64,000 nt of DNA from Gudongella oleilytica (GCF_004101785.1 NZ_CP035130.1:1550001-1614000), one strand, 5' to 3'; positions 1 through 64,000 are shown, numbered from the stretch's first letter. The notes: a model not told the origin generated them from the sequence alone. Numbers and translations: made by a program.

Positions 1-616
1 TGGCACCGCCAATTATTTCAATCAATCCCTTCGACTTTGCTTCATCAAGTTCCATTACTTTTATATCTCTAAAATGCTCAATACTGTCTATCTCATTAAG
101 TATCTCATCTGCTATGTCATCGAGGATTTGGCTGCCTTCCTCCCAATAAACCTTATACCCGTTGTACTCCTTAGGATTATGGCTCGCCGTTACGACGATT
201 CCGGAAATAGTCCCAAGTCTTCTAACTGTATACGACAGCATGGGGGTTGGTCGAATATCATCAAATAAATATACCTTTATTCCATTACCAGCAAGAACTC
301 TTGCAGCAATTTCAGCAAACTTATCGGAGTATTGCCTGACATCATAAGCTATGGCAACTCCTTTCTTCATAGCTTTTTCGCCATGATTGATTATTGTTTG
401 TGCAAGACCTTGGGTAGCAAGACTTACAGTATAGTTATTCATCCTGTTGGTGCCTGCTCCAATCTTTCCTCTCAAGCCTGCAGTACCGAACTCCAAATCC
501 TGATAAAATCTATCCTCAATCTCGTTCTCATCTGTTATGGCTCTAAGCTCAGCCTTGGTTGCTTCGTCAAAATAAGGATCATCCAGCCATGACTGATACC
601 TTTCTCTATATTCCAT
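1..616 (-). CDS. phosphoglucomutase/phosphomannomutase, N-terminal part (cut by window edge)
   Basis: Alpha-D-phosphohexomutase, interconverting hexose 1- and 6-phosphates in the cytoplasm. About 205 N-terminal residues are present and the rest lies beyond base 1. The start ATG at 616 follows GGAGGGG at good spacing. The order of motifs fits the family: an early FGTAGLRGK substrate-loop region around residue 45, then the active-site phosphoserine loop TASHNPKEYNGYK near residue 145. The combination FGTAGLRG plus TASHNP is typical of the bacterial PgcA/ManB-type enzymes of about 570 residues. Glucose versus mannose specificity cannot be read from this part. No other gene can be seen in its transcript inside the window. 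Confidence 0.93.
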   Translation of the reverse strand, partial: MEYRERYQSWLDDPYFDEATKAELRAITDENEIEDRFYQDLEFGTAGLRGKIGAGTNRMNNYTVSLATQGLAQTIINHGEKAMKKGVAIAYDVRQYSDKFAEIAARVLAGNGIKVYLFDDIRPTPMLSYTVRRLGTISGIVVTASHNPKEYNGYKVYWEEGSQILDDIADEILNEIDSIEHFRDIKVMELDEAKSKGLIEIIGGA

Positions 617-687
617 AGTCACCCCTCCATAGGTAATGTACTTGTCACCCTTAAAAATTTATACCCATTAAAGCCGTGCAATCCCAG

Positions 688-1191
688 TTAATCCAAATGC
701 TTCTTCCAAAGCTCATTATATCTCATTGCATTGCTTTTTATGGCTTCAGCCTCTTCTTCAGTTACCTGTCTGACTATTTTACCTGGTATCCCTATCACCA
801 TTGAATTATCAGGTATTACTTTCCCTTCAGTTACAACAGTTCCAGCGCCTATTATACAATTGTCCCCAATTACAGCCCTGTTAAGGATTGTGGATCCCAT
901 CCCTATCAAGGTGTTGCTTCCTATCGTGCATCCATGTATTATCGCATTATGACCTATTACAGTGTAATCGCCGATCCTTGTAGGTATGTGAGTCTCAGTA
1001 TGGACTGTGGCATTGTCCTGTATATTTGAGTACTTCCCTATCTTTATATCCTCGATATCTCCTCTCAATACAGCTCCGTACCAGATACTGGAACCTTCAC
1101 CAATTTCGACATCTCCAATAACGTCTGCTGTTTCTGCAACGAAGGCCTCAGAATGAATATTTGGTTTTACATCCTTTAAATTCTTGATCAT
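688..1191 (-). CDS. gamma carbonic anhydrase-like hexapeptide-repeat protein
   Basis: 167 residues, the usual length of the YrdA/PaaY/CaiE-type gamma carbonic anhydrase family. Left-handed beta-helix hexapeptide repeats run through most of the chain (IGDVEIGEGSSIWYGAVLRG is a typical stretch) and a helical tail (residues ~140-167) follows. The putative metal-binding histidines are present: one in VHTETH (about residue 65) and two in GHNAIIHGC (about residues 82-87). Members are trimeric metalloproteins; some hydrate CO2 and many have no proven activity, so the biochemical role stays open. The gene stands alone between the mutase and an AIG2-like gene. Confidence 0.88.
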   Translation of the reverse strand: MIKNLKDVKPNIHSEAFVAETADVIGDVEIGEGSSIWYGAVLRGDIEDIKIGKYSNIQDNATVHTETHIPTRIGDYTVIGHNAIIHGCTIGSNTLIGMGSTILNRAVIGDNCIIGAGTVVTEGKVIPDNSMVIGIPGKIVRQVTEEEAEAIKSNAMRYNELWKKHLD

Positions 1192-1265
1192 ATCGTCTCT
1201 CCCAATATATATTATTTTATCCTACTCATAGAATTACCCCCAGTGAATACACCAGGGGATAAATA

Positions 1266-1673
1266 TTATTCGAATCGTCTGGCTCTTTCAAGCCTTTTCA
1301 TGTCGATTTCCCAGTCCTTATAACCTTCAATGAGGATCTTGTAATAGCTTTCAGGGGGAGCCTGCTCTTTCTTGTCTACCATGGAGTATACAAAAGCCTC
1401 GTATAGGTTCCCTTCTTCATCTTCCAGTTCAACCATCATTCGTTCATAAAGATCAGGATGACCCTCAAGTGCATCAAGCTTTTCAAGGTCCTGTTTGGAG
1501 ATGAGGTACAGACCCCCAATTACATCCTCTCCCTTAAATGGTACAATATCTGCCAACTCGTTGAAGGTCAGTTTATGGTCTTTTAGTCTTACCTTCTTCA
1601 GAGGCACAGCGTGCGGACACCTTCCAGCCATGTATTTCTTGCTTAGGTTACTGGCATAAGCGAAATAAAGCAT
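1266..1673 (-). CDS. AIG2-like gamma-glutamylcyclotransferase-fold protein
   Basis: 135-residue protein of the gamma-glutamylcyclotransferase (GGCT/AIG2-like) family. It opens with MLYFAYASNL, the substrate-loop motif (usually YGSNL), and has the likely catalytic glutamate in LDALEGHPDLYER at about residue 75. The fold releases 5-oxoproline from gamma-glutamyl peptides or amines in characterised members. The substrate here is unknown. An RBS (GAGGAGGTGTTG) precedes the ATG. Length is normal for the bacterial single-domain form, with no membrane segment or signal. Confidence 0.85.
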   Translation of the reverse strand: MLYFAYASNLSKKYMAGRCPHAVPLKKVRLKDHKLTFNELADIVPFKGEDVIGGLYLISKQDLEKLDALEGHPDLYERMMVELEDEEGNLYEAFVYSMVDKKEQAPPESYYKILIEGYKDWEIDMKRLERARRFE

Positions 1674-1753
1674 AACAACACCTCCTCGTTTCCTATTTAT
1701 CTTATTACCCTAAGGTGTTTTGTTCTACTCGCATTTACATTAAATTTTCTCTG

Positions 1754-1978
1754 TTAGTCCAATTCTAAGCTGTTGATGATCTCCTTCAGCAACCTCATCT
1801 CCTCCTTACTCAAAGTAATGCCTTTGCCCATTTTTTGATGGTCCGGATCCCATTCTCTGATATCGTATTTTGCGGGATATTCATTCCAGGATACTTTATT
1901 AAGCTCCTTCTTCCAGCCCTTCGATGACTCGCTTAGAACACCCAGTTTTTCAGTTATCTCAAACTTGATTTCTGCCAT
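1754..1978 (-). CDS. YdbC/PC4-like single-stranded DNA-binding protein
   Basis: 74-residue protein. I chose the ATG at 1978 because AAGGAGGAAAAT precedes it; an ATG farther upstream lacks such a site. The sequence has the PC4-like layout: a short strand (MAEIKFEI), a Trp-containing basic strand (GWKKELNKVSWN), KYDIREWDP, then GKGITLSKEEMRLLKEII leading into the C-terminal helix. Bacterial members such as Lactococcus YdbC bind single-stranded DNA or RNA as dimers. The protein has no partner gene in the same transcript: the neighbour upstream is divergent. Confidence 0.8.
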   Translation of the reverse strand: MAEIKFEITEKLGVLSESSKGWKKELNKVSWNEYPAKYDIREWDPDHQKMGKGITLSKEEMRLLKEIINSLELD

Positions 1979-2110
1979 ATTTTCCTCCTTGCTAACAGTC
2001 ATGATCACATTATTACTTTGCCTAATTATTATATCAGGAAGATAGTTTGGTTTCAAATATGTTGGAAATCTGCTATACTAACATTATCAAATATGAACAG
2101 GATGGAGTAT

Positions 2111-2761
2111 ATGAACTCGCTGATATTAAAGCTCATCGCGCTTACTACAATGATAATCGACCACTACGGTGCAATATTCCAACCAGGAAATCTTACCTTC
2201 AGGCTTATTGGTAGGTTAGCTTTCCCTATTTACTGTTTCCTGTTGGTTGAAGGTTTCTTTCATACCAAGGATGTTAAAAAATACTCCTTAAGACTTTTTT
2301 TATTTGCCTTGATTTCTGAGCTTCCATTTGATTATGCTTTCTTTGGTGGTATCTATTGGGGACATCAAAATATATTCTTCACATTATTTATCGGTCTTAT
2401 AGCAATGATTCTGCTTGAAAAATCCAAGGATGGAAGCTACATAACTAAGCTCCTTGTGGGATTAAGCGCTGCTTTTATTGCAACGGTCCTTTCTACTGAT
2501 TATGCATACATCGGAATTATATATATACTCGCCTTTTACTATACACATTGGATACCTTCATTAAAAAGACTTACTATAGTAGCTGCAATAATGTTTCTTA
2601 CAAATATGATTGGATCCTCTGGATTGCAGCAATACTCCCTTCTTGCTCTGATTCCATTGATGATGTATAACAATAAGCAAGGTCTAAAAAACAAGATACT
2701 CCAACTATCGTTCTATGCAGCATATCCTCTTCATTTATTATTGTTTGCAATCTTAAAATAA
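2111..2761 (+). CDS. TraX family membrane protein
   Basis: 216 residues from the ATG at 2111, preceded by AGGATGGAG; two in-frame ATGs at 2093 and 2102 are less well placed. The N-terminus, LKLIALTTMIIDHYGAIF, is the TraX signature (F-pilin acetylase family), followed by RLIGRLAFPIYCFLLVEGFF. There are roughly seven hydrophobic helices. In F plasmids TraX acetylates pilin. Chromosomal homologues in Firmicutes are common and belong to a wider acyltransferase-like membrane family whose substrate is not known. Nothing conjugative lies nearby, so I do not infer a transfer function. A hairpin follows the gene. Confidence 0.87.
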   Translation: MNSLILKLIALTTMIIDHYGAIFQPGNLTFRLIGRLAFPIYCFLLVEGFFHTKDVKKYSLRLFLFALISELPFDYAFFGGIYWGHQNIFFTLFIGLIAMILLEKSKDGSYITKLLVGLSAAFIATVLSTDYAYIGIIYILAFYYTHWIPSLKRLTIVAAIMFLTNMIGSSGLQQYSLLALIPLMMYNNKQGLKNKILQLSFYAAYPLHLLLFAILK

Positions 2762-2765
2762 AGCT

Positions 2766-2805
2766 AAGCCGGTGAACGTTAAACACTCCCCGGCTTCTAT
2801 TTTAT
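2766..2805 (+). terminator. weak rho-independent terminator after the TraX-like gene
   Basis: AAGCCGG at 2766 pairs with CCGGCTT at 2790-2796, and the hairpin is followed by the T-rich CTATTTTAT. The T-run is broken, so this is a weaker terminator. It lies between convergent genes. Confidence 0.5.
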
Positions 2806-2827
2806 ACGTTACTAAAGCAAATTGCCT

Positions 2828-4783
2828 TTATTCCTGCCAGAATAGCTTAGGATAATCAATGGTTCCTGTCTCAAATCTCCAGATAGTATCATCCCATCCC
2901 GCATACGTTGATCTCTGTACCATCTGTAATGAGGTCTTTGGCTGACCTGCGTAGGTGTCTGAAAGCCTGAAGGTATCCATATCGTAGTAACAATCCTGAG
3001 ATAACGAGCCTGACCCTCTGGATCCGGAAATTGCACCTCTATACTTGTTGCTGGAGACTGATCCTACCGTATAGCATTTAGAAATCGAACCATTATTGCT
3101 TCCTGCTAATCCACCTGAAATACCATAGGTCATATCCCCAGGTGCTTCCAGGATAACAGTTGAGTTTGACCAGCAATTCTTAATGGTAGCTCCCTCAGCG
3201 TTTACACCACATAACCCACCAACCCAGCCTTTGTTATAATCATTTCCAAGTATATCGTCTGCCAACGAACGATAAGATCCATTTATTGCTTCTCTCTTGA
3301 CCAATTGCACCTTAATTATCCCACTTGCATAGCTTTGAGAGATCAGTCCATAATTTGTTCCAACCAGCCCACCTACTCTAACATTTACAGCACTCTTCAA
3401 AATCATGGACGACATATCAACTCCGCACTTCTCAATCGTACCATAGTTAGTGTCCGCAAGTCTTCCAATTGAAATACCCTTAGGGTTTTCTCCGGTAATG
3501 CCGCCAGCAACAATTAGATTCTTAACCGATGCACCCGCTCCAATCTGTCTAAAAAGTCCAGCCGCGTATGAGAAAGTTATTTTATGCCCATCACCATCCA
3601 AGTGACCTAAAAACGTGTTAGTTATCCTTTCAGTAAGATTGCCCAAATTTATGTCCTGAGTCAGCTTAAAATATGTGTCAGTTGTATTAGATTTAAGGAG
3701 ATCAAGCTGCTCAGCCGTAGAAATAAGAAACGGGCTTTCATTAGTTCCCTTCCCACCATCAAAAGGTAAATCGGCATCGATTGGGTAGAAACCTTCTATT
3801 GGTTTAATCGGTGCCAAAACAAGCTGAAATGGTTCTATTAATACCGGAAAGCTTATGCCAGAGCCATATGCTGCTCCTTCAGCTGTAACAATTACGTTAA
3901 GGTATTTTCCTACTTCGTCAGTGGATGGAGTGTAATCCCTTTTGACCGCCCCGGGAATAGGGGTATAGGTACCGTCCTCTGACTGACTTATTACCCATTG
4001 CCACTGGAGAACTGGATTATCCTGTGGAATTGAATCATAGGTTATCTCTCCTGCTGTGAGCTTATGACCAGGCATTGGCTTACCTTCGATCGAATCGATT
4101 CCAACAACTCTGGCAACTTGAATAAAATCAAAGGAATTATACATTCTAAGCATGGTTAGAATTGCTTGCTCCTTGGTGTATGGAGAAGCAGGACCAAACA
4201 TGTTGTTAGGCAGTCCGCCCATTACTCTCTTCCCAGAAATCCGGTCCTTGACACCAGAAATAAATTCTATTGGCTCTACGGCATAATCCTGAAAGCTCAA
4301 TCTGTCTGAAAACGACATGCCTGGCTCTCCTGTGTCTGTATAGCCCAATGCTTTAGCTGCTCTTGAAAGCATTGCTGCTGCCTGCTGACGCTGCAATTGT
4401 CCAAAAGGATCAAATCTGTTGTTCCCAACTCCATTTACTATCCCTAAAGCATTAGCTGCAAGTATCAAAGAATCATTTGTATCAGAAAATGTTAGAGGTT
4501 CAATCTCAACTCCTTTGACTCTCAAAAAATCTGAGATGCTCATCCCTGTTTTTGCCTGTATAAGCCTCATAACAAGATGACAAAATTCGAGCCTGTTTGT
4601 ATTTTCCCTGTATCCAAGACTTACGGTAACTGGTATCAGCCCTGCTTCAACTGCTTGCTGTACCTCAGTTGATGCCCACGGACTTGGATCATCAGCATAG
4701 CTTATGTAGGGGGTTATCAGTCCTATGACCAGCAAAAATGCCATAAAAAAAGCTGTCTTTAAAACCAAACTCCTTGTTTTCAT
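2828..4783 (-). CDS. SLH-anchored surface protein with GLUG repeats
   Basis: 651 residues from ATG 4783. A Sec signal peptide (residues 1-30, ending SYA) leads to about 170 residues of SLH repeats (ATEVQQAVEAGLIP; LGIVNGVGNNRFDPFGQLQR; RVMGGLPNNMFGPASPYTKE), which bind secondary cell-wall polymer. An Ig-like adhesin segment (GDVVGIDSIEGKPMPGHKLTAGE-like start, ending PVLIEPF) follows. The C-terminal half has GLUG-type repeats: GGLVGTNYG, GGLCGVNAEG, GGLAGSNNG, each with a CYT/SYA-SG strand. GLUG repeats occur in secreted adhesins and IgA-peptidase-like proteins and probably form a beta-solenoid. This is a cell-surface protein, perhaps an adhesin; no enzyme motif is visible. Confidence 0.88.
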   Translation of the reverse strand: MKTRSLVLKTAFFMAFLLVIGLITPYISYADDPSPWASTEVQQAVEAGLIPVTVSLGYRENTNRLEFCHLVMRLIQAKTGMSISDFLRVKGVEIEPLTFSDTNDSLILAANALGIVNGVGNNRFDPFGQLQRQQAAAMLSRAAKALGYTDTGEPGMSFSDRLSFQDYAVEPIEFISGVKDRISGKRVMGGLPNNMFGPASPYTKEQAILTMLRMYNSFDFIQVARVVGIDSIEGKPMPGHKLTAGEITYDSIPQDNPVLQWQWVISQSEDGTYTPIPGAVKRDYTPSTDEVGKYLNVIVTAEGAAYGSGISFPVLIEPFQLVLAPIKPIEGFYPIDADLPFDGGKGTNESPFLISTAEQLDLLKSNTTDTYFKLTQDINLGNLTERITNTFLGHLDGDGHKITFSYAAGLFRQIGAGASVKNLIVAGGITGENPKGISIGRLADTNYGTIEKCGVDMSSMILKSAVNVRVGGLVGTNYGLISQSYASGIIKVQLVKREAINGSYRSLADDILGNDYNKGWVGGLCGVNAEGATIKNCWSNSTVILEAPGDMTYGISGGLAGSNNGSISKCYTVGSVSSNKYRGAISGSRGSGSLSQDCYYDMDTFRLSDTYAGQPKTSLQMVQRSTYAGWDDTIWRFETGTIDYPKLFWQE

Positions 4784-4903
4784 CTTATTCACCCCTTATT
4801 TAATATTGACTTATGTTATTTATACACTTTTTTCGCAGTTTTATGTGTAAGATATAAATAAATATGCTTCAATTCAAATATTGCTTAGAAAGCTCTTTCA
4901 CTT

Positions 4904-5128
4904 TTATCCACCGCCTAATACCTGAAGAATTAGTAAAGTATCTCCTTCCTTTAACTCCTGTTCCAGGCTGGCAGGTAAGTTATTGACCAAAAATACTGAG
5001 TTAAAGAGCTCTTTATCATCATCCAAAATTTCATCAAATAAATTTTTTATCGTGCTCCCTTCATTTATTATAATCTCTAAAGGCAGATCATAATCCATTA
5101 CACCTAAATACTTAACATAGATTTTCAT
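4904..5128 (-). CDS. MoaD/ThiS family sulfur-carrier-like protein
   Basis: 74-residue ubiquitin-fold protein ending in Gly-Gly-Gly. The family uses a C-terminal GG that is adenylated and thiocarboxylated to donate sulfur for molybdopterin, thiamine or other products. The sequence has the expected LFDEIL segment and GDTLLILQVLGGG tail. It has an extra terminal glycine beyond the usual GG, unless a protease trims it. No E1-like (MoeB/ThiF) or synthase partner lies next to it, so the pathway is not assigned. It starts at an ATG following AAAAGGATGGTGG. Confidence 0.8.
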   Translation of the reverse strand: MKIYVKYLGVMDYDLPLEIIINEGSTIKNLFDEILDDDKELFNSVFLVNNLPASLEQELKEGDTLLILQVLGGG

Positions 5129-5266
5129 TTTCCACCATCCTTTTGATCAACTCATTTTATAATGATATTTTATCATATGGAATAAAGTTTAATATCAATC
5201 GATACTAAGCCTCTTAACTGTCAAAATATGTTATAATCTCTTTAATACATTCAGGAGGAACTAAGT

Positions 5267-6151
5267 ATGGACAGAAAGAAAATTACAGCAGTCGTTTTTT
5301 TGATCGGATCAACCATAATGTTCGGCTTATCATTTGTGAGTATAAAGATTTCTATGGAGGTATTTCCTCCGTTAAGCATGGCATTTTACAGATTTCTCAT
5401 AGCATGCCTGATTTTGTATCCTATGCTTAGAAAAATGAGCCCGGGAGAAACCTTGAGGAAAGAGCACCTCCCGCTTATGGCATTTTCAGGCATACTTGGT
5501 ATAACGATATACTTTTTCTTCGAGAATAATGGAGTTTTGAGAATCAGCCCAAATGATGCATCTATAATAATCGCTATAATGCCAGTAGCTGCTGCCATGG
5601 GTGAATGGGCATTCCTGAGGAAAAAGCTTTCGCCTATCTCATTAGCAGCAATAATAGCATCTATCCTTGGAATTTACATAATCATAGGCGGCAAGCTTGA
5701 AGGTGGAAGTGTTTCGGGTTACCTGTATATGGTTGGGGCAATTGTTTCCTTTTCCATATTCATGATAATTACAAAGCCACTTTTCAGAAATTATTCAGGT
5801 ATTGCAGTTACATTTTACCAGTCAATTTTTGGTACACTTGCTTTTATACCTTTTTTATGGCTTGAGACTGTCAGATGGAGCCAGCTTAACGGAAATATTA
5901 TATTCCATTTTCTTTTCCTTGCAATAGGCTGTTCAGCTATAGCGAACTTCATGTATATTTATGCCCTTAGCAATCTTAGTGTAGCCACTACTGCGATTTT
6001 TATGAACTTAATACCCGTTTTCACCTTTATCTTCAGCTATTTCATATTTGGAGAAACATTGTCTCCTCTACAATTATTTGGTGCAGCTGTTGTTATTGCA
6101 TCAGTCACTGTAGTTACTCTTCAGGATTCTCTAACAAAACAAGATGTATAG
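5267..6151 (+). CDS. DMT superfamily (EamA) transporter
   Basis: 294 residues, ten predicted membrane helices made of two EamA repeats (residues ~8-140 and ~150-285). The first helix (FLIGSTIMFGLSFVSIKIS) and the segment MAFYRFLIACLILYP are typical of RhaT/EamA exporters of amino acids and metabolites. Substrate not predictable. The ATG has AGGAGGAAC upstream and a TATAAT -10 box lies at 5232-5237. A GGCCAG/CTGGCC hairpin without a T-run follows the stop. It is one of three EamA proteins in the window (others at 20279 and 60335), all in different contexts. Confidence 0.92.
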   Translation: MDRKKITAVVFLIGSTIMFGLSFVSIKISMEVFPPLSMAFYRFLIACLILYPMLRKMSPGETLRKEHLPLMAFSGILGITIYFFFENNGVLRISPNDASIIIAIMPVAAAMGEWAFLRKKLSPISLAAIIASILGIYIIIGGKLEGGSVSGYLYMVGAIVSFSIFMIITKPLFRNYSGIAVTFYQSIFGTLAFIPFLWLETVRWSQLNGNIIFHFLFLAIGCSAIANFMYIYALSNLSVATTAIFMNLIPVFTFIFSYFIFGETLSPLQLFGAAVVIASVTVVTLQDSLTKQDV

Positions 6152-6201
6152 CATATCAAAGGCCAGATTATCTGGCCATTGATATTGTTAATATGCTTAT
6201 A

Positions 6202-6876
6202 TCAATCCTTTGAAGGAACATATGGTATTATTTTCCCTGCCAAATTTGCGATAGGCATTGATTGGAGCGTCACCTTCCCGGGACCGATCAATCTTACAAG
6301 GAAAAGGCCCTCCCCTCCAAATAAAACATTCTTCATTCCCTTTACAGTCTCTATTTCATATCTTACTGATTCCTCAAATAAAAATACATGCCCCTGATCA
6401 ACCAGCAAGCTCTCACCAGATCTTAACTCATAATCGAACAAGGCACCATCTGCCTCAAGAAAAAGTTCCCCAAACCCTGAGAATTTTTGTAATATAAACC
6501 CTTCTCCACCTAACAGACCTGAAGAAAATCTCTTAGTAAATACAGTCTCCATCTCCACCGTTTTTTCAGACGCTAAAAATGCGGATTTCTGACCTATAAA
6601 GGTCTTTCCTCCCATTTTGATATTGACTATTTTCCCTGGTAAGGATGATGCAAACACTATTTCCTGGTTATCCAACCTGGCTGTATAGTAGCTGAAAAAC
6701 AAGCTTTCACCGGCCAGCATCCTCCCAAGACCTTTCATTATTCCACCTGTTGTAACCTCGGTGTCAAAGCCCTCTCCATCCATCCATGACATCGCACCAG
6801 CACTTGTTTTGATCGTTTCTCCTTTGTTTAAGTAACACCTAAGAACAGGATACTCTCCCTCGATACTAAATCTCAT
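6202..6876 (-). CDS. TIGR00266/AIM24 family protein
   Basis: 224 residues, the standard length of the bacterial AIM24-like (TIGR00266) family. The N-terminal strand pattern (GEYPVLRCYLNKGETIKTSAGAMSWMDG) and the later GGEGFILQKFSGFGELFLEADG are characteristic. The fold is a TRAP-like double-stranded beta helix. The function of bacterial members is unknown; a mitochondrial relative affects inner-membrane organisation. There is no signal peptide, so it is cytoplasmic. RBS ACAGGAGGGATAAC before the ATG. Confidence 0.9.
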   Translation of the reverse strand: MRFSIEGEYPVLRCYLNKGETIKTSAGAMSWMDGEGFDTEVTTGGIMKGLGRMLAGESLFFSYYTARLDNQEIVFASSLPGKIVNIKMGGKTFIGQKSAFLASEKTVEMETVFTKRFSSGLLGGEGFILQKFSGFGELFLEADGALFDYELRSGESLLVDQGHVFLFEESVRYEIETVKGMKNVLFGGEGLFLVRLIGPGKVTLQSMPIANLAGKIIPYVPSKD

Positions 6877-6966
6877 GTTATCCCTCCTGTGATTATCAAA
6901 TATAAAGCTGTGCTCCTCTTAATCATATTGTACAATATTTACTTGTGAGTTGATACACAATAACTA

Positions 6967-6995
6967 TTTACATATACCCCCATATGGTATATAAT
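6967..6995 (+). promoter_or_regulatory. sigma-A-type promoter for the small ferredoxin gene
   Basis: TTTACA at 6967-6972 and a perfect TATAAT at 6990-6995 separated by 17 bases, 29 bases before the start codon of the ferredoxin at 7024. Confidence 0.75.
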
Positions 6996-7023
6996 TGAAT
7001 CAATACTAATTGGAGGTACATAA

Positions 7024-7242
7024 TTGAAACCTGAAAAAAAACCAAAAAAAGGAAAAAAAGCATTTATTATGGAGGCAAAGTGCGATAAGTCCCCATTCTG
7101 CCCTTCTAAGAGAGTTTGTCCTACTGGGGCGATCGAAAGAGCCGGTTTCTTTATGGGAAAGATAGTAGTCAATGATGAAAAGTGCATTGGGTGCGGCAAA
7201 TGTATAAAGGTTTGCCCACACAGTGCTGTCACTTTCAGGTAA
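7024..7242 (+). CDS. small ferredoxin-like Fe-S protein
   Basis: 72 residues, starting at TTG 7024: GGAGGT sits six bases before it and no ATG fits as well. A lysine-rich N-terminus (residues 2-12) precedes two Fe-S motifs. The second is classic, CIGCGKCIKVCP (Cys 54, 57, 60, 64). The first is atypical: Cys 20, 26 and 32 in a C-x5-C-x5-CP pattern, giving seven cysteines instead of eight. One cluster could therefore have an open iron site or be a 3Fe-4S cluster. It is probably a cytoplasmic electron carrier. No redox partner is next to it. Confidence 0.88.
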   Translation: MKPEKKPKKGKKAFIMEAKCDKSPFCPSKRVCPTGAIERAGFFMGKIVVNDEKCIGCGKCIKVCPHSAVTFR

Positions 7243-7248
7243 ATGATC

Positions 7249-7286
7249 AGAAGCTCCTCATTAGCGAGGAGCTTCTGTTATTTTTC
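7249..7286 (+). terminator. terminator between ferredoxin and DUF4153 genes
   Basis: AGAAGCTCCTC and GAGGAGCTTCT form an 11-bp stem at 7249-7276, followed by GTTATTTTTCC. It ends the ferredoxin transcript and could also serve the convergent gene, whose stop codon is at 7278. Confidence 0.85.
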
Positions 7287-9140
7287 CTTTAGATAGATTG
7301 AATTCAATGACAACCAGTAAGTTATACTGTCATTCTTTGCATCCAGATTTATTTCTGCAGTATTAAAAACTACTAAAACTTCTATATTGTCACTATAAAA
7401 CCTTTCGCTCATGTCCTCCAAGCCAACGGTTCTAGGCTGATAAGCAGTCGGCGGGTACTTCTCAGATATCCTGTCCACATAGCTTTGCATAACTTCATCC
7501 AGTATGATTTTATCATCAAGGCTAATTCTCAACCTTGGAACAGAGCTGTTGGTTTCATTTAAAATCCATTCAACCAAATATGCTCCATTACGTCCTGACA
7601 ATTCAGCTGCACCCTCGCCTTTTCTTGAAAAATCCAATAGGTTGAAAGCCCAATCATATCCACTTACATCTATGGCTACAGGTTCAAGGGTCAGGAAAGT
7701 ACTGACATACTCAGATGGGGAAATATATTCGTCGTATTGTGGCCAGGCCTGTTCAAAGCCAAAGGTGTCTTTGAAGTCCCTGTAATTGGCTAAATCTCTG
7801 TCGAACCAATCCGGAAGCTCAGCATCATATTGATAGGCAAGGAATGATACGGAGTCAGTGATCTGTTCACGCAGTTCTTTATCTATTGACTCGCTTCCTG
7901 GAACTATTGCTCCTGCCTGGAGCATATTTGCCCTTATTAACAGCTTTTCAAGTCGCTGTGATTGGAGTCTTGCTGGCAGCGTATGATATCCAGCCAACGG
8001 TAATACCGCTATCAAAGCTGCCAAGGCTGTCAATATTGATATTTTAATATATGCTCTCTCTTTCTGTAAAATTATCAGCAATACTGAAACTACAGCAACT
8101 ACCCAGGTAATCAGGAAAAAATATTCAGTTGTCTTCATGCCAAACCTGCCAAGCTGCACAACTAATGCCCATGCTTCAAAGCCAAGTATCAAAAGAGCAG
8201 CAACGGGATATACTCGTCTGTAAAATTTCGCCAGACCGTTATTATGCTCCGCAACCATAATATGAAGCCAAATGCCTCCCACAGCATAGCTTGTAGCTAT
8301 GCTCGACAGCCTAACAAAGCTTGAGCCAATGCCCTCCATAACTGTTCTTACCGTCCACAAAAGCAAAACCACAGTCAGTGACAGGGCGATTGGCACCATT
8401 ATATATGAAAAGAGTACCTCCATAAATCTTGACTGAGATTGTGCAGACTTTCTCTTTTTATCCTCCTCAGCTTTGGAGAAATCAGGAAAATAGCCGGCAA
8501 AAATTGTGAAGGTCAAAAATCCAACTATCGTGCCCAGATATTGATACACCTTATAGCTCATATCATTATAGAGAAGGGCCTGGATTGTGCCTGCAACCGC
8601 TGATGTTCCACCCATCATTACTCCTCCATAGATAGCTGCCGTAATGAATGCTTTTTGTGTCATGAAAATCGATCTGGTCATATTTGGGTTCTTTCTTGGT
8701 AAGCCGGCAAATATTACAAATGCCACCGCAACTGCAAATGAGAGTGCAGTCATTCTACCGATCGATATATCAGTGAGCCTCATAAATCTAAAATTGTCAT
8801 CTGGCAAGAGCTCTCTTCCTCCAAAGAAATAGAGCAAAATAAAAATGACTGTTATGACAGCTGCAGTGAAGAGATTTGCAATAGTAAAATCCTTCACACT
8901 GTTTTTTCTTGTCCTCACATATGTGACAGCTGCAATTCCAAACAAAGCACCAAAACCAAATGCCCAGTGCAGACAATTGAAAAGGAAGTTAAACTCCTCC
9001 TGCTGTGGCCAGTCCAAGTGTATCCTTATAGCAGTGACTATTGAAAATGCAAGGGCACTTGCAATAGCTGCGGGAAATGTTCCGAACGCATCCATGGCTC
9101 CTTTTGCAACTTTTATAATAGACTTTGAGAAAGTACCCAT
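7278..9140 (-). CDS. DUF4153 domain membrane protein
   Basis: 620-residue polytopic membrane protein. Residues 1-380 contain about twelve hydrophobic helices arranged as in DUF4153 proteins, with the family segment GIGSSFVRLSSIATSYAVGG near residue 270. A soluble C-terminal region (about residues 400-620) rich in charged residues probably faces outward. DUF4153 has no established function. GGAGGTTAGAAT precedes the ATG. It is a single-gene unit. Confidence 0.85.
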   Translation of the reverse strand: MGTFSKSIIKVAKGAMDAFGTFPAAIASALAFSIVTAIRIHLDWPQQEEFNFLFNCLHWAFGFGALFGIAAVTYVRTRKNSVKDFTIANLFTAAVITVIFILLYFFGGRELLPDDNFRFMRLTDISIGRMTALSFAVAVAFVIFAGLPRKNPNMTRSIFMTQKAFITAAIYGGVMMGGTSAVAGTIQALLYNDMSYKVYQYLGTIVGFLTFTIFAGYFPDFSKAEEDKKRKSAQSQSRFMEVLFSYIMVPIALSLTVVLLLWTVRTVMEGIGSSFVRLSSIATSYAVGGIWLHIMVAEHNNGLAKFYRRVYPVAALLILGFEAWALVVQLGRFGMKTTEYFFLITWVVAVVSVLLIILQKERAYIKISILTALAALIAVLPLAGYHTLPARLQSQRLEKLLIRANMLQAGAIVPGSESIDKELREQITDSVSFLAYQYDAELPDWFDRDLANYRDFKDTFGFEQAWPQYDEYISPSEYVSTFLTLEPVAIDVSGYDWAFNLLDFSRKGEGAAELSGRNGAYLVEWILNETNSSVPRLRISLDDKIILDEVMQSYVDRISEKYPPTAYQPRTVGLEDMSERFYSDNIEVLVVFNTAEINLDAKNDSITYWLSLNSIYLKEK

Positions 9141-9244
9141 ATTCTAACCTCCAGGTTCGATAAGCTAACGTTACCATTATGATTATACCCGAATTTCAAC
9201 GTATTTCATTTACATATGGGTTACAATCGGATTATATAGGATTC

Positions 9245-9282
9245 TAAAAAAAAGGATTGTGTTTATTTAACGCAATCCTTAA
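9245..9282 (-). terminator. terminator of the SLH-protease gene
   Basis: On the minus strand, AAGGATTGCGTT pairs with AACACAATCCTT and is followed by eight T residues. It lies 10 bases past the stop codon at 9292. Confidence 0.88.
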
Positions 9283-9291
9283 AAAACATAT

Positions 9292-10953
9292 TTATAATGT
9301 ATGTGAGCCGTACCAAGATCTGAATTGATTTGAGTTATTAGATACCTCAATCAACGGATAAAGCACTTCCCATATCCCATAATATGAGATAGTATCTTCG
9401 CTTAAATAGTTCTCTTCGAAGAATCTTGGATACTCATCATAAACGCCATAGTAAATTACTTCTATATTGACATTGGTCCCAATTATTTCCTCGTAGAATA
9501 CTGCATGAACCTTTAATATCTTTGCAATATTTGTGATGCCAGCTTTCTCAGAAGCAAGAAACTTATCGAGGTTTTCCTCATCTATATATGCAAATATCTT
9601 TGTGAGGGTATCTGTTTTTTTAACTACATCATATCCATCAAAGCTAATTTCAACCCCATTTGCCACTATACTCTGCATATTATCAAAAAGGTGATCAATT
9701 ATTTTGTAGTTACTTATTTCATTAGATCCGTCCTCAAGTGTTAGGCTAATCTCATCATTGAATTGTTTAATTGAGAGTACTCGATCTTTATTCATAGACT
9801 TTAGTAAATTTATCGGGATAGCGAAGCCTAAATTATCGCCATCGGTTATCCTTGCAAAGGTTATACCTATTACTCTGCCATATTCATCCAGCAATACCCC
9901 ACCACTATTACCGGGATTTATTGCTGTGGTCACCTGGATCATATCACTTCTTACTGCACTTACCAATCCGTCAGATAGAGAGTTAGTAAGCCCAACAGGA
10001 CTCCCTATTGCATAGACTCTTTGTCCTTTTACTACAGTTGATGAGTCCCCAAGCTTCAGGGGCGGTGTGCTTATATCAGATACCATCAGGGTTGCCAGAT
10101 CCAGCTCTCTGTCATAACCTGTCACGGTTATACCTCCTGTATAGGTGGATCCGTCCTCATACTCCATGGTTATGGACTTCGCATTTTCGATTACATGAAA
10201 GTTTGTAGCAAGTCTTCCTTTGTCATAGAAAAAAGCGCTGCCGGTATTGTAGGTCCCGTCATACTGCTCAATAAATATCTGAACAACACTGTCTGATAAA
10301 GCTCCTATCTGTTCTGATGTGAGCTTGCCCCCAGGTAATGATGTGACAGGCGTTTGAGGATTCTTTGAAAACTGCTGATAGGTTCTCACCGTCAGGGCGA
10401 TTGCCTCTTCTCTTGTAGTGTTTCCTTTAGGATCAAAAATATTACTCCCTTTGCCCTGGATCACACCCTTAGCACTCATAAAGGCAACTTCGTCAGCAGC
10501 CCAATTGCTCACAAGACCCCTGTCTGCAAATCCCAATGTGTAAGACCCTGTGACCAATGTCGGATCTGCAGCGTATAGAGTGCGGTAATACATAGTAGCA
10601 ATCTGTTCCCTGGTTATCTTGTCCAATGGGGCAAACTTCCCCTGACCTACTCCCTCAACTATCCCAAGCTTATAAGCTTTAAGTATCTCCGGATTTGATG
10701 TATCAGTAAAGGGATTTGTGGATACCGGAACTGCAATACTGACTGACAGCTCCTCGTAGAGCTTTACTACCATCTCCGAGAATTCCTCTCTTGTGATATG
10801 GCTTTGATAATTGCTTAATAAGCCTGATGGCACAAGCCCTAATTGTCTTGCCATTTCCACTTCATCAGAAGCCCAAGTACTGGGTGCAGCTATTGAAATA
10901 CCTGTAGTTGCCAGTATTGAAATTATGATAATAAAAGATATTATTTTTCTCAT
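9292..10953 (-). CDS. SLH-anchored HtrA-like serine protease
   Basis: 553 residues from ATG 10953, which is followed at once by a signal peptide (MRKIISFIIIISILATTGIS). Three SLH repeats cover about residues 25-205 (LGIVEGVGQGKFAPLDKITR; VIQGKGSNIFDPKGNTTREE). A trypsin-like S1C domain follows, with a complete triad: His in ATNFHVIENA, Asp in RELDLATLM, Ser in NPGNSGGVLLDEYG. No PDZ domain follows; instead there are ~150 residues I do not recognise. HtrA proteins degrade or refold misfolded envelope proteins. Here the enzyme should be fixed to the cell wall by SLH repeats rather than by a membrane helix. An upstream in-frame ATG at 11007 is less likely. Confidence 0.9.
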   Translation of the reverse strand: MRKIISFIIIISILATTGISIAAPSTWASDEVEMARQLGLVPSGLLSNYQSHITREEFSEMVVKLYEELSVSIAVPVSTNPFTDTSNPEILKAYKLGIVEGVGQGKFAPLDKITREQIATMYYRTLYAADPTLVTGSYTLGFADRGLVSNWAADEVAFMSAKGVIQGKGSNIFDPKGNTTREEAIALTVRTYQQFSKNPQTPVTSLPGGKLTSEQIGALSDSVVQIFIEQYDGTYNTGSAFFYDKGRLATNFHVIENAKSITMEYEDGSTYTGGITVTGYDRELDLATLMVSDISTPPLKLGDSSTVVKGQRVYAIGSPVGLTNSLSDGLVSAVRSDMIQVTTAINPGNSGGVLLDEYGRVIGITFARITDGDNLGFAIPINLLKSMNKDRVLSIKQFNDEISLTLEDGSNEISNYKIIDHLFDNMQSIVANGVEISFDGYDVVKKTDTLTKIFAYIDEENLDKFLASEKAGITNIAKILKVHAVFYEEIIGTNVNIEVIYYGVYDEYPRFFEENYLSEDTISYYGIWEVLYPLIEVSNNSNQFRSWYGSHTL

Positions 10954-11024
10954 TTTTACACCATCCAGTCTTCCTTTATCTCGTATATTGTTATACCCAT
11001 GGTTCATATAAGCGAACCTAAATC

Positions 11025-11071
11025 AAAAATGGAGAATAACAGGATACATATGCCTATTATACTCCATTTTT
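11025..11071 (-). terminator. hairpin terminator between the SLH-protease and DUF1653 units
   Basis: AAAAATGGAG and CTCCATTTTT form the base of an imperfect 47-base hairpin with U-rich flanks on both strands. It separates the protease promoter region from the end of the DUF1653 gene. Confidence 0.7.
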
Positions 11072-11138
11072 GGTGCTTATATCGGATTTCTCTTATATTT
11101 TAACCGCTTTGTAATAATTTTCTTTTGATAATTTTCTT

Positions 11139-11348
11139 TTATCCTACTCTTTTAAATCTGTTCACAGGTATCCCGTTAACTTCAACCATTTCTTCAAACA
11201 TACTCATTGGTCTGACCCATATACCTCTGTCACCATAAAGTGCTTGATAAACCACAAAATCCTCAAGGGTCTCGGAATGCTTTGCAATATTCAGCACAAG
11301 ATAATCATTGCCCTTGAAATGTCTGTACTTCGCTCCAATCTCCACCAT
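11139..11348 (-). CDS. DUF1653 family protein
   Basis: 69 residues, the normal size of DUF1653. Signature segments are GAKYRHFKGNDYLVL, the HSETLEDFVVYQALYGDRGIW-type central region and VRPMSMFEEMVEV. The family is widespread, cytoplasmic, and of unknown function. It follows the next gene upstream by two bases, so the two are probably co-transcribed. Confidence 0.9.
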   Translation of the reverse strand: MVEIGAKYRHFKGNDYLVLNIAKHSETLEDFVVYQALYGDRGIWVRPMSMFEEMVEVNGIPVNRFKRVG

Positions 11349-11350
11349 TG

Positions 11351-11809
11351 TTATATTACTCTTCCCTTTCGCTTGGCATCATGATCTACCGCATTACCCA
11401 CTGCAATACCCATTACAAGGCCAGCAGGCAACCCTATCGCCTGGTTATTGAGAACAGTCAAACCAAGAGCTGCTCCTATGGCCATTCCAACTGACATAAA
11501 CATTGCCATATACTGACCCTTTTGAACCAGCTTATGCTGTTTCATAAGGTGGACGATCAACTCTGTCTTTATATCCCGATGTCTTTTCAGGTCATTTTTA
11601 CTCACAGCACCGTTCTTATTCGAAAGACTATCAAAATATTTATCCGTGTGCTCAAGAAATTCCATACAGGTATTGCAGCTTTCTTTATAGCTATCCAGTC
11701 TCAGTACTATACGCTCAAAGGTATCCAGGTCTAATCTTTTAGAAGCCTGAGGACTAATCAAGGTTCTCAGATCATTGATTTTTCGTAATATATTTTCCGT
11801 TGTACTCAT
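11351..11809 (-). CDS. hypothetical protein with glycine-rich C-terminal membrane hairpin (paralogue of 12760-13218)
   Basis: 152 residues from ATG 11809, which follows GGGGGGATACT. Residues 1-95 are helical and charged with one CNTC motif (about residues 47-50). Residues ~100-150 form a hydrophobic Gly/Ala-rich hairpin (MSVGMAIGAALGL, GLPAGLVMGIAVGNAVD) resembling glycine-zipper membrane segments, ending HDAKRKGRVI. I do not recognise a named family. The gene 950 bases upstream encodes a protein with the same layout and a matching end (DARQKGIEI), so the two are paralogues. Coupled to DUF1653. Confidence 0.72.
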   Translation of the reverse strand: MSTTENILRKINDLRTLISPQASKRLDLDTFERIVLRLDSYKESCNTCMEFLEHTDKYFDSLSNKNGAVSKNDLKRHRDIKTELIVHLMKQHKLVQKGQYMAMFMSVGMAIGAALGLTVLNNQAIGLPAGLVMGIAVGNAVDHDAKRKGRVI

Positions 11810-11974
11810 AGTATCCCCCCTAAACATTCCCGCTATCTCTTTTAATTATACCAGTTAGTATAATATGTTGATATCCTCAATTTGATTTTTATGTTTTCCA
11901 GTCCATTATTCCATATTCTAAATATTAGGGTATAAAGTAAGCATAGATTTAATGACTGAGAGAGGAAGGATATT

Positions 11975-12670
11975 ATGAAAAGAATTTACACTCTTATCTT
12001 ACTGATACTGCTTATAGGACTATTGTCAACAGGATGCAGCTCACCTGAATCTCCTGCTCCTGACGTTCCTCAGGAATTACCTGCAGCTGAAGCTCCTCCT
12101 GTTGAAACACCTTCGGAGCCGTTTGCTCCACCAGAGCCTGAAGAGAGGCTCTCAGAAACATATGCTGAGATAATGAAGGGTAAAAGTTATACTATGAAGT
12201 ACAGGACAATCTCAAACATTGAAGGACAAGAGATTGAAGGCAGAATGACCATGGCTGTTGACGGTGATGACTTTGCCATGGTATTTGAATCTGATGATAT
12301 ATCCTCTACATCGATAATGAAGGATGAAATGCTGTACCTCATTATGCATGAACAAAAGATGATCATGGTATTTCCAGCTGATACCGACCAGGCAACTGAG
12401 GCTGCTCCGGAAGGCCCAGCTAACATTGATATGGATGGAATGACATACATCGAAAAGGGCGAAGCTGAATTTATGGGAAATATGAGAACTTATGAGGAGT
12501 ACGCGGTAGAAGATGGAAGTATAAGGTATTACTTTGATGGCAATATGCTTGATAGGATCGAAATGATTTTTGATGGGAACAGCAATGTCCTCGACATAGA
12601 GGAGTTAACTGACCAGGTAGATGAGACCCTTTTCGCCATTCCTGAAGGATACCAGATGTTCCAGCCCTAA
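11975..12670 (+). CDS. lipoprotein, possibly LolA-like
   Basis: 231 residues. The N-terminus is a type II signal peptide with lipobox LSTGC (Cys 21), followed by a proline/glutamate-rich linker (about residues 22-58). The folded part (60-231) has alternating strands with YTMKYRTISNIEGQEIEGRM, a pattern like LolA/LppX-type lipid-binding lipoproteins, with an acidic surface. Exact family uncertain. It should be attached to the outer face of the membrane. GAGAGAGGAAGG precedes the ATG; a strong terminator follows. Single-gene unit. Confidence 0.8.
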   Translation: MKRIYTLILLILLIGLLSTGCSSPESPAPDVPQELPAAEAPPVETPSEPFAPPEPEERLSETYAEIMKGKSYTMKYRTISNIEGQEIEGRMTMAVDGDDFAMVFESDDISSTSIMKDEMLYLIMHEQKMIMVFPADTDQATEAAPEGPANIDMDGMTYIEKGEAEFMGNMRTYEEYAVEDGSIRYYFDGNMLDRIEMIFDGNSNVLDIEELTDQVDETLFAIPEGYQMFQP

Positions 12671-12697
12671 TTATCAATTATAATGATCAGTTTAACT

Positions 12698-12728
12698 AAA
12701 ATCCCTGGATATCTTATCCAGGGATTTT
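12698..12728 (+). terminator. terminator of the lipoprotein gene
   Basis: AAAATCCCTGGAT pairs with ATCCAGGGATTTT, a long perfect stem with A/T flanks that can also work on the other strand. Confidence 0.8.
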
Positions 12729-12759
12729 ACGTGAATTAAATTTCTGATGCTCCAATGTC

Positions 12760-13218
12760 CTATATTTCTATTCCTTTTTGTCTTGCATCTGAATCAAGCT
12801 TACTTCCAATCGCAATACCAATAATTGCTCCGAAGAAGCTCCCAACGAGGGCGTATTCCATAGCTATAACGCCGAAAACCAAGCCTGCGATGATTCCAAT
12901 TACAGTGGATCTCGATAAATATTGTCCTCTGGGTATAAGATCGTGGTGGTCCTTCAAATGCTTCGTAAGATTCTTTCTAATGTCCTTTAGGAGCTTTATC
13001 TGGCTTCTTTTTACTCTTCCTCGTGATTGCTTAATGTCATCAAGTACAATCTTCAAATTGTCGAGGTAATCTGAGCATTCATGGACCTCACCAGAAAGAT
13101 GCTGCATTCTGATTATGATGTTCTCATATAAATCTATTCTTATTTTCCTCATGGATTCAATATCAAGCTGCCTTTTCAATAATTTTAAGTCTCTCAATAT
13201 CTCTTCATGCGGGCTCAT
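12760..13218 (-). CDS. hypothetical protein with glycine-rich membrane hairpin (paralogue of 11351-11809)
   Basis: 152 residues from ATG 13218 (GGAAGGGAGGTATACC upstream). Like the gene at 11351 it has a charged helical N-terminal two-thirds, a Cys-containing helix (VHECSDYL), a basic stretch (RKNLTKHLKDHHDLIPRGQY) and a C-terminal Gly/Ala-rich hydrophobic hairpin ending in KLDSDARQKGIEI. Same length and same ending as its paralogue, but sequence otherwise diverged. Function unknown; I would expect it to be membrane-associated. Confidence 0.72.
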   Translation of the reverse strand: MSPHEEILRDLKLLKRQLDIESMRKIRIDLYENIIIRMQHLSGEVHECSDYLDNLKIVLDDIKQSRGRVKRSQIKLLKDIRKNLTKHLKDHHDLIPRGQYLSRSTVIGIIAGLVFGVIAMEYALVGSFFGAIIGIAIGSKLDSDARQKGIEI

Positions 13219-13283
13219 GGTATACCTCCCTTCCCTTATTGTATTTGAAATGTATATACCCAATCATATTCATGTTTATCTAT

Positions 13284-14228
13284 TTATTTTGCCCATTCAA
13301 TTAGTTCCGGTTTCCTAAGCTGTTGATGCTTGAAAACTGGTACCCCATAATCCTTACCAAGCTCTCTCAGTTTCTCTTTATATGCTCCTTTTAGCCCATC
13401 ATGCATTGCTATACCATGGATACCACCATCTATGGAATCGACGCAGCCCTTTAGTTTTTCCAGTCCCCTGTCTCCATCGTATCCTCCTGTAACAAGCCAC
13501 TGGTTTGGTATGATATGTGATATTCCATATGCTTTATCTTCCCATATCCTAAAGATCTCCCCTGAGAAAGCTCTGTCGAAATGTGTACCGCCAGCACAAA
13601 GAATATTTTTAAGCGTCAGTCCATCATCATCAAAAATCCTAAGAAGTGAAGCAGAAAGAACCTTTGCTGCATTTTCATCTCCCCAGCTTTCTTCTGTGCT
13701 GCCAATCTCAATATCCATTATGGGCACTTTATAGACAGGAATAAGTTCAGGCGCTGCATCTCCGTACATAATTCCAGACCAGTGGGTCGCCTCAGTAGTA
13801 ACCGAGAAAGCCTCCAGACCCTCTCTCAGCCTGTTTTTTTCCAGCCATACCAACAGGTTATGCATGTATCTGGGGGATGCAGGGCCGAAGTTCCCTGTGT
13901 CAACATCTCCGGTGGTATGTACTGAGAATACTTTATCAGGGGCATTTTCTCCCTCATGCCATGTTATAAGGCCTGCAACGTCAAAGTCGGAAAAATGCTC
14001 GAGCATCGCTGGCAGATACCTGTTATAGTCGTGACAAACAACCTTCCCGGTTCTTACGAACCAAAAAAGATCCCCTTTATCATCTATGTATTCCAGGACC
14101 GGGTATCCATCCACTTCAATACTTTTTTCAGTAAAACTCAATAAAGAATTCAGTGCTGAATAAACCGGTGCTGCCACATGGTCTATTCCTTCCTTTACCG
14201 CCATATAATAAACTGCTCTTCTTGCCAT
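13284..14228 (-). CDS. dtdA: D-aminoacyl-tRNA deacylase, archaeal/plant DtdA (GEK1) type
   Basis: 314 residues. DtdA enzymes hydrolyse D-aminoacyl-tRNAs such as D-Tyr-tRNA, protecting translation from D-amino acids; they are zinc-dependent and unrelated to the common bacterial DtdB. Family-like motifs are in order: VHTTGD (residues 103-108, cf. HTPGN), IEIGSTEESW (173-182, cf. the conserved EIGSTEREW), CAGGTHFDRAF (211-221, cf. GGPHYAP) and a late HIIPN (238-242). The family is common in archaea and plants and uncommon in bacteria. The assignment rests on recalled motifs, not on a search. RBS TGGAGATGATGAC. Confidence 0.72.
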   Translation of the reverse strand: MARRAVYYMAVKEGIDHVAAPVYSALNSLLSFTEKSIEVDGYPVLEYIDDKGDLFWFVRTGKVVCHDYNRYLPAMLEHFSDFDVAGLITWHEGENAPDKVFSVHTTGDVDTGNFGPASPRYMHNLLVWLEKNRLREGLEAFSVTTEATHWSGIMYGDAAPELIPVYKVPIMDIEIGSTEESWGDENAAKVLSASLLRIFDDDGLTLKNILCAGGTHFDRAFSGEIFRIWEDKAYGISHIIPNQWLVTGGYDGDRGLEKLKGCVDSIDGGIHGIAMHDGLKGAYKEKLRELGKDYGVPVFKHQQLRKPELIEWAK

Positions 14229-14251
14229 GTCATCATCTCCATTTTATGTAA

Positions 14252-14281
14252 AGCCACCGGGTTCCCCCGGCGGCTCTTTTT
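14252..14281 (-). terminator. GC-rich terminator after the dodecin gene
   Basis: GCC-CCGGG / CCCGG-GGC stem at 14252-14275 with T-rich flanks on both sides; it sits between the dodecin stop and the dtdA start. Confidence 0.65.
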
Positions 14282-14283
14282 CG

Positions 14284-14484
14284 TCATTCTACTATGAAGG
14301 ATATCTTAGCGTCTACTCTATACCTGGTGATCAGTCCATCGCTTACAACTGCCTGAAAATCCTTTACATACACACTTTGAATATTCTTAACTGTCTTCGA
14401 TGCTTCAGTAACTGCTATCTGTGTAGCGTCTTCCCAGCTTTTTGTCGATTCTGCAAGTATTTCTATTACCTTTACCACAGACAT
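14284..14484 (-). CDS. dodecin family flavin-binding protein
   Basis: 66 residues, the standard dodecin size. Dodecins form hollow dodecamers that store or buffer flavins. The motif series matches: VKVIEILAESTKSWEDAT (strand plus helix with the STKSWEDA signature), AVTEASKTVKNIQSVYVKDF and a C-terminal YRVDAKISFIVE strand. The flavin-stacking Trp is in KSWEDA. AAAGGAGAGTCCCT precedes the ATG. Upstream of dtdA but separated from it by a terminator hairpin. Confidence 0.92.
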   Translation of the reverse strand: MSVVKVIEILAESTKSWEDATQIAVTEASKTVKNIQSVYVKDFQAVVSDGLITRYRVDAKISFIVE

Positions 14485-14589
14485 AGGGACTCTCCTTTCA
14501 AATCAACTGCATCACCACTTCGCCACATTCAAGTGATACCCCTATGACAACCAGATAAACATTCCTCGGCACTCTTGCAACTGAAAGAC

Positions 14590-15726
14590 TTATTCAAAGG
14601 TACTCTTATGCTTTTTCTTCTTATTCTGGTACATCCTTGAGTCTGCTATTCCCAACAGTTCACTAATGTTTTTGGCATCTTCAGGATAATTTGCATAGCC
14701 AGTGCTTAAACCAAGAAATTTTATGCCTGATGGATCGTTCAAGAATCTTAGATTCTCAAACTCAGTACATGCTTTTTTACAAAAACTCCCATCCTTTAAC
14801 ACGACAAACTCGTCTCCGGATATTCTGTAAAACCTATCCTTTGAATCAAGCAGCCTTCTGGCAGAGTTTGAAAAGGCTATAAGGTAGTCGTCCCCAATGC
14901 TATGACCATGATTATCATTTATAGTTTTAAAATTATCAAGATCTATGAAAATCAAACAGAATGGATTGCCATTGCGAAGCCTTCCGGTAGCATCCTCAAT
15001 CATCGCTTCCCTGTTTTTCAGTCTTGTCAGTGGGTCGGTCTTTGTTTTTATCCCCAACATTTCAACTGACTTACTTGCCTCCACCAATGAGTATGCAAGC
15101 TGGAAGGTTATTGCGAAGCATGCTCCCAGCAACAGGAATAAACTGATTTCAACTAAATCAGATCCACCATTCTCCAATGCGTATTTTATGGTATAGATCA
15201 CCAGGATCACTGATACCGACAAGGATAAGAGCGAATTTAGTGTCTCTTCCTTTATGTTCTGGAGAGTATAAGTCATTTTTTTCTTCATAAACTTCAATAA
15301 TACAGGGAGGGTAATTAAGTAAGCTGCTGTCTGGATCACCAACGAATCTAAGGATTTGCTGACAATACATGTAATGCACGCTATCCTGTATGATATTGCA
15401 AAAATTATCAGGGAATATATCCAGAACGTATTGAATATGACCATAGTATGCTTGTATGGCTGCTTGGTAAGTAAAATCAGTGGAATAAGGTAAACTACAC
15501 CTGTAAAGGACAACAGCCTGTATCTGTCCTCCAATGCATAGAGAGCTATCTCCGGAATCAAATAACCTATTAATGCGAATAATGCCGCTGAGAACAAAAC
15601 CAGATATGACCAAGTGCTCAAGGCTGATTTTTTCTTTCCTGAGCATGAAAGAGTCGAATAAACATTTACCAGAACCATCTCCATAATCATTGCTACATTA
15701 GGTATTATCAATATGTTCAGCCCCAT
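14590..15726 (-). CDS. membrane-bound GGDEF protein (putative diguanylate cyclase)
   Basis: 378 residues. Seven or so hydrophobic helices (residues ~1-210) precede a GGDEF domain (~225-375). The active loop reads RISGDEFVVL; SGDEF variants can be active. The upstream FIDLDNFKTINDNHGHSIGDDYL (metal and GTP-binding part) is intact. The inhibitory RxxD site is absent, since the position reads DSKD. It probably makes c-di-GMP from two GTP in response to a membrane signal. Start codon not well fixed: no strong RBS lies before 15726. Confidence 0.87.
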   Translation of the reverse strand: MGLNILIIPNVAMIMEMVLVNVYSTLSCSGKKKSALSTWSYLVLFSAALFALIGYLIPEIALYALEDRYRLLSFTGVVYLIPLILLTKQPYKHTMVIFNTFWIYSLIIFAISYRIACITCIVSKSLDSLVIQTAAYLITLPVLLKFMKKKMTYTLQNIKEETLNSLLSLSVSVILVIYTIKYALENGGSDLVEISLFLLLGACFAITFQLAYSLVEASKSVEMLGIKTKTDPLTRLKNREAMIEDATGRLRNGNPFCLIFIDLDNFKTINDNHGHSIGDDYLIAFSNSARRLLDSKDRFYRISGDEFVVLKDGSFCKKACTEFENLRFLNDPSGIKFLGLSTGYANYPEDAKNISELLGIADSRMYQNKKKKHKSTFE

Positions 15727-15809
15727 TCTCAGAATAATGAAACAGGTTTAACATAATGATACAATAATCAGAGATAATTTACAATATTTTGAAGGTTTTT
15801 TGTCAATTT

Positions 15810-16844
15810 TTATTCCAAGTCGTTCTTGGAAGTAAATATTTCTTCGTGCATTTCTCTAAAAAGCTTTCTATCATTATAATTCAGACTTTTTAAAAATTCC
15901 GATTTAATTTCAAGCAATCTGTAAAGATCGGTCAAATACTCAAATAGAGCCGCCTTGTTCCTGAATTCTTCCCTGGTTTTTGCATTTCCTCTATAAGAGT
16001 AGGCATCCAGGTATTCCTTCAGCGTATCAGCTGCTTCCTTTTCGATGCTCTGTTTCTTAAGCTGTTCCAAGATTTTTACTGTAAATTCGGATGCAATTCC
16101 ACATTCCTCATCACTTTCCGATAGAATAGTGACTTGTCGTTCCATGTACTCCAATGTGTCCAGATGATCAGCTTCCATTTTCAAATACCTAAGATAATAA
16201 TCCATGCTTCTATTAAAATTATCCCCATACTCACTGGTTACTCTTTGGATTGCAAGCTTTATCCTTTCACTTAGCTCTGACAAAAGTGAACGAATATCCC
16301 CAGTTTTTTCATTTTTACAAAGTATATTTCCCATTTTCCCAAGTATGCCGAATTTCAGCTGCTTGATCCTCACTAGGTCAGAGAGAATGTGACTTTCAAT
16401 ACCAGGTATATAAAGATTCAGAACAAGAGCTATTGAAGCGCCAATTACCATTTGTGCAAATTCGTTGATCAGGCTTGCCATGGCAACTGAATTAGATGCC
16501 AGAAGATGACTTACTAGAACCGAGCTTGGAACCAGGCCTTCATTTAACCTGAATCTTACGACTATTGGTATAAATAACAGGAGGTAAAAGCCAAAGGCGG
16601 CAGGATTAAAGCCAATTACCGAAAAAACAGCCCAGGCTATGGATAAGGCAATAACTGATGAAGCTATTCTTACACCAGCAAGGTTAAGAGACTTTCTTTT
16701 AGTGTTTTGAAGGCTCAGGATGACGACTATGGCTGTATTTACACCATAGTCCAGACCAAGCAGCTGGGCGATGAAAATTGCCAGCGCTGCACCTATAGCA
16801 GTTTTTAAAGTTCTCATTCCTATGTATTTAGTAATTTTTTTCAA
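15810..16844 (-). CDS. ArAE/FUSC-type aromatic acid exporter family protein
   Basis: 344 residues if it starts at TTG 16844, nine bases after AAGGAG; the in-frame ATG at 16853 touches that RBS and is too close. Six hydrophobic helices cover residues 1-140 (MRTLKTAIGAALAIFIAQLLG; DYGVNTAIVVILSLQNTKRKS), the conserved start of the ArAE_1/DUF939 family. A soluble helical C-terminal domain (about 150-344, ArAE_1_C-like) follows. Related proteins are thought to export aromatic acids or other metabolites; substrate not known. A hairpin (16866-16895) lies upstream. Confidence 0.87.
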   Translation of the reverse strand: MKKITKYIGMRTLKTAIGAALAIFIAQLLGLDYGVNTAIVVILSLQNTKRKSLNLAGVRIASSVIALSIAWAVFSVIGFNPAAFGFYLLLFIPIVVRFRLNEGLVPSSVLVSHLLASNSVAMASLINEFAQMVIGASIALVLNLYIPGIESHILSDLVRIKQLKFGILGKMGNILCKNEKTGDIRSLLSELSERIKLAIQRVTSEYGDNFNRSMDYYLRYLKMEADHLDTLEYMERQVTILSESDEECGIASEFTVKILEQLKKQSIEKEAADTLKEYLDAYSYRGNAKTREEFRNKAALFEYLTDLYRLLEIKSEFLKSLNYNDRKLFREMHEEIFTSKNDLE

Positions 16845-16865
16845 CAAAAGCATCTCCTTAAATCA

Positions 16866-16895
16866 ATAAGACTCCCAAATCTGGGAGCCTCAATA
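16866..16895 (-). terminator. hairpin, probable terminator downstream of the two-component operon
   Basis: CTCCCA and TGGGAG form a compact stem on the minus strand followed by TCTTATTGATT. The T-run is imperfect. It lies after the small reading frame at 16919-17065. Confidence 0.5.
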
Positions 16896-16918
16896 ATGTA
16901 ATCAACAGTCTGATTCTA

Positions 16919-17065
16919 TCAGTTGCAATTACCATATTCAATATAATTGTTCATTGATTCGCATATTAATTTTTGGACCGTTTTATTAAGCTCACAACAA
17001 TCCAGTCTGCCAGTTCCAATTGCTTCCTTGCTTCCATCGCCGTTATACCTCCTCTGCTTCCCCAT
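16919..17065 (-). CDS. possible small Cys-containing ORF overlapping the kinase gene end
   Basis: A 48-residue frame begins at ATG 17065 inside the last codons of the histidine kinase gene and runs to TGA at 16919. It contains RLDCCELNKTVQKLICESMN and ends YGNCN, with codon use like its neighbours. No RBS precedes that ATG. In another frame, ATG 17037 has an excellent GAGGAGGT nine bases upstream but gives only 23 residues. Either a short peptide gene lies here, or the stretch is the remnant of one with a frameshift. Confidence 0.28.
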   Translation of the reverse strand: MGKQRRYNGDGSKEAIGTGRLDCCELNKTVQKLICESMNNYIEYGNCN

Positions 17066-18422
17066 TGTTATAAGTGACAGGCAAGCTCAGAACAAACTCT
17101 GTTCCATCACCTACTGCTGAGCTTACAGTTACATCCCCTCCAAGTAATGTCATATTTCCTTTGACAATATAAAGGCCAATTCCGTCACCTGATCCAGCTT
17201 GATCCTTGCCTCGATAATAGGCATCGAAGATATGCTTAAGATCGTCATTGTCTATTCCAGATCCGTTATCTGCTATATTTATGTTGATAAAATCACCGGA
17301 CCTATTGTATGAAATTGTTACATGACCTCCAGCGTCAGTATATTTCCAGGCATTATTGAGTAAATTGTAAAATACCTGACTAAGCTTAAATTTATCTGTT
17401 CTCATGATAACCTTATCTTCAGAATCAAGTATGATTTTTAATCCTTTATTTGAAAACTGTGTGCTTAATCCACTTAATATCTGCTTCAGAAGCTTATTCA
17501 GCTCAAATTCCTCTATGCTCATTTCATTCTGCAGCACATCAGCTTCTATCATTCCGCTCAAGCCTTTTATAAGAGAGGTTATAATCTCAACCTGGTTTTT
17601 CAAAAGTTCGATTTCAACCTGATCGGCTGCAATAACGCCATCCTCTATACCTTCAAGGTGGGTTTTTATGATCGTCAAGGGTGTTCTGGTCTCATGTATA
17701 AGCTTATCAGTGAGTTCTTTTCTCCCTTTCTGCTTCAATCTCAGTTTTGTGCTAAGATCATGGAGGCTGCTCCTAATGCTTGTGATCTCTGAAACTATAG
17801 ACCTTTCGAACTTTACCTGCTTTCCTGACTGAATGTCAGAAGCCAGTATGGCAGTTTCCTTCAGATCTTTGCTCATAAGCCTGCTAATGAGAAGTGCAAT
17901 AGACGCTGAGATTGCCATTGCAATCATTACAGCCCTTAAGCTGTTGGAGAGCAAAGACATCTTAAATAATCTTGCCACAAGAGAATTGTCTGCTGCACTA
18001 TATCTTGTAATGTATATGGAACCCCAGGTTCCGCCGTCATCCTCCAGGATAAACTGGTCTGTAACTTCGTCCCCGTTTGATCTCATTCTTGCCAATCTTC
18101 CGTCCATCATCATCCCACGCATATGCATGTCAGAAGAGACATCCTCCAAAAGTTTACCCTCCGAGTCAAATAGTCTTATCCTGAATATCGGGTCGACCAA
18201 GTGAGTCTCCATATCTGCCTTAAGCTGTTCTTTTGTAATTGTCTTCTCCTTAAGCACCTTGAGAGCATAGTCCATTATTTGTTCAATGTGATTATCATAG
18301 ACCTCGTTTAAATAGTTTGAGAAGAATCTATCTGTCAAAGAGCCCAAAATAACAGCGTTGATGCCTACTGATATCAGCGCAACCAAAAGGAGTATGATCA
18401 GCAGCATTCTCTTTATGCTCAT
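17043..18422 (-). CDS. membrane sensor histidine kinase
   Basis: 459 residues: a TM helix (residues 5-30), an extracytoplasmic domain (~31-160), a second TM (~165-185), a HAMP-like linker, then HisKA and HATPase_c. The phospho-acceptor is in LIHETRTPL (HE-TRTP, a variant of HELRTP). N box NLLNNAWKYTDAGG, G1 box IADNGSGID and G2 box GDGIGLYIVKG are intact. It should phosphorylate the response regulator encoded just upstream, whose gene overlaps it by four bases. RBS TTGGAGGTGATCAGCA lies within the end of that gene. The signal is unknown. Confidence 0.95.
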   Translation of the reverse strand: MSIKRMLLIILLLVALISVGINAVILGSLTDRFFSNYLNEVYDNHIEQIMDYALKVLKEKTITKEQLKADMETHLVDPIFRIRLFDSEGKLLEDVSSDMHMRGMMMDGRLARMRSNGDEVTDQFILEDDGGTWGSIYITRYSAADNSLVARLFKMSLLSNSLRAVMIAMAISASIALLISRLMSKDLKETAILASDIQSGKQVKFERSIVSEITSIRSSLHDLSTKLRLKQKGRKELTDKLIHETRTPLTIIKTHLEGIEDGVIAADQVEIELLKNQVEIITSLIKGLSGMIEADVLQNEMSIEEFELNKLLKQILSGLSTQFSNKGLKIILDSEDKVIMRTDKFKLSQVFYNLLNNAWKYTDAGGHVTISYNRSGDFININIADNGSGIDNDDLKHIFDAYYRGKDQAGSGDGIGLYIVKGNMTLLGGDVTVSSAVGDGTEFVLSLPVTYNNGEAEEV

Positions 18423-19105
18423 TGCTGATCACCTCCAAAAACATAGCCTGCACCATATTTGGTCACTAAATACTTAGGCTTTCCAGGGTCATCCTCCAGT
18501 TTTGCCCTGAGTCTTCTTATATAACTGTCGATGTTTCTATCTATACCTTCGTAATCAATACCAAAGGCTAAGTTGATTATTTGCTCCCTGCTTAGCACTA
18601 TCCCTCTGTTCTCCACTAATACCTTTAAAAGCCTGAATTCAACTGAGGTAAGCTCCACTGTCTGTCCTCGTTTTTCCAGAGTCATACTCCCCATGTTTAA
18701 TTTCAAGTCCCCTAACTCAATTATCTGACTACTGTTTTCATTGTATACTCTCTTGAACAAGGACTTGATCCGCCTCATCAGTTCTTTAGGGCTAAAGGGC
18801 TTAATAACATAATCATCTGCACCGAGATCAAAGCCCTTTATACGATCCGGCTCCAGTTCTCTGGCAGTAAGCATGATCACAGGTACATTAGAAACTTTCC
18901 TTATCTCGCTGAGCACCTGGAAGCCATCTATGCCAGGGATCATAACGTCCAATAAAACAAGGTGAAAGAAGTCATCAGAAAAAGTATCGAGAGCGGACAA
19001 ACCATCCTCAGCCAACTGATAATCATAGCCCTCGTTTTCAAGATACTTGATTATTATACTACTGATCTCTCTTTGGTCCTCTACTACCAATACTTTTCGA
19101 TTCAT
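18419..19105 (-). CDS. OmpR-family response regulator
   Basis: 228 residues: receiver domain (1-120) with the acidic pair VEDQ, phospho-accepting Asp in LLDVMIPG (about residue 53), conserved Thr in MLTAREL and Lys in YVIKPFSPKEL; a winged-helix DNA-binding domain (130-226) with SREQIINLAFG and DSYIRRLRAKLEDDPGKPKYLVT. It is translationally coupled to the kinase. It probably regulates the PepSY and SHOCT genes upstream and itself, given the shared direction and short gaps; this is inferred from position only. Confidence 0.96.
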   Translation of the reverse strand: MNRKVLVVEDQREISSIIIKYLENEGYDYQLAEDGLSALDTFSDDFFHLVLLDVMIPGIDGFQVLSEIRKVSNVPVIMLTARELEPDRIKGFDLGADDYVIKPFSPKELMRRIKSLFKRVYNENSSQIIELGDLKLNMGSMTLEKRGQTVELTSVEFRLLKVLVENRGIVLSREQIINLAFGIDYEGIDRNIDSYIRRLRAKLEDDPGKPKYLVTKYGAGYVFGGDQQ

Positions 19106-19130
19106 TCCCTCACCTCTTGCTTATCTACTG

Positions 19131-19670
19131 CTAGTTCCTTCTCCCATTAAATCTACCCATATTCCCATGGCAATACTCCGGAAATACCAGGCCAGTGTCA
19201 ATATCTGCTATCAGCTTGAGTTCTAATTCTCCAGAATCTTTATCCACAAGATTTATTTCGAAATAACCATCCTCATCCTCAGATATATCACCTACCACAA
19301 AATCCAGATTATGAAACTCAATAAAATCTTCAGCTCTTTTCTTAGCAGAGTCCTTATCGAGCTTTTCCCCTTCTACAAGCGGTTCCTGCCAGCTTCCTCG
19401 TCCCATCATGTCTCTGTAAATTCCATCATCAGCATAATTCTCGTTATATCTCCAGCCCATCATTCCTCTTGGTCTGCCATATGCTCCTGAGTCATCCTGA
19501 TACCTTCTCCATCCGGGCATCACTGAATCTTCATATGCCGGAACATTCTCGTCCCTGATTTCAAAATAATTTGTATCCATCATCGCATTAGCTGTTTTTA
19601 TTCCGCCAAGTATCCCTACAGTTAACAACAAACCTGAAACTACAAGCATTGCAATCGCAGTTTTTTTCAT
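19131..19670 (-). CDS. exported PepSY-like protein
   Basis: 179 residues. An N-terminal hydrophobic segment (MKKTAIAMLVVSGLLLTVGILGG) acts as signal or anchor. Residues ~40-100 are rich in Met, Arg, Gly and Tyr (GRPRGMMGWRYNENY, YRDMMGRGSW), and residues ~105-170 form a PepSY-like module (DKDSAKKRAEDFIEFH, then DGYFEINLVDKDSGELELKLIADIDTG). PepSY proteins often inhibit proteases or sit in envelope stress or metal systems. It lies 25 bases upstream of the response regulator gene and six bases after the SHOCT gene. RBS AGGAGGTAATTTAG. Confidence 0.82.
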   Translation of the reverse strand: MKKTAIAMLVVSGLLLTVGILGGIKTANAMMDTNYFEIRDENVPAYEDSVMPGWRRYQDDSGAYGRPRGMMGWRYNENYADDGIYRDMMGRGSWQEPLVEGEKLDKDSAKKRAEDFIEFHNLDFVVGDISEDEDGYFEINLVDKDSGELELKLIADIDTGLVFPEYCHGNMGRFNGRRN

Positions 19671-19675
19671 CTAAA

Positions 19676-19924
19676 TTACCTCCTGGTCAAAGTGTTTCTC
19701 TTGTTTATATACTCTTCCTCGCTGATCTCGCCTCTAACGTACCTCTCCTTAAGCATAGCCAACAGATCATCATCGTTTCCGGTCGCTTTATTTTTTCTTA
19801 CCAGCAGTATGATAACAGCTGCAATAGCGATTAAAAGCCCTAACCCGATCATCATATGCCAAGGACCGAAGAAACCTCCGCTCAGGCACCTTCCAATCCC
19901 ATAAGCCCCTCTTGCAAACATCAT
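19676..19924 (-). CDS. SHOCT domain membrane mini-protein
   Basis: 82 residues. One membrane helix (about residues 22-43, WHMMIGLGLLIAIAAVIILLV) and a C-terminal SHOCT domain: LLAMLKERYVRGEISEEEYINKRNTL. SHOCT is a short oligomerisation module with a conserved RY-x-x-GEI-x-x-EEY pattern. RBS AAAAGGAGGGTATTATT. It is the second gene of a five-gene set leading to the two-component system. Confidence 0.88.
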   Translation of the reverse strand: MMFARGAYGIGRCLSGGFFGPWHMMIGLGLLIAIAAVIILLVRKNKATGNDDDLLAMLKERYVRGEISEEEYINKRNTLTRR

Positions 19925-19949
19925 AATAATACCCTCCTTTTACATCCCC

Positions 19950-20126
19950 TTATTTCTTGATCACAGACCGCATTTTTCTGAAGGTCTCTTCATCTATCTC
20001 ACCGTTTACGTAACGCTCCTTCAATATGCTTTCTGCATTATCCTCACTCTTAATGTAGATATTCTTCCTGCCATCAGAGAACAACAAATACACAAGCACT
20101 ATTAGCAGTATAGGAACAAGCATCAT
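19950..20126 (-). CDS. second SHOCT domain mini-protein, 58 residues
   Basis: ATG at 20126 (or 20123) after GGAGGCGGGTTAAA, ending TAA at 19950. The translation has one N-terminal membrane helix (MMLVPILLIVLVYLLF) followed by a SHOCT motif: ESILKERYVNGEIDEETFRKM. The shared KERYV-x-GEI-x-EE core shows that it is a paralogue of the next gene, 26 bases downstream. Short enough to be missed by many gene callers. Probably the first gene of the SHOCT-SHOCT-PepSY-regulator-kinase operon. Confidence 0.82.
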   Translation of the reverse strand: MMLVPILLIVLVYLLFSDGRKNIYIKSEDNAESILKERYVNGEIDEETFRKMRSVIKK

Positions 20127-20215
20127 TTTAACCCGCCTCCTTTTCTTTTTCTTGATTACATTATCTCTATGAATTATTGCACAAATATGACAAAACCAAT
20201 AATTTTTATCTAATT

Positions 20216-20247
20216 TTTAAAAAAGAAAAATGGCTGGATAATCAGCC
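20216..20247 (-). terminator. terminator of the EamA transporter gene
   Basis: GGCTGATTATCCAGCC hairpin followed on the minus strand by ATTTTTCTTTTTT, 30 bases after the transporter stop. Confidence 0.85.
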
Positions 20248-20278
20248 GATCATATTCGAAGTAATATATTTCTTTCTA

Positions 20279-21175
20279 CTACTTTGTCTCAGGCATTTTT
20301 CTAAAATTGTCAGCCTGTGAAATAAGCATCCCGGCCAGCATAAGGCCTGCACCTATATATCCTTTCAAAGGCAGCCTTTCATGGAGAATTATTGCTCCGC
20401 CAATAGCTGCAAACACGGCCTCCATACTTAAGGCTATAGCAGCATGTGATGTTTTAGCATCCTTCTGAGCGATCGCCTGAATAGTATAAGCAATTCCTGC
20501 AGAGAATATGCCTCCATAGAGAAGTGGGATCGACGCATCCATGATCCCTCCCAATTGAATATCCTCAAATATAAAAGCTGCGATAATTGCCCATGTGCCA
20601 GTCACGGTAAACTGAACTGCTGAGAATTTTAACGGGTCAAGTTTCTTGGCAACGATGCCAAGGATGATAATATGTGCTGCCCAGAAAAATGCTCCTATCA
20701 ACTGCAGCAGGTCTCCAAATTGAATGGTAAGATCTTCGTTGATGCTTAACAGATACAGTCCAAAGGCTGCAACTATGGCCCCTATCCAAATAAAGGCATT
20801 GCTCCTTTGCTTCATAAATAGGCCCATAATTGGTACAATGACTATATAAAGACTTGTTATAAAGCCTGCCTTACCCGCTGTAGTGTATTGGAGACCCACC
20901 TGCTGGAAGGTGGCTGCAATAAACAAAACGGTCCCTGCAATAATACCTGCCTTAACAATATCCTTCGACGTATCGCCTTTATTACCCGATTCCTTTCTTC
21001 CACCAAAAAGCTTTATCACCGGCAGCAATGACAGACTTCCCAATAAAAACCTGATACCTGTATACGTGAATGGTCCTATGTAGTCCATTCCCTTTCTTTG
21101 AGCTACAAATGCGAATCCCCATATGGCAGCTGTCAACAGCAGAAGTAAACTAGCCTTCAACTCTTTGTTTTTCAT
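20279..21175 (-). CDS. DMT superfamily (EamA) transporter
   Basis: 298 residues from ATG 21175, which follows TTGGAGGAGAC. Ten hydrophobic helices in two EamA repeats. The segment IWGFAFVAQRKGMDYIGPFTY and the motif RFLLGSLSLLP are typical of the YdcZ/RhaT-like group often called RarD/EamA exporters. Substrate unknown. Single-gene unit with its own terminator; the neighbours run independently. Confidence 0.92.
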   Translation of the reverse strand: MKNKELKASLLLLLTAAIWGFAFVAQRKGMDYIGPFTYTGIRFLLGSLSLLPVIKLFGGRKESGNKGDTSKDIVKAGIIAGTVLFIAATFQQVGLQYTTAGKAGFITSLYIVIVPIMGLFMKQRSNAFIWIGAIVAAFGLYLLSINEDLTIQFGDLLQLIGAFFWAAHIIILGIVAKKLDPLKFSAVQFTVTGTWAIIAAFIFEDIQLGGIMDASIPLLYGGIFSAGIAYTIQAIAQKDAKTSHAAIALSMEAVFAAIGGAIILHERLPLKGYIGAGLMLAGMLISQADNFRKMPETK

Positions 21176-21450
21176 GTCTCCTCCAAAATTAGTCATATAT
21201 TTGTCAATATAGTAACATTATGATGCCAGATTGCATTAAAAGTCAAGTGGGAGGCAATTTTACGCATCTATAAATTCCTTTTTCACATATGATATTAAAA
21301 ATAATTAACATTTATATATGTCTATATATTCTATGTATTGGTCTAATCTCAACGCATACGATTACATTCTTAGCGGTGTTTGATTTACATACGGTGGCGA
21401 TGACCGAAGTGTGTATTTAGAAGCTTTTCACCTTGGTAGCGGGTAGCTTA

Positions 21451-21475
21451 GCCGATCTATAAGGTCGGTTTTTTT
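21451..21475 (+). terminator. hairpin with T-run upstream of the decayed gene
   Basis: CCGATC at 21452-21457 pairs with GGTCGG at 21463-21468 and seven T residues follow. It stands before a broken coding region and may be what remains of a leader attenuator. The bases 21197-21450 upstream show no gene; they contain a hairpin (ACATACGGT with ACC-GTGTGT) near 21395-21425. Confidence 0.6.
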
Positions 21476-21975
21476 ATTTATCAAAAGGAGTATTTGATGA
21501 AGAGGATAACCCATTAGAAAAATATGGATTCTGGATGAAGGACGGTAATTACTGGCTACAAGTAGGCCCTGAAGAGGACTGCATCTATGTTGATTTATCA
21601 GAGGGTGCTTCAGATTGTGAAGATCCAAATATGCAACTCGATTTCTACAACCTGTGCCACAGTGATGAAACAGCATGGATGTTTGGTAACAAGCGATTCA
21701 TTACAGATCTTGGGCTAACATCAAATAACTGGGGCTGGAGCATGTACCTTGGAGATTTAGTTGAAGGTGTAGGATCTGTAGTAGATCCAATTTATACTAA
21801 ACCAATATACGCTGGAGCAGCACAGGGCGTTATAACCAAGGGATATCTTGTAGGCTATGTTGATATCTTCTGGGATGGTGAGGAAGTAACTTGAGAATTT
21901 GACTTTGAAGATGATGTTGTAGTTGTTGATCCAAAGGTATAGGTTGGCAACGATCCACTTCCAATATTCAGATAA
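21463..21975 (+). pseudogene. decayed gene fragment with two in-frame stops, probable secreted/surface protein
   Basis: One frame stays coding-like from 21463 to TAA at 21973, but it has no credible start at its left end and is broken by TGA at 21892 and TAG at 21940. Conceptually, before the first stop it reads KYGFWMKDGNYWLQVGPEED and includes CIYVDLSEGASDC; after the stops come EFDFEDDVVVVDPKV and VGNDPLPIFR. An RBS-like AAAAGGAG with ATG at 21497 lies just upstream but in another frame, suggesting a deletion that uncoupled start and body. An ATG at 21535 could give 119 residues. I do not recognise the family. Acidic, aromatic-rich composition suggests a surface protein. Confidence 0.6.
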
Positions 21976-21986
21976 ATGACGTAATT

Positions 21987-22012
21987 AGAGAGTCCGGATT
22001 TCCGGACTCTCT
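21987..22012 (+). terminator. bidirectional terminator
   Basis: AGAGAGTCCGGA / TCCGGACTCTCT perfect palindrome between the pseudogene and the convergent c-di-GMP gene, followed by TCTATTTTCC. Confidence 0.82.
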
Positions 22013-22013
22013 T

Positions 22014-23798
22014 CTATTTTCCTCTCAAAACCTTCTCTATAAAAATCTCAACCAGCTCCGGATCGAATTGTATCCCTGAATTATTCTTTAGCTCCTCTAC
22101 AGCCTCTTCATCGCTCATTTTTCCTCTATATGGTCTGTCTGCCGTCATTGCCTCGTAGGCGTCAGCTATAGCAAGTATCCTGGATAATATGGGGATCCTG
22201 TCTCCCTTGGCTCCCATAGGGTAACCTGTACCATCCCACCTCTCATGGTGATAAAGTATAACCCTCGCATGGAAGGAATAGCCTTCCACTCCCTTGAGGA
22301 TCCTGTAGCCAATAGCAGGGTGATGCTTGATTTCATCCCACTCTGCCAGTGTCAGCTTGTCCGGTTTATTTAAAATATTTTCAGAAATAGAAATCTTTCC
22401 GATATCGTGCATATATGCCACATCCTTGAAGCCCACCAGCCTGTCCTCACTTAAGCCGGTTTCTTTTGCCAGGGCGAAGCTTAGTTCAGAAACTCTTTCA
22501 GCATGCAGCTTTTCATATGGGGTCTTAGTAAATATGATTTCAAGGAATTTTTCCAGAGCTGCCTGTTTCCTCGCCCTTGCGAATTGTACCTTGTCGTAGT
22601 ACATGGAATTGTCGGCTTCTTTAAGGATGTCTCCAATCTGTTGTGAATTATCCTTCTTAACTGCTATGCCTACCGACAGCGAAAGGAACATGGGCTCTAC
22701 CCTGGTCTCAGAAGTTTCTTTGAGGATTCTCTCCTTGACCTTTTCAGCGGCCTCTTTGCTGGTCCTGGGCAGGTAAATAACAAACTCATCCCCTCCTGCC
22801 CTTCCGAGAATATCTTCATCCCTGCAGCTTCTCCTGAGGACGTCGCCTACTTCTCTAAGAAGTTCATCGCCACCCTGATGACCAAAGGCATCATTGGTTA
22901 GCTTGAGGTCGTTTACGTCGATCGCCAATACAGCCAAAGGAAGAGAAGATGGATTATCCAGTCTTCTTAGCTCCTTTTCAAGATATCTCCTGTTGAACAA
23001 ACCTGTCAAATGATCTATATAGCTTAGGGACTCCTTTTCCTTCATCTCAAGCTTTCTATCAGTTATGTCTCTGGTAAAGCACACCATCAGCCTCTTGTCT
23101 CTGTCAAGAAGTGTAACGGATACCTCAACGTTATGGATACTTCCATCCTTTCTTCTATGGATAGTGTCTAGCATGGTGGAGCCGTCCTCAATTATCTGAC
23201 GAATATTATCTGAAATACCTTCGCTTCCAAATTTGTCATCTATGCTTCTTATATTCATACCTATGAGCTCTTCTCTGTCGTACCCAGTCATTTCACAGAA
23301 GGCATTATTCACTTCAACTATTTTCCCATTCATCTCAAGAATGCTGAAGCCTTCCTTTGTAGTTTCCAATATAGTCGACAGGTAACTCTCTCTTTCAGCT
23401 AATTTTTGCTCCATAAGCTTTTGCTCTGTAATGTCCCTTCCAATGCCGAGTATTCCAACCAGATTTCCCTTATTGTCATATTGCGCAGTTTTTATGGAAT
23501 GCACATAAATCTGTCTGCCATCGGGATACTGGACCCATTCGCCAAATTCAATGGGCATTCCCGTCTCGGCAATTCTTCTATCCATTTCCATATAGAAATC
23601 TGCCTCTTCAGGGTAAAGCTGACAATCTGATTTTCCTAACACTTCTTCCTTTGTTTTTCCCCTAAGCTCCAGATATTTTTTATTGCATTTCAAATATACT
23701 CCCTCAGGACTTTTAAAGAAAACTATGTCCGGCAAGGAATCCAGAATGGAATCCAATGAGTTTAGGATATGCTTATACCTTAGGATCTTGGGTGCCAC
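22014..23798 (-). CDS. PAS-PAS-GGDEF-HD-GYP c-di-GMP turnover protein
   Basis: 594 residues, GTG start at 23798 after GGAGATGATTTT. Two PAS domains (about 12-125, with DIVFFKSPEGVYLKCNKKYL, and 135-250), a GGDEF domain (~260-415; GRAGGDEFVIYL) with an inhibitory-site RDED exactly five residues before GGDEF, and an HD-GYP domain (~420-594; YMHDIGKI, HHPAIGYRIL, HHERWDGTGYP). Both synthesis and hydrolysis motifs are intact, so it could make and degrade c-di-GMP, with PAS sensing controlling the balance. No TM helix: cytoplasmic. Single gene. Confidence 0.95.
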   Translation of the reverse strand: MAPKILRYKHILNSLDSILDSLPDIVFFKSPEGVYLKCNKKYLELRGKTKEEVLGKSDCQLYPEEADFYMEMDRRIAETGMPIEFGEWVQYPDGRQIYVHSIKTAQYDNKGNLVGILGIGRDITEQKLMEQKLAERESYLSTILETTKEGFSILEMNGKIVEVNNAFCEMTGYDREELIGMNIRSIDDKFGSEGISDNIRQIIEDGSTMLDTIHRRKDGSIHNVEVSVTLLDRDKRLMVCFTRDITDRKLEMKEKESLSYIDHLTGLFNRRYLEKELRRLDNPSSLPLAVLAIDVNDLKLTNDAFGHQGGDELLREVGDVLRRSCRDEDILGRAGGDEFVIYLPRTSKEAAEKVKERILKETSETRVEPMFLSLSVGIAVKKDNSQQIGDILKEADNSMYYDKVQFARARKQAALEKFLEIIFTKTPYEKLHAERVSELSFALAKETGLSEDRLVGFKDVAYMHDIGKISISENILNKPDKLTLAEWDEIKHHPAIGYRILKGVEGYSFHARVILYHHERWDGTGYPMGAKGDRIPILSRILAIADAYEAMTADRPYRGKMSDEEAVEELKNNSGIQFDPELVEIFIEKVLRGK

Positions 23799-24014
23799 AA
23801 AATCATCTCCAAGTGTTATTATAAATACTATGCCCAGATTGTCGGATAACCGAAACGGACATATGCGACATTATTATACATTATCAAGATTGATTTGGCA
23901 ATAAACCAATCGTCACTAAATGAGTTATTTCCAATATGTTCTTTATGTCAGTATATTTGATGAAATTGATTAAATGATTTCTCTTTCCTGCAATTGCATG
24001 CATTTTAAGTCATC

Positions 24015-24039
24015 AAAAAAGCCCTGAATCAGGGCTTTT
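24015..24039 (-). terminator. terminator of purL
   Basis: AAAAGCCCTGATTCAGGGC followed by TTTTTTGATG on the minus strand, ten bases after the purL stop. The bases 23799-24014 otherwise hold only the upstream region of the c-di-GMP gene. Confidence 0.92.
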
Positions 24040-24048
24040 GAGTTATGT

Positions 24049-27000
24049 CTATTTGAAATAATCGACTCCGGCTTCGAACAGCCGTTGATCCTTATTTCCA
24101 GGTATGTTTTTGTAGATCCCCTCCGACCATCTTTCAGAATGGCCCATCTTCCCTAAAATTCGTCCGTCAGGACTAGACAGTGACTCGACTGCATACAATG
24201 ATCCATTTGCATTAAAGGTCCCGTCATTGGTTGCTTTCCCATCCAGATCCACGTATTGGGAAGCTATTTGGCCGTTCTTGATCAAATCAGCAAGAGTCAA
24301 TTCATCTGCAACAAATCTTCCCTCTCCATGCGACAACGGCAGTGAGAAAACTTCTCCAACCGATGCATATGCAAGCCATGGAGACAGCTTAGATGATACC
24401 CTTACGCTCTGCAACTGGGAAATATGTCTTCCCACTCTATTAAATGTCAATGTGGGAGCATTTTCATCAAGCTCCTTGATCTCTCCATATGGAAGTAATC
24501 CCAATTTAATCAGAGCCTGGAAGCCGTTGCAGACTCCCAGTACCAGTCCGTCTCTGTTTTTAATGAGGTCCATTACCGCCTCTGAAAGATATGGATTTCT
24601 GAAGACTGCAGCTATGAACTTTCCTGAGCCATCAGGCTCGTCTCCGGCACTGAAGCCCCCTGGTATCATCATGATCTGACTATTTTTTATTTCTTCGGTC
24701 CATTCCTTGATCGTCTCTTTGATATCATCAGCATTTCTGTTTCTGAACACTCCTATAGTGCCAATAGCTCCGGCTCGTTGAAATGCTCTCAGGGAATCAT
24801 ATTCGCTGTTAGTGCCTGGAAATGCAGGTATAAATACCCTTGGTCTTGCAATGCTTTGACCTTTATAGGGTACTGCCTTGGCTTCACTGGTAAGAGTGAT
24901 TATTTCTCCTTCTGAATCCAGCTTTAACGGGAACACGCCTTTAAGTGTATTCTGCCATTCTTCAGCCAGCTCCGAAATACTAACTGTCTGACCGCACCAG
25001 CTTAAGCCATCCTCCCTTAGTGTTACTCCCAAAGGCCTTAGGATCTTTGGTATATCCTCATCTTCACCTATATCCAGCTCAAGGATGATGCTTGCAGTTT
25101 TCTTTTGGAACATTTCGTCCAGGCCGTATCCGTCCTCAAAGGAGAAGCCAATCTTATTGCCGAAGCTCATCTTTGCTACTGAAGCGGCTATTCCTCCGTG
25201 AGAAACGGTCTTTGCTGCCAAGACTTTACCTTCAAGTACAAGTTCACGAACATAAGCATAGATTTCCTTAAGCCTTTCAAAATCAGGAAGGTCGTTCTTA
25301 TCCAATTGTGCATCGGCAAGGAAGACATTCGAGCCTTGCTTTTTGAACTCGGGCGAGATTATGTTCTTTGTTGAGTCCGTTGTAACAGCAAAGGCTATTA
25401 ACGTAGGAGGTACCGTCATCTCCCCGAAGGATCCTGACATACTGTCCTTACCCCCTATTGCAGCTATTCCAAGCTCAGTCTGAGCGGTGTAAGCTCCTAA
25501 AAGAGCACTGAAGGGCTTGCCCCACTTGACCGGATCCTTCCCCGGCTTTTCAAAATATTCCTGCATGCTCAGTCTTATTTTCCTATAGTCACCGCCCATA
25601 GCTACGATTTTTGATACTGCCTCGACAACTGAAAAAGCTCCGCCATGGAAGGTGCTCCATTGACTGATATATGGATCAAAACCGAAGGTCATGAGGCTGC
25701 AGGTATCAGTCTCTCCTTCAAGGACCGGGATCTTTGCGCACATGCCCTCTATGGGCGTCATCCTATACTTGCCTCCAAATGGCATCAGTACTGTAGCTGC
25801 TCCTACAGTATTATCGAATATATGGTTCATGCCCTGCTGGGAGCAGACATTAAGATCCTGCATTGACTCAAGCAATCCATCTCTGAAGGTATGGGATTTT
25901 TCTGTAGTATTGTTCTTATCTGCTGATATGACATTAACCTTGGTTTTTTGACCGGCTCCGTTCATGTCGAGAAAGCTCCTCTTGATATCAAGTATATGCT
26001 TGCCTCTCCACTCCATCACAAGTCTTCCAGTATCTGTAACCTCTGCAACAACAGTTGCCTCCAGGTTTTCCATGTCGCAATGTGACTTGAAGCTTAGCAA
26101 ATCATCCGGAGAAATCACCACAGCCATTCTTTCCTGAGATTCAGAGATCGCCAGTTCTGTGCCATCCAACCCTTCGTATTTCTTAGGTATCACATCGAGC
26201 CTTATGTGAAGACTGTCAGCAAGCTCCCCGATCGCTACGGATACGCCGCCTGCTCCAAAGTCATTGCATTTCTTTATCAATCTTGAAAGCTGAGGATTTC
26301 TGAATAGTCTCTGAAGCTTTCTTTCCTCCGGGGCATTTCCCTTCTGGACCTCAGCGCCTGACTTAGCCAGGGATTCCTCTGTATGTGCCTTGGATGAGCC
26401 TGTAGCACCTCCAATACCGTCTCTTCCCGTTCGTCCGCCTACCAGAAGTATAAGGTCGCCCTTTACTGGCTTGAGCCTTACTACATTGTCCTTGGGAGCT
26501 GCTCCGATTACAGCACCCACCTCCATCCTCTTGGCAATATATCCCTGGTGGTAGATTTCTGTCACCTGCCCTGTTGCCAGGCCGACTTGATTGCCATAGG
26601 AGCTGTAGCCTCTGGCTGCCTCTCTGGTGATCTTTCTTTGAGGGAGCTTGCCGGGCAGTGTCTCCTCCATTGGCTGCCTTGGATCTCCGCTTCCTGTTAC
26701 CCTCATAGCCTGGTATACATAGCTTCTTCCGGACAGCGGATCTCTTATCGCTCCGCCAAGGCATGTCGCAGCTCCTCCGAAGGGCTCAACCTCTGTCGGA
26801 TGGTTGTGTGTCTCATTTTTAAACATGAGAAGCCACTTCTCGGGCTTTCCGTCGACATTTACCTCGATCTCAATACTGCATGCGTTTATTTCATCTGAAA
26901 GCTCAAGATCTTCGAGGTTCCCTTTTAGTCTCTCCTCCCTGGCATTGATAGTGGCAAGATCCATCAAAGTTATCGAATTGGTTCTTCCAGTATTTTCTCT

Positions 27001-27786
27001 TGATTTAAGATATCTCTCAAATGAAGCTTCTATAGCTTCCTTATAAGGTCCCTCCTCGAATCTGATCTCTTCAAGCTCGGTAAGAAAGGTTGTATGTCTG
27101 CAATGATCAGACCAATATGTATCTATTACCTTAATCTCTGTAACTGATGGATCTCTTTTCTCTTCATCCTTAAAATAGCTCCGAACCATCAGAATATCAT
27201 CATGGCTCATGGCAAGCCCATTGTCTATCCTGAAGGCTTCCAGAGTGTCGTCGCAAAAATTAATAAAACCCTCAAGGATCTCCACTTCATCAGGTTCACT
27301 TATCTCTTCTTCGAGTGAGACAGGCTTACCCATGGATGCTTCTCTGGAGTCGATGGGGTTGATACAATAGTTCCTTATTCTGTTGTAGTCTTCTTTGGTC
27401 AAGCTTCCATCAAGCAAGAGTACCTTGGCTGTCTTGACCTTTGCTTCCATATCGCCTATAAGGATTTGGATACACTGGACCGCTGAGTCGGCTCGCTGGT
27501 CATACTGCCCCGGCAGGAATTCGATCGCTAAAACGCTTTCCTTTTTCTCCACCGGAAGATCTTCATGGATAATGTCCACGTTAGGCTCTGATAATATCAG
27601 CCTGGTTATTTTCCCATACTCTTCATCGCTTCTGCAGGTGAAATCATACCTATTCAGTATTCTGACCCCGTTCAGATCTTTAAGTCCCAAGGCATCCTTG
27701 AGCTCGTGACACAGATGCTTGGCTTCAATGTCAAACCCATCTCTTTTTTCGATATAAACTCTCTTAATGCTGGAAATTTGAACCAT
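24049..27786 (-). CDS. purL: phosphoribosylformylglycinamidine synthase, single chain
   Basis: Purine synthesis enzyme converting FGAR, glutamine and ATP to FGAM. About 1245 residues, the long one-chain form used by many clostridia: N-terminal domain (1-~150), linker, two AIRS-like ATP-binding halves (~200-960) with DTYWSDHCRHTTF and NETHNHPTEVEPFGGAATC, and a C-terminal class I glutaminase (~990-1245) with Cys in VLGVCNGFQALIKLG and SHGEGRF. The ATG at 27786 directly abuts the RBS AAAGGAG (no spacer); initiation might instead be at ATT 27777, nine bases downstream. No other pur gene is nearby. Confidence 0.96.
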   Translation of the reverse strand: MVQISSIKRVYIEKRDGFDIEAKHLCHELKDALGLKDLNGVRILNRYDFTCRSDEEYGKITRLILSEPNVDIIHEDLPVEKKESVLAIEFLPGQYDQRADSAVQCIQILIGDMEAKVKTAKVLLLDGSLTKEDYNRIRNYCINPIDSREASMGKPVSLEEEISEPDEVEILEGFINFCDDTLEAFRIDNGLAMSHDDILMVRSYFKDEEKRDPSVTEIKVIDTYWSDHCRHTTFLTELEEIRFEEGPYKEAIEASFERYLKSRENTGRTNSITLMDLATINAREERLKGNLEDLELSDEINACSIEIEVNVDGKPEKWLLMFKNETHNHPTEVEPFGGAATCLGGAIRDPLSGRSYVYQAMRVTGSGDPRQPMEETLPGKLPQRKITREAARGYSSYGNQVGLATGQVTEIYHQGYIAKRMEVGAVIGAAPKDNVVRLKPVKGDLILLVGGRTGRDGIGGATGSSKAHTEESLAKSGAEVQKGNAPEERKLQRLFRNPQLSRLIKKCNDFGAGGVSVAIGELADSLHIRLDVIPKKYEGLDGTELAISESQERMAVVISPDDLLSFKSHCDMENLEATVVAEVTDTGRLVMEWRGKHILDIKRSFLDMNGAGQKTKVNVISADKNNTTEKSHTFRDGLLESMQDLNVCSQQGMNHIFDNTVGAATVLMPFGGKYRMTPIEGMCAKIPVLEGETDTCSLMTFGFDPYISQWSTFHGGAFSVVEAVSKIVAMGGDYRKIRLSMQEYFEKPGKDPVKWGKPFSALLGAYTAQTELGIAAIGGKDSMSGSFGEMTVPPTLIAFAVTTDSTKNIISPEFKKQGSNVFLADAQLDKNDLPDFERLKEIYAYVRELVLEGKVLAAKTVSHGGIAASVAKMSFGNKIGFSFEDGYGLDEMFQKKTASIILELDIGEDEDIPKILRPLGVTLREDGLSWCGQTVSISELAEEWQNTLKGVFPLKLDSEGEIITLTSEAKAVPYKGQSIARPRVFIPAFPGTNSEYDSLRAFQRAGAIGTIGVFRNRNADDIKETIKEWTEEIKNSQIMMIPGGFSAGDEPDGSGKFIAAVFRNPYLSEAVMDLIKNRDGLVLGVCNGFQALIKLGLLPYGEIKELDENAPTLTFNRVGRHISQLQSVRVSSKLSPWLAYASVGEVFSLPLSHGEGRFVADELTLADLIKNGQIASQYVDLDGKATNDGTFNANGSLYAVESLSSPDGRILGKMGHSERWSEGIYKNIPGNKDQRLFEAGVDYFK

Positions 27787-27849
27787 CTCCTTTCATCTTC
27801 ACACAACAATATTAGTTTATTAGAATAAAAATATCAAGATTTTTTTATG

Positions 27850-28470
27850 CTATTTCTTTTTCCTTCTGAGCCTTATCTTAATAAGCTCTTTATCCATTTC
27901 AGAGCTTATGGCATCTTTTGAAATATCAAGCTTCATCGACAGTTGTTCAACAAGAAGCTTTACAAAATTTTTCTTCCAATCAGTCATCATAGGATCATAC
28001 GTCAATGAGTATGCAGCTAATTTCCCAAGATCCTCTTCTATCTTACCTTCCCTGCACTGTTCGAAGTCTATGCCGTAGATCTCTCCATCCTTAATCAGGA
28101 AATTCCTAAAATTTACATCACCCATAATATAATTGCCGTACTTACTGGAACTTAATGTGTCATAGAATGCTTCAAGCCAATCCGACAGCTTAAGTATCAT
28201 TGGCAATATACTATCCGCATTTGTCTTTTCAATGCTTTCATACCAATCCAGCAGCGTTTCGTCACCAAGGTCCTCAAGATAAATAGAATCTGAGGTGACC
28301 TTAAGCACCTCAGGCACTCTACAGTTCCTACCATGAAGCAATCTAAGTATGCTGAGCTCCCTTTTCATGTCTTCTTTGTCAATGAAAGTCTTTAATATGC
28401 TGTTTCCCTCATCTTCAAGCAACCTATATACCTTGTTTCTTTTACTTGTAAGCTTCACCTTCTTACACAT
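27850..28470 (-). CDS. kinase-like phosphotransferase (APH/RIO-like fold)
   Basis: 206 residues, last gene of the long operon. N-terminal lobe with a basic strand pattern, then a kinase catalytic-like loop MGDVNFRNFLIKDG (cf. HGDxxxxN; here Gly-Asp with Asn five residues on) and IYGIDFEQC (cf. the Mg-binding IDFE). These features place it with small aminoglycoside/choline-kinase-like or lipopolysaccharide-kinase-like proteins. The substrate is unknown. Its start overlaps the end of the MobB-like gene by 16 bases, so it is translationally coupled. No RBS stands out. Confidence 0.75.
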   Translation of the reverse strand: MCKKVKLTSKRNKVYRLLEDEGNSILKTFIDKEDMKRELSILRLLHGRNCRVPEVLKVTSDSIYLEDLGDETLLDWYESIEKTNADSILPMILKLSDWLEAFYDTLSSSKYGNYIMGDVNFRNFLIKDGEIYGIDFEQCREGKIEEDLGKLAAYSLTYDPMMTDWKKNFVKLLVEQLSMKLDISKDAISSEMDKELIKIRLRRKKK

Positions 28471-29210
28471 ATCTCTATATCCCCATTGTCTGAATAGCCA
28501 TTAAGCTCACTTGAAATTCCAATTATCGTATTCTTTATTATCCTTTGAACAAAGGGCACCATTGGTATTTCTGTGCCATCTATACGAAGAACAACTTCCT
28601 GCCTATCAAGAACACAATCACCTCTATGGGAAAGTCCCTGTGCTATTCTTGCTCCCAGTTCGCAGCAGGTAAATCCGCATGCCCTGCAGCATTCATCACT
28701 TACATCCGGCAAAGGTCTGAAGCTTCTCTTTTCTATCAGGTCAACAAGAGCTTCTATGTCAGTCATGGAATTTATTACAGGTACTCCCTTATACTCCCTG
28801 ATCTTTGAAGCTATTCTTCCGGAAATCGCTATAACAGTTCCGTCAAGCCTTGATTCTATACCTTCTATGTCATGAGCTGTCACTATCTTAGCAGTGGAGC
28901 TGTCTCTTACTCCTTCCATGATCACATAATCCTGATTATAAAACCTCAATATTTCATTGACAGGTAGTTTCTCCTGAAAAAGAATATCAGTTTCTTTGTC
29001 ACCACGGGCGGTGACCAATGTTGCGCCTGCTTGCTTGTGCCTGTCAGTATTGGTACCATCCATATCCATCTTGAACTCATGAAAATGTATCTCCTTGATG
29101 GTCCCTACAGACCTTCCTCTTCTAGTCAGTTCTCTGATTATGTTTTCAATTGTCGTAGTTTTCCCAGATTTGCTGATCCCTACAACTGATAATACCTTCA
29201 TTTTACCCAC
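28455..29210 (-). CDS. MobB-like GTPase with C-terminal Fe-S-type cysteine motif
   Basis: 251 residues from GTG 29210, seven bases after GAGGTGG; ATG 29201 is an alternative. Residues ~4-165 are MobB-like: P-loop VVGISKSGKTTTIENII, then HFHEFKMDMDGTNTDRHKQAGA, as in molybdopterin-guanine dinucleotide synthesis protein B. The C-terminal part has CCRACGFTCCELGARIAQGL with a further Cys 13 residues later, resembling the 4Fe-4S motif of PF04060. MobB helps attach GMP to molybdopterin. No mobA, moa, moe or mod gene is in the window, so a different cofactor role is possible. Confidence 0.85.
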   Translation of the reverse strand: MGKMKVLSVVGISKSGKTTTIENIIRELTRRGRSVGTIKEIHFHEFKMDMDGTNTDRHKQAGATLVTARGDKETDILFQEKLPVNEILRFYNQDYVIMEGVRDSSTAKIVTAHDIEGIESRLDGTVIAISGRIASKIREYKGVPVINSMTDIEALVDLIEKRSFRPLPDVSDECCRACGFTCCELGARIAQGLSHRGDCVLDRQEVVLRIDGTEIPMVPFVQRIIKNTIIGISSELNGYSDNGDIEICVRR

Positions 29211-29241
29211 GTATAATCCACCTCTCATAATATGTGATCTA

Positions 29242-29973
29242 TCAGCCCAACAAAGCTATCAACATAACAAATACCAATGCCATAGATAAAACTATATAAT
29301 CAATTATACCAAACCTAAGGACGACCCAACTGGTTCTAGTAGGATATGCCCTGAATGACCTTGCCTCCATGGCAACTGATAGCTCCTTTGCTTTGATAAG
29401 TGAGTTGATTGTAATAGGCATAAGCAAATATGTATATGCCCTTAGTTTTTTCCCTATCCCGATTTTCTTAAAATCAAGTCCTCTAAGCTGTATCGCATTT
29501 GTCATATCAATAAACTCCTCCCGAAATACCGGAAAAAATCTTACTCCTACAGACACCATAAAAGCGATCTCATAGGGGATCCTTAGCTTGATCATTCCCT
29601 GAATCATCTCTCTGCTGCTTGATGATACCAAAATCAGCGAAGAAGAAGCAATAATCCCCATACGCAGCAAAAATTCAATTCCCCTTGATGCTCCAAAGTC
29701 AGTCAAAATAACTATCTCGCCAATCTTGAGCAAAGGGATCCCGGAGTTGGTGAATAAACTTTGTATAACTGCTATCCCTGCTACAAGTATCAATAATCCT
29801 TTGAGTCTCGACAGAAGGTATGAAATCTCTTTATTCGTCGATATTGACGTAATGAACGATATTAACAGGATTATTGCCAATATCCTTAGATCAGAGTAGA
29901 CGATTGCAAGAGTGGAAAAAATTGCTGCCGTAATAAGCTTGGTTCTGGGGTCCAGTCTAATGTCTGTGATCAT
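29242..29973 (-). CDS. ecfT: ECF transporter transmembrane (T) component
   Basis: 243 residues. ECF T components couple the two ATPases to the substrate-binding S protein for uptake of vitamins, metals or cofactors. Opening DPRTKLITAAIFSTL is the family signature. Five to six membrane helices. Both ATPase-coupling motifs are seen in the C-terminal half: IQLRGLDF and the Ala-Arg-Ser motif VAMEARSFRAYP. Overlaps the upstream ATPase gene by 17 bases. Confidence 0.93.
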   Translation of the reverse strand: MITDIRLDPRTKLITAAIFSTLAIVYSDLRILAIILLISFITSISTNKEISYLLSRLKGLLILVAGIAVIQSLFTNSGIPLLKIGEIVILTDFGASRGIEFLLRMGIIASSSLILVSSSSREMIQGMIKLRIPYEIAFMVSVGVRFFPVFREEFIDMTNAIQLRGLDFKKIGIGKKLRAYTYLLMPITINSLIKAKELSVAMEARSFRAYPTRTSWVVLRFGIIDYIVLSMALVFVMLIALLG

Positions 29974-30625
29974 CTACTATTCCACCGTCCTCTATTCTTA
30001 TTATCCTATCTGCATGTCTGGCAACAAAGTCTTCATCGTGACTTATAATTAGCATTCCCACCCCATTCGCCTTTAAAGAATCAAGTGTTGATGACAAGCT
30101 CTCTATCCTATCGGGATCAAGAAATGAAGTAGGTTCATCAAGTATTAGAAAACTAATATCAGACATTAGTGCTGCTGCTATCGCAAGGCGTCTTTTTTCT
30201 CCGTAGCTCAAGGTAGAGGGATGTCTATCTCTGAGATCTGTCAGTTCAAAAGCTTCCAGCAATTTATTTGCCTTAGCATAGGTCTCTGACTCTTCAATCC
30301 CCTTCAACCTGTTAACAAAGGTCAGCTCATCCAGTACCGTCATACCGAACAGCTGCCTCTCGACGGCCTGAAACACGTATCCAAGCTTAGTGCCCAGTTC
30401 CCCCAGGGACATTTCTTTAATATCTTCTCCGTCAACGACTACCCTGCCCTTCTGAGGGTGCAGCATCCCGGCAGCAAGCTTTGACAGGGTCGTTTTCCCA
30501 GAACCGTTGTTTCCTGTGATAGCTGTTGTTTCTTCACTGTTGATAGCAAGAACCAGACTCTGGAAGATATTATTACTCCTTCTATACTTAAAATCAACAT
30601 TTTCAAATACAATAAATGGTTTCAT
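29957..30625 (-). CDS. ecfA2: ECF transporter ATP-binding protein
   Basis: 222 residues. Complete ABC ATPase: Walker A GNNGSGKTTLSKL (about residues 37-49), Q-loop YVFQ, signature LSYGEKRRLAIAAAL, Walker B FLILDEPTSFLDP and switch His in IISHDE. It lies between its partner ATPase and EcfT with minimal gaps, so it forms the EcfA-A'-T module with them. The number in the symbol is by position only. Confidence 0.93.
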   Translation of the reverse strand: MKPFIVFENVDFKYRRSNNIFQSLVLAINSEETTAITGNNGSGKTTLSKLAAGMLHPQKGRVVVDGEDIKEMSLGELGTKLGYVFQAVERQLFGMTVLDELTFVNRLKGIEESETYAKANKLLEAFELTDLRDRHPSTLSYGEKRRLAIAAALMSDISFLILDEPTSFLDPDRIESLSSTLDSLKANGVGMLIISHDEDFVARHADRIIRIEDGGIVDDHRH

Positions 30626-30636
30626 GACCTCAGCCC

Positions 30637-31284
30637 TTACAATCTTACTATTTTGTCGGCAATATCTATCTTTTCATCTCTATGATCTGCTAATAAAATT
30701 GTTGTTCCGTGTTTTTTTAGCTCAATCAGCAAATCTCTTACCGCTTTTCTTCCTTCCAAATCGAGCCAGGACAATATCTCATCGCACAACAATATTCGAG
30801 GCTTCATCGTCAGAACGGATCCGATCGCAACGAGCTGCTGCTGACCTCCCGAAAGATTAGCTGGATTAAGATTCCTGTGTTTCTCTAATCCAATGATCCT
30901 TAAAACATCGTTCATTCTATTGCCAATTTCTTCTCTCGGTATGCACAGGTTCTCGGGGCCAAATGCTAACTCGTCCTCAATAGTTGGTGAAAATAGCTGA
31001 GTGGCAGGGTTTTGAAATACAATGCCAACTATCGTAGATAGGCTTACATGTGATATACTTGATATTTTCTCACCGAATATTGAGATAGTGCCAACCATTT
31101 CCCCCTGATATACTCTCGGACACAATCCGGCAATGCAACGTAGAAGCGTACTTTTTCCACACCCGCTCTTGCCAACGACCGCGGTTATACTACCTTCCTC
31201 CACATCAAGGTCGATGCCTGTAAATGCTTTCTTCTCTGAGCCTTTGTATGTAAAGGAAAGCCCGGTTATCTCTATTGCCTTCAT
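30637..31284 (-). CDS. ecfA1: ECF transporter ATP-binding protein
   Basis: 215 residues from ATG 31284 after GAGGTGGTCAA. Walker A GKSGCGKSTLLRCIAG, signature NLSGGQQQLVAIGSVL, Walker B ILLCDEILSWLDLEG and the switch His in LLADHRDE are present. Note Asp-Glu-Ile-Leu-Ser in place of the usual DEPTS after Walker B. Its ATG overlaps the stop of the preceding gene by four bases. Partner of the ATPase at 29957. Confidence 0.93.
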   Translation of the reverse strand: MKAIEITGLSFTYKGSEKKAFTGIDLDVEEGSITAVVGKSGCGKSTLLRCIAGLCPRVYQGEMVGTISIFGEKISSISHVSLSTIVGIVFQNPATQLFSPTIEDELAFGPENLCIPREEIGNRMNDVLRIIGLEKHRNLNPANLSGGQQQLVAIGSVLTMKPRILLCDEILSWLDLEGRKAVRDLLIELKKHGTTILLADHRDEKIDIADKIVRL

Positions 31285-31802
31285 TTGACCACCTCGATCC
31301 CTGTGACCCACTTGCATCTCCTGTTACTAAAGGAATCGTTGATAACTATTATTTCAAAAGGTCCTCTTCCTCCATCCTCAATTCCACCCAGATAATTTCC
31401 TTCCTCCATAACAGCTATGTAGATGTTGCCATAATCTAACACTTCCTCACCGGAATATGCAACGGAAAAACCGTCAGCTCCTGTAGCGATAATAATATCC
31501 TTTCCATTTATTTCGTAGCCCAGGCTCGCTAATAGCTTGATCAATTGAACTCCTGTATACTCAAGTAAAGAAGCTTCTGTAGTCGAAGTATCAAGTACTG
31601 CCTCGAAGTCCTCAAGTCCTATAGACTGTAAAGTCTCAAGATCTACTTTATCGCTCAAATCTTTCGATTTTACCTCTATTGCTGAGCTCTCCAAAAGTTC
31701 CCTTCGGGACTCGATCTCTGATTTATTAAGTAACAATGCAGCAAAAAAAATGACAATTAAAATGATTATTATAAAAATTGCTGCTTTAGTTGTTTTATTC
31801 AT
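31281..31802 (-). CDS. membrane-anchored single sulfite-oxidase-fold-like domain protein
   Basis: 173 residues: N-terminal TM anchor (residues 7-26), then one copy of the domain that recurs through this operon. Recognisable landmarks are LEYTGVQLIKLLASLGY, the ATGADGFSV turn, a strand (NIYIAVMEEG), GGRGPFEIIV and the closing CKWVTGIEVVK. The pattern resembles the oxidoreductase molybdopterin-binding (SUOX) fold, but the position of the cofactor cysteine before the DGF turn is occupied by non-cysteine residues. A ligand-binding rather than catalytic role is my inference. Faces the outside of the membrane. Coupled to the ECF ATPase gene. Confidence 0.68.
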   Translation of the reverse strand: MNKTTKAAIFIIIILIVIFFAALLLNKSEIESRRELLESSAIEVKSKDLSDKVDLETLQSIGLEDFEAVLDTSTTEASLLEYTGVQLIKLLASLGYEINGKDIIIATGADGFSVAYSGEEVLDYGNIYIAVMEEGNYLGGIEDGGRGPFEIIVINDSFSNRRCKWVTGIEVVK

Positions 31803-31803
31803 T

Positions 31804-32817
31804 CTATTTCTCCCTTGTGAAATACGGAACTATCATATCCTCATATCTACATACTCCATGGTCACCACCCTCATTGGTGGAATGCATTCCATGGTCGGCG
31901 GTCGCATAAATGTTTCCTTCCCAGGAACTTGAGATGTTCGTGATCCACTCATCTACGGTCTTTACATAATCCAGGGTTTCACTGGATTGAGGACCATATT
32001 GATGTCCTCTGTCATCGACCCCGTGAAAATGAATGAAGATCAAATCATAGTCTTCGTTCACAGCACCAAGTGCAGTAATAACCATCTCATCATCAGTATC
32101 TCCATCCTTATCGACATCCACATGAAGTACAGGCTCTATCTCGGTATTGAGGATCTTTATTTCACCCTCCAGCAATAGGGATCTCTTCCCTATTGAATCT
32201 GCATAACCAAATATGCTTTCTGCTTTCAGGTCTCTGTAGCTTCTGTCATGGACCCCATTTTCATCAGGTGTCTTTCCTGTTATCATTGCTGCAAATCCAG
32301 CATTTGTAACTGGTGTAAATACACTGATGATTTTGTCTTCATAGTACTCCCCCAAAAAATGCAATTCGCCTGTTTCCGCCACATTACTGTATTGATCAAA
32401 TGATAAACCGTCAATAAAAAAAACAAGAACAGGGACACCATCATCAAGTGATTTTATGACATCGTCATATAACTTGGTAATGGATTCCACTTTTTCCCCC
32501 AAATATATACCAGCAAGCGGTCCATCGACATATCCATTTTCCACGTATACCATATTATTCTTGCTTTCCAGGTTTGGAAGCTCACTAAAGCTCTCTCTCT
32601 TTCCCGATTGAAATAGCAGGGATCCCTCGGTGATTTTTTTAGAAACAATAGAGTCCTCTATCTCAATGCCATTTGGATACCAGTTGAAAAGTATATTTTC
32701 TTCGAGAGTGAACACACCTATGCCCATCTCCTTCTGATACGCAGGCTCCGCGCTTCCACACCCTGAAAGAATTATTGTTAATAGTAATAGTATCATTCCA
32801 AAAAAATTTATTTTCAT
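31804..32817 (-). CDS. lipoprotein phosphodiesterase/nucleotide-pyrophosphatase-like
   Basis: 337 residues. Lipobox LSGC (Cys 20) makes it an exported lipoprotein. The body matches the type I phosphodiesterase/alkaline phosphatase superfamily: VLVFFIDGLSFDQY (first metal Asp), TPVTNAGFAAMITGKTPDENG (nucleophile region), LIFIHFHGVDDRGHQYG (metal ligands Asp, His) and ATADHGMHSTNEGGDHG. Relatives cleave nucleotide sugars or dinucleotides such as FAD. Placed between the S component and another surface-domain gene, it might trim a nucleotide-linked cofactor before uptake; this is inference. Confidence 0.84.
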   Translation of the reverse strand: MKINFFGMILLLLTIILSGCGSAEPAYQKEMGIGVFTLEENILFNWYPNGIEIEDSIVSKKITEGSLLFQSGKRESFSELPNLESKNNMVYVENGYVDGPLAGIYLGEKVESITKLYDDVIKSLDDGVPVLVFFIDGLSFDQYSNVAETGELHFLGEYYEDKIISVFTPVTNAGFAAMITGKTPDENGVHDRSYRDLKAESIFGYADSIGKRSLLLEGEIKILNTEIEPVLHVDVDKDGDTDDEMVITALGAVNEDYDLIFIHFHGVDDRGHQYGPQSSETLDYVKTVDEWITNISSSWEGNIYATADHGMHSTNEGGDHGVCRYEDMIVPYFTREK

Positions 32818-32826
32818 TTTAATTCC

Positions 32827-33390
32827 TCACAGATTCAGACCTAATTTATCTAATGCCTTCAGAAGGTTCCATGCTATGACACCGCCTAAAGCTCCAGAAA
32901 GTGCAGCTCCTGAAATCAGCAATAATAACATCTCAGCTGGCAGTCTAAAGAATAATAAGTTTGATATTATAGTTCCTGTAATATTTGCTGCCATGCACCC
33001 TAACATGAAATGTATCAGATTATAGCTCTTATTCCTTGAAAACATAAATACCAGATCAGCTACAACTCCTGGAAGTGTGTACGAAAAAATGCTCAATACT
33101 CCGTGACTCCCTATCACACCAGTTGCTACTACTATCAAGCCCTGAACCAAACCTATCAATGTCCCTGTCCAGGTTTTTTTGACAAAGCCGATTCCCAGAA
33201 TGATCCACAGCATATAAAAGCCACCTGCTATCGCTCCACCTGGTATAAATAATGGTCCTGTAATTATATGCACAAGAGGCACTACTATTGGTTTAGTAGC
33301 TACACCAAGTGCTGCGACCACCGCTATTGCTACCAATTCAAATATCGTATATCTGTCGAAAAACCGTTTGTTGGAGCTCAAATCAATCAT
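32827..33390 (-). CDS. ECF transporter substrate-binding (S) component
   Basis: 187 residues with about six hydrophobic helices, e.g. FELVAIAVVAALGVATKPIV and VHIITGPLFIPGGAIAGGFYMLW. The size and the AA-x-G-VA start to helix 1 fit ECF S components. It is encoded in the same operon as EcfA, EcfA' and EcfT, so they form one dedicated transporter. Substrate not known; the sequence does not show the motifs I know for riboflavin, thiamine, biotin or folate S proteins. Overlaps the upstream gene by eight bases. Confidence 0.83.
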   Translation of the reverse strand: MIDLSSNKRFFDRYTIFELVAIAVVAALGVATKPIVVPLVHIITGPLFIPGGAIAGGFYMLWIILGIGFVKKTWTGTLIGLVQGLIVVATGVIGSHGVLSIFSYTLPGVVADLVFMFSRNKSYNLIHFMLGCMAANITGTIISNLLFFRLPAEMLLLLISGAALSGALGGVIAWNLLKALDKLGLNL

Positions 33391-33883
33391 CAGCTCCTTC
33401 TGAAGGTACTATAACTATTTCATCAATATGTTTGATCCAACGTTGGCTGAAGGGATCCCGTCTTATTACTAATTGATAAGGACCATTTCCTCCTTTTTTC
33501 CTGGATAGCATGTACTCTCCATCTCTCGCAAAGGCCAGATAAACATTATGGTGTTCCTCCAGTTCTTCTTTTAAGATCACTATCCTGTAACCGTCCTCTG
33601 CATTTAAGGTTATCTTTTCACTAGGCTTAACACCCAAGCCTTCAAATAATTTTGATAACTCTATCCCGGTATACTCAGTTTCAACTGGCTTCTGTCCGCT
33701 GCTTCTGACAACTGATGGGAATGTTTCCGCATCAGAGTGATTATATATGTATTCCGGGTCAACACTTATTATTTCCTCACCTATTACTATATTCAGGACG
33801 GGTGCTCCTTCCCTTGTTAAAAGGAAAAACCCTGAAGCTATAATTACAGTTAGAAAAATTACAATGAAATATTTTTTCTTCAT
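33383..33883 (-). CDS. membrane-anchored single sulfite-oxidase-fold-like domain protein
   Basis: 166 residues: TM anchor (residues 5-22, FIVIFLTVIIASGFFLL), then one operon-type domain: TEYTGIELSKLFEGLGV, the NAEDGYRIV turn, NVYLAFARDG, GGNGPYQLVIRRD and closing RWIKHIDEIVIV. It is the sister of the gene at 31281. No cysteine is present, so the SUOX-type Mo-ligating residue is missing. It is encoded immediately before the ECF S component, suggesting it presents a ligand to the transporter. Confidence 0.68.
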   Translation of the reverse strand: MKKKYFIVIFLTVIIASGFFLLTREGAPVLNIVIGEEIISVDPEYIYNHSDAETFPSVVRSSGQKPVETEYTGIELSKLFEGLGVKPSEKITLNAEDGYRIVILKEELEEHHNVYLAFARDGEYMLSRKKGGNGPYQLVIRRDPFSQRWIKHIDEIVIVPSEGADD

Positions 33884-33895
33884 AAAATTCTCCCC

Positions 33896-35071
33896 TTAAT
33901 CAAGAGCTGATGCCTGGCTTATTCCGCTTCTTACTGCACCCAGGAATCCCCTGGTGGTTGCAGTCGCTCCGCTTAAGGCATCGATGCTTATGCTCTGAGT
34001 AGCCACGATCTCTGATCCAACAAATCTGAATACTTCTTCGTAGTAGCCTTCTGTTTCTCTATGGCTAACTATACTTATATTGCTGACTCTTCCTCCCTCG
34101 ACATATATCTCAGCCATCAACGGCCCGCCAAAGCCGGTGCCAAGGCCTATATAGCTTCCATCCCTGAGCTCTCCTACTGGTAGCCTGGATGTGGTATTTT
34201 GAGTTGCCCCAATAACAGGTAATACTATATAGGAGAAGACAAGAATTGTCATGGAAATAATCACGATTCTTATTCCCTTGACAGGTCGGTTGAAAAGTCT
34301 TATAGAATAGCCCTTATTTCCCTTAATGCAATTTGATTCTACACATCGCATACAGCCAATGCATTCAGGACTTGCTGAACCATAATCGAAGGACTCAATT
34401 CCTACCGGGCAGTCCCTAAGACAATATGAACAGCTGCTGCAATTCTCTGAATCTTTTATACTTGTAAATCCTACAGCAGAAAGCAGAGCCTGGTAAGCTC
34501 CAAGTGGACACAGAAATCTGCAAAATGGTCTCTTGATCTTAAGGGATATAACCAAAAATAAAATCAACAATATTAAGCCTGTATGAAACTTCAAACCAGC
34601 AAATATATTGAGATATCCAAGCCATGGAGACATCGGGGTCAGCAGATTTCCAAGTCCAAATATCCCAAGGATCACGACTGACAAAAATACAACATATTTT
34701 GTCTTTTCAAGGTCTTTAGTCAGCTTGGAAGACTTGATGCTCTTCAGTCCTAATTTTCTGCCAATAAGGTTTGATATATCCTGAAGCATTCCTATTGGAC
34801 AAACATATCCGCAAAAAACTCTGCCGGATACTATGGCTGCTAAGGTTATCCCTATTGTAAGAGCCATCCCTCTTGTTATTCCTCTCCATCTGTATGATAC
34901 ATCTGTTAAGCCTGCCTTCAGATGGCTAAAGCCTGCATATGGATTCAGATCAGCGATCGAAAAAGATCTTATCTCAGTGATCCCATTTAAGTATAGATAG
35001 TACATTATGCAGTTGACAGCTACAATGGCTGCAGCAATAAGCTGCAGCCTTATTCTAATATCTCGCCTCAT
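33896..35071 (-). CDS. NapH/NosR-like membrane Fe-S protein with C-terminal FMN-binding domain
   Basis: 391 residues. Four to five TM helices (about 10-30, 70-90, 130-150, 160-180, 270-290). Fe-S or redox motifs: CGYVCPIGMLQDI and CRFLCPLGAYQ (polyferredoxin-type CxxxCP pairs), then a soluble 2[4Fe-4S] part, CSSCSYCLRDCPVGI and CIGCMRCVESNC. The C-terminal ~90 residues are an FMN_bind domain ending with the flavinylation motif SGATATTRG, where ApbE would attach FMN to Thr. It should carry electrons across or along the membrane. Its gene overlaps the next upstream by four bases. Confidence 0.9.
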   Translation of the reverse strand: MRRDIRIRLQLIAAAIVAVNCIMYYLYLNGITEIRSFSIADLNPYAGFSHLKAGLTDVSYRWRGITRGMALTIGITLAAIVSGRVFCGYVCPIGMLQDISNLIGRKLGLKSIKSSKLTKDLEKTKYVVFLSVVILGIFGLGNLLTPMSPWLGYLNIFAGLKFHTGLILLILFLVISLKIKRPFCRFLCPLGAYQALLSAVGFTSIKDSENCSSCSYCLRDCPVGIESFDYGSASPECIGCMRCVESNCIKGNKGYSIRLFNRPVKGIRIVIISMTILVFSYIVLPVIGATQNTTSRLPVGELRDGSYIGLGTGFGGPLMAEIYVEGGRVSNISIVSHRETEGYYEEVFRFVGSEIVATQSISIDALSGATATTRGFLGAVRSGISQASALD

Positions 35072-36642
35072 TTTATCTCGATCCTCAAAAGGTCATTTGT
35101 GAGTATCTTTTCACCATTATGAAGTGATACCTCATCTCCATTATCTATTATACTGCATTGAAGCATCGTTGCGTAGTCCAGCGGAAATATGCTCCCATCT
35201 GATGCTATGGCTGAAAATGACGCTCCTTCCTCCCATCTCATGCCTGCTGTCAATAGAACATCCTCCAGAAGCATCCCTTCCTCATCTCCTGCAAACTTAG
35301 TCCTGACAACATCTATCATTTTCTCCGGGAAAACTACGGCATCTTTTGTCGTTGAGAAATGGGTCATATGCTTTACGTTCATGCCCAGTTTAAATCCAGG
35401 AGCAATATTCATTGGTGCATTCTCTCCCTCGATTTTTATAAAGTACCGTTGGATCACCAGGGATATAGTCTCGTTTTTTTCCAAACCATCGTTGGCAGCC
35501 ATAGTGAAGAAGCCCTTCTTATCGATCTCGTCAAACTTTGACAGTATTTTCCCTACTTCTATGGATTTGTCCTTACTGCCATAATATTCATAGTAATAGG
35601 GCTCTATACCTCTTGTTAGAGCATCGAACATATGGACCTTGGTAATATTCTTTGGTGATATCTTTTCGTAAAGGTCAATGTTCGACACCATTTTTACCCA
35701 ATAAGGTCCCAGCTCGTTGGGGATCGCAACCCTAACAGGCTTTTCTTCATCCTTTACATGCTTTCCGTCTACCTCCCAAGCCAAGATAACTTCATTCACA
35801 TCTAATTTTTCTTTACCCACTAAGGTATAGTATCCATCTCTGCCTGTTATGCCTATCCCTTCAAAGCTGGACAGATCTATTCCTTCAGCATCAAGCAATG
35901 CTTTAAGAGTGGGGCCTTTCACCTTCATATTGGTATGTGTCCCAGTGGTATTTATAAGAACTACTTCTCTTTCTACCTGTTCATATGTTTTTATCTCATC
36001 GGTATCGATCCTTATTGAGCTTTCACCCCAATTGATAGCAAAGCTGTTTACATCCTTCTGCCACATCTCCTGAGGAACAACATCTTCTACGGAAGCCATT
36101 TCGACGCCATTATTAAGGTACTGATATGCACCAATGGCTGCGTTTACTGCGTTTACTACAGCCTGAGAGCTGACAGTTGCTCCGGTTACCTGGACAATAT
36201 CCTCAGGGGATTCCTTATCCAAAGCCACAAGGTTCAGGTATTTATCTGCCCCAAGCTCCCTAAATCTCTCAAGGAACCATTCCTTCTCAATATGCTCAGC
36301 GTAATCAGGTGATTCAGTGTGCTCAATGACCTCAATTCCACTTAGAGCTTGTCCATCAAATGCAGCAAGGATCTCTACCGGCCCGTTATATCCAACGCAG
36401 CTTGAAACAATAGCCTTGATTTCACCGTCAACCTCATAGCCTCTCCTAACTGCAGGCATATTCAATGCTATGAATCCTTCATCAGAAAGATCTCTTATCA
36501 GCCTTACCTTTTTTGCTTCCGGGTAGTAGCTCCTTACCTTCGACTCCTCTTCAGAAACAGTATCTGTAAAATAAAGCATAGTAGCTGCAATAATCAATGT
36601 TACGACGAGAAAAATAATGTATTGTTTCTTACCTTTAGTCAT
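35068..36642 (-). CDS. membrane-anchored FMN-binding protein with two sulfite-oxidase-fold-like domains
   Basis: 524 residues. TM anchor (residues 8-26), an RnfG/NqrC-like FMN_bind domain (~45-170) with flavinylation motif VTGATVSSQAVV near residue 157, then two operon-type domains: residues ~205-330 (TLKALLDAEGI, GITGRDGYYTL, VILAWEVDGK, GPYWVKMVSNIDLYE) and a more diverged copy ~340-524 (MLLEDVLLTAGM, AIASDGSIFPLDYATML). This physically joins a covalent flavin carrier to the recurrent domain, the best hint that those domains take part in redox chemistry. Coupled to the NapH-like gene. Confidence 0.8.
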   Translation of the reverse strand: MTKGKKQYIIFLVVTLIIAATMLYFTDTVSEEESKVRSYYPEAKKVRLIRDLSDEGFIALNMPAVRRGYEVDGEIKAIVSSCVGYNGPVEILAAFDGQALSGIEVIEHTESPDYAEHIEKEWFLERFRELGADKYLNLVALDKESPEDIVQVTGATVSSQAVVNAVNAAIGAYQYLNNGVEMASVEDVVPQEMWQKDVNSFAINWGESSIRIDTDEIKTYEQVEREVVLINTTGTHTNMKVKGPTLKALLDAEGIDLSSFEGIGITGRDGYYTLVGKEKLDVNEVILAWEVDGKHVKDEEKPVRVAIPNELGPYWVKMVSNIDLYEKISPKNITKVHMFDALTRGIEPYYYEYYGSKDKSIEVGKILSKFDEIDKKGFFTMAANDGLEKNETISLVIQRYFIKIEGENAPMNIAPGFKLGMNVKHMTHFSTTKDAVVFPEKMIDVVRTKFAGDEEGMLLEDVLLTAGMRWEEGASFSAIASDGSIFPLDYATMLQCSIIDNGDEVSLHNGEKILTNDLLRIEIK

Positions 36643-36650
36643 TTTATAAC

Positions 36651-37469
36651 CTACTCTACAATTATTTTTTCTATATTAGAAACCCATTGAGGCTTATTAA
36701 TGTCTCCGGGCTCCTTCTGTCCTACCACCAGCTTGAAAGGCGCACCCTCTGATGGATCATAAGCTTCTCCATTCTCCTCCCAGGCTATAATTATTGGAAG
36801 CTTAACATCCTGATTCGTTTCATCAATATAATCCATTCTCTTTATTTGGGATATATCAAAATCCATACTGTAGCCGTCAGAAGCGATGACCTTCACTCTC
36901 GATGAGGATGAATCTACTATTTCCATTGCTTCCAATAACGTCCACAATTTAACTCCCTTAAAATCAGTATGGCCTGTGCTTCCAAAGCTGTTTAGCCAAT
37001 AAAAGCTCCCCGAAAAATGCAGCTCTGATCTGTCTTTCATATCATCAAGGCTCATGTAGAAAGTTTCTCCATTAGTCTTGATAAGCTGGATTGAAGGTCC
37101 ACTTGGCTTTTCAGGTTCAGCTGATTGTGATTCAACTGGTAACTCTGTTATCTGGACAGGTGCTTCCTGTGGAACTGGTTGATCTCCCAATGATGTTGAT
37201 TGTTCCTCAGGTGCTTTTGATCCCTCTGAAGCTGGCTCCTCTTCCTCAATCTCGTCAACTTCTGGCTCTGCCAAGGGTTCCTCCAATGGTGCCCCGGTGA
37301 TTATCTCTACTGGTTCCTCAGCTATGTCCGGGTCCTCTGCAGTCTCCTCAAATACCTGCTGTTCAGCCGGTACTTCAGCATCAGTGCTGTCCTTCTTGCT
37401 GCAGCCTGAGGCTACGACAGAGAGCAGCAAGAAGGCTACAACTACCAATATTATATTTTTTTTAGTCAT
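36651..37469 (-). CDS. lipoprotein with one sulfite-oxidase-fold-like domain
   Basis: 272 residues. Lipobox VASGC (Cys 23), then a ~100-residue Pro/Glu-rich spacer (24-125) that would lift the domain through the wall. The domain (about 130-272) shows HTDFKGVKLWTLLEAMEI, KVIASDGYSMDFD, IIIAWEENGE, SEGAPFKLVVGQ and WVSNIEKIIVE. The Mo-cysteine position is Ala (VIASDGY). AGGAGGAAGTAAA before the ATG. It is the third gene of the operon, following two SLH proteins with the same domain. Confidence 0.75.
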   Translation of the reverse strand: MTKKNIILVVVAFLLLSVVASGCSKKDSTDAEVPAEQQVFEETAEDPDIAEEPVEIITGAPLEEPLAEPEVDEIEEEEPASEGSKAPEEQSTSLGDQPVPQEAPVQITELPVESQSAEPEKPSGPSIQLIKTNGETFYMSLDDMKDRSELHFSGSFYWLNSFGSTGHTDFKGVKLWTLLEAMEIVDSSSSRVKVIASDGYSMDFDISQIKRMDYIDETNQDVKLPIIIAWEENGEAYDPSEGAPFKLVVGQKEPGDINKPQWVSNIEKIIVE

Positions 37470-37503
37470 TTTACTTCCTCCTTGGGGATGTCAGCTCTCA
37501 AAT

Positions 37504-40500
37504 CTATTGGTGTCCCAATAATCTCATGAGCATTACTGCTGTCTGTGCTCTGGTAGCACTCTGAGCCCCACTGAAGCTGCCATCTGGGAAGCCATCGATT
37601 ATCCCTGCTCTGACTGCAGCTGCAGCTGGTGCCTTAGCCCATTCTGGGACTGTGTCCTTAAATTCTGAAAGAGCATCGTTTATTTGCGACTCTGAAAGCT
37701 CTGTATCCACGACCCTGCCCAGGATAGCTGCAATCTCTGTTCTGGTTATTCTCCCAGAGGGTTTAAAGCTTCCATCTGAATAACCATTTACCAGACCATT
37801 TTCGACTGCCGCTGTTATGGATTTACCATACCATGACCCTATAGTTACATCCTTAAAGGAAGAGACTTTTGTCTCAGTATCCAGACCAAGGACCCTTGAA
37901 AGCAATACCACAAACTCTGCTCTGGTTATGCTGTCATTTGGCCTGAATCCTCTGGAATCTCCTTTAACGTATGACATTTCTGCCATTCTGGAAATTGAAG
38001 CCTCAGCCCAATGACCTTCGGTGTCAGCAAACTGCATCAGTTCCTTATAGACCGCTGCACCTCCGTTTGTTCCGATCATAAGACCATCCTCCGAAAAGTC
38101 CAGGAAGTAAACATTGTTCCACTGCTTAGTTGGGAATGGCTTACCATAAAGATACGCTTCTGCTTTTTCAAATTTTATATCAATCCTCGCAACTCCGCCT
38201 GCTGTTGTTGCTATATAAATTACACCAGCTTCATCAGAGCTTGCCTTGACAAGTCTTATGTCATTGTCTTCTCCTATTCCCGGATAAAGCTCTGATGCTT
38301 TGTAGGTCTTCTTCTCATTGCCAATTATATAATCAACCTCTCCCTGACCAAAGCCTGGAGCGTTCCCTGAACGAACTATCCAGACTCCTCCATCAGGGTC
38401 AACTGATATGCTCCTCACCCAATTATGGTTAAAATTGTCTGGGTCAAAGCCCTGATAAGTCGTCAGCTTGCCACTTGGATCAAGATATTGGTACCCTCCA
38501 AAATACTTAGGCTCAGCCTCTGTACCCTTAGTGTCCGGATAATATCCTATCCATACTCCTCCTTTACCATCAGGCTCAACTGCATCCACTGAGTATGGCA
38601 ATAAACCTTCAGCTTGAGTATAAATACTCCACTCCCCGGATTTATCGATGTGAACCAGACCGTTTTGAGTGCCTATATATATCCCACCATCTCCATCAAG
38701 CTCAAGCTCCTGTACAAAGCAAGCCGGAAGATTTGAATTCTCTTTATTTATACTCCTCCAGCCGTTTGGATCCTTGACAAGTATTCCTCTTGGATCGTTA
38801 GGCCCTCCCAGAGTAAGCCATAGTTCTCCATTTTCCCTCTGAACTATCGCATACACCGTATCTATCTTTAGTGTACCTGCATTTATGGTCTCTATTTCCG
38901 TAATGTGGGACCATTTCCCATCGATTGACCTTACTGAAAGCCCGCCGCCATTAGTTCCTATCCAAAGGTTCCCTTCATTATCATACTCCATAGCTCTTAC
39001 ACTGGCTTCTGACATTTCAAATCCAGTATCATTTCTATGGATTATCCAATCTACGATCGCCTCCCTATTGGTAACTGGTTCAGGAAGCTCTGGTAAATCA
39101 AGCTCTTTGATGTCCTCTGTCTTCGGTTGTTCATAATCCCCAGTGCCTACGACTATACAATCTACCCATTTGACCCACATGGATTTACTTTCTTCTATTA
39201 TAAGCCTTATAGGTCCATATGCATTATTATTTTCGTATCCAATGGAAGCTTCGTTTGGAACCAGAGGATATCCTTCCACAGCATATGCGAGCATTATTTT
39301 TTTTAGTTGTCCAGATGAATTAAGTACTCCATTCATGACCTGATCATTACTGCGTAATATTTGATTGTAGTTTGCGCCACTAAATACTCTGATGGATGGT
39401 TGATCTACTCCATCCTTGAGCTGTACAAAATCAGATATCAGTTTCCAAAGCTCTATGCCCTCGAATTCTCTTATGCCATCACCGGTATACACATCTCGCA
39501 AAATATAATCCAGCATTGACTCAAGCTGTCTTAGTGTAAAGGTCATTGGCTCCTTTACCTGAGAGCCTGTCACTCTCAAAACAGGTTGATCTAAATACTC
39601 TTTATATGCTCCCTGATTGTGGTTCCAGGTCGATGTAGAGTCTACAGATGAAGCAGTCTCCACACCTGTTCCTTGTTGGTTGATCGTACCTGTTCCAATA
39701 GCTTCTCCCTCTCCAACTATGATCTCCTTTATATATTGTACCTGATTAGAACCATTGGTATCATTATATCCTGTCTTACCAAATATTATCCTCAATGGCC
39801 CGCCGTCATTTCCTAAACCAGGGTTGAATCCTTCATCAGTCGGCCTTGTAACGTATGGATATCCATTGAAACCATAGGCTACGAGTGGTGGCATGCCTGA
39901 TTTGACCGGCTTAACATTTGAACCGTCGAACTTGCCATCTCCCAAATCTTGGGAGTCCTTCTCGTAATAACCATAAAGCTGGTAGTTCTTTATCTCTCCT
40001 ATGGTCATTGGTGCAAAATTATAATTATCTGCCGCAACGAATCTAATCTTGGTATCATTGGGAGTCTTAGGATCAAGACCAGCTTTTAGAAGGAGATCCC
40101 ACAGCTTGACTCCCTTATAGTTGTTATAATACCAGAAATACTCGCTATTTGAGAGACTGTACTCACCTGTATACTTGATATCGTCCATTGCCTCAATTTC
40201 CGATACCTTATATCTAATCTCCTTGCCAAGCGCATCTCCATGTATTATTATTTCATAATCAGTGTATTCAGTAGAGTTAAATGGAGCATAGGAATGTTCA
40301 AATATATTTTTTGCGTCCTTTTCCTCAACGTAGATATATGCAACATTTGAAAATTCCCTGGCAGAGGCTTTATCCTGCTCATATACCAGCTTGAAGCATC
40401 CATTGTCGTTGAATTTATCCTGCTTAAAACCTACGTCCGAGTCGAGGTACACATATGGCACCTCATTTACTCCATAGGCAATAGTGTATTTGTCCGCATC

Positions 40501-41439
40501 CTCTAAAGGTACTGTAAGTATAGTCTGTCTGGATTTACTCTTGAATGTAATATTTCCTGCATTTGGTCGCAGCTTTACATAGTTCTCCAAAAGGCTCTTG
40601 GCATCTACTCCCTCGTAGCTGTTCAGGAATACTCCTTGGTCAGTTTTTTCGTAGTATTCAACTACTGCCTGTTCCTTGGTGTTTTCCTCTATTTGCCTTA
40701 AGGAAATGGCTCTGTAGCCTTCTACAGCAGGTCCCTCAATAGTAAAGGTAGCTCCTGAAATGGCATCGATATTATATGGCGCTCCCGGATAGCTGATGTG
40801 TTTGTAAGGAGAAGCTGAACCCACATCAGCAAATCTTTCCTCGCCAACTATTATTTTTACAACTTGCTTTCCCCATTTGGATAAATTCATGTCATTTATA
40901 CCTGCCTGACCAAATACAAGCTTGGGAAAATCCTTATCAAGGTCACTTTCGGTGAGAGCTCTGTCGCTCCAACTGACGGGAGGTGCAAAACTGTCCTTAG
41001 GATAGTCTGCAAGTACTGCTGAATATCTGGCTATCATTGCTGGTGCTGATTTTTTGCTCTCCACGGTAAAATCGGGATAAGTGTATGTACCCTTAAGCTC
41101 GCTTATCGTCTTCTTGAAGGTAAAACCATCTGAACAGATAAAGGTCATCTCCCAATCTGTTCCTGATATAAGGTTTTCTGTTCCAATAAGCTCGAACAGA
41201 TCATAGCCCTTCACCTTTGTTATCTTGTGAAAATTCAAGCTATTGTTCCCAGAAAAAACTGCTTCCTTTATAGTATATCGGTCCCAGTCATCAGGACCTA
41301 TGGATATCTGGTTATTTATACCTGTGCCGGTTATCGTAAGATCCACTGCTTCTGCTCTCGCTATTGGGATACCTGGAAGAAATAGTGTCAGTGAAAGGAT
41401 AATCGATAACCAAGCTTTGGCCAGCTTCCTATTTTTCAT
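37504..41439 (-). CDS. giant SLH surface protein with multiple sulfite-oxidase-fold-like domains and a beta-propeller
   Basis: 1311 residues. Signal peptide (1-29), four operon-type domains (about 30-215, 240-370, 385-610, 640-775) separated by linkers, a beta-propeller of two-component-regulator type (~790-1110; repeated NLWIGTNGGGL, GELWLTLGG, GGVWIGYYPD, GGVWIVRSG), and three SLH repeats (~1120-1305; YVKGDSRGFRPNDSITR, LVNGYSDGSFKPSGRIT, IIDGFPDGSFSG). Domain 1 keeps a cysteine (FICSDGF) where the other copies have Ala or Ser. Propellers of this type usually bind ligands or polysaccharide. It is wall-anchored and could carry several ligand sites. Confidence 0.87.
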   Translation of the reverse strand: MKNRKLAKAWLSIILSLTLFLPGIPIARAEAVDLTITGTGINNQISIGPDDWDRYTIKEAVFSGNNSLNFHKITKVKGYDLFELIGTENLISGTDWEMTFICSDGFTFKKTISELKGTYTYPDFTVESKKSAPAMIARYSAVLADYPKDSFAPPVSWSDRALTESDLDKDFPKLVFGQAGINDMNLSKWGKQVVKIIVGEERFADVGSASPYKHISYPGAPYNIDAISGATFTIEGPAVEGYRAISLRQIEENTKEQAVVEYYEKTDQGVFLNSYEGVDAKSLLENYVKLRPNAGNITFKSKSRQTILTVPLEDADKYTIAYGVNEVPYVYLDSDVGFKQDKFNDNGCFKLVYEQDKASAREFSNVAYIYVEEKDAKNIFEHSYAPFNSTEYTDYEIIIHGDALGKEIRYKVSEIEAMDDIKYTGEYSLSNSEYFWYYNNYKGVKLWDLLLKAGLDPKTPNDTKIRFVAADNYNFAPMTIGEIKNYQLYGYYEKDSQDLGDGKFDGSNVKPVKSGMPPLVAYGFNGYPYVTRPTDEGFNPGLGNDGGPLRIIFGKTGYNDTNGSNQVQYIKEIIVGEGEAIGTGTINQQGTGVETASSVDSTSTWNHNQGAYKEYLDQPVLRVTGSQVKEPMTFTLRQLESMLDYILRDVYTGDGIREFEGIELWKLISDFVQLKDGVDQPSIRVFSGANYNQILRSNDQVMNGVLNSSGQLKKIMLAYAVEGYPLVPNEASIGYENNNAYGPIRLIIEESKSMWVKWVDCIVVGTGDYEQPKTEDIKELDLPELPEPVTNREAIVDWIIHRNDTGFEMSEASVRAMEYDNEGNLWIGTNGGGLSVRSIDGKWSHITEIETINAGTLKIDTVYAIVQRENGELWLTLGGPNDPRGILVKDPNGWRSINKENSNLPACFVQELELDGDGGIYIGTQNGLVHIDKSGEWSIYTQAEGLLPYSVDAVEPDGKGGVWIGYYPDTKGTEAEPKYFGGYQYLDPSGKLTTYQGFDPDNFNHNWVRSISVDPDGGVWIVRSGNAPGFGQGEVDYIIGNEKKTYKASELYPGIGEDNDIRLVKASSDEAGVIYIATTAGGVARIDIKFEKAEAYLYGKPFPTKQWNNVYFLDFSEDGLMIGTNGGAAVYKELMQFADTEGHWAEASISRMAEMSYVKGDSRGFRPNDSITRAEFVVLLSRVLGLDTETKVSSFKDVTIGSWYGKSITAAVENGLVNGYSDGSFKPSGRITRTEIAAILGRVVDTELSESQINDALSEFKDTVPEWAKAPAAAAVRAGIIDGFPDGSFSGAQSATRAQTAVMLMRLLGHQ

Positions 41440-41460
41440 AATTGCACCTCCTGTGCTATG

Positions 41461-41489
41461 AAAAGAGCGAAGACTTTTGCCCTCGCTCT
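41461..41489 (-). terminator. weak internal terminator between the two SLH genes
   Basis: AGAGCGA / TCGCTCT hairpin on the minus strand followed by TTTTCATAG. The gap between the two genes is only 64 bases. It may lower expression of the giant downstream gene rather than end the transcript. Confidence 0.45.
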
Positions 41490-41503
41490 ATCCGTCCTAT
41501 TCT

Positions 41504-42649
41504 TTACTCTAAATCCTGCTCGGCGAACAGGGTGTTATATACTATTACAGCTGCTTCAGCTCTGTTGACTACCTTTGTTGGTTGGAATTGGCCCTCTGCA
41601 ACGCCAGCAAATACTCCCTGAGCTTCTAGCCAAGCTACTTCGTTTGCAGCCCACTCAGGTACTAAGAGCTTGTCTTCGTAATTGGATTTTTCCATCACAA
41701 ATTTATTCAACTTCTCCTGTGCAACTACCTCTGCCATAACTGCAGCTCTACCAGCAACAGCTGCAATTTCTTGTCTATTTATTACTTTAATCGGCATAAA
41801 GGTTCCATCTGGGTAGCCTGTGAATATACCATTATCTACTGCTGTCTGAACATATGGTGCAAACCAATCACTTGCTTTGACATCGCTGAACCCGCCCTTA
41901 TACTCTACAAGCTCATAGCCAAGAGAAACTACCGCTATCTTGCAGAACTCTGCTCTTGTGAAGCTACCTGCAGGGTCAAACAAATCGTTGCCCTTTCCAT
42001 TTACTATTCCCTTTTGTGCCAAGCCTTCAATAGCAGATTTTGCGAAGGCGAATTCATCCGTTAAATCTGTAAATACAACTGCCGCAGGCTCTTCAGCTAC
42101 AGGATCCTCGACAACAGGTTCTTCAACAATCGGCTCTATTGCTTCTCCTACTGTAATTTCAGCCACTAGCTTAAATACTGTTCCAAATTCACCTGATTCT
42201 TTAACCTTTCTATATACGACTATTTCATCTGTTTCAGGATTCTCGTCATTGTCTATAGCTAAACCATTTACTTCATATGCTATTACATACTTTAGACTTT
42301 CTGCCATAATATCTGTAAGCATTTGAGGGTCGATCGGATAACCATCTGAAGCAACCATAGCAACCTCAGCCTCTTCTACTTTAAGCCCCGCAAGCTCTCT
42401 AAGTACATATGCAAGACTTACGCCTTTAACTGTAACAGTCTTTTCACCTGTTTTGCTGTTATATATGTATTCCTCGTCGATTTGTGCTTCCTCTGGCATT
42501 GCCTTAAGCTCATCCAAAGTCAGTGAAAGCTCTTTTTCTACCCCTGCACCATTAATAACTACAACTGCTTCGCCTTCTGCAAATACAACCTGTGAGAAAA
42601 GCATAGCAATAACTAATAATAAAGCAGATACCTTTTTAAACTTTGTCAT
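41504..42649 (-). CDS. SLH surface protein with one sulfite-oxidase-fold-like domain (first gene of the operon)
   Basis: 381 residues from ATG 42649, seven bases after AGGTGG. Signal peptide (1-24, ending VFA); domain (~25-170) with LSLTLDELKAMPEEA, GVSLAYVLRELAGL, AMVASDGYPIDPQ, YVIAYEVNGLAID and FKLVAEITVGE; a Val/Glu/Pro linker; three SLH repeats (~190-378), among them IVNGKGNDLFDPAGSFTR and IFTGYPDGTFMPIKVINR. No cysteine in the domain. Anchored to the cell wall. As the promoter-proximal gene it should be the most abundant product of the operon. Confidence 0.85.
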   Translation of the reverse strand: MTKFKKVSALLLVIAMLFSQVVFAEGEAVVVINGAGVEKELSLTLDELKAMPEEAQIDEEYIYNSKTGEKTVTVKGVSLAYVLRELAGLKVEEAEVAMVASDGYPIDPQMLTDIMAESLKYVIAYEVNGLAIDNDENPETDEIVVYRKVKESGEFGTVFKLVAEITVGEAIEPIVEEPVVEDPVAEEPAAVVFTDLTDEFAFAKSAIEGLAQKGIVNGKGNDLFDPAGSFTRAEFCKIAVVSLGYELVEYKGGFSDVKASDWFAPYVQTAVDNGIFTGYPDGTFMPIKVINRQEIAAVAGRAAVMAEVVAQEKLNKFVMEKSNYEDKLLVPEWAANEVAWLEAQGVFAGVAEGQFQPTKVVNRAEAAVIVYNTLFAEQDLE

Positions 42650-42699
42650 AATCCATCCACCTTTCATGTTTTGTTTGTACTCCGCAGGAAAGGAATGAC

Positions 42700-42787
42700 T
42701 GCAAAAACAAAAAGCAGCATTCCCAATGGAAATACTGCATAACTCTCCTTTCCATCAGGAGGCCCCGCCGTTTCCAGCTGAACCCTA
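42700..42787 (-). promoter_or_regulatory. structured leader with terminator: candidate riboswitch or attenuator
   Basis: RNA starting about 42785 could fold into hairpin 1 (GCUG-GAAA-CGGC, 42767-42778), hairpin 2 (CTCCT/AGGAG, 42745-42761) and an intrinsic terminator (11-bp stem 42714-42738 followed by TTTTTGTTTTTGCA). The loop of hairpin 2, ATGGAAA (42749-42755), is exactly complementary to TTTCCAT (42726-42732) in the terminator's 5' arm, so loop pairing and terminator formation exclude each other. I do not recognise a known riboswitch class. The terminator lies 51 bases before the start codon at 42649. Confidence 0.62.
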
Positions 42788-42791
42788 TCGG

Positions 42792-42820
42792 TTTATAAAC
42801 CATAAATAATCGAAGGTCAA
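42792..42820 (-). promoter_or_regulatory. sigma-A-type promoter of the 14-gene operon
   Basis: TTGACC (42815-42820) and TATAAA (42792-42797) on the minus strand are separated by 17 bases; the predicted start of transcription is near 42785, just before the structured leader. Confidence 0.7.
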
Positions 42821-42904
42821 TAAACTCGGAGATTTATTTATTCAACAATATTTTAACATAATGTGTAATCTATGTAAAGCGATACGACAATAGTGTACTT
42901 TGTT

Positions 42905-42954
42905 CCCTCAAAAAAGGGAGTCCCCCTGCTTCTGGAAGAACCGTCCGCAAGGGG
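42905..42954. repeat. REP-like palindromic element
   Basis: Two nested hairpins: CCCTC-AAAAAA-GGGAG (42905-42920) and CCCCTGC / GCAAGGGG (42922-42954), the second enclosing TTCTGGAAGAACCGTCC. The wording GAAGAACCGTCC next to GTCCCC resembles dispersed palindromes of Firmicute genomes that associate with REP-type transposases; this comes from memory. The rest of 42821-43222 shows no gene. Confidence 0.4.
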
Positions 42955-43222
42955 ATGTATTGAGAGGTATTAGATGTTAGCTGTTTAATATTTACATCTA
43001 TATTATACTATTGTTTTTAAGAAATGTAAGTACCATTTTTGCATGATTTTCAGATATTAGAACATTTTTTCAAAACCAATTTCGGATTTTCACCCCCGAT
43101 TGGAAATTGCCTTCCATGAAATGAGATGTTTGCTGAATCTCATATGAGCACCTAAATAATCACAGGCGTACCAGGACTTAAGTCCTTTTAAGCGATAAAA
43201 CCCTGTTCCATACAAGTTTTAA

Positions 43223-44044
43223 TCATAACTCCAGTACTGTACCCGCAGAAACGTAATCGATTTTGTGACCCAGTTTCCCCTTAAGCCATTTGAACTGGTC
43301 ATAGCCTGTGCAATGTGCTGTGTAGAGTATGGCGCCTGATTTATCCAGCTCATCGGCTACCTTGGTGAGAAATTCCAAATCGCTCTGATCATCCAGCTTC
43401 AAATCGTATAGATGGAATCCTCCTATCACATGAGTTATGGGGAGGTCAGAGTTTTCTGCAGCTTGTCTTAAAATATTTGCGATGCCTCTATGTGAGCATC
43501 CGGTAAATAGTACCCTCTTTTTCCCATCTTTAATGATCAGATTCTGTTCATGGTGGAAGTCATCGACCTGCCATTCCTCTCCCTTCTTCATAAGAAGGTG
43601 CGAATTTCCCTCAGGCACGAGATAGTCCCCATTGATCCTTGAAAACAATATCAAATCATCATCAAAGAAAATATCCTCGTCTACCAGTGTAATCCTGTCC
43701 TGGTTCTCTAATGATGGCTCAACACCAGCATCCTCAATATCTCCATCCTTATCGGAAGCATGGGGTATAAATGCCTCACGTTGCATGTATATCCTCGCTT
43801 TATCGTTTTTCTCAAGAAATGACGCTATACCCCCGGCATGATCATAATGCCCGTGGGAAATTATAACAATATCCACATCTGCAAGATCTACGTCGAGTTT
43901 CTCTGCATTGGAAAGAAACTTATCAGTTTCTCCGGTGTCGAAAAGGAGCTTCCTTGTATCGGTTTCAATATATAGGCTCAATCCATGCTCTGTCAAATAC
44001 TCATCAGATTTTCCCCTGTTCTCCATAAGTGCTTTTATGATCAT
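43223..44044 (-). CDS. MBL-fold metallohydrolase
   Basis: 273 residues. Metal-binding signature SHGHYDHAGG (about residues 62-71); other ligands in FTGCSHRGI and the C-terminal YTAHCTGYDQFKWL. The composition and TGCSHRG motif match a group annotated as 7,8-dihydropterin-6-yl-methyl-4-(beta-D-ribofuranosyl)aminobenzene 5'-phosphate synthase-like proteins, whose real substrates in bacteria are mostly unknown. AGGAGGAGTCATA precedes the ATG. Divergent from the aldolase gene. Cytoplasmic. Confidence 0.9.
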   Translation of the reverse strand: MIIKALMENRGKSDEYLTEHGLSLYIETDTRKLLFDTGETDKFLSNAEKLDVDLADVDIVIISHGHYDHAGGIASFLEKNDKARIYMQREAFIPHASDKDGDIEDAGVEPSLENQDRITLVDEDIFFDDDLILFSRINGDYLVPEGNSHLLMKKGEEWQVDDFHHEQNLIIKDGKKRVLFTGCSHRGIANILRQAAENSDLPITHVIGGFHLYDLKLDDQSDLEFLTKVADELDKSGAILYTAHCTGYDQFKWLKGKLGHKIDYVSAGTVLEL

Positions 44045-44114
44045 TATGACTCCTCCTAAATATGGGTTTCATTATGTGCATATATACCCTTTAATACTGT
44101 ACTATAGCAATTGG

Positions 44115-44143
44115 TTGACTTTTATGCAAAAAAAAGGTACATT
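44115..44143 (+). promoter_or_regulatory. promoter for the aldolase-aminotransferase pair
   Basis: TTGACT (44115-44120), 17-base spacer, TACATT (44138-44143), 26 bases before the aldolase ATG. Confidence 0.6.
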
Positions 44144-44168
44144 GTTTGATAAGAAAGGTGGGGATCAA

Positions 44169-44957
44169 ATGAAAAACAACTTAAAGGAAAAGCTTGTCTC
44201 AGGCGGTAAAGCCATCGGCACCTTTTTTGAGGTAGGAGGAGAGACAGCTGTTGAAGGGCTTGGGTACACAGGCCTCGATTACATAATCATAGATACGGAA
44301 CATGGCCCCTTTGAGGTAGAGAGCACAATGGGCCTTATAAGGGCCGCTGAGCTCAAGGAGCTTGTACCCCTTGTCAGAATCAAGGACGTATCAAGACCTT
44401 CAGTTCTCAAGAATCTTGATATTGGTGCCATAGGACTGGTCGTACCGTGTGTGGAAACAGTCGAAGAAGCCAAATCTCTCGTTGAGTGGGCTAAATACTA
44501 CCCGGTTGGTAAAAGAGGATTTTTCACAGCGAGAAAAGCAGGGTTTGGTTACGAGGATTTTTCAAGAAACGTTATGGAATATTTCAAAACCTGCAACAGA
44601 GAGACTTTGCTGATACCGCAATGTGAAACAAAGAGATGTCTGGATAACATCGAGGCTATAGCTGCTCTTGAAGGAGTAGACGGTATATTTATTGGTCCAT
44701 ATGACCTGTCGGTGGGTCTTGGTATACCTGCCCAATTCAATGAACCGGTTTTCAAGGAAGCTATTGCAAGGATATTAAAGGCATGCAAGGATAGCAACAA
44801 ATTAAGCTTTATATTCACAGCTGATCCTGCAATGGCTATAGGTTATCTTGAGCAAGGCTTTGACAGTGTTACCATATCTACGGATATTGCATTTTATATT
44901 GCAGGGATCAAGTCTATGGTAGATGGAATAAAGAATCAGGAGGGATGGAAATGGTGA
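44169..44957 (+). CDS. HpcH/HpaI family aldolase
   Basis: 262 residues from ATG 44169 after AAAGGTGGGG. Class II pyruvate-dependent aldolase fold: IGTFFEVGG, YIIIDTEHGPFEV (catalytic His region), LVPLVRIKDVSRPSVLK, and GIFIGPYDLSVGLG (metal site). Family members split 4-hydroxy-2-oxoheptanedioate or related 2-keto-3-deoxy acids to pyruvate and an aldehyde. Substrate here is unknown. The last seven bases overlap the start of the aminotransferase gene, so the two are co-translated. Confidence 0.93.
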   Translation: MKNNLKEKLVSGGKAIGTFFEVGGETAVEGLGYTGLDYIIIDTEHGPFEVESTMGLIRAAELKELVPLVRIKDVSRPSVLKNLDIGAIGLVVPCVETVEEAKSLVEWAKYYPVGKRGFFTARKAGFGYEDFSRNVMEYFKTCNRETLLIPQCETKRCLDNIEAIAALEGVDGIFIGPYDLSVGLGIPAQFNEPVFKEAIARILKACKDSNKLSFIFTADPAMAIGYLEQGFDSVTISTDIAFYIAGIKSMVDGIKNQEGWKW

Positions 44958-46141
44958 AGTTAGCGAATAGAATGACAAAATTTTCGGGTGACGATTTAGC
45001 TGATATTCTGAGATATTCTCTCGACCCTTCAGTTATTTCCTTTAGTATGGGAAGTCCAGCAAGAGAGCTTTATCCGGTTGACGCTATCAGGGAGATAGTC
45101 GACGAGGTACTTGCCAATGACTCACAAAGATCATTGTCATATGGCTCGACAGATGGGTGGCAGCCTCTCAAAAAAGCTTATTTGGAGCATGTTGCCAAAC
45201 CTAAGGGTGTTATTGCTTCAGAAGATGAAGTAGTCGTTACTACCGGATCTACTCAAGGGGTTGACCTTTTGACGCAAATCCTCATTGATCCAGGTGATTG
45301 TATTCTTGTAGAGTCACCAACTTATTTAAATACTATCTCGGTTTTCAAGAAATATGAAGCTAAGCTTGTTTCAGTCAAAATGGACGACGAAGGTATAATT
45401 ATTTCTGACCTTGAGGAAAAAATCAAGCTGCACAAACCAAAAATGCTATATACCATACCAACCTTCCAGAACCCATCCGGGAAAACCCTTTTGGTTGAAA
45501 GAAGAAAGATGATTGCGGACCTTGCCTCCGAATACGACATGATCGTACTTGAGGATGATCCATATTGTGATCTAAGGTACAGGGGGAATTCAGTCCCACC
45601 TATCAAGACCTTCGATAAAACAGGTCATGTAGTTCTTGCAAATAGCTTTTCCAAGACTATTGCACCCGGATTAAGGGTCGGAACGATGGTTGGAAGCAAG
45701 GAGATCATCGACGCCATAATTCTTGCCAAGGGCATAACTGATACAAACACGCCGATACTTGCACAGGCGATATGCTCCGGTTTCCTTGACAGAGGCCTTC
45801 TACCAGCTCATCTTGAAAGCATGGTCCCATTATATCTTGAAAGATTGGATGCAATGCTTGAAGGTATTAGAAAGTATTTCCCCGCTGAAATCAAGTACAC
45901 TGTTCCCGAGGGCGGCCTATTTGTCTGGGTCGACCTTCCTGATACTGTCAACACCAGGACTCTTTTGAAAAAGGCAGCTGAGGAATATAAGGTGTCCTAT
46001 GTTCCCGGTTCAGCATTTTGTGTTGATGAGGAAGATGGGATACATTCCATCAGACTCAATTTTTCAGCCAACAATGCCGAAAAAATAGATGAGGGGCTTA
46101 AACGCCTTGGCGAGCTCCTGACCAAGGAACTCAATGGCTGA
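44951..46141 (+). CDS. PLP-dependent class I/II aminotransferase
   Basis: 396 residues from ATG 44951, six bases after AGGAGGG. The fold type I enzyme shows YGSTDGWQPLKKAYLEH, VVTTGSTQGVDLL, NPSGKTLLVERRK, DDPYCDLRYRG and the Schiff-base lysine in ANSFSKTIAPGLRVG. This resembles LysN/MocR-like 2-aminoadipate, aromatic or branched-chain aminotransferases. Translational coupling to an HpcH/HpaI aldolase suggests the pair handles one 2-oxo acid. It converges on metI and overlaps it at the 3' end by eleven bases. Confidence 0.92.
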   Translation: MVKLANRMTKFSGDDLADILRYSLDPSVISFSMGSPARELYPVDAIREIVDEVLANDSQRSLSYGSTDGWQPLKKAYLEHVAKPKGVIASEDEVVVTTGSTQGVDLLTQILIDPGDCILVESPTYLNTISVFKKYEAKLVSVKMDDEGIIISDLEEKIKLHKPKMLYTIPTFQNPSGKTLLVERRKMIADLASEYDMIVLEDDPYCDLRYRGNSVPPIKTFDKTGHVVLANSFSKTIAPGLRVGTMVGSKEIIDAIILAKGITDTNTPILAQAICSGFLDRGLLPAHLESMVPLYLERLDAMLEGIRKYFPAEIKYTVPEGGLFVWVDLPDTVNTRTLLKKAAEEYKVSYVPGSAFCVDEEDGIHSIRLNFSANNAEKIDEGLKRLGELLTKELNG

Positions 46142-46808
46142 TTTTTGATATTATCCAGTTGCTTAAGCTCTGAAGAAAGCTTACAAGTAATATCAGGACA
46201 ATTACCGTTGCCAGGGTCACGTCAGTCTGGTTTCTCTGATGACCGTATCTGATTGCAAAGTCGCCTAAGCCTCCTCCGCCAACTGCTCCTGCCATGGCAG
46301 TAAGTCCTATCAGACTTATTGCAGTTATGGTTACTGCTCGGATGAGTCCGGGAAGACTTTCCTTCAGGTACACACGTCTAATGATTTCGATTGGACTGTT
46401 CCCCATTGACAAGGCTGCCTCGATAAGACCTTTATCAAGCTCTGCGAGGGCAGTTTCAACCTGTCTTGCAAAGAACGGGACTGTCCCAAATATCAAAGGT
46501 ACTATCGCACCCTTTGTGCCTATGGCAGTACCGGCGATCATCCTTGTCAAGGGTATCAGAAGCGCCAGCAGGATTATGAATGGTATGGTTCTGAATATGT
46601 TTACTGTTTTATCTAAAACCGAGGAAAGGACGGCATTTTCAAGAATGCCTCCTTTTTTAGTTACTGTAAGGGTGATCCCTATAAATAGTCCTAAGACAAG
46701 TGATATTACACCTGAGAACCCTGTCATGAATAGAGTCTGCACGAAGCTATCATAAAACTCAGGAAGCTTTTCCGCGAGATTTGGAAATAAGGTTTGAAAT
46801 AGCTGCAT
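46131..46808 (-). CDS. metI: methionine-type ABC transporter permease
   Basis: 225 residues, five membrane helices, binding-protein-dependent permease domain with EAA loop (IEAALSMGNSPIEIIRRVYL) near residue 135, the ATPase-docking segment. Ends as usual in LLVSFLQSLSNWII. Size and sequence fit MetI, which with MetN and MetQ imports methionine and related compounds. The gene lies last, downstream of the dehydrogenase gene rather than next to metN. RBS GGGAGGCAATTGAT. Confidence 0.94.
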   Translation of the reverse strand: MQLFQTLFPNLAEKLPEFYDSFVQTLFMTGFSGVISLVLGLFIGITLTVTKKGGILENAVLSSVLDKTVNIFRTIPFIILLALLIPLTRMIAGTAIGTKGAIVPLIFGTVPFFARQVETALAELDKGLIEAALSMGNSPIEIIRRVYLKESLPGLIRAVTITAISLIGLTAMAGAVGGGGLGDFAIRYGHQRNQTDVTLATVIVLILLVSFLQSLSNWIISKISH

Positions 46809-46809
46809 A

Positions 46810-47778
46810 TCAATTGCCTCCCTTAATCAACTCACTTACCAGGTCAATGTGTTTTTTTATTAGTTCACAGGAGTGTTGGAACTCCTTCAGTTCCTTTTCG
46901 CTGAGTTTCATCTGGACTATCTCCTCTACTCCCCTCTTTCCAATGACTGCAGGTACACTGGCGTGTACTCCGGATACCCCATACTCTCCCTCCAATAAAG
47001 GAGATACAGGAAGTATCCTCTTCTCGTCATGCAGGATAGCTCTCACAATATCAGTTGCAGCATTGCTTATGCCAAATTCAGTCGATCCCTTTCCAGTCAA
47101 TACACTATAACCGGCAAATCTCGTTTCCTCAAGAATGGCCTCGGTGTCAAAAGCCCCCAGTGAGTCAATCCTTTCCTTAAAAAACTCATTTATTGGCTTA
47201 TTCCCGATCGACACCTGAGACCAGGGAATCATCTGGGAACCTCCGTGCTCGCCCATTGAAAACGCATATATCGATTTAACATCTATTCCGGTATCTCTTG
47301 AAAGGATCCTTTTTAATCTTGCACTATCCAGCGACGTGCCGGTACTGAAAACCCTGTTCTTTGGAAAACCTGAGGCTTTTCTCACATAGTCAGCTATTAC
47401 ATCCGCCGGATTTGATATGCATAAAAAGATCCCATCAAAGCCTGCTCTTACAATTGAAGGAATCGTATCTCCAAAGGCCTGCAGAGTTTCACCAAGAGTA
47501 TCAAGTCTGTCCTGGTCCGGTCTTGGAAGTGGACCTGCTGCAACTATTACAATATCGCTGTCCTTAAAGTCATCGACACTTCCAGCCCATACCCTAACTC
47601 TATGTGGAAGGAATGGAAGAGCATCTCTTAAATCCAATGCTTCCCCCTCAGCCTTTTCCTTCTTAATGTCTACGAATACTATTTCATCTGCTTCCCCCTG
47701 CAAAGCCAGTGAAAACCCGCAATGCGAGCCTACATTCCCGGCTCCGAGTATGCCTATCCTTCTCAACTTGCCCATCAT
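46810..47778 (-). CDS. lactate/malate dehydrogenase family protein (2-hydroxyacid dehydrogenase)
   Basis: 322 residues. Rossmann start IGILGAGNVGSHCG, NAD-binding Asp in VFVDIKKEKAEG, substrate-loop PRPDQDRLDTL (Arg retained), catalytic Asn in CISNPADVI, Asp-Arg relay in LDSARLKRIL, and catalytic His in GEHGGSQMIPWSQV. The loop differs from standard L-lactate dehydrogenase, so it may be a L-2-hydroxyisocaproate-like enzyme acting on amino-acid-derived 2-oxo acids. It sits one base from metI and ten from metQ, inside a methionine transporter operon. Confidence 0.9.
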   Translation of the reverse strand: MMGKLRRIGILGAGNVGSHCGFSLALQGEADEIVFVDIKKEKAEGEALDLRDALPFLPHRVRVWAGSVDDFKDSDIVIVAAGPLPRPDQDRLDTLGETLQAFGDTIPSIVRAGFDGIFLCISNPADVIADYVRKASGFPKNRVFSTGTSLDSARLKRILSRDTGIDVKSIYAFSMGEHGGSQMIPWSQVSIGNKPINEFFKERIDSLGAFDTEAILEETRFAGYSVLTGKGSTEFGISNAATDIVRAILHDEKRILPVSPLLEGEYGVSGVHASVPAVIGKRGVEEIVQMKLSEKELKEFQHSCELIKKHIDLVSELIKGGN

Positions 47779-47787
47779 TATCTCCTC

Positions 47788-48627
47788 CTAATTCTCAAAC
47801 CAGGCCGGTACGTATAAACCGTCATAAGTCTCATTGATAACATCTGCAACGTTTGGTTGGTTGTATGCATCCACTACCTTCAAGTATACCTCATTCTCAG
47901 CGTCTTCCGCTCTTGCAGCGATAATATTTATATATGGATTGTCGCTTTCAATGGAGTCGATGCTTTGTGAGTAAATTGCGTCCTCTGCAGGCTTCAATCC
48001 ATGATCGTGGGCATGGTTCCCATTTATAACCGCAGCTGATACATCCGGCAGAAGCGATGGAAGATTTGAGGCCTCCACTTCGATTATTTCAAGCTGCAAC
48101 GGATTCCTTGTGATATCTCCAACTGATGGATTATATCCTGCTTGAGGATCAACCTCTATAAGACCTGCACTTTCAAGCACCTTCAGGGCTCTTCCCCCAT
48201 TTGTGACGTCATTGGGAATAGCTATTTTATCTCCTTCCTTGATTTGATCTATGGATTCCAGCTTTAATGAATAGACATTTAATGGTGCTATTATGGTATT
48301 CCCAATCGGAACCAGATCAAGTCCTTTTGCCTCTACTTCATTATACAGGAACGCATAATGCTGAAATGCATTCAGATCGATTTCTCCATCAGCCAGTGCC
48401 TGGTTTGGAAGCGTATAATCCGCAAACTTAATAAGCTCTATCTGAATTCCGTCATCTTCGAGGTTTTCCTGGATCGGTACCCACATTTCAGCCATTTCTC
48501 CTACTAGGCCAACCTTAACTATTGTCTTGCCTTCCTCAGAGGTTACCTCTGAGGCATTTCCTGTACATCCAGCCGCTGCTATTGCCAATAGAAACGTTAA
48601 AAGTAGTAGTGATCCTTTTCTTTTCAT
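47788..48627 (-). CDS. metQ: MetQ-type substrate-binding lipoprotein
   Basis: 279 residues. Lipobox AAAGC (Cys 21). NlpA/MetQ family: EMWVPIQENLEDDGIQIELIKFADYTLPNQAL, FQHYAFLYNE and DKIAIPNDVTNGGRALKVLE are family landmarks. It captures methionine (or a close analogue) outside the membrane for MetN-MetI. AAAAGGAGAGAAATTAA before the ATG; the gene starts at the base next to the end of metN. Confidence 0.94.
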   Translation of the reverse strand: MKRKGSLLLLTFLLAIAAAGCTGNASEVTSEEGKTIVKVGLVGEMAEMWVPIQENLEDDGIQIELIKFADYTLPNQALADGEIDLNAFQHYAFLYNEVEAKGLDLVPIGNTIIAPLNVYSLKLESIDQIKEGDKIAIPNDVTNGGRALKVLESAGLIEVDPQAGYNPSVGDITRNPLQLEIIEVEASNLPSLLPDVSAAVINGNHAHDHGLKPAEDAIYSQSIDSIESDNPYINIIAARAEDAENEVYLKVVDAYNQPNVADVINETYDGLYVPAWFEN

Positions 48628-49668
48628 TTAATTTCTCTCCTTTTGATTTATAATTTCTATTTTAAGACCCTTGGTCCTGAAATATTCCATTCCATTATTT
48701 ACCGAATCATCGGCTCCGCTGAATAAGACTATCAGCTCACCAACAGGTGTTTTCGCTATAATATCGAAGCTTCCATAAAGCACTGAAATGTCTATGTTGT
48801 ATTTCCTTGAAGCCTGCGATAGTATTGCATCCTTTGCAGTCTCACCAAAATACTGAACCTTTGCAAGTACACCCTTTCTATTGTTTAGGAATCCCTCGTC
48901 GTCTGTCAGCAGGCCCTCCAGCCGTGGTAGATTAGAGGTGGTTTCCAGAAAATCCCTTGTTATCCTGGCCTTTGGGTTTGAAAATATCCCTACTACATCA
49001 TTCTCTTCAACTATGCGGCCATCCTCCATAACTGATACCTTATCGCATATCTCTTTTATTACCTCCATCTCATGAGTTATAAGTATTATCGTTAACCCAA
49101 GTTTTTCCTTTAGCTCCCTTAATAGCCTAAGTATCGACTTTGTAGTCTTTGGATCCAGCGCAGAGGTTGCTTCATCACAGAGCAGCATATCAGGATCATT
49201 GGCCAAGGCTCTTGCAATAGCCACTCTCTGCTTTTGTCCACCGCTAAGCTGCGAAGGATAGGCATTTTCTTTATCCATAAGACCAACCAACTCCAGGAGA
49301 CTCATTATCTTTTCTCTTTTTTGTTTATTGCTTAGATCTGAACCCTTTAAGGGATACTCAATATTTTTATAAACAGTTCTTGATGGCATAAGGTTGAAAT
49401 GCTGGAATATCATTCCAATCCTCTTTCTCCTTTCCCTTAGTTCCTTTTCAGGCAATAGAGTAAGATCCTCTCCCTTAAAAAGGATCTGTCCCTCTGTCGG
49501 CTTTTCAAGAAGGTTGATACATCTGATCAGTGTACTTTTCCCTGCTCCTGAATAACCGATTATTCCTCTGATCTCACCCTCTTCAACATTTAGGTCGACA
49601 TTTCTCAAGGCCAGAACATCACCCGACCCTCCCTGGAATGTTTTGCTGACATCCTTTAGCTGGATCAT
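48628..49668 (-). CDS. metN: methionine ABC transporter ATP-binding protein
   Basis: 346 residues. ABC domain (1-240): Walker A GYSGAGKSTLIRCINLLE, signature QLSGGQKQRVAIARAL, Walker B LLCDEATSALDP, His switch ILITHEMEVI. The C-terminal NIL/ACT-like domain (~270-346) is the substrate-sensing part known from MetN, allowing trans-inhibition by methionine. First gene of the operon, preceded by the T-box leader. RBS GGGGGAAGCAAA. Confidence 0.95.
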   Translation of the reverse strand: MIQLKDVSKTFQGGSGDVLALRNVDLNVEEGEIRGIIGYSGAGKSTLIRCINLLEKPTEGQILFKGEDLTLLPEKELRERRKRIGMIFQHFNLMPSRTVYKNIEYPLKGSDLSNKQKREKIMSLLELVGLMDKENAYPSQLSGGQKQRVAIARALANDPDMLLCDEATSALDPKTTKSILRLLRELKEKLGLTIILITHEMEVIKEICDKVSVMEDGRIVEENDVVGIFSNPKARITRDFLETTSNLPRLEGLLTDDEGFLNNRKGVLAKVQYFGETAKDAILSQASRKYNIDISVLYGSFDIIAKTPVGELIVLFSGADDSVNNGMEYFRTKGLKIEIINQKERN

Positions 49669-49693
49669 TTTGCTTCCCCCTCTTCAAAACAAT

Positions 49694-49987
49694 AAAAAAA
49701 GCTCTCGTCACTTTGCAAAATGCAAAGGGACGAAAGCATCGTGGTACCACCCTAATTCACCTGTTTCTCGCGAAACAAGCCTTGTAAAGTACGCAGGAAA
49801 AATCCTTTAATACTCCGGCACTGTAACGTGTGCATCACGTGCCTGCCTAAATACCACAGGGTGTTTCGACAAGCATGCTCAGGGACCATATTCGGCTTGC
49901 TATCCTCTGCCCTCTTTCACCAAATGAGAGCTCTCTGTGAGAGTGTTCACACGCTTACTCTTCCCGTCTAAGCTGTTTTTCAACTTA
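49694..49987 (-). promoter_or_regulatory. T-box leader controlling the metN operon, with terminator
   Basis: The 14-nt T-box AGGGTGGTACCACG lies at 49740-49753. Stem I precedes it; its likely specifier sequence is GAAUAUGGUCCCUGAG, placing an AUG (Met) codon at 49887-49889. The tRNA-acceptor-binding UGGU would pair with a discriminator A, as in tRNA-Met. A strong terminator (16-bp stem 49701-49737 and seven U residues) follows. So uncharged tRNA-Met should raise transcription of metN-metQ-dehydrogenase-metI. UAU (Tyr) in the neighbouring register cannot be fully ruled out. Confidence 0.92.
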
Positions 49988-49993
49988 AATAAG

Positions 49994-50022
49994 ACTATAA
50001 CATCGTAATTTTTGATTGTCAA
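49994..50022 (-). promoter_or_regulatory. promoter of the T-box/metN operon
   Basis: Perfect TTGACA (50017-50022), 17-base spacer and TATAGT (49994-49999) on the minus strand; transcription would start at the 5' edge of the T-box leader. Confidence 0.8.
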
Positions 50023-50094
50023 CACTCTTCTTTTAGTGTCTTTTGATTAAACAAGTATGAAAACGATTATCTCAAGGTCTTCAAATGCGAAAAA

Positions 50095-50469
50095 TTATTT
50101 TTCAAGATACCTTTTTATTGACTCCTGATCCTTCAGTATCAGCCCTCTCTCGCCTGCAAGGGTCTCAAGATGGTGAGTAAACTCATGTAACAGGGTTTCC
50201 TCAAGCTTCTCCTTGATTTTTTGGCGTTCCATCCCTTCCATGGTCCTTTTGAATGAACCGTAGTAGATCCTTATATGGCTCCCGGTGATGCTTTTTCTAT
50301 ACTCACCGAGTATATAGAGAGGCCTTCCCTCCCTACTCCTGGGATGGTACCTGTGCTGAGGGAGCAGTACTACTCCTTCGTTCAGCTTCTTGAAAAATTC
50401 TGCAGGAATACTCTCTGAAATCTCCTCCAGCATTTGCTGTACCTGGTCTATATCCGGAAAGATCTCCAT
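50095..50469 (-). CDS. small zincin-like metallopeptidase family protein
   Basis: 124 residues. HEFTHHLETLAGERGL near the C-terminus is an HExxH zinc motif with a downstream Glu region, as in the PF06262 (DUF1025) family of about 120 residues. The N-terminal half has VVLLPQHRYHPRSREGRPLY. Biological substrate unknown. Its RBS (AGGAGGGTAAGCC) lies directly downstream of the fba terminator arm, so readthrough of that terminator would expose it. Cytoplasmic. Confidence 0.88.
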   Translation of the reverse strand: MEIFPDIDQVQQMLEEISESIPAEFFKKLNEGVVLLPQHRYHPRSREGRPLYILGEYRKSITGSHIRIYYGSFKRTMEGMERQKIKEKLEETLLHEFTHHLETLAGERGLILKDQESIKRYLEK

Positions 50470-50481
50470 GGCTTACCCTCC

Positions 50482-50511
50482 TTAAAAAGGAGGAGGGTTA
50501 TCCCTCCTCCT
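50482..50511 (-). terminator. terminator after fba
   Basis: GGAGGAGGG ATAA CCCTCCTCC followed by TTTTT on the minus strand (50484-50510). The GGAGG-rich arm could also mimic an RBS. Confidence 0.85.
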
Positions 50512-50519
50512 GCACCTTC

Positions 50520-51470
<951 letters not shown>

Positions 51471-51522
51471 TTAATTGCTATCCTAATCTGTCTTATACCC
51501 TGTTAAGCCTTGGTTTAAGAAA

Positions 51523-52275
51523 CTATTTGACATACCTTCTTATTTCCGACCCCATATCCTTTACGGTATACTCAAGTGCCAGTACCGGATATATGCCGTT
51601 CCTCGATAAAGAAGCCATAAGCTCATCTATATCCTCATCCGTAGGTGCTTGATGCACATCAAATTTGCCATCATTCCCGTGGACATGTATGTATGATATC
51701 CATTCAGCAAGAGTGCTTATCCATTCGTCTAAGCTTGACTTTCCCAGTCTGAGGTGACCAATGTCAAGGTTGACCCTTATTCTTTCATCGCTTATTTCCT
51801 CAAGGAGCTCTGCAAGCATTTCAGGCGTCTCCTCAAAAATATTTTCAAGCAGAATTGTTCCTTTATACTTTGTAAGCCTCAGAGCTTCATGCCAGTACTC
51901 GGCAGCCTGCTTCGCATTAAGTTTTCTAAGCCTTGGAAGATTCAAATAAGGATTGATCTGACTATGGAATATGACATAGTCGACATTCAGAAATGAAGCT
52001 ATATCCAATGTCTCAGAATACCTCATCCTGCTGGCTTCCCTTATGAGCAGGTCCGGACTTGAAGGCTTAAGATCCAGAAATGGACCATGTATAGCCTTAG
52101 GTCCTTTAAGCATTGACAGATCTCTGCTATAGACAGATATGAGTCTCTTTTTCTCTTCAACGGCGAGGTTTGGCTCGACGAAATCCTGAAGCTCAATCCC
52201 GTAGTTTAGTCTGTTTGCTTCCTCAATATTTAAGCTTTCATGAGTGCTGATACAGTTTAAGATCCTGTAGCCCAT
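51523..52275 (-). CDS. sugar phosphate isomerase/epimerase-like TIM-barrel protein
   Basis: 250 residues, AP-endonuclease-2/xylose-isomerase-like barrel. Metal-site-type segments: AIHGPFLDL, VIFHSQIN, LLENIFEETPE, VNLDIGHLRLG, YIHVHGNDGKFDVHQAP and VLALEYT. These conserved His, Glu and Asp positions fit a divalent-metal isomerase or epimerase. The substrate is unknown. Transcription follows cobU-cobS-cobC, so a role linked to cobamide or to its phosphatase neighbour is possible but unproven. RBS CGAGGAGAGAGA. Confidence 0.85.
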   Translation of the reverse strand: MGYRILNCISTHESLNIEEANRLNYGIELQDFVEPNLAVEEKKRLISVYSRDLSMLKGPKAIHGPFLDLKPSSPDLLIREASRMRYSETLDIASFLNVDYVIFHSQINPYLNLPRLRKLNAKQAAEYWHEALRLTKYKGTILLENIFEETPEMLAELLEEISDERIRVNLDIGHLRLGKSSLDEWISTLAEWISYIHVHGNDGKFDVHQAPTDEDIDELMASLSRNGIYPVLALEYTVKDMGSEIRRYVK

Positions 52276-52305
52276 TCTCTCTCTCCTCGTATAATTTGTT
52301 TAGAG

Positions 52306-52872
52306 CTATCTATGGTTCATCTGCCTTATATACTTATATCCATCTACGACAGATATCACTGTGATGCTGCCATTCTCAGCCCTGAATCTGAAAAATGTCT
52401 CAGGATCGTCGATGACCCAGGAACACGCAAGTCTGATTATTCCTTCATGGGTAACCGATAAAATGTTCTCAGTGGTTTTAGAAAATCCATCCAGAAAATC
52501 CTTGACCCTTTCATAGGTCTTGTATATGCTCTCTCCTCCCGGAATAGTGTATTTAAAGGGATCTTTGTTCCATTGAGCTGTTTCAATGGGGTATTTACTA
52601 CTGTATTCCTCATAGGTATGCCCCGTGAATATCCCCCAATTCATCTCCCTTATCCTATCGTCCAGCATACCTTCAAGTCCGAGTACCTCCATCGTTTGGA
52701 CAGTTCTCTTGAGCGGGCTGCAGTAAACGGTATCAAAGGTGTAGTCCTTTAGCATTACTCTGGTTTGTTTGATTTGCTCTATACCTCTTGGTGTTAGCTC
52801 TGTAAAGTCTCTGCTCATTCTTTTATCCAGATTGTCCTCTGACTGTCCGTGTCTTATAAATATTAGATCCAT
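52306..52872 (-). CDS. cobC: histidine phosphatase family protein, probably alpha-ribazole-phosphate phosphatase
   Basis: 188 residues from ATG 52872, overlapping the end of cobS by ten bases. Phosphoglycerate-mutase-like phosphatase: phospho-His loop IFIRHGQSEDN (start), second loop SPLKRTVQTMEVLG, then VTHEGIIRLA. Its place right after cobU and cobS suggests CobC, which removes the phosphate from alpha-ribazole phosphate or adenosylcobalamin phosphate. The family alone does not prove this, so the symbol is positional. Confidence 0.82.
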   Translation of the reverse strand: MDLIFIRHGQSEDNLDKRMSRDFTELTPRGIEQIKQTRVMLKDYTFDTVYCSPLKRTVQTMEVLGLEGMLDDRIREMNWGIFTGHTYEEYSSKYPIETAQWNKDPFKYTIPGGESIYKTYERVKDFLDGFSKTTENILSVTHEGIIRLACSWVIDDPETFFRFRAENGSITVISVVDGYKYIRQMNHR

Positions 52873-53600
52873 AGGTTCACTCCCCCAAAAATTGCTAATG
52901 CTACGAGCTCTGAGAGCTCGATGCCTGCTCCATAAACGTCTCCGGTCAGACCATTTATCTTTTTCATAGACCACCTGCCGACCAATTGGCCTGAAATGAC
53001 TGCTGCTGTCAAAGCAATCATACCCAGAAGTCCCAAGAATCCAATCAAAATAATAAATAATAGAGACGTTACTAATATACTCTTATCTGGTTGGGAACCC
53101 TTGAACAGCGAACCCAGACCCTCCTTGCGTGCAGGTGGAAACCTCCATATCATCCATGCAGCTGAAAGCCTGCCCCCTGCCATTGCTACAGGTATTCCGA
53201 TCCATCCATCAATACCCAATACGCTCAGAAAAACAAACTTCAAAAGAATAACCAAAATAAGTCCCAAAGCGCCAAAGGTTCCAAGTCTGCTGTCCTTCAT
53301 AATCTCCATTGTCCTCTCTTTTCCCCGTCCGGACAGGAATCCATCCAGGGTATCTGAGAGTCCATCAAGGTGCAGGCCTCCAGATAAGATGACCATAGCG
53401 AGGATACACACTCCGGCAGCGACTTGATCATCATACACCACAAGGATCCTGAACAAAAGTCCGGATATCAAGCCAATAATCATTCCAATCAAGGGAAAAG
53501 CTGAGATTGCTATCCTTAGGTTTTTGTTATTGTATTCTATCACTTTTTTTACTGGGATCCTGGTTAAAAACTGGACGGCTAAAAGTATTCCTTCTGTCAC
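52863..53600 (-). CDS. cobS: adenosylcobinamide-GDP ribazoletransferase (cobalamin synthase)
   Basis: 245 residues from GTG 53600, in a GTGA overlap with the cobU stop and five bases after GAGG; the upstream in-frame ATG at 53627 is less likely. Membrane enzyme joining adenosylcobinamide-GDP and alpha-ribazole. Six or so TM helices, LLAVQFLTRIPVKK at the start, the catalytic acidic motif GGLHLDGLSDTLDGFLSG with KDSRLGTFGALG, and the C-terminal GDVYGAGIELSEL segment. Late step of coenzyme B12 synthesis. Confidence 0.95.
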   Translation of the reverse strand: MTEGILLAVQFLTRIPVKKVIEYNNKNLRIAISAFPLIGMIIGLISGLLFRILVVYDDQVAAGVCILAMVILSGGLHLDGLSDTLDGFLSGRGKERTMEIMKDSRLGTFGALGLILVILLKFVFLSVLGIDGWIGIPVAMAGGRLSAAWMIWRFPPARKEGLGSLFKGSQPDKSILVTSLLFIILIGFLGLLGMIALTAAVISGQLVGRWSMKKINGLTGDVYGAGIELSELVALAIFGGVNLWI

Positions 53601-54133
53601 TTTATCCTCACTGGTATGCCTGCACATACCAAATAAACCTCATCAGCCCTCATTGCAAGCCTTTGGTTTATCCTCCCCTGGATATCTCTGAATACCCTGG
53701 AAATATGATGCTCTGGCACTAATGACATGCCAACCTCATTTGTAACCATTACAAGGTCAAGATCTCTCTCGATGATCATTTCCAGAAGCTCGTCTATAAC
53801 GGCTGCAACGCGTTCCTCCACCTGCCTTGAGAGCGCATCGTCTATGTATTCTGATTCTCCGGTCAAATCAAACATAATATTTGAAGTCAGAATAGTGATG
53901 CAATCCAGGAGATAGTGTTTTTCATCACCCATGGCTCCGTGCAGGCTGTCGGTTCCCTCATAAGTTCTCCAGTCAGATGGTCTTGACGACCTATGGTGCT
54001 TTATTCTATCCTCCATCTCCTGATCATCAGCTTTTGCAGTTGCAATATAAACAACATCCCTAACTCCATTGTACAGGCTTTCGGCAAAGGTACTCTTGCC
54101 GCTTCTGGCTCCTCCAATAACAAGTTTTATCAT
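53597..54133 (-). CDS. cobU: bifunctional adenosylcobinamide kinase/guanylyltransferase
   Basis: 178 residues. P-loop GGARSGKSTFAESL at the start, then IATAKADDQEMEDRIKHHRSSRPSDW containing the guanylyl-accepting His, and LDCITILTSN. This matches CobU/CobP, which phosphorylates adenosylcobinamide and then makes adenosylcobinamide-GDP. First gene of the cobU-cobS-cobC run. I saw no cobalamin riboswitch in the 163 bases upstream. Confidence 0.95.
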   Translation of the reverse strand: MIKLVIGGARSGKSTFAESLYNGVRDVVYIATAKADDQEMEDRIKHHRSSRPSDWRTYEGTDSLHGAMGDEKHYLLDCITILTSNIMFDLTGESEYIDDALSRQVEERVAAVIDELLEMIIERDLDLVMVTNEVGMSLVPEHHISRVFRDIQGRINQRLAMRADEVYLVCAGIPVRIK

Positions 54134-54296
54134 ATAAACACATCCTTAAGGCTATTGGTTGAATTATTGTCAATCATAATATTATCACAGAAAGATGACC
54201 TGGAAAAGACAAGCATCTATATTTTAAGCTTTTTAGGGATACACAGGCCTTTTTTTGGGTAAAATAGTGTTAAGTCTATTTATAGGAGGTTTTAAT

Positions 54297-55376
54297 ATGC
54301 ACAAGAAGCTTTTTATCCCGGGACCGGTTGATGTTCGGGAAGATGTACTTCAAAAGATGGCAACACCCCAAATTGGGCACAGAACTAAGGACGCATCCAA
54401 GCTTCAAAGAGACATTTCCGAAAAAATGCAGAAGGTTTTCCGCACAGAAAACCAGATAGTATTGTCAACTACATCAGGCAGCGGTCTTATGGAAGGTGCG
54501 ATAAGATCCTTCACAAGGAAAAGAGCAGCTGTATTCTCCGTAGGAGCATTTGGAGACAGATGGTATAAGATGGCAAAAACCAACAATGTTCCGGCTGACA
54601 TATTCAAATCAGAGCCAGGTTACCCTACAACACCCGAGATGGTCGACGAGGCGCTGGCTACCGGCAAATACGATGTAATAACTGTTACGCACAACGAGAC
54701 CTCCGCCGGTATAATGAACCCGGTCGATGAGATCGGCAAGCTCCTTAAGGAGAAGTATCCGGACGTATTATTCCTTGTTGATACTGTAAGCTCCATGGCC
54801 GGAGTTCTTATAGATACTGATGCATGGGGAATAGATGTCTGTATAACCTCCACACAGAAAGCACTGGGCCTTCCAGCCGGGATGAGCATATGCTCTGTTT
54901 CCGAAAGAGCTATTGAGGCTGGCAGACAGGTTGAATTCAGGGGCTTGTATCTGGATATAGTAGATCTTTATGACACCATCAAGAAAAAGGATTATCAATA
55001 TCCGTCCACTCCATCCCTGTCACATATGTTTGCAATGGACTACCAGCTGGACAGGATACTTGAAGAAGGTCTTGAGAATCGCTATTCAAGGCACCATGAA
55101 ATGGCAGAGCTTGTAAGAGACTGGGCAAGGAAGCATTTTGCGCTGTTTGTCAAGGACGAGAAATATCTGTCACAGACTCTTACTACCATAACGAACACAA
55201 AGGGAATAAGCGTCAGTGATCTAAATAAGAAGCTGGGAGAAAGAGGCTTTATGATCTCCAATGGCTATGGCGATTTGAAGGATGTTACCTTCAGGATCGC
55301 ACATATGGCTGACTACTCTGTTGAAGTTGTCAGGGAGCTTTTAGATAATATAAACGATATACTTGGATTGGAGTGA
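54297..55376 (+). CDS. class V aminotransferase (alanine-glyoxylate/serine-pyruvate type)
   Basis: 359 residues from ATG 54297 after TAGGAGGTTTTAAT. Landmarks: FIPGPVDVREDVLQKMATPQIGHR, STTSGSGLMEGAI, THNETSAGIMNPV and the Schiff-base lysine in ITSTQKALGLPAGM. In Clostridia this gene type is next to serA and DUF1015 and is believed to make serine or phosphoserine from hydroxypyruvate or 3-phosphohydroxypyruvate, in place of canonical SerC. Upstream of serA by nine bases. Confidence 0.93.
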   Translation: MHKKLFIPGPVDVREDVLQKMATPQIGHRTKDASKLQRDISEKMQKVFRTENQIVLSTTSGSGLMEGAIRSFTRKRAAVFSVGAFGDRWYKMAKTNNVPADIFKSEPGYPTTPEMVDEALATGKYDVITVTHNETSAGIMNPVDEIGKLLKEKYPDVLFLVDTVSSMAGVLIDTDAWGIDVCITSTQKALGLPAGMSICSVSERAIEAGRQVEFRGLYLDIVDLYDTIKKKDYQYPSTPSLSHMFAMDYQLDRILEEGLENRYSRHHEMAELVRDWARKHFALFVKDEKYLSQTLTTITNTKGISVSDLNKKLGERGFMISNGYGDLKDVTFRIAHMADYSVEVVRELLDNINDILGLE

Positions 55377-55384
55377 TAAGAAAT

Positions 55385-56293
55385 ATGCTAAGGATACTTG
55401 CAACTGATGGAATAGACAAGTCCGCACGGGATGAGCTTGAATCAATGGGTCATGAAGTCACAGAGCAGTATTTTGAACCTGAGGAGCTTAAAAAAGCTCT
55501 CGCTGATTATGATGTTGTAGTTGTAAGATCTGCCACAAAGGTCAAAGCTCCTATCATAGATGCAGCAGCTGATGCTGGGAGGCTCAAGATGATCATCCGA
55601 GCTGGAGTGGGAGTTGACAATATCGATGTCGACTACGCCGAGGCTAAGGGCATAAAGGTAAGAAACACCCCTAATTCCAGCAGTGCATCAGTGGCAGAGC
55701 TTGCCCTGGCACATATGTTCTCTCTCGCAAGATTTGTTGGCATATCCAATGTTACTATGAGAGAGGGAAAATGGAATAAAAAGAATTATACGGGGGTCGA
55801 GCTTTCAGGAAAAACACTTGGACTTGTAGGCTTTGGCAGGATCTCTATTGAATTAGCCAAGAAAGCAACCGCATTAGGTATGAAGGTGCTGTATACAAAC
55901 AGGCGGGGTCCCAGGGAGGATTTCCCTGAATACGGTTACTCAACACTTGAGGAGCTGCTTAGGCTTTCAGATTTCGTATCGATCCATACTCCTTCACTTG
56001 AGGGAGGTAAAGCCTTGATCGGCATGAATGAGCTTAAGTTGATGAAAAATACAGCTTACATCATAAATTGTGCCAGAGGCGGTATTGTTGACGAGGAGGC
56101 TCTGCTACAGGCCTTGGAGTCCGGGGATCTTGCAGGTGCCGGGATAGATGTCTTTGTCGAGGAGCCAACTAAAAATCTGGCTTTAATAAATCATCCAAGG
56201 GTGTCTTCAACACCTCATATCGGAGGCTCAACAGCAGAGGCACAGGAAAGGATAGGCGGGGAGATAGTAGAGATAATAAAGACCAGTTTCTAA
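55385..56293 (+). CDS. serA: D-3-phosphoglycerate dehydrogenase
   Basis: 302 residues from ATG 55385. 2-Hydroxyacid dehydrogenase fold: substrate loop VVVRSATKV, IRAGVGVDNIDVDYAEAKGI, NAD site LGLVGFGRISIELAKKATALGM, catalytic Arg in NCARGGIVDEEAL, Glu in DVFVEEPT and His in TPHIGGST. No C-terminal ACT domain, which fits the short clostridial form. It oxidises 3-phosphoglycerate, first step of serine synthesis. Serine feedback through ACT is therefore not expected. Confidence 0.94.
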   Translation: MLRILATDGIDKSARDELESMGHEVTEQYFEPEELKKALADYDVVVVRSATKVKAPIIDAAADAGRLKMIIRAGVGVDNIDVDYAEAKGIKVRNTPNSSSASVAELALAHMFSLARFVGISNVTMREGKWNKKNYTGVELSGKTLGLVGFGRISIELAKKATALGMKVLYTNRRGPREDFPEYGYSTLEELLRLSDFVSIHTPSLEGGKALIGMNELKLMKNTAYIINCARGGIVDEEALLQALESGDLAGAGIDVFVEEPTKNLALINHPRVSSTPHIGGSTAEAQERIGGEIVEIIKTSF

Positions 56294-56305
56294 GGAGGTA
56301 TGTAA

Positions 56306-57556
56306 ATGGCTGTATTGAAACCCTTTAAGGCATACAGGCCGGCTCCTGAGCTGGCCAGCAAGGTAGCTGCTCTGCCATATGACGTGATGAACAGCGATGA
56401 GGCTAGACAAATGGTTGCAGGAAACCCCTACTCCTTTCTCCATGTCGACAAGGCTGAGATCGATCTTGATCCTTCAGTGGACATCCATGATGTACAGGTT
56501 TATGAAAAAGCCAGAGATAACCTTTATGGCATGATCAATGATAAGATATTCATTAATGATCAGCAGGACAGCCTGTATATCTACAAGCAGATCATGAATG
56601 GCAGGACTCAGGTAGGGTTGGTTGGAACTACATCAATTGACGATTATCTAAACAATATAATCAAAAAGCATGAATTCACAAGGGCTGACAAGGAGCTGGA
56701 CAGAATAAATCATGTAGATTATACAAATGCTAATACCGGTCCGATTTTTTTGACCTATAGAAAGCGGGAAGATATATCCCAACTGATCAATAGCTGGATG
56801 GAAAATAAGGACCCAATTTATGACTTTGTTTCCGATGATGGGATCACTCACACAGTGTGGCATATAGACGACAGAGGTATTGTGGATGAGCTTGTGGCAA
56901 AATTCAGCGGAGTTGACTACCTCTATATAGCTGATGGTCATCACAGGGCAGCATCTGCCGTCAAGGTGGGACTAAAAAGGAGGGAGCAGTTTCCCGATTA
57001 TGATGGTACTGAGGAATTCAATTACTTCCTGGCAGTCCTGTTTCCGGATGAGGATCTCTATATAATGGACTATAATAGAGTTGTAAGGGATCTTAATGAG
57101 TACTCTACGGCTGAATTCATCGAGCTTTTGAAGCAAAGCTTCGAGGTAAAGGAGTTTGAAGGAGAGGGTCAGTTCAAGCCTGCAGAAAAACATACCTTTG
57201 GCATGTATCTTGACGACAAATGGTATATACTCAAGGCCAAGGATGGAACCTTCGACGAAGCTTCACCTGTCGACAGACTGGATGTTTCCATACTTCAAAA
57301 AAATGTCCTTACTCCCCTTTTGGGTATACAGGACCCACGAGTGGACGACAGAATAGATTTTGTAGGCGGGATCAGAGGTTTGGCTGAGCTTGAGGACAGG
57401 GTCGATGAAGGCGGTATGAGAGTGGCATTTTCCATGTACCCGACGAGCATATCAGATCTTATGGCAATAGCTGATGCGGGGGAGGTCATGCCTCCTAAAT
57501 CAACCTGGTTTGAGCCAAAGCTTAGAAGCGGACTTTTCATACACACACTTGAGTAA
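56306..57556 (+). CDS. DUF1015 family protein
   Basis: 416 residues, standard length for DUF1015. Landmarks: FKAYRPAPELASKVAALPYDVM at the start, NPYSFLHVDKAEID, GTTSIDDY and LYIADGHHRAASAV, a conserved DGHHR that could serve as catalytic or metal site. The gene follows serA by 12 bases with RBS AAGGAGGTATGTAA. The serC-like/serA/DUF1015 order is seen in many clostridia, so a link to serine metabolism is generally assumed. Biochemical function is unproven. A terminator follows. Confidence 0.93.
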   Translation: MAVLKPFKAYRPAPELASKVAALPYDVMNSDEARQMVAGNPYSFLHVDKAEIDLDPSVDIHDVQVYEKARDNLYGMINDKIFINDQQDSLYIYKQIMNGRTQVGLVGTTSIDDYLNNIIKKHEFTRADKELDRINHVDYTNANTGPIFLTYRKREDISQLINSWMENKDPIYDFVSDDGITHTVWHIDDRGIVDELVAKFSGVDYLYIADGHHRAASAVKVGLKRREQFPDYDGTEEFNYFLAVLFPDEDLYIMDYNRVVRDLNEYSTAEFIELLKQSFEVKEFEGEGQFKPAEKHTFGMYLDDKWYILKAKDGTFDEASPVDRLDVSILQKNVLTPLLGIQDPRVDDRIDFVGGIRGLAELEDRVDEGGMRVAFSMYPTSISDLMAIADAGEVMPPKSTWFEPKLRSGLFIHTLE

Positions 57557-57562
57557 AGTTTA

Positions 57563-57590
57563 TGCCCGGGTCTTCCCGGGCATTTCTATA
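57563..57590 (+). terminator. terminator of the serine-like operon
   Basis: TGCCCGGG TCTT CCCGGGCA followed by TTTCTATA, six bases past the DUF1015 stop. Confidence 0.85.
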
Positions 57591-57650
57591 CCTTGCAATA
57601 TTGACACCGGCACCATTCAAAGGGTATAAACATACTATGAGGTGATGCAA

Positions 57651-58757
57651 ATGAAGCAATATAGTTTGCTTTTATATTTTATAGTAGGTGTGCTCATTCT
57701 TTCACTATCATTCACGGGCTTTGCATCCACTCTCTCCCTGACCTCTGATGCTAAAGACGACCTTAGAAGACTTCAGGGTGAGGAGAAGGAAATTCTCGAT
57801 GCCTTGTTCTTGATGTCCCAGGAGGTAAATGAGCTTCTGCGACAGGAGCTTAGGCTCGAGGAAGAGATCCAGAATCTGGATGCCGCCATACAAAGCCTTG
57901 ATGAGAACATAAGGATCAAGCAAGAGGATTATGATAATGGATTGTCCGTTATGGAAGTTATCCTCAAAAATTACCAGAAAAGAGGACCAGTTTCTTACCT
58001 TCAACTGATATTAAGCTCAGACAGTGTTGCAACACTGATAGACAGGATAAATGGAATCAGAGATATCTCGAGAGGTACGGGGAGGCTTTTGGACAGACTG
58101 CAAGGTGAGAAGGAAGCCCTTGAGTCAGAAAAAATAAAGCTTGATGAGTCCCTTGTGCAGCTAAACAACAAACGAAGTGAGCTTCAGAGATCAATTCAGG
58201 CTAAGGAAAAAGCCTCTTTAGAGCTCGAGAATAGACTCTCAGCTCTTCAGGATGAAAGGGAGAAATACGAGGATTGGCTCGCCCAGCTTGAGAGCTCACT
58301 TGTTGACATTAAGCCAGTTTTTTCTGATACTATTGCTCAATTGTCCAAGGATATTGAGTCAGGGAACCTGTCACAGGATCTTGTTGCCATTAAGCTTGGG
58401 CTTGACGGTGTCAGTGGAATGATTTCTGATGAGTCACTAAATCGGGACCTCTCATTGAAGAATTACCCTGCAAAAGTCCGGATACTTTTTGCAAAGGATG
58501 AAATGATTCTTGAAATGCCTGAGCTTCAACTTATAATGAAGGGTCGCTTAGAGCAGCTTGACGATAGAACGCTGGGGTATTCTCTGAACGTTGGAGAATT
58601 CATGGGTCTGACTTTGGAAAGGTCTGCTATGGAGGAGTTATTTTCAGCTGGCCTGTTTGAGCTGAGATTTGAGACTCTACTGGGAAATAATACAATAAGA
58701 TCGATCCGTGTAGAGGACGGGTACCTTTATATGAATATTGACATGTCGTTGTTTTAG
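57651..58757 (+). CDS. exported coiled-coil protein in an FtsEX operon
   Basis: 368 residues from ATG 57651, six bases after GAGGTG. N-terminal signal or anchor (residues 4-25), then a long coiled coil (~30-220; LRRLQGEEKEILDAL, LRLEEEIQNLDAAIQSL, EKEALESEKIKLDESL, YQKRGPVSYLQLILSS in the middle). The layout with an interrupting hairpin matches the EnvC/PcsB N-terminal part that docks to FtsX. Residues ~240-368 are a globular domain of beta strands with no peptidase motif I can see. It is directly upstream of FtsE and FtsX genes. Confidence 0.82.
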   Translation: MKQYSLLLYFIVGVLILSLSFTGFASTLSLTSDAKDDLRRLQGEEKEILDALFLMSQEVNELLRQELRLEEEIQNLDAAIQSLDENIRIKQEDYDNGLSVMEVILKNYQKRGPVSYLQLILSSDSVATLIDRINGIRDISRGTGRLLDRLQGEKEALESEKIKLDESLVQLNNKRSELQRSIQAKEKASLELENRLSALQDEREKYEDWLAQLESSLVDIKPVFSDTIAQLSKDIESGNLSQDLVAIKLGLDGVSGMISDESLNRDLSLKNYPAKVRILFAKDEMILEMPELQLIMKGRLEQLDDRTLGYSLNVGEFMGLTLERSAMEELFSAGLFELRFETLLGNNTIRSIRVEDGYLYMNIDMSLF

Positions 58758-58766
58758 GGGGAAGCT

Positions 58767-59444
58767 ATGATAGAAGCCAATCAATTAAGTCTTCAATACA
58801 AGGATGGAACCTTCGGTTTGAAAGAGGCATCCCTTGTTATAGCCGGCGGAAAGCTGGTATACATAACCGGTGCAAGTGGTTCTGGAAAGACGAGCTTTAT
58901 AAAGATGCTGTTAGGTATCGAGAGACCGACCAGTGGAGATCTTAAAGTTATGAATATGGATATGAAATCTATCGGTCATGGTGAGCTGCGAAGCTTAAGG
59001 CAGAAGATAGGACCTGTATTTCAGGACTTCAAGCTCCTGGACGGGAGAACAGCTTGTGAGAATGTTATGACAGGCCTTAGGTTTCTTGAGCTTAGCAAAG
59101 AAGAATTGTACCAGAGAACTTTAGAATCATTAGAAAAGGTCGGTCTTTCCCATAAGGTGCACAATATCGTTGACAAGCTCTCCTATGGTGAAAGACAAAG
59201 AGTTGCCATTGCAAGAGCGGTTGCGCGCAAACCGGTGTTGATAATTGCCGATGAGCCTACTGGAAACCTTGATAGATCCAATTCAATAATAGTACTCGAC
59301 CTTCTTAAAACCTTTGTTTCCCCTGAAACTACAGTAATCATAACTACACACGCCACACATCTTTTGGAACGTGAGAAGGACTATGTACACATAACGGTAG
59401 AAGACGGAAGGATGTCTCTTAAGGAGGTGCATCATGAGCTTTAA
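58767..59444 (+). CDS. ftsE: FtsE-like ABC ATPase
   Basis: 225 residues. FtsE of the FtsEX pair, which transmits ATP-driven conformational change from the division machinery to wall hydrolases outside. Walker A GASGSGKTSFIKMLLG, Q-loop VFQDFKLLD, signature LSYGERQRVAIARAV, Walker B IIADEPTGNLD, switch ITTHATHLL. RBS TTTTAGGGGGAAGCT overlaps the upstream gene end. Ends eleven bases into the ftsX gene. Confidence 0.88.
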   Translation: MIEANQLSLQYKDGTFGLKEASLVIAGGKLVYITGASGSGKTSFIKMLLGIERPTSGDLKVMNMDMKSIGHGELRSLRQKIGPVFQDFKLLDGRTACENVMTGLRFLELSKEELYQRTLESLEKVGLSHKVHNIVDKLSYGERQRVAIARAVARKPVLIIADEPTGNLDRSNSIIVLDLLKTFVSPETTVIITTHATHLLEREKDYVHITVEDGRMSLKEVHHEL

Positions 59445-60315
59445 GCTTTTCAATTTTCCTTACTTCCTGAAGGAAGCAGGCACCCTTGCGAGGAAGGATC
59501 TGTCGTCCTATATCCTGTCTGTCTTGAGTCTTTCTATGATCTTCTTCATTTTGTCAATGACTGCCGGCCTTGGATATTCAATGAGCTATATGGCTGAGTC
59601 CCTCCAGTCTGAGGCTGAAATCAGCGTTTATTATGATCCGGGTTCTGATCCTGACAGAATTTCAGAAGACCTGCAGGAGATAAATGGAGTCGAAGAAATT
59701 ATACTTATACAAGCTGATGAAGCGAAGGACAGGATGGTTAAGCTTCTTGGAGATGATTCCAAAATACTCGCTCTATTTGATTATAATCCCTTCAGCGAGT
59801 ATCTTGAGGTACACATACAACTGGATAAGGCCGAGGAGATTTCCGTATCTGCAGCGAATGTTGAGGGAGTAAATTACGTACGGGATAACAGGGAGGTCTT
59901 GACCAAACTTGAGGACATATCAGCTGTGTTCAATCTTGCAGGACTACTTGTTATAGCTGCAGTTGGTGCCGCCACTGTCGTACTGACCTCTCATATAATA
60001 AGACAGGGAATTTATCTTAACAGAGATGCTATTGGTACGTTAAAGTTACTTGGTGCACCTGATGGATTCATATACCTGCCCTTCATCATCAATGGAGTAT
60101 TCCTAAGCATTTTATCAGGAATATTAAGTCTCGGGGTAACTATCATGTCAGCTTCACAGATATTTAATGGTCTGACTGGTTCTCTCCCTTTTCTGGTTTT
60201 ACCAGATTATGATTTGCTGCTGACAGGATTGTCAATATTTACCCTTTCAACGGCACTGTTATTGGGCTTGGCTGGATCATTGGTGGGAATAGGTTCAACA
60301 AAACCAAAAAAGTGA
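59434..60315 (+). CDS. ftsX: FtsX-like permease
   Basis: 293 residues with the FtsX plan: an N-terminal TM (~25-48), an extracellular domain (~50-165; ESLQSEAEISVYYDPGSDPD, GVEEIILIQADEAKDRM, VEGVNYVRDNREVL), then three TM helices (~170-285; NLAGLLVIAAVGAATVVL, ATVVLTSHIIRQGIYLNRDAIGTLKLLGA). AAGGAGGTGCATC lies before the ATG within ftsE. It should bind FtsE inside and the coiled-coil protein at 57651 outside. Confidence 0.9.
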   Translation: MSFKLFNFPYFLKEAGTLARKDLSSYILSVLSLSMIFFILSMTAGLGYSMSYMAESLQSEAEISVYYDPGSDPDRISEDLQEINGVEEIILIQADEAKDRMVKLLGDDSKILALFDYNPFSEYLEVHIQLDKAEEISVSAANVEGVNYVRDNREVLTKLEDISAVFNLAGLLVIAAVGAATVVLTSHIIRQGIYLNRDAIGTLKLLGAPDGFIYLPFIINGVFLSILSGILSLGVTIMSASQIFNGLTGSLPFLVLPDYDLLLTGLSIFTLSTALLLGLAGSLVGIGSTKPKK

Positions 60316-60336
60316 GGCTGTTGTCCCTCACTTTTT
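60305..60336 (+). terminator. bidirectional terminator between ftsX and the EamA gene
   Basis: AAAAAGTGAGG and CCTCACTTTTT form a perfect stem with U-runs on both strands. It overlaps the last bases of ftsX and of the convergent transporter gene. Confidence 0.88.
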
Positions 60337-61228
60337 ACGTCAATAAAAGTATAGCTACACCTGAAACAGAAATCAATGCACCAAGAATTTCTCTGGGTTT
60401 GACCTTTTCCTTGAATAAGGCAATGGAAAAAGGTATTATTGTGACTGGAGTCATTGAGGTTATAGTCGAAACTATTCCTGTGCTTGTGTACTTAAGAGCA
60501 ACAAGCGATAAATTGACTCCGATGAATGGCCCGAATATGGACCCCAGAAAAGTATATTTCAAGGCTTTTCTGTCCATGATTGCAGAACGAAGGTTTTTCC
60601 ACTCATTTCTTACTGTAACAAAAATTACAAAGCACAGAAATCCAGCAATAATTCTAATTTGAGTAGCTGCCATAGTATTGTAGTCTCCGAGGCCAATCTT
60701 GCTGAAGACCATTCCTGATGCACTGCCAAAGGCTCCAATAAAGGCATAGGTAAGGCCTTTGATCGAGTACCTTACTCTCATTCTGCCATTATCCTTGCTT
60801 AAAATAACTAAAACGATGCCAGAAATAGTGATAAGCATACCTAATAGAGCAGAGGGAGATAGCCTTTCAGACAGGAAGAAAAATCCCAATAAGGCTGCCA
60901 TAGGCGGGCTTGACGCCATCATAAGCATAGACACTCTGACTCCCACCTCTATGTAAGCCTTGAGCATAAAATAATCTCCAAGGAAAAACCCAACTATGCC
61001 TGACAAGGCCAGCCAGGTCCAGTTCTTGAGCGTTGCATCGACAGGCAAGGCTATGCCCCTTGTAAAGTATGCAGTTATACTTAACATAGTAAATCCAAAA
61101 ATCAACTTATAAAAATTTACTGATAAACTACCTATCCTTTTACTGGCCTGGCTGAAAAACAAGCCTACCAGAGTCCAGCTTATTGCAGTCGCCACTGCTG
61201 CAAGCTCACCTATATTGCCCTGTGGCAT
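60335..61228 (-). CDS. DMT superfamily (EamA) transporter
   Basis: 297 residues from ATG 61228, nine bases after GGAG (TTG 61237 is an alternative). Two EamA repeats, ten hydrophobic helices. The segment ATAISWTLVGLFFSQASKRIG, the motif YFMLKAYIEVGVRVSMLMMASSP-like turn and ISGIVLVIL are usual for EamA proteins. Substrate unknown. Its last bases overlap the ftsX terminator. Confidence 0.9.
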   Translation of the reverse strand: MPQGNIGELAAVATAISWTLVGLFFSQASKRIGSLSVNFYKLIFGFTMLSITAYFTRGIALPVDATLKNWTWLALSGIVGFFLGDYFMLKAYIEVGVRVSMLMMASSPPMAALLGFFFLSERLSPSALLGMLITISGIVLVILSKDNGRMRVRYSIKGLTYAFIGAFGSASGMVFSKIGLGDYNTMAATQIRIIAGFLCFVIFVTVRNEWKNLRSAIMDRKALKYTFLGSIFGPFIGVNLSLVALKYTSTGIVSTITSMTPVTIIPFSIALFKEKVKPREILGALISVSGVAILLLT

Positions 61229-61293
61229 AATATCCAACTCCTTAATCGTCCGACCCAGTTAGGCCTGCTGACAGCAGGTCTATAAGTGCGATC

Positions 61294-62292
61294 CTATTTA
61301 AATTGCTCATAAGCTCTTAAGGTAAGTAAAGCTGCTTGCTCCCTTGTAGTATGGTCGAGTGGGTTCAGCGCCCCTTTTGCATCTCCCTTCATTATCCCAT
61401 TGTGGACAAGAAACATTACTGCATCGTATGCATAAGGCTGGATCTGTTCACCTGTGTCCCGCGGTTGATAATAACTGTTGATCTCAGGAATAATAAGCTT
61501 AAGGGTTCTGAAGATTATCAAAGCAATATCCTGTCTTGAGATCGGATTGGCTGGCCTGAAGGTGCCATCATCATATCCGGTTATTATGCCAAGGCTGGCT
61601 GCCTTTGAAATTTGGGGGTCGTCTGTATCCGTAAAAGTGGCTTCACTGTATTCTGCCTCAATGCCAGTTGCCGATTCATAGAGGCTTACCATCATTTCAC
61701 TGAATTCCTCACGGCTTATAATATCTCTCATGTTAGTGCTGATCCTCGGTGTGATAAAGCCATACTCCATCGCCTTATCCAGCTCCTCAATAGCCCAGCT
61801 GCTGGCATAATTATATGGGTATATGAGACCAAGACTTGCACTTGCACTGAAGCTGTCCGCCAGATAGTATGAGCCCAATATGTCATTCATAGCCTGGATA
61901 TACCTTACTCTTGCACTATAGGATGTGCTCATGAAATCAATTTTTGTCTCATCTGATCCAAGCTCATCAAGTGTTACCGTTACAGAAATCCTTGAATCCG
62001 ATCCCTTCTGAAGCTGATCATAGCTGTAATAGAGATCCTTGATATGGATCTTTGTTCCCTTTCTTATGTAGATATTGACGTGATAACTCAGTCCGCTTCC
62101 CTGGTAACTGTTGTTAATGTATTCTTCCAACAATGGATCATTTATCCAGGATAGATTTAATCCCTGTGTATCACCGGCAGGCAACCCTATACTGACTGCC
62201 CGGGGAGTGCCTGGCTCGAAACCAACCGCCTCAACATGAAATGGCTGTAAGATTAAAATCATAATTATAAGCAATATTAATGTCTTTCTCAT
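61294..62292 (-). CDS. SLH-domain surface protein
   Basis: 332 residues. Signal peptide (1-22), a non-SLH N-terminal domain of about 130 residues (RKGTKIHIKDLYYSYDQ; SISYSA-type beta segments) that I do not recognise, then three SLH repeats (~165-332): YASSWAIEELDKAMEYGFI, SLGIITGYDDGTFRPANPIS, NGIMKGDAKGALNPLDHTT. Wall-anchored through secondary polymer. RBS GTAGGAGGTAATCG. It follows the YkvA-like gene by ten bases, so it is probably co-transcribed with it and the Cys-rich gene. Confidence 0.87.
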   Translation of the reverse strand: MRKTLILLIIMILILQPFHVEAVGFEPGTPRAVSIGLPAGDTQGLNLSWINDPLLEEYINNSYQGSGLSYHVNIYIRKGTKIHIKDLYYSYDQLQKGSDSRISVTVTLDELGSDETKIDFMSTSYSARVRYIQAMNDILGSYYLADSFSASASLGLIYPYNYASSWAIEELDKAMEYGFITPRISTNMRDIISREEFSEMMVSLYESATGIEAEYSEATFTDTDDPQISKAASLGIITGYDDGTFRPANPISRQDIALIIFRTLKLIIPEINSYYQPRDTGEQIQPYAYDAVMFLVHNGIMKGDAKGALNPLDHTTREQAALLTLRAYEQFK

Positions 62293-62302
62293 CGATTACC
62301 TC

Positions 62303-62695
62303 CTACCTGTTGACATCCTTCCAATGCTTGTACTTGTCCAATTCATCCCTCATTCTGGTCAGGATATATCCAAGTACTGCCGCATCGTCCAAAAATCCCG
62401 TCATAAGAAAGTCAGGAATTATGTCTACAGGATTTACCAAGTAAATTATCCCTGCCACTATAGAAGCTATACTTCCTTTGGAAATGTCTCTGTATGTCTT
62501 TCTTGAAAAGTCTCTTGTTAAGCTCAAAGCCAACCCGATATCTTCTATCATGCCGGAAAGCTGGTCGTTATCCTTTACCTTAATGCTGGCTGAAGACAAG
62601 AGATCTTTCATTCTTTCTGAGTCTCCCATATACTCCTTTGCCTTACCCATCAGACCCTGAGTGATCCTTGCAGGATCAAATTTCTTTTTTTTCAT
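62303..62695 (-). CDS. YkvA (DUF1232) family protein
   Basis: 130 residues. DUF1232 core at residues ~75-125: IASIVAGIIYLVNPVDIIPDFLM with TGFLDDAAVLGYILTRMRDELDKYK. The N-terminal 70 residues are helical and charged. YkvA proteins are probably membrane-associated; function is not known. TTGGAGGAGTAGTT precedes the ATG. Confidence 0.9.
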   Translation of the reverse strand: MKKKKFDPARITQGLMGKAKEYMGDSERMKDLLSSASIKVKDNDQLSGMIEDIGLALSLTRDFSRKTYRDISKGSIASIVAGIIYLVNPVDIIPDFLMTGFLDDAAVLGYILTRMRDELDKYKHWKDVNR

Positions 62696-62697
62696 AA

Positions 62698-62952
62698 CTA
62701 CTCCTCCAATGGATTAGCCCTTGTGTACTTGATCAGAATATCGTTTATGTATTCATAACCTTTATAGCTGTGTGGAATGAAACATCTGCTGCAATCCTTT
62801 ATGCCATTTATTACTGAGTATTTTCCTCTGCAGTCTTTTATGAGATAAAGTGGACAATAGCAAAACATGCAGTTGAACTCCTCATTTTTTATTTCATGAC
62901 AAGGATAATACTGACAATCGTTGTTTTTATAATACCTGAATGAATTCTCCAT
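62698..62952 (-). CDS. cysteine-rich small domain protein
   Basis: 84 residues from ATG 62952; TTG 62970 is an alternative, and neither has a strong RBS. Residues ~7-65 hold eight cysteines: DCQYYPCHEI, FNCMFCYCPLYLI, DCRGKY and IKDCSRCFIPHS. This is the pattern of the PF04071 cysteine-rich small domain, usually 70-90 residues and thought to bind a metal; it is often found next to cobalamin genes. Function unknown. Co-directional with the YkvA-like gene, two bases apart. Confidence 0.87.
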   Translation of the reverse strand: MENSFRYYKNNDCQYYPCHEIKNEEFNCMFCYCPLYLIKDCRGKYSVINGIKDCSRCFIPHSYKGYEYINDILIKYTRANPLEE

Positions 62953-63035
62953 TTTATCACTCTTTCTCAATTATGTTCATAGTATTATACCATAGTTGCC
63001 GCATATTTGTAAAAATCAGCGTCTAAAATCGAGCC

Positions 63036-63072
63036 GAAAAAAGAAGGTCCGGTTTCCCGGACCCACTTCTTC
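63036..63072 (-). terminator. terminator of sodA
   Basis: AAGAAG-GGTCCGG and CCGGACC-TTCTT form a strong stem with a GAAA loop followed by TTTTTTCGGC on the minus strand, shortly after the sodA stop. Confidence 0.88.
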
Positions 63073-63083
63073 AACCTATTGAT

Positions 63084-63683
63084 TTATTTCATATTCTCTT
63101 CAGCTTTATCCCAATCAACAACGTTAAACCATGCATCGATATAATCTGCCCTTAGATTTTGGTATTTCAGATAATAAGCATGCTCCCAAACATCGATCCC
63201 CATTATAGGCTTCAAACCTTCGGAAATGGGATTATCCTGATTAGGGGTTGATACGACCTTAAGCTTTTCTCCGTCCAGAACAAGCCAAGCCCAGCCGCTT
63301 CCAAACCTGCCCATTGCAGCCTTTTTAAACTCAGCCTTGAAGGCATCCAGACTCCCAAAGTCTCTGACTATAAGCTTGCCCAGTTCTCCCTTTGGTTCTC
63401 CTCCACCTTCTGGAGACATAAGCTCCCAGAACATTGAGTGATTCAGGTGCCCTCCGCCGTTGTTCCTAACAGCTGTTCTAATGTCTTCAGGAACGGATCC
63501 AAGATCGGAAATTATCTCTTCTATACTCTTGCTCTTTAAATCCTCGTGTCCCTCAAGTGCAGCATTCAGGTTATTGATATATGCCTGATGATGCTTTGTG
63601 TGATGGATCTCCATTGTCCTTGCGTCAATATGTGGTTCAAGTTGATCGTACTTGTAATTTAATTCCGGTAGTTTGAATGTCAT
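63084..63683 (-). CDS. sodA: Mn/Fe superoxide dismutase
   Basis: 199 residues. Converts superoxide to oxygen and hydrogen peroxide. Motif order: [26 protein letters not shown] (metal His 26-type region), [16 protein letters not shown] (second metal His), [19 protein letters not shown], and the metal Asp/His in [35 protein letters not shown] is more Mn-like than Fe-like. Probably a defence gene of an anaerobe that meets oxygen. AAAGGAGAGATAC precedes the ATG. Confidence 0.95.
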
Positions 63684-63748
63684 TGTATCTCTCCTTTATC
63701 TATATTAATTATTAGTTATCCGGTATGCATATACCCCAAAGATATAAT

Positions 63749-63763
63749 TGATAAACATTATCA
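63749..63763 (-). promoter_or_regulatory. Fur-family 7-1-7 operator upstream of sodA
   Basis: TGATAATGTTTATCA (minus strand) matches the 7-1-7 Fur consensus TGATAATNATTATCA with one mismatch. It lies 66-80 bases before the sodA start, next to a TATAATT. Fur, or a related regulator such as PerR or Zur, could therefore repress sodA. No such regulator gene is in the window. Confidence 0.55.
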
Positions 63764-63772
63764 TTTATCCTC

Positions 63773-63799
63773 GAAAAAAAAGTCCGCACCTGGCAGACT
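63773..63799 (-). terminator. terminator of the alpha/beta hydrolase gene
   Basis: AGTCTGC / GCGGACT stem and eight T residues on the minus strand, beginning at the hydrolase stop codon. Confidence 0.78.
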
Positions 63800-64000
63800 T
63801 AATTGTTGTTAATAAAGTTTATTATCTTATCCATCAACTGGGGGTGTAGAGGAAGCTTTGGATCCTGATACGTCTTCAAATTTCCTTCACTATCTGTTGG
63901 AGCCTCTTTAAGGATGTGGTTCATACCTTCAATTATCACAGGCTCCAAGCCGGCACCCTCGCCCAACATTCTGGCATCCTCAACTGTTACCTGCAGATCA
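63799..64000 (-). CDS. alpha/beta hydrolase, C-terminal part (cut by window edge)
   Basis: Only the last 66 residues are in the window; the start lies beyond base 64000. The segment begins DLQVTVEDARML, followed by VIIEGMNHILKEAPTD with the catalytic His in GMNH, and ends HPQLMDKIINFINNN. This is the usual C-terminus of a bacterial alpha/beta hydrolase of the lysophospholipase/serine-aminopeptidase-S33 type. Substrate unknown. A terminator overlaps its stop codon. Confidence 0.86.
   Translation of the reverse strand, partial: DLQVTVEDARMLGEGAGLEPVIIEGMNHILKEAPTDSEGNLKTYQDPKLPLHPQLMDKIINFINNN

Follow-up and report, generated by a model that had tools for sequence, protein, structure and literature searches.

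Fourteen tightly packed genes on the minus strand of a 64,000-nucleotide stretch of the Gudongella oleilytica genome (hereafter, the window) encode S-layer and membrane proteins sharing one domain type, FMN_bind proteins, an ECF transporter, an exported phosphodiesterase, a MobB-like GTPase and a small kinase: which molecule do they handle together? The original prediction had proposed a scheme of capture, trimming, import and reduction. This scheme fits everything found in the present analysis, but its trimming and redox steps were conjectural, and the cofactor could not be named, because the riboswitch preceding the operon had been overlooked. We propose, with a probability of roughly 0.78, that the operon is a salvage system, repressed by a riboswitch, for the uptake of the tungsten or molybdenum cofactor (Tuco or Moco), a pterin of the molybdopterin type.

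Organization of the operon

ORF calling in the window recovered the same 14 ORFs previously proposed, spanning positions 27850-42667 and either overlapping or separated by gaps of 64 bases at most (coordinates are those of the window, and all features lie on its minus strand). Domains were assigned by Pfam and NCBIfam, and what had been claimed about domain content was borne out by Pfam. In the order of transcription, two proteins with SLH repeats come first: one of 387 aa with a single SUOX-like (PF00174) domain (41504-42667) and one of 1311 aa (37504-41439), containing SUOX-like domains, a propeller and an SGAT motif resembling flavinylation sites, recognized, like the other such motifs, by eye. 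They are followed by a lipoprotein of 272 aa with a SUOX-like domain (36651-37469) and by the two expected FMN_bind proteins, a membrane-anchored one of 524 aa, featuring also a SUOX-like domain and a TGAT motif (35068-36642), and a NapH/NosR-like membrane FeS protein of 391 aa with an SGAT motif (33896-35071). Then come a membrane-anchored PruR/SUOX-like protein of 166 aa (33383-33883), a YkoE-type S component, EcfS, of 187 aa, which we propose as the Tuco/Moco carrier (32827-33390), an exported NPP-type phosphodiesterase of 337 aa (31804-32817), and a further membrane-anchored PruR/SUOX-like protein of 173 aa (31281-31802). The operon ends with the ABC ATPases EcfA1 (30637-31317) and EcfA2 (29957-30625), EcfT of the CbiQ family (29242-29973), a MobB-like GTPase of 257 aa with a C-terminal cysteine (FeS-like) domain (28455-29228) and an APH/RIO/Bud32-like small kinase of 206 aa (27850-28470). 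The domain type common to the surface and membrane proteins is PF00174 (Oxidored_molyb), matched by six of them, in three cases under the curated cut-off. The parts are of known kinds: an ECF transporter, a PruR-like protein, a Moco riboswitch and a NapH-like flavin system.

A putative Tuco riboswitch

On the operon strand, 61 bases upstream of the first gene, the Rfam covariance model detects an RF01055 (Moco/Tuco riboswitch) aptamer (42729-42843; 66.4 bits, gathering cut-off 36). The promoter formerly placed at 42792-42820 falls within this aptamer; a better promoter-like site, TTTACA-17-TAAAAT, lies at 42850-42878, as a consensus match only, 3 such matches being seen versus 2.0 expected by chance.

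The aptamer lacks the P3 stem, as does every operon riboswitch inspected. P3-lacking RF01055 RNAs accompany Tuco metabolism, according to Regulski et al. (PMC2408646), and the operon riboswitch, when classed by the absence of P3, would be an aptamer of the Tuco subtype. Directly after it, a strong intrinsic terminator (42714-42738) lies between aptamer and first gene; such terminators follow the aptamer in 24 of the 26 operon riboswitches tested. The 5' arm of the terminator, UUUCC, can pair with the complementary GGAAA of the aptamer, so that ligand binding should turn the operon off: the layout thus suggests an OFF switch, by which the cofactor would repress the operon.

A second RF01055 element of the same genome is found ahead of tupABC-moeA-moeA-moaA-moaC. 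The organism, having kept the genes for de novo synthesis, can therefore make the cofactor itself, in addition to importing tungstate. A third match (G000 957928), weak at 25 bits and located near recombinases, was set aside. The known Moco/Tuco riboswitch regulon (RF01055; PMC2408646) features the same P3-lacking aptamer and terminator upstream of Tuco-related genes, but here an ECF importer and surface proteins are controlled, rather than biosynthesis or an enzyme.

Conservation of the neighbourhood

EcfS relatives were searched in 150 genomes of the order, as well as in GTDB contigs. A close relative is present in 36 of the 150 (the window genome and 35 others), most of which carry EcfS, phosphodiesterase, SUOX-like protein, EcfA1, EcfA2, EcfT, MobB and kinase genes together, in an order that varies, MobB preceding EcfS in one family. 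The surface/flavin half is found upstream in some families, whereas others have it elsewhere; in genomes G034 and G020, this SLH/SUOX/FMN half is a unit apart, with a P3-lacking riboswitch of its own. RF01055 was found on the EcfS contig in 29 of the 36 genomes, always upstream and on the same strand; in the remaining 7 the operon is cut or close to a contig end, and its upstream end could not be checked.

The GTDB scan yielded 261 EcfS relatives. Among the best 80 of these loci, 51 have the riboswitch upstream on the same strand, many of the others being on short or cut contigs. These best 80 include Sedimentibacter, Geosporobacter, Maledivibacter, Alkaliphilus and Anaerovirgula, as well as Pelotomaculum, Sporotomaculum, Clostridium ultunense, Syntrophomonas and Dehalococcoidia. 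Since the arrangement recurs across many genera and families, it is not a product of chance. The neighbourhood test proposed along with the original prediction thus came out in its favour, the ECF genes and the shared domain being kept together in homologues, often with FMN_bind. Distant EcfS paralogues (27–31% identity) have neither the operon neighbours nor the riboswitch. In Sedimentibacter-type loci, the operon continues into a FAD_binding_2+FMN_bind reductase. At some of the GTDB loci, genes of Mo/W cofactor metabolism are found nearby: moeA lies within the operon at L125, where it was confirmed, L142 and L168, tupABC adjoins it at L152 and L153, and fdhD and tupA are just upstream at L150.

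Surface proteins, transporter and accessory proteins

The PF00174 matches, together with P3-lacking RNAs noted by Regulski et al. ahead of 'sulphite oxidases' in S. wolfei (PMC2408646), might suggest that the SUOX-like proteins act as Mo/W enzymes on the cell surface and receive electrons from the flavin/FeS chain, the riboswitch controlling users of the cofactor and the ECF module supplying an unrelated vitamin or metal. We consider this very improbable. The model of the 173-aa protein (pLDDT 95) has its best structural matches in the PruR pterin-binding proteins, which are not enzymes, ahead of sulfite oxidases. Its family, with a SUOX-type fold and a length of about 170 aa, lacks the catalytic Cys: residues 40–100 contain no conserved Cys column of the kind expected for a Mo ligand. 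For the 173-aa family, to which the column check was confined among the SUOX-like domains of the operon, enzymatic function was rejected on these two grounds. Moreover, the ECF core persists in the absence of the large surface proteins, and the terminator layout suggests an OFF switch. The S. wolfei 'sulphite oxidases', which puzzled Regulski et al., are probably surface proteins of a system like the one described here.

The likeness to PruR (PDB 7KOS, 7KOU, 7KOM, 7KP2; PMC13259868) extends to export, size, lack of the Cys ligand and probably the pterin-site Tyr, which, as placed from pairwise alignment, maps to Tyr or Phe in 43 of 43 rows. The candidate for the PruR Trp, matched by eye, is Trp in 28 of the 43, the window protein having Arg at this position. 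Unlike PruR, the operon proteins are anchored to membrane or S-layer, occur in Firmicutes and other groups, and are encoded beside an importer and not DcpA. How pterins cross membranes is unknown, according to PMC13259868.

EcfS matches PF09819 (YkoE-type) with 47 bits, but its profile has no PDB relative by sequence, and its structure was therefore modelled (pLDDT 91). The best structural match is YkoE (5EDL, TM 0.73), and RibU structures rank lower. An S component of ECF-S fold, a T protein and two ATPases are thus encoded together, and the module is predicted to transport a vitamin-like substrate. YkoE relatives are linked to thiamine precursors. ECF vitamin transporters of the YkoE/ThiT/RibU type (PDB 5EDL) similarly have an S component of this fold, encoded in the same operon as a CbiQ-like T protein and a pair of ATPases; the present operon adds a Moco/Tuco riboswitch, extracytosolic partners resembling pterin-binding proteins, phosphodiesterase, MobB and kinase. 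No S component described for molybdopterin was found in the literature searched.

Flavin would be another conceivable cargo: the ECF module may move riboflavin or FAD to flavinylate the two FMN_bind proteins, the operon being a redox system in the style of extracellular electron transfer in Listeria, whose extracytosolic flavin depends on an ECF module (PMC9973259). The chances of this are slight, since the S component resembles YkoE and not RibU, and control is by a Moco/Tuco riboswitch; on these two grounds flavin transport was rejected. The presence of MobB, moeA and tupABC as neighbours also speaks against it, as do some loci (L107) which keep EcfS, SUOX-like and EcfAAT genes with no FMN_bind gene nearby. 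NapH-like flavinylated electron transfer systems (PMC8238504) share with the operon the NapH-like FeS membrane protein with FMN_bind, coupled here to cofactor import. The words molybdopterin and sulfite oxidase are absent from the main text of PMC8238504, and a keyword search of flavinylation surveys brought up no mention of this type of locus.

The phosphodiesterase is of type I (PF01663), with remote PDB matches to ENPP. Residues D136, T171, D268, H272, D308, H309 and H320, candidate metal ligands among them, are invariant in 16 rows; from what is known of the superfamily, we take them to form the metal site and the Thr/Ser nucleophile. The MobB-like protein matches the PF03205 GTPase domain (79.6 bits) and is cysteine-rich at its C-terminus. 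Catalytic residues of the kinase are conserved (K27, D118, N123 and D135, and nearly so E38).

Carriers of the operon and loss of cofactor biosynthesis

The operon is present in 36 of the 108 genomes with a strong AFOR or molybdopterin-oxidoreductase match, versus none of the 42 without (p ~1e-6). Among enzyme-bearing genomes, it is found in 17 of 27 lacking moaA, compared to 19 of 81 in which moaA is present (p 2.6e-4, uncorrected for phylogeny); many of the genomes are draft MAGs. MoaE (PF02391), which Pfam misses even in moaA-positive genomes, is a poor marker and was therefore dropped.

Two of the 17 carriers with no moaA above cut-off keep moaC, leaving 15 devoid of both. All 15 have AFOR and/or formate dehydrogenase (FdhF), G034 having 12 AFOR_C matches; 12 of the 15 also lack moeA (MoeA_N), and none has a strong match to TupA, to which the search for Mo/W importers was confined. 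The complete chromosome of Clostridiaceae bacterium M8S5 (G031, CP118523.1) has none of moaA, moaC and moeA, and carries fdhD, mobA and fdhA side by side; retention of mobA and fdhD next to fdhA is found in moa-less carriers. Presence and absence of moa alternate 8 times or more along the EcfS tree, indicating repeated loss. Five genomes at least 90% complete (G006, G079, G122, G140 and G147) have Mo/W-enzyme genes, no moaA above cut-off and no such EcfS, so that their enzymes must either be non-functional or obtain the cofactor by another route. Two more apparent exceptions, G089 and G134, were dismissed, as both hold an operon cut by a contig end.

This pattern bears on the form in which the cofactor may be taken up. 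Cells could import cPMP or molybdopterin, an early or a metal-free intermediate, in place of the metal-loaded cofactor: because moeA lies within three operons, metal-free molybdopterin is a possible cargo, and a MobA-MoeA fusion is retained in G070, controlled by a riboswitch with P3. Nonetheless, the joint absence of moaA, moaC, moeA and close TupA from 12 carriers makes import of the metal-loaded cofactor likelier than that of a precursor, and we hold the metal-free alternative to be unlikely.

The fold of EcfS and that of the 173-aa protein are also those expected of a YkoE-type importer of thiamine/HMP, or of another pterin, merely placed under the riboswitch, or of PruR-like pterin signalling. 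Yet the mapped or listed genes in the surroundings of the operon include none for signalling, and the association with Mo/W cofactor genes and moa loss is constant, which leaves little room for this interpretation. Riboswitch, neighbours, fold and phyletic pattern taken together, the cargo is most likely a pterin of the Moco/Tuco type.

A model for cofactor salvage

According to the salvage reading, SUOX-like proteins on S-layer and membrane would bind cofactor released by other cells, and the phosphodiesterase would trim its dinucleotide forms (MGD or MCD) to the nucleotide-free form. The flavinylated/FeS proteins may maintain or generate the reduced state of pterin, dithiolene or metal that capture or transport requires, and EcfS, with EcfA-A'-T, would import the cofactor. 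The kinase might replace a phosphate that was lost, and inside the cell the MobB-like GTPase might receive the cofactor or hand it on, the riboswitch providing feedback by the cofactor on the operon. Also counting against salvage are the capacity of the window genome for de novo synthesis, in the presence of which the operon would be a supplementary scavenger, the link of YkoE to thiamine precursors, and the lability of free Moco, whose instability is noted in PMC2408646.

No bacterial importer of Moco or molybdopterin was found in the open-access literature searched. To our knowledge, Moco and Tuco are generally regarded as made by every user, being unstable outside proteins. We think it rather probable that the operon is the first uptake system for intact tungsten/molybdenum cofactor, harvested by pterin-binding proteins at the cell surface together with a flavin chain that supplies reduction, that many carriers have lost the whole biosynthesis, and that members of anaerobic communities share the cofactor as a common good. 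Mature Moco also passes between organisms in dietary acquisition by C. elegans (PMC9793310), an animal in which the transporter is unknown, whereas candidate genes are named here.

If the importer is real, Moco and Tuco would be salvaged and exchanged between cells, which would account for Mo/W enzymes in genomes devoid of moa genes and give the non-enzymatic SUOX-like proteins of Firmicutes a role. It would also offer candidate genes for questions of cofactor transport in animals (PMC9793310), and a likely explanation of the S. wolfei exceptions in the original riboswitch paper (PMC2408646).

In Sedimentibacter-type genomes, the final gene of the ECF operon encodes a reductase with FAD_binding_2 and FMN_bind domains (locus L038, 16274-18169, plus strand), a candidate for the reduction of the captured cofactor. 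In many carriers of the operon the phosphodiesterase features a long N-terminal extension (for example, locus L049, 7963-9432, minus strand), which by eye looks SUOX-like, though Pfam makes no such call on it.

The Sedimentibacter-type genome G070, which is moa-less, contains a P3-containing riboswitch of the Mo type (locus L079, 9929-10057, minus strand), followed by a MobA-MoeA fusion, MobB and an ABC transporter; in contrast, the riboswitch of its ECF operon lacks P3 and is of the W type. At locus L162, from a Desulfotomaculaceae MAG, a tandem pair of Moco/Tuco riboswitches (6096-6370, plus strand) lies immediately 5' of EcfS, and a third is found upstream of tupA. In the window itself, a T-box leader (49723-49979, minus strand) precedes an NLPA/methionine-type ABC transporter operon.

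The complete genome G006 (C1:2178783-2180051, locus L180) encodes a selenocysteine-type FdhF and mobA, while moaA, moaC, moeA, MoaE and an operon-type EcfS are all missing from it: either the cofactor is imported by another route, or the enzyme is non-functional.

In Syntrophomonas wolfei, putative sulphite oxidases preceded by P3-lacking RNAs have been reported as exceptions (PMC2408646); these probably belong to the proposed Tuco/Moco salvage system.
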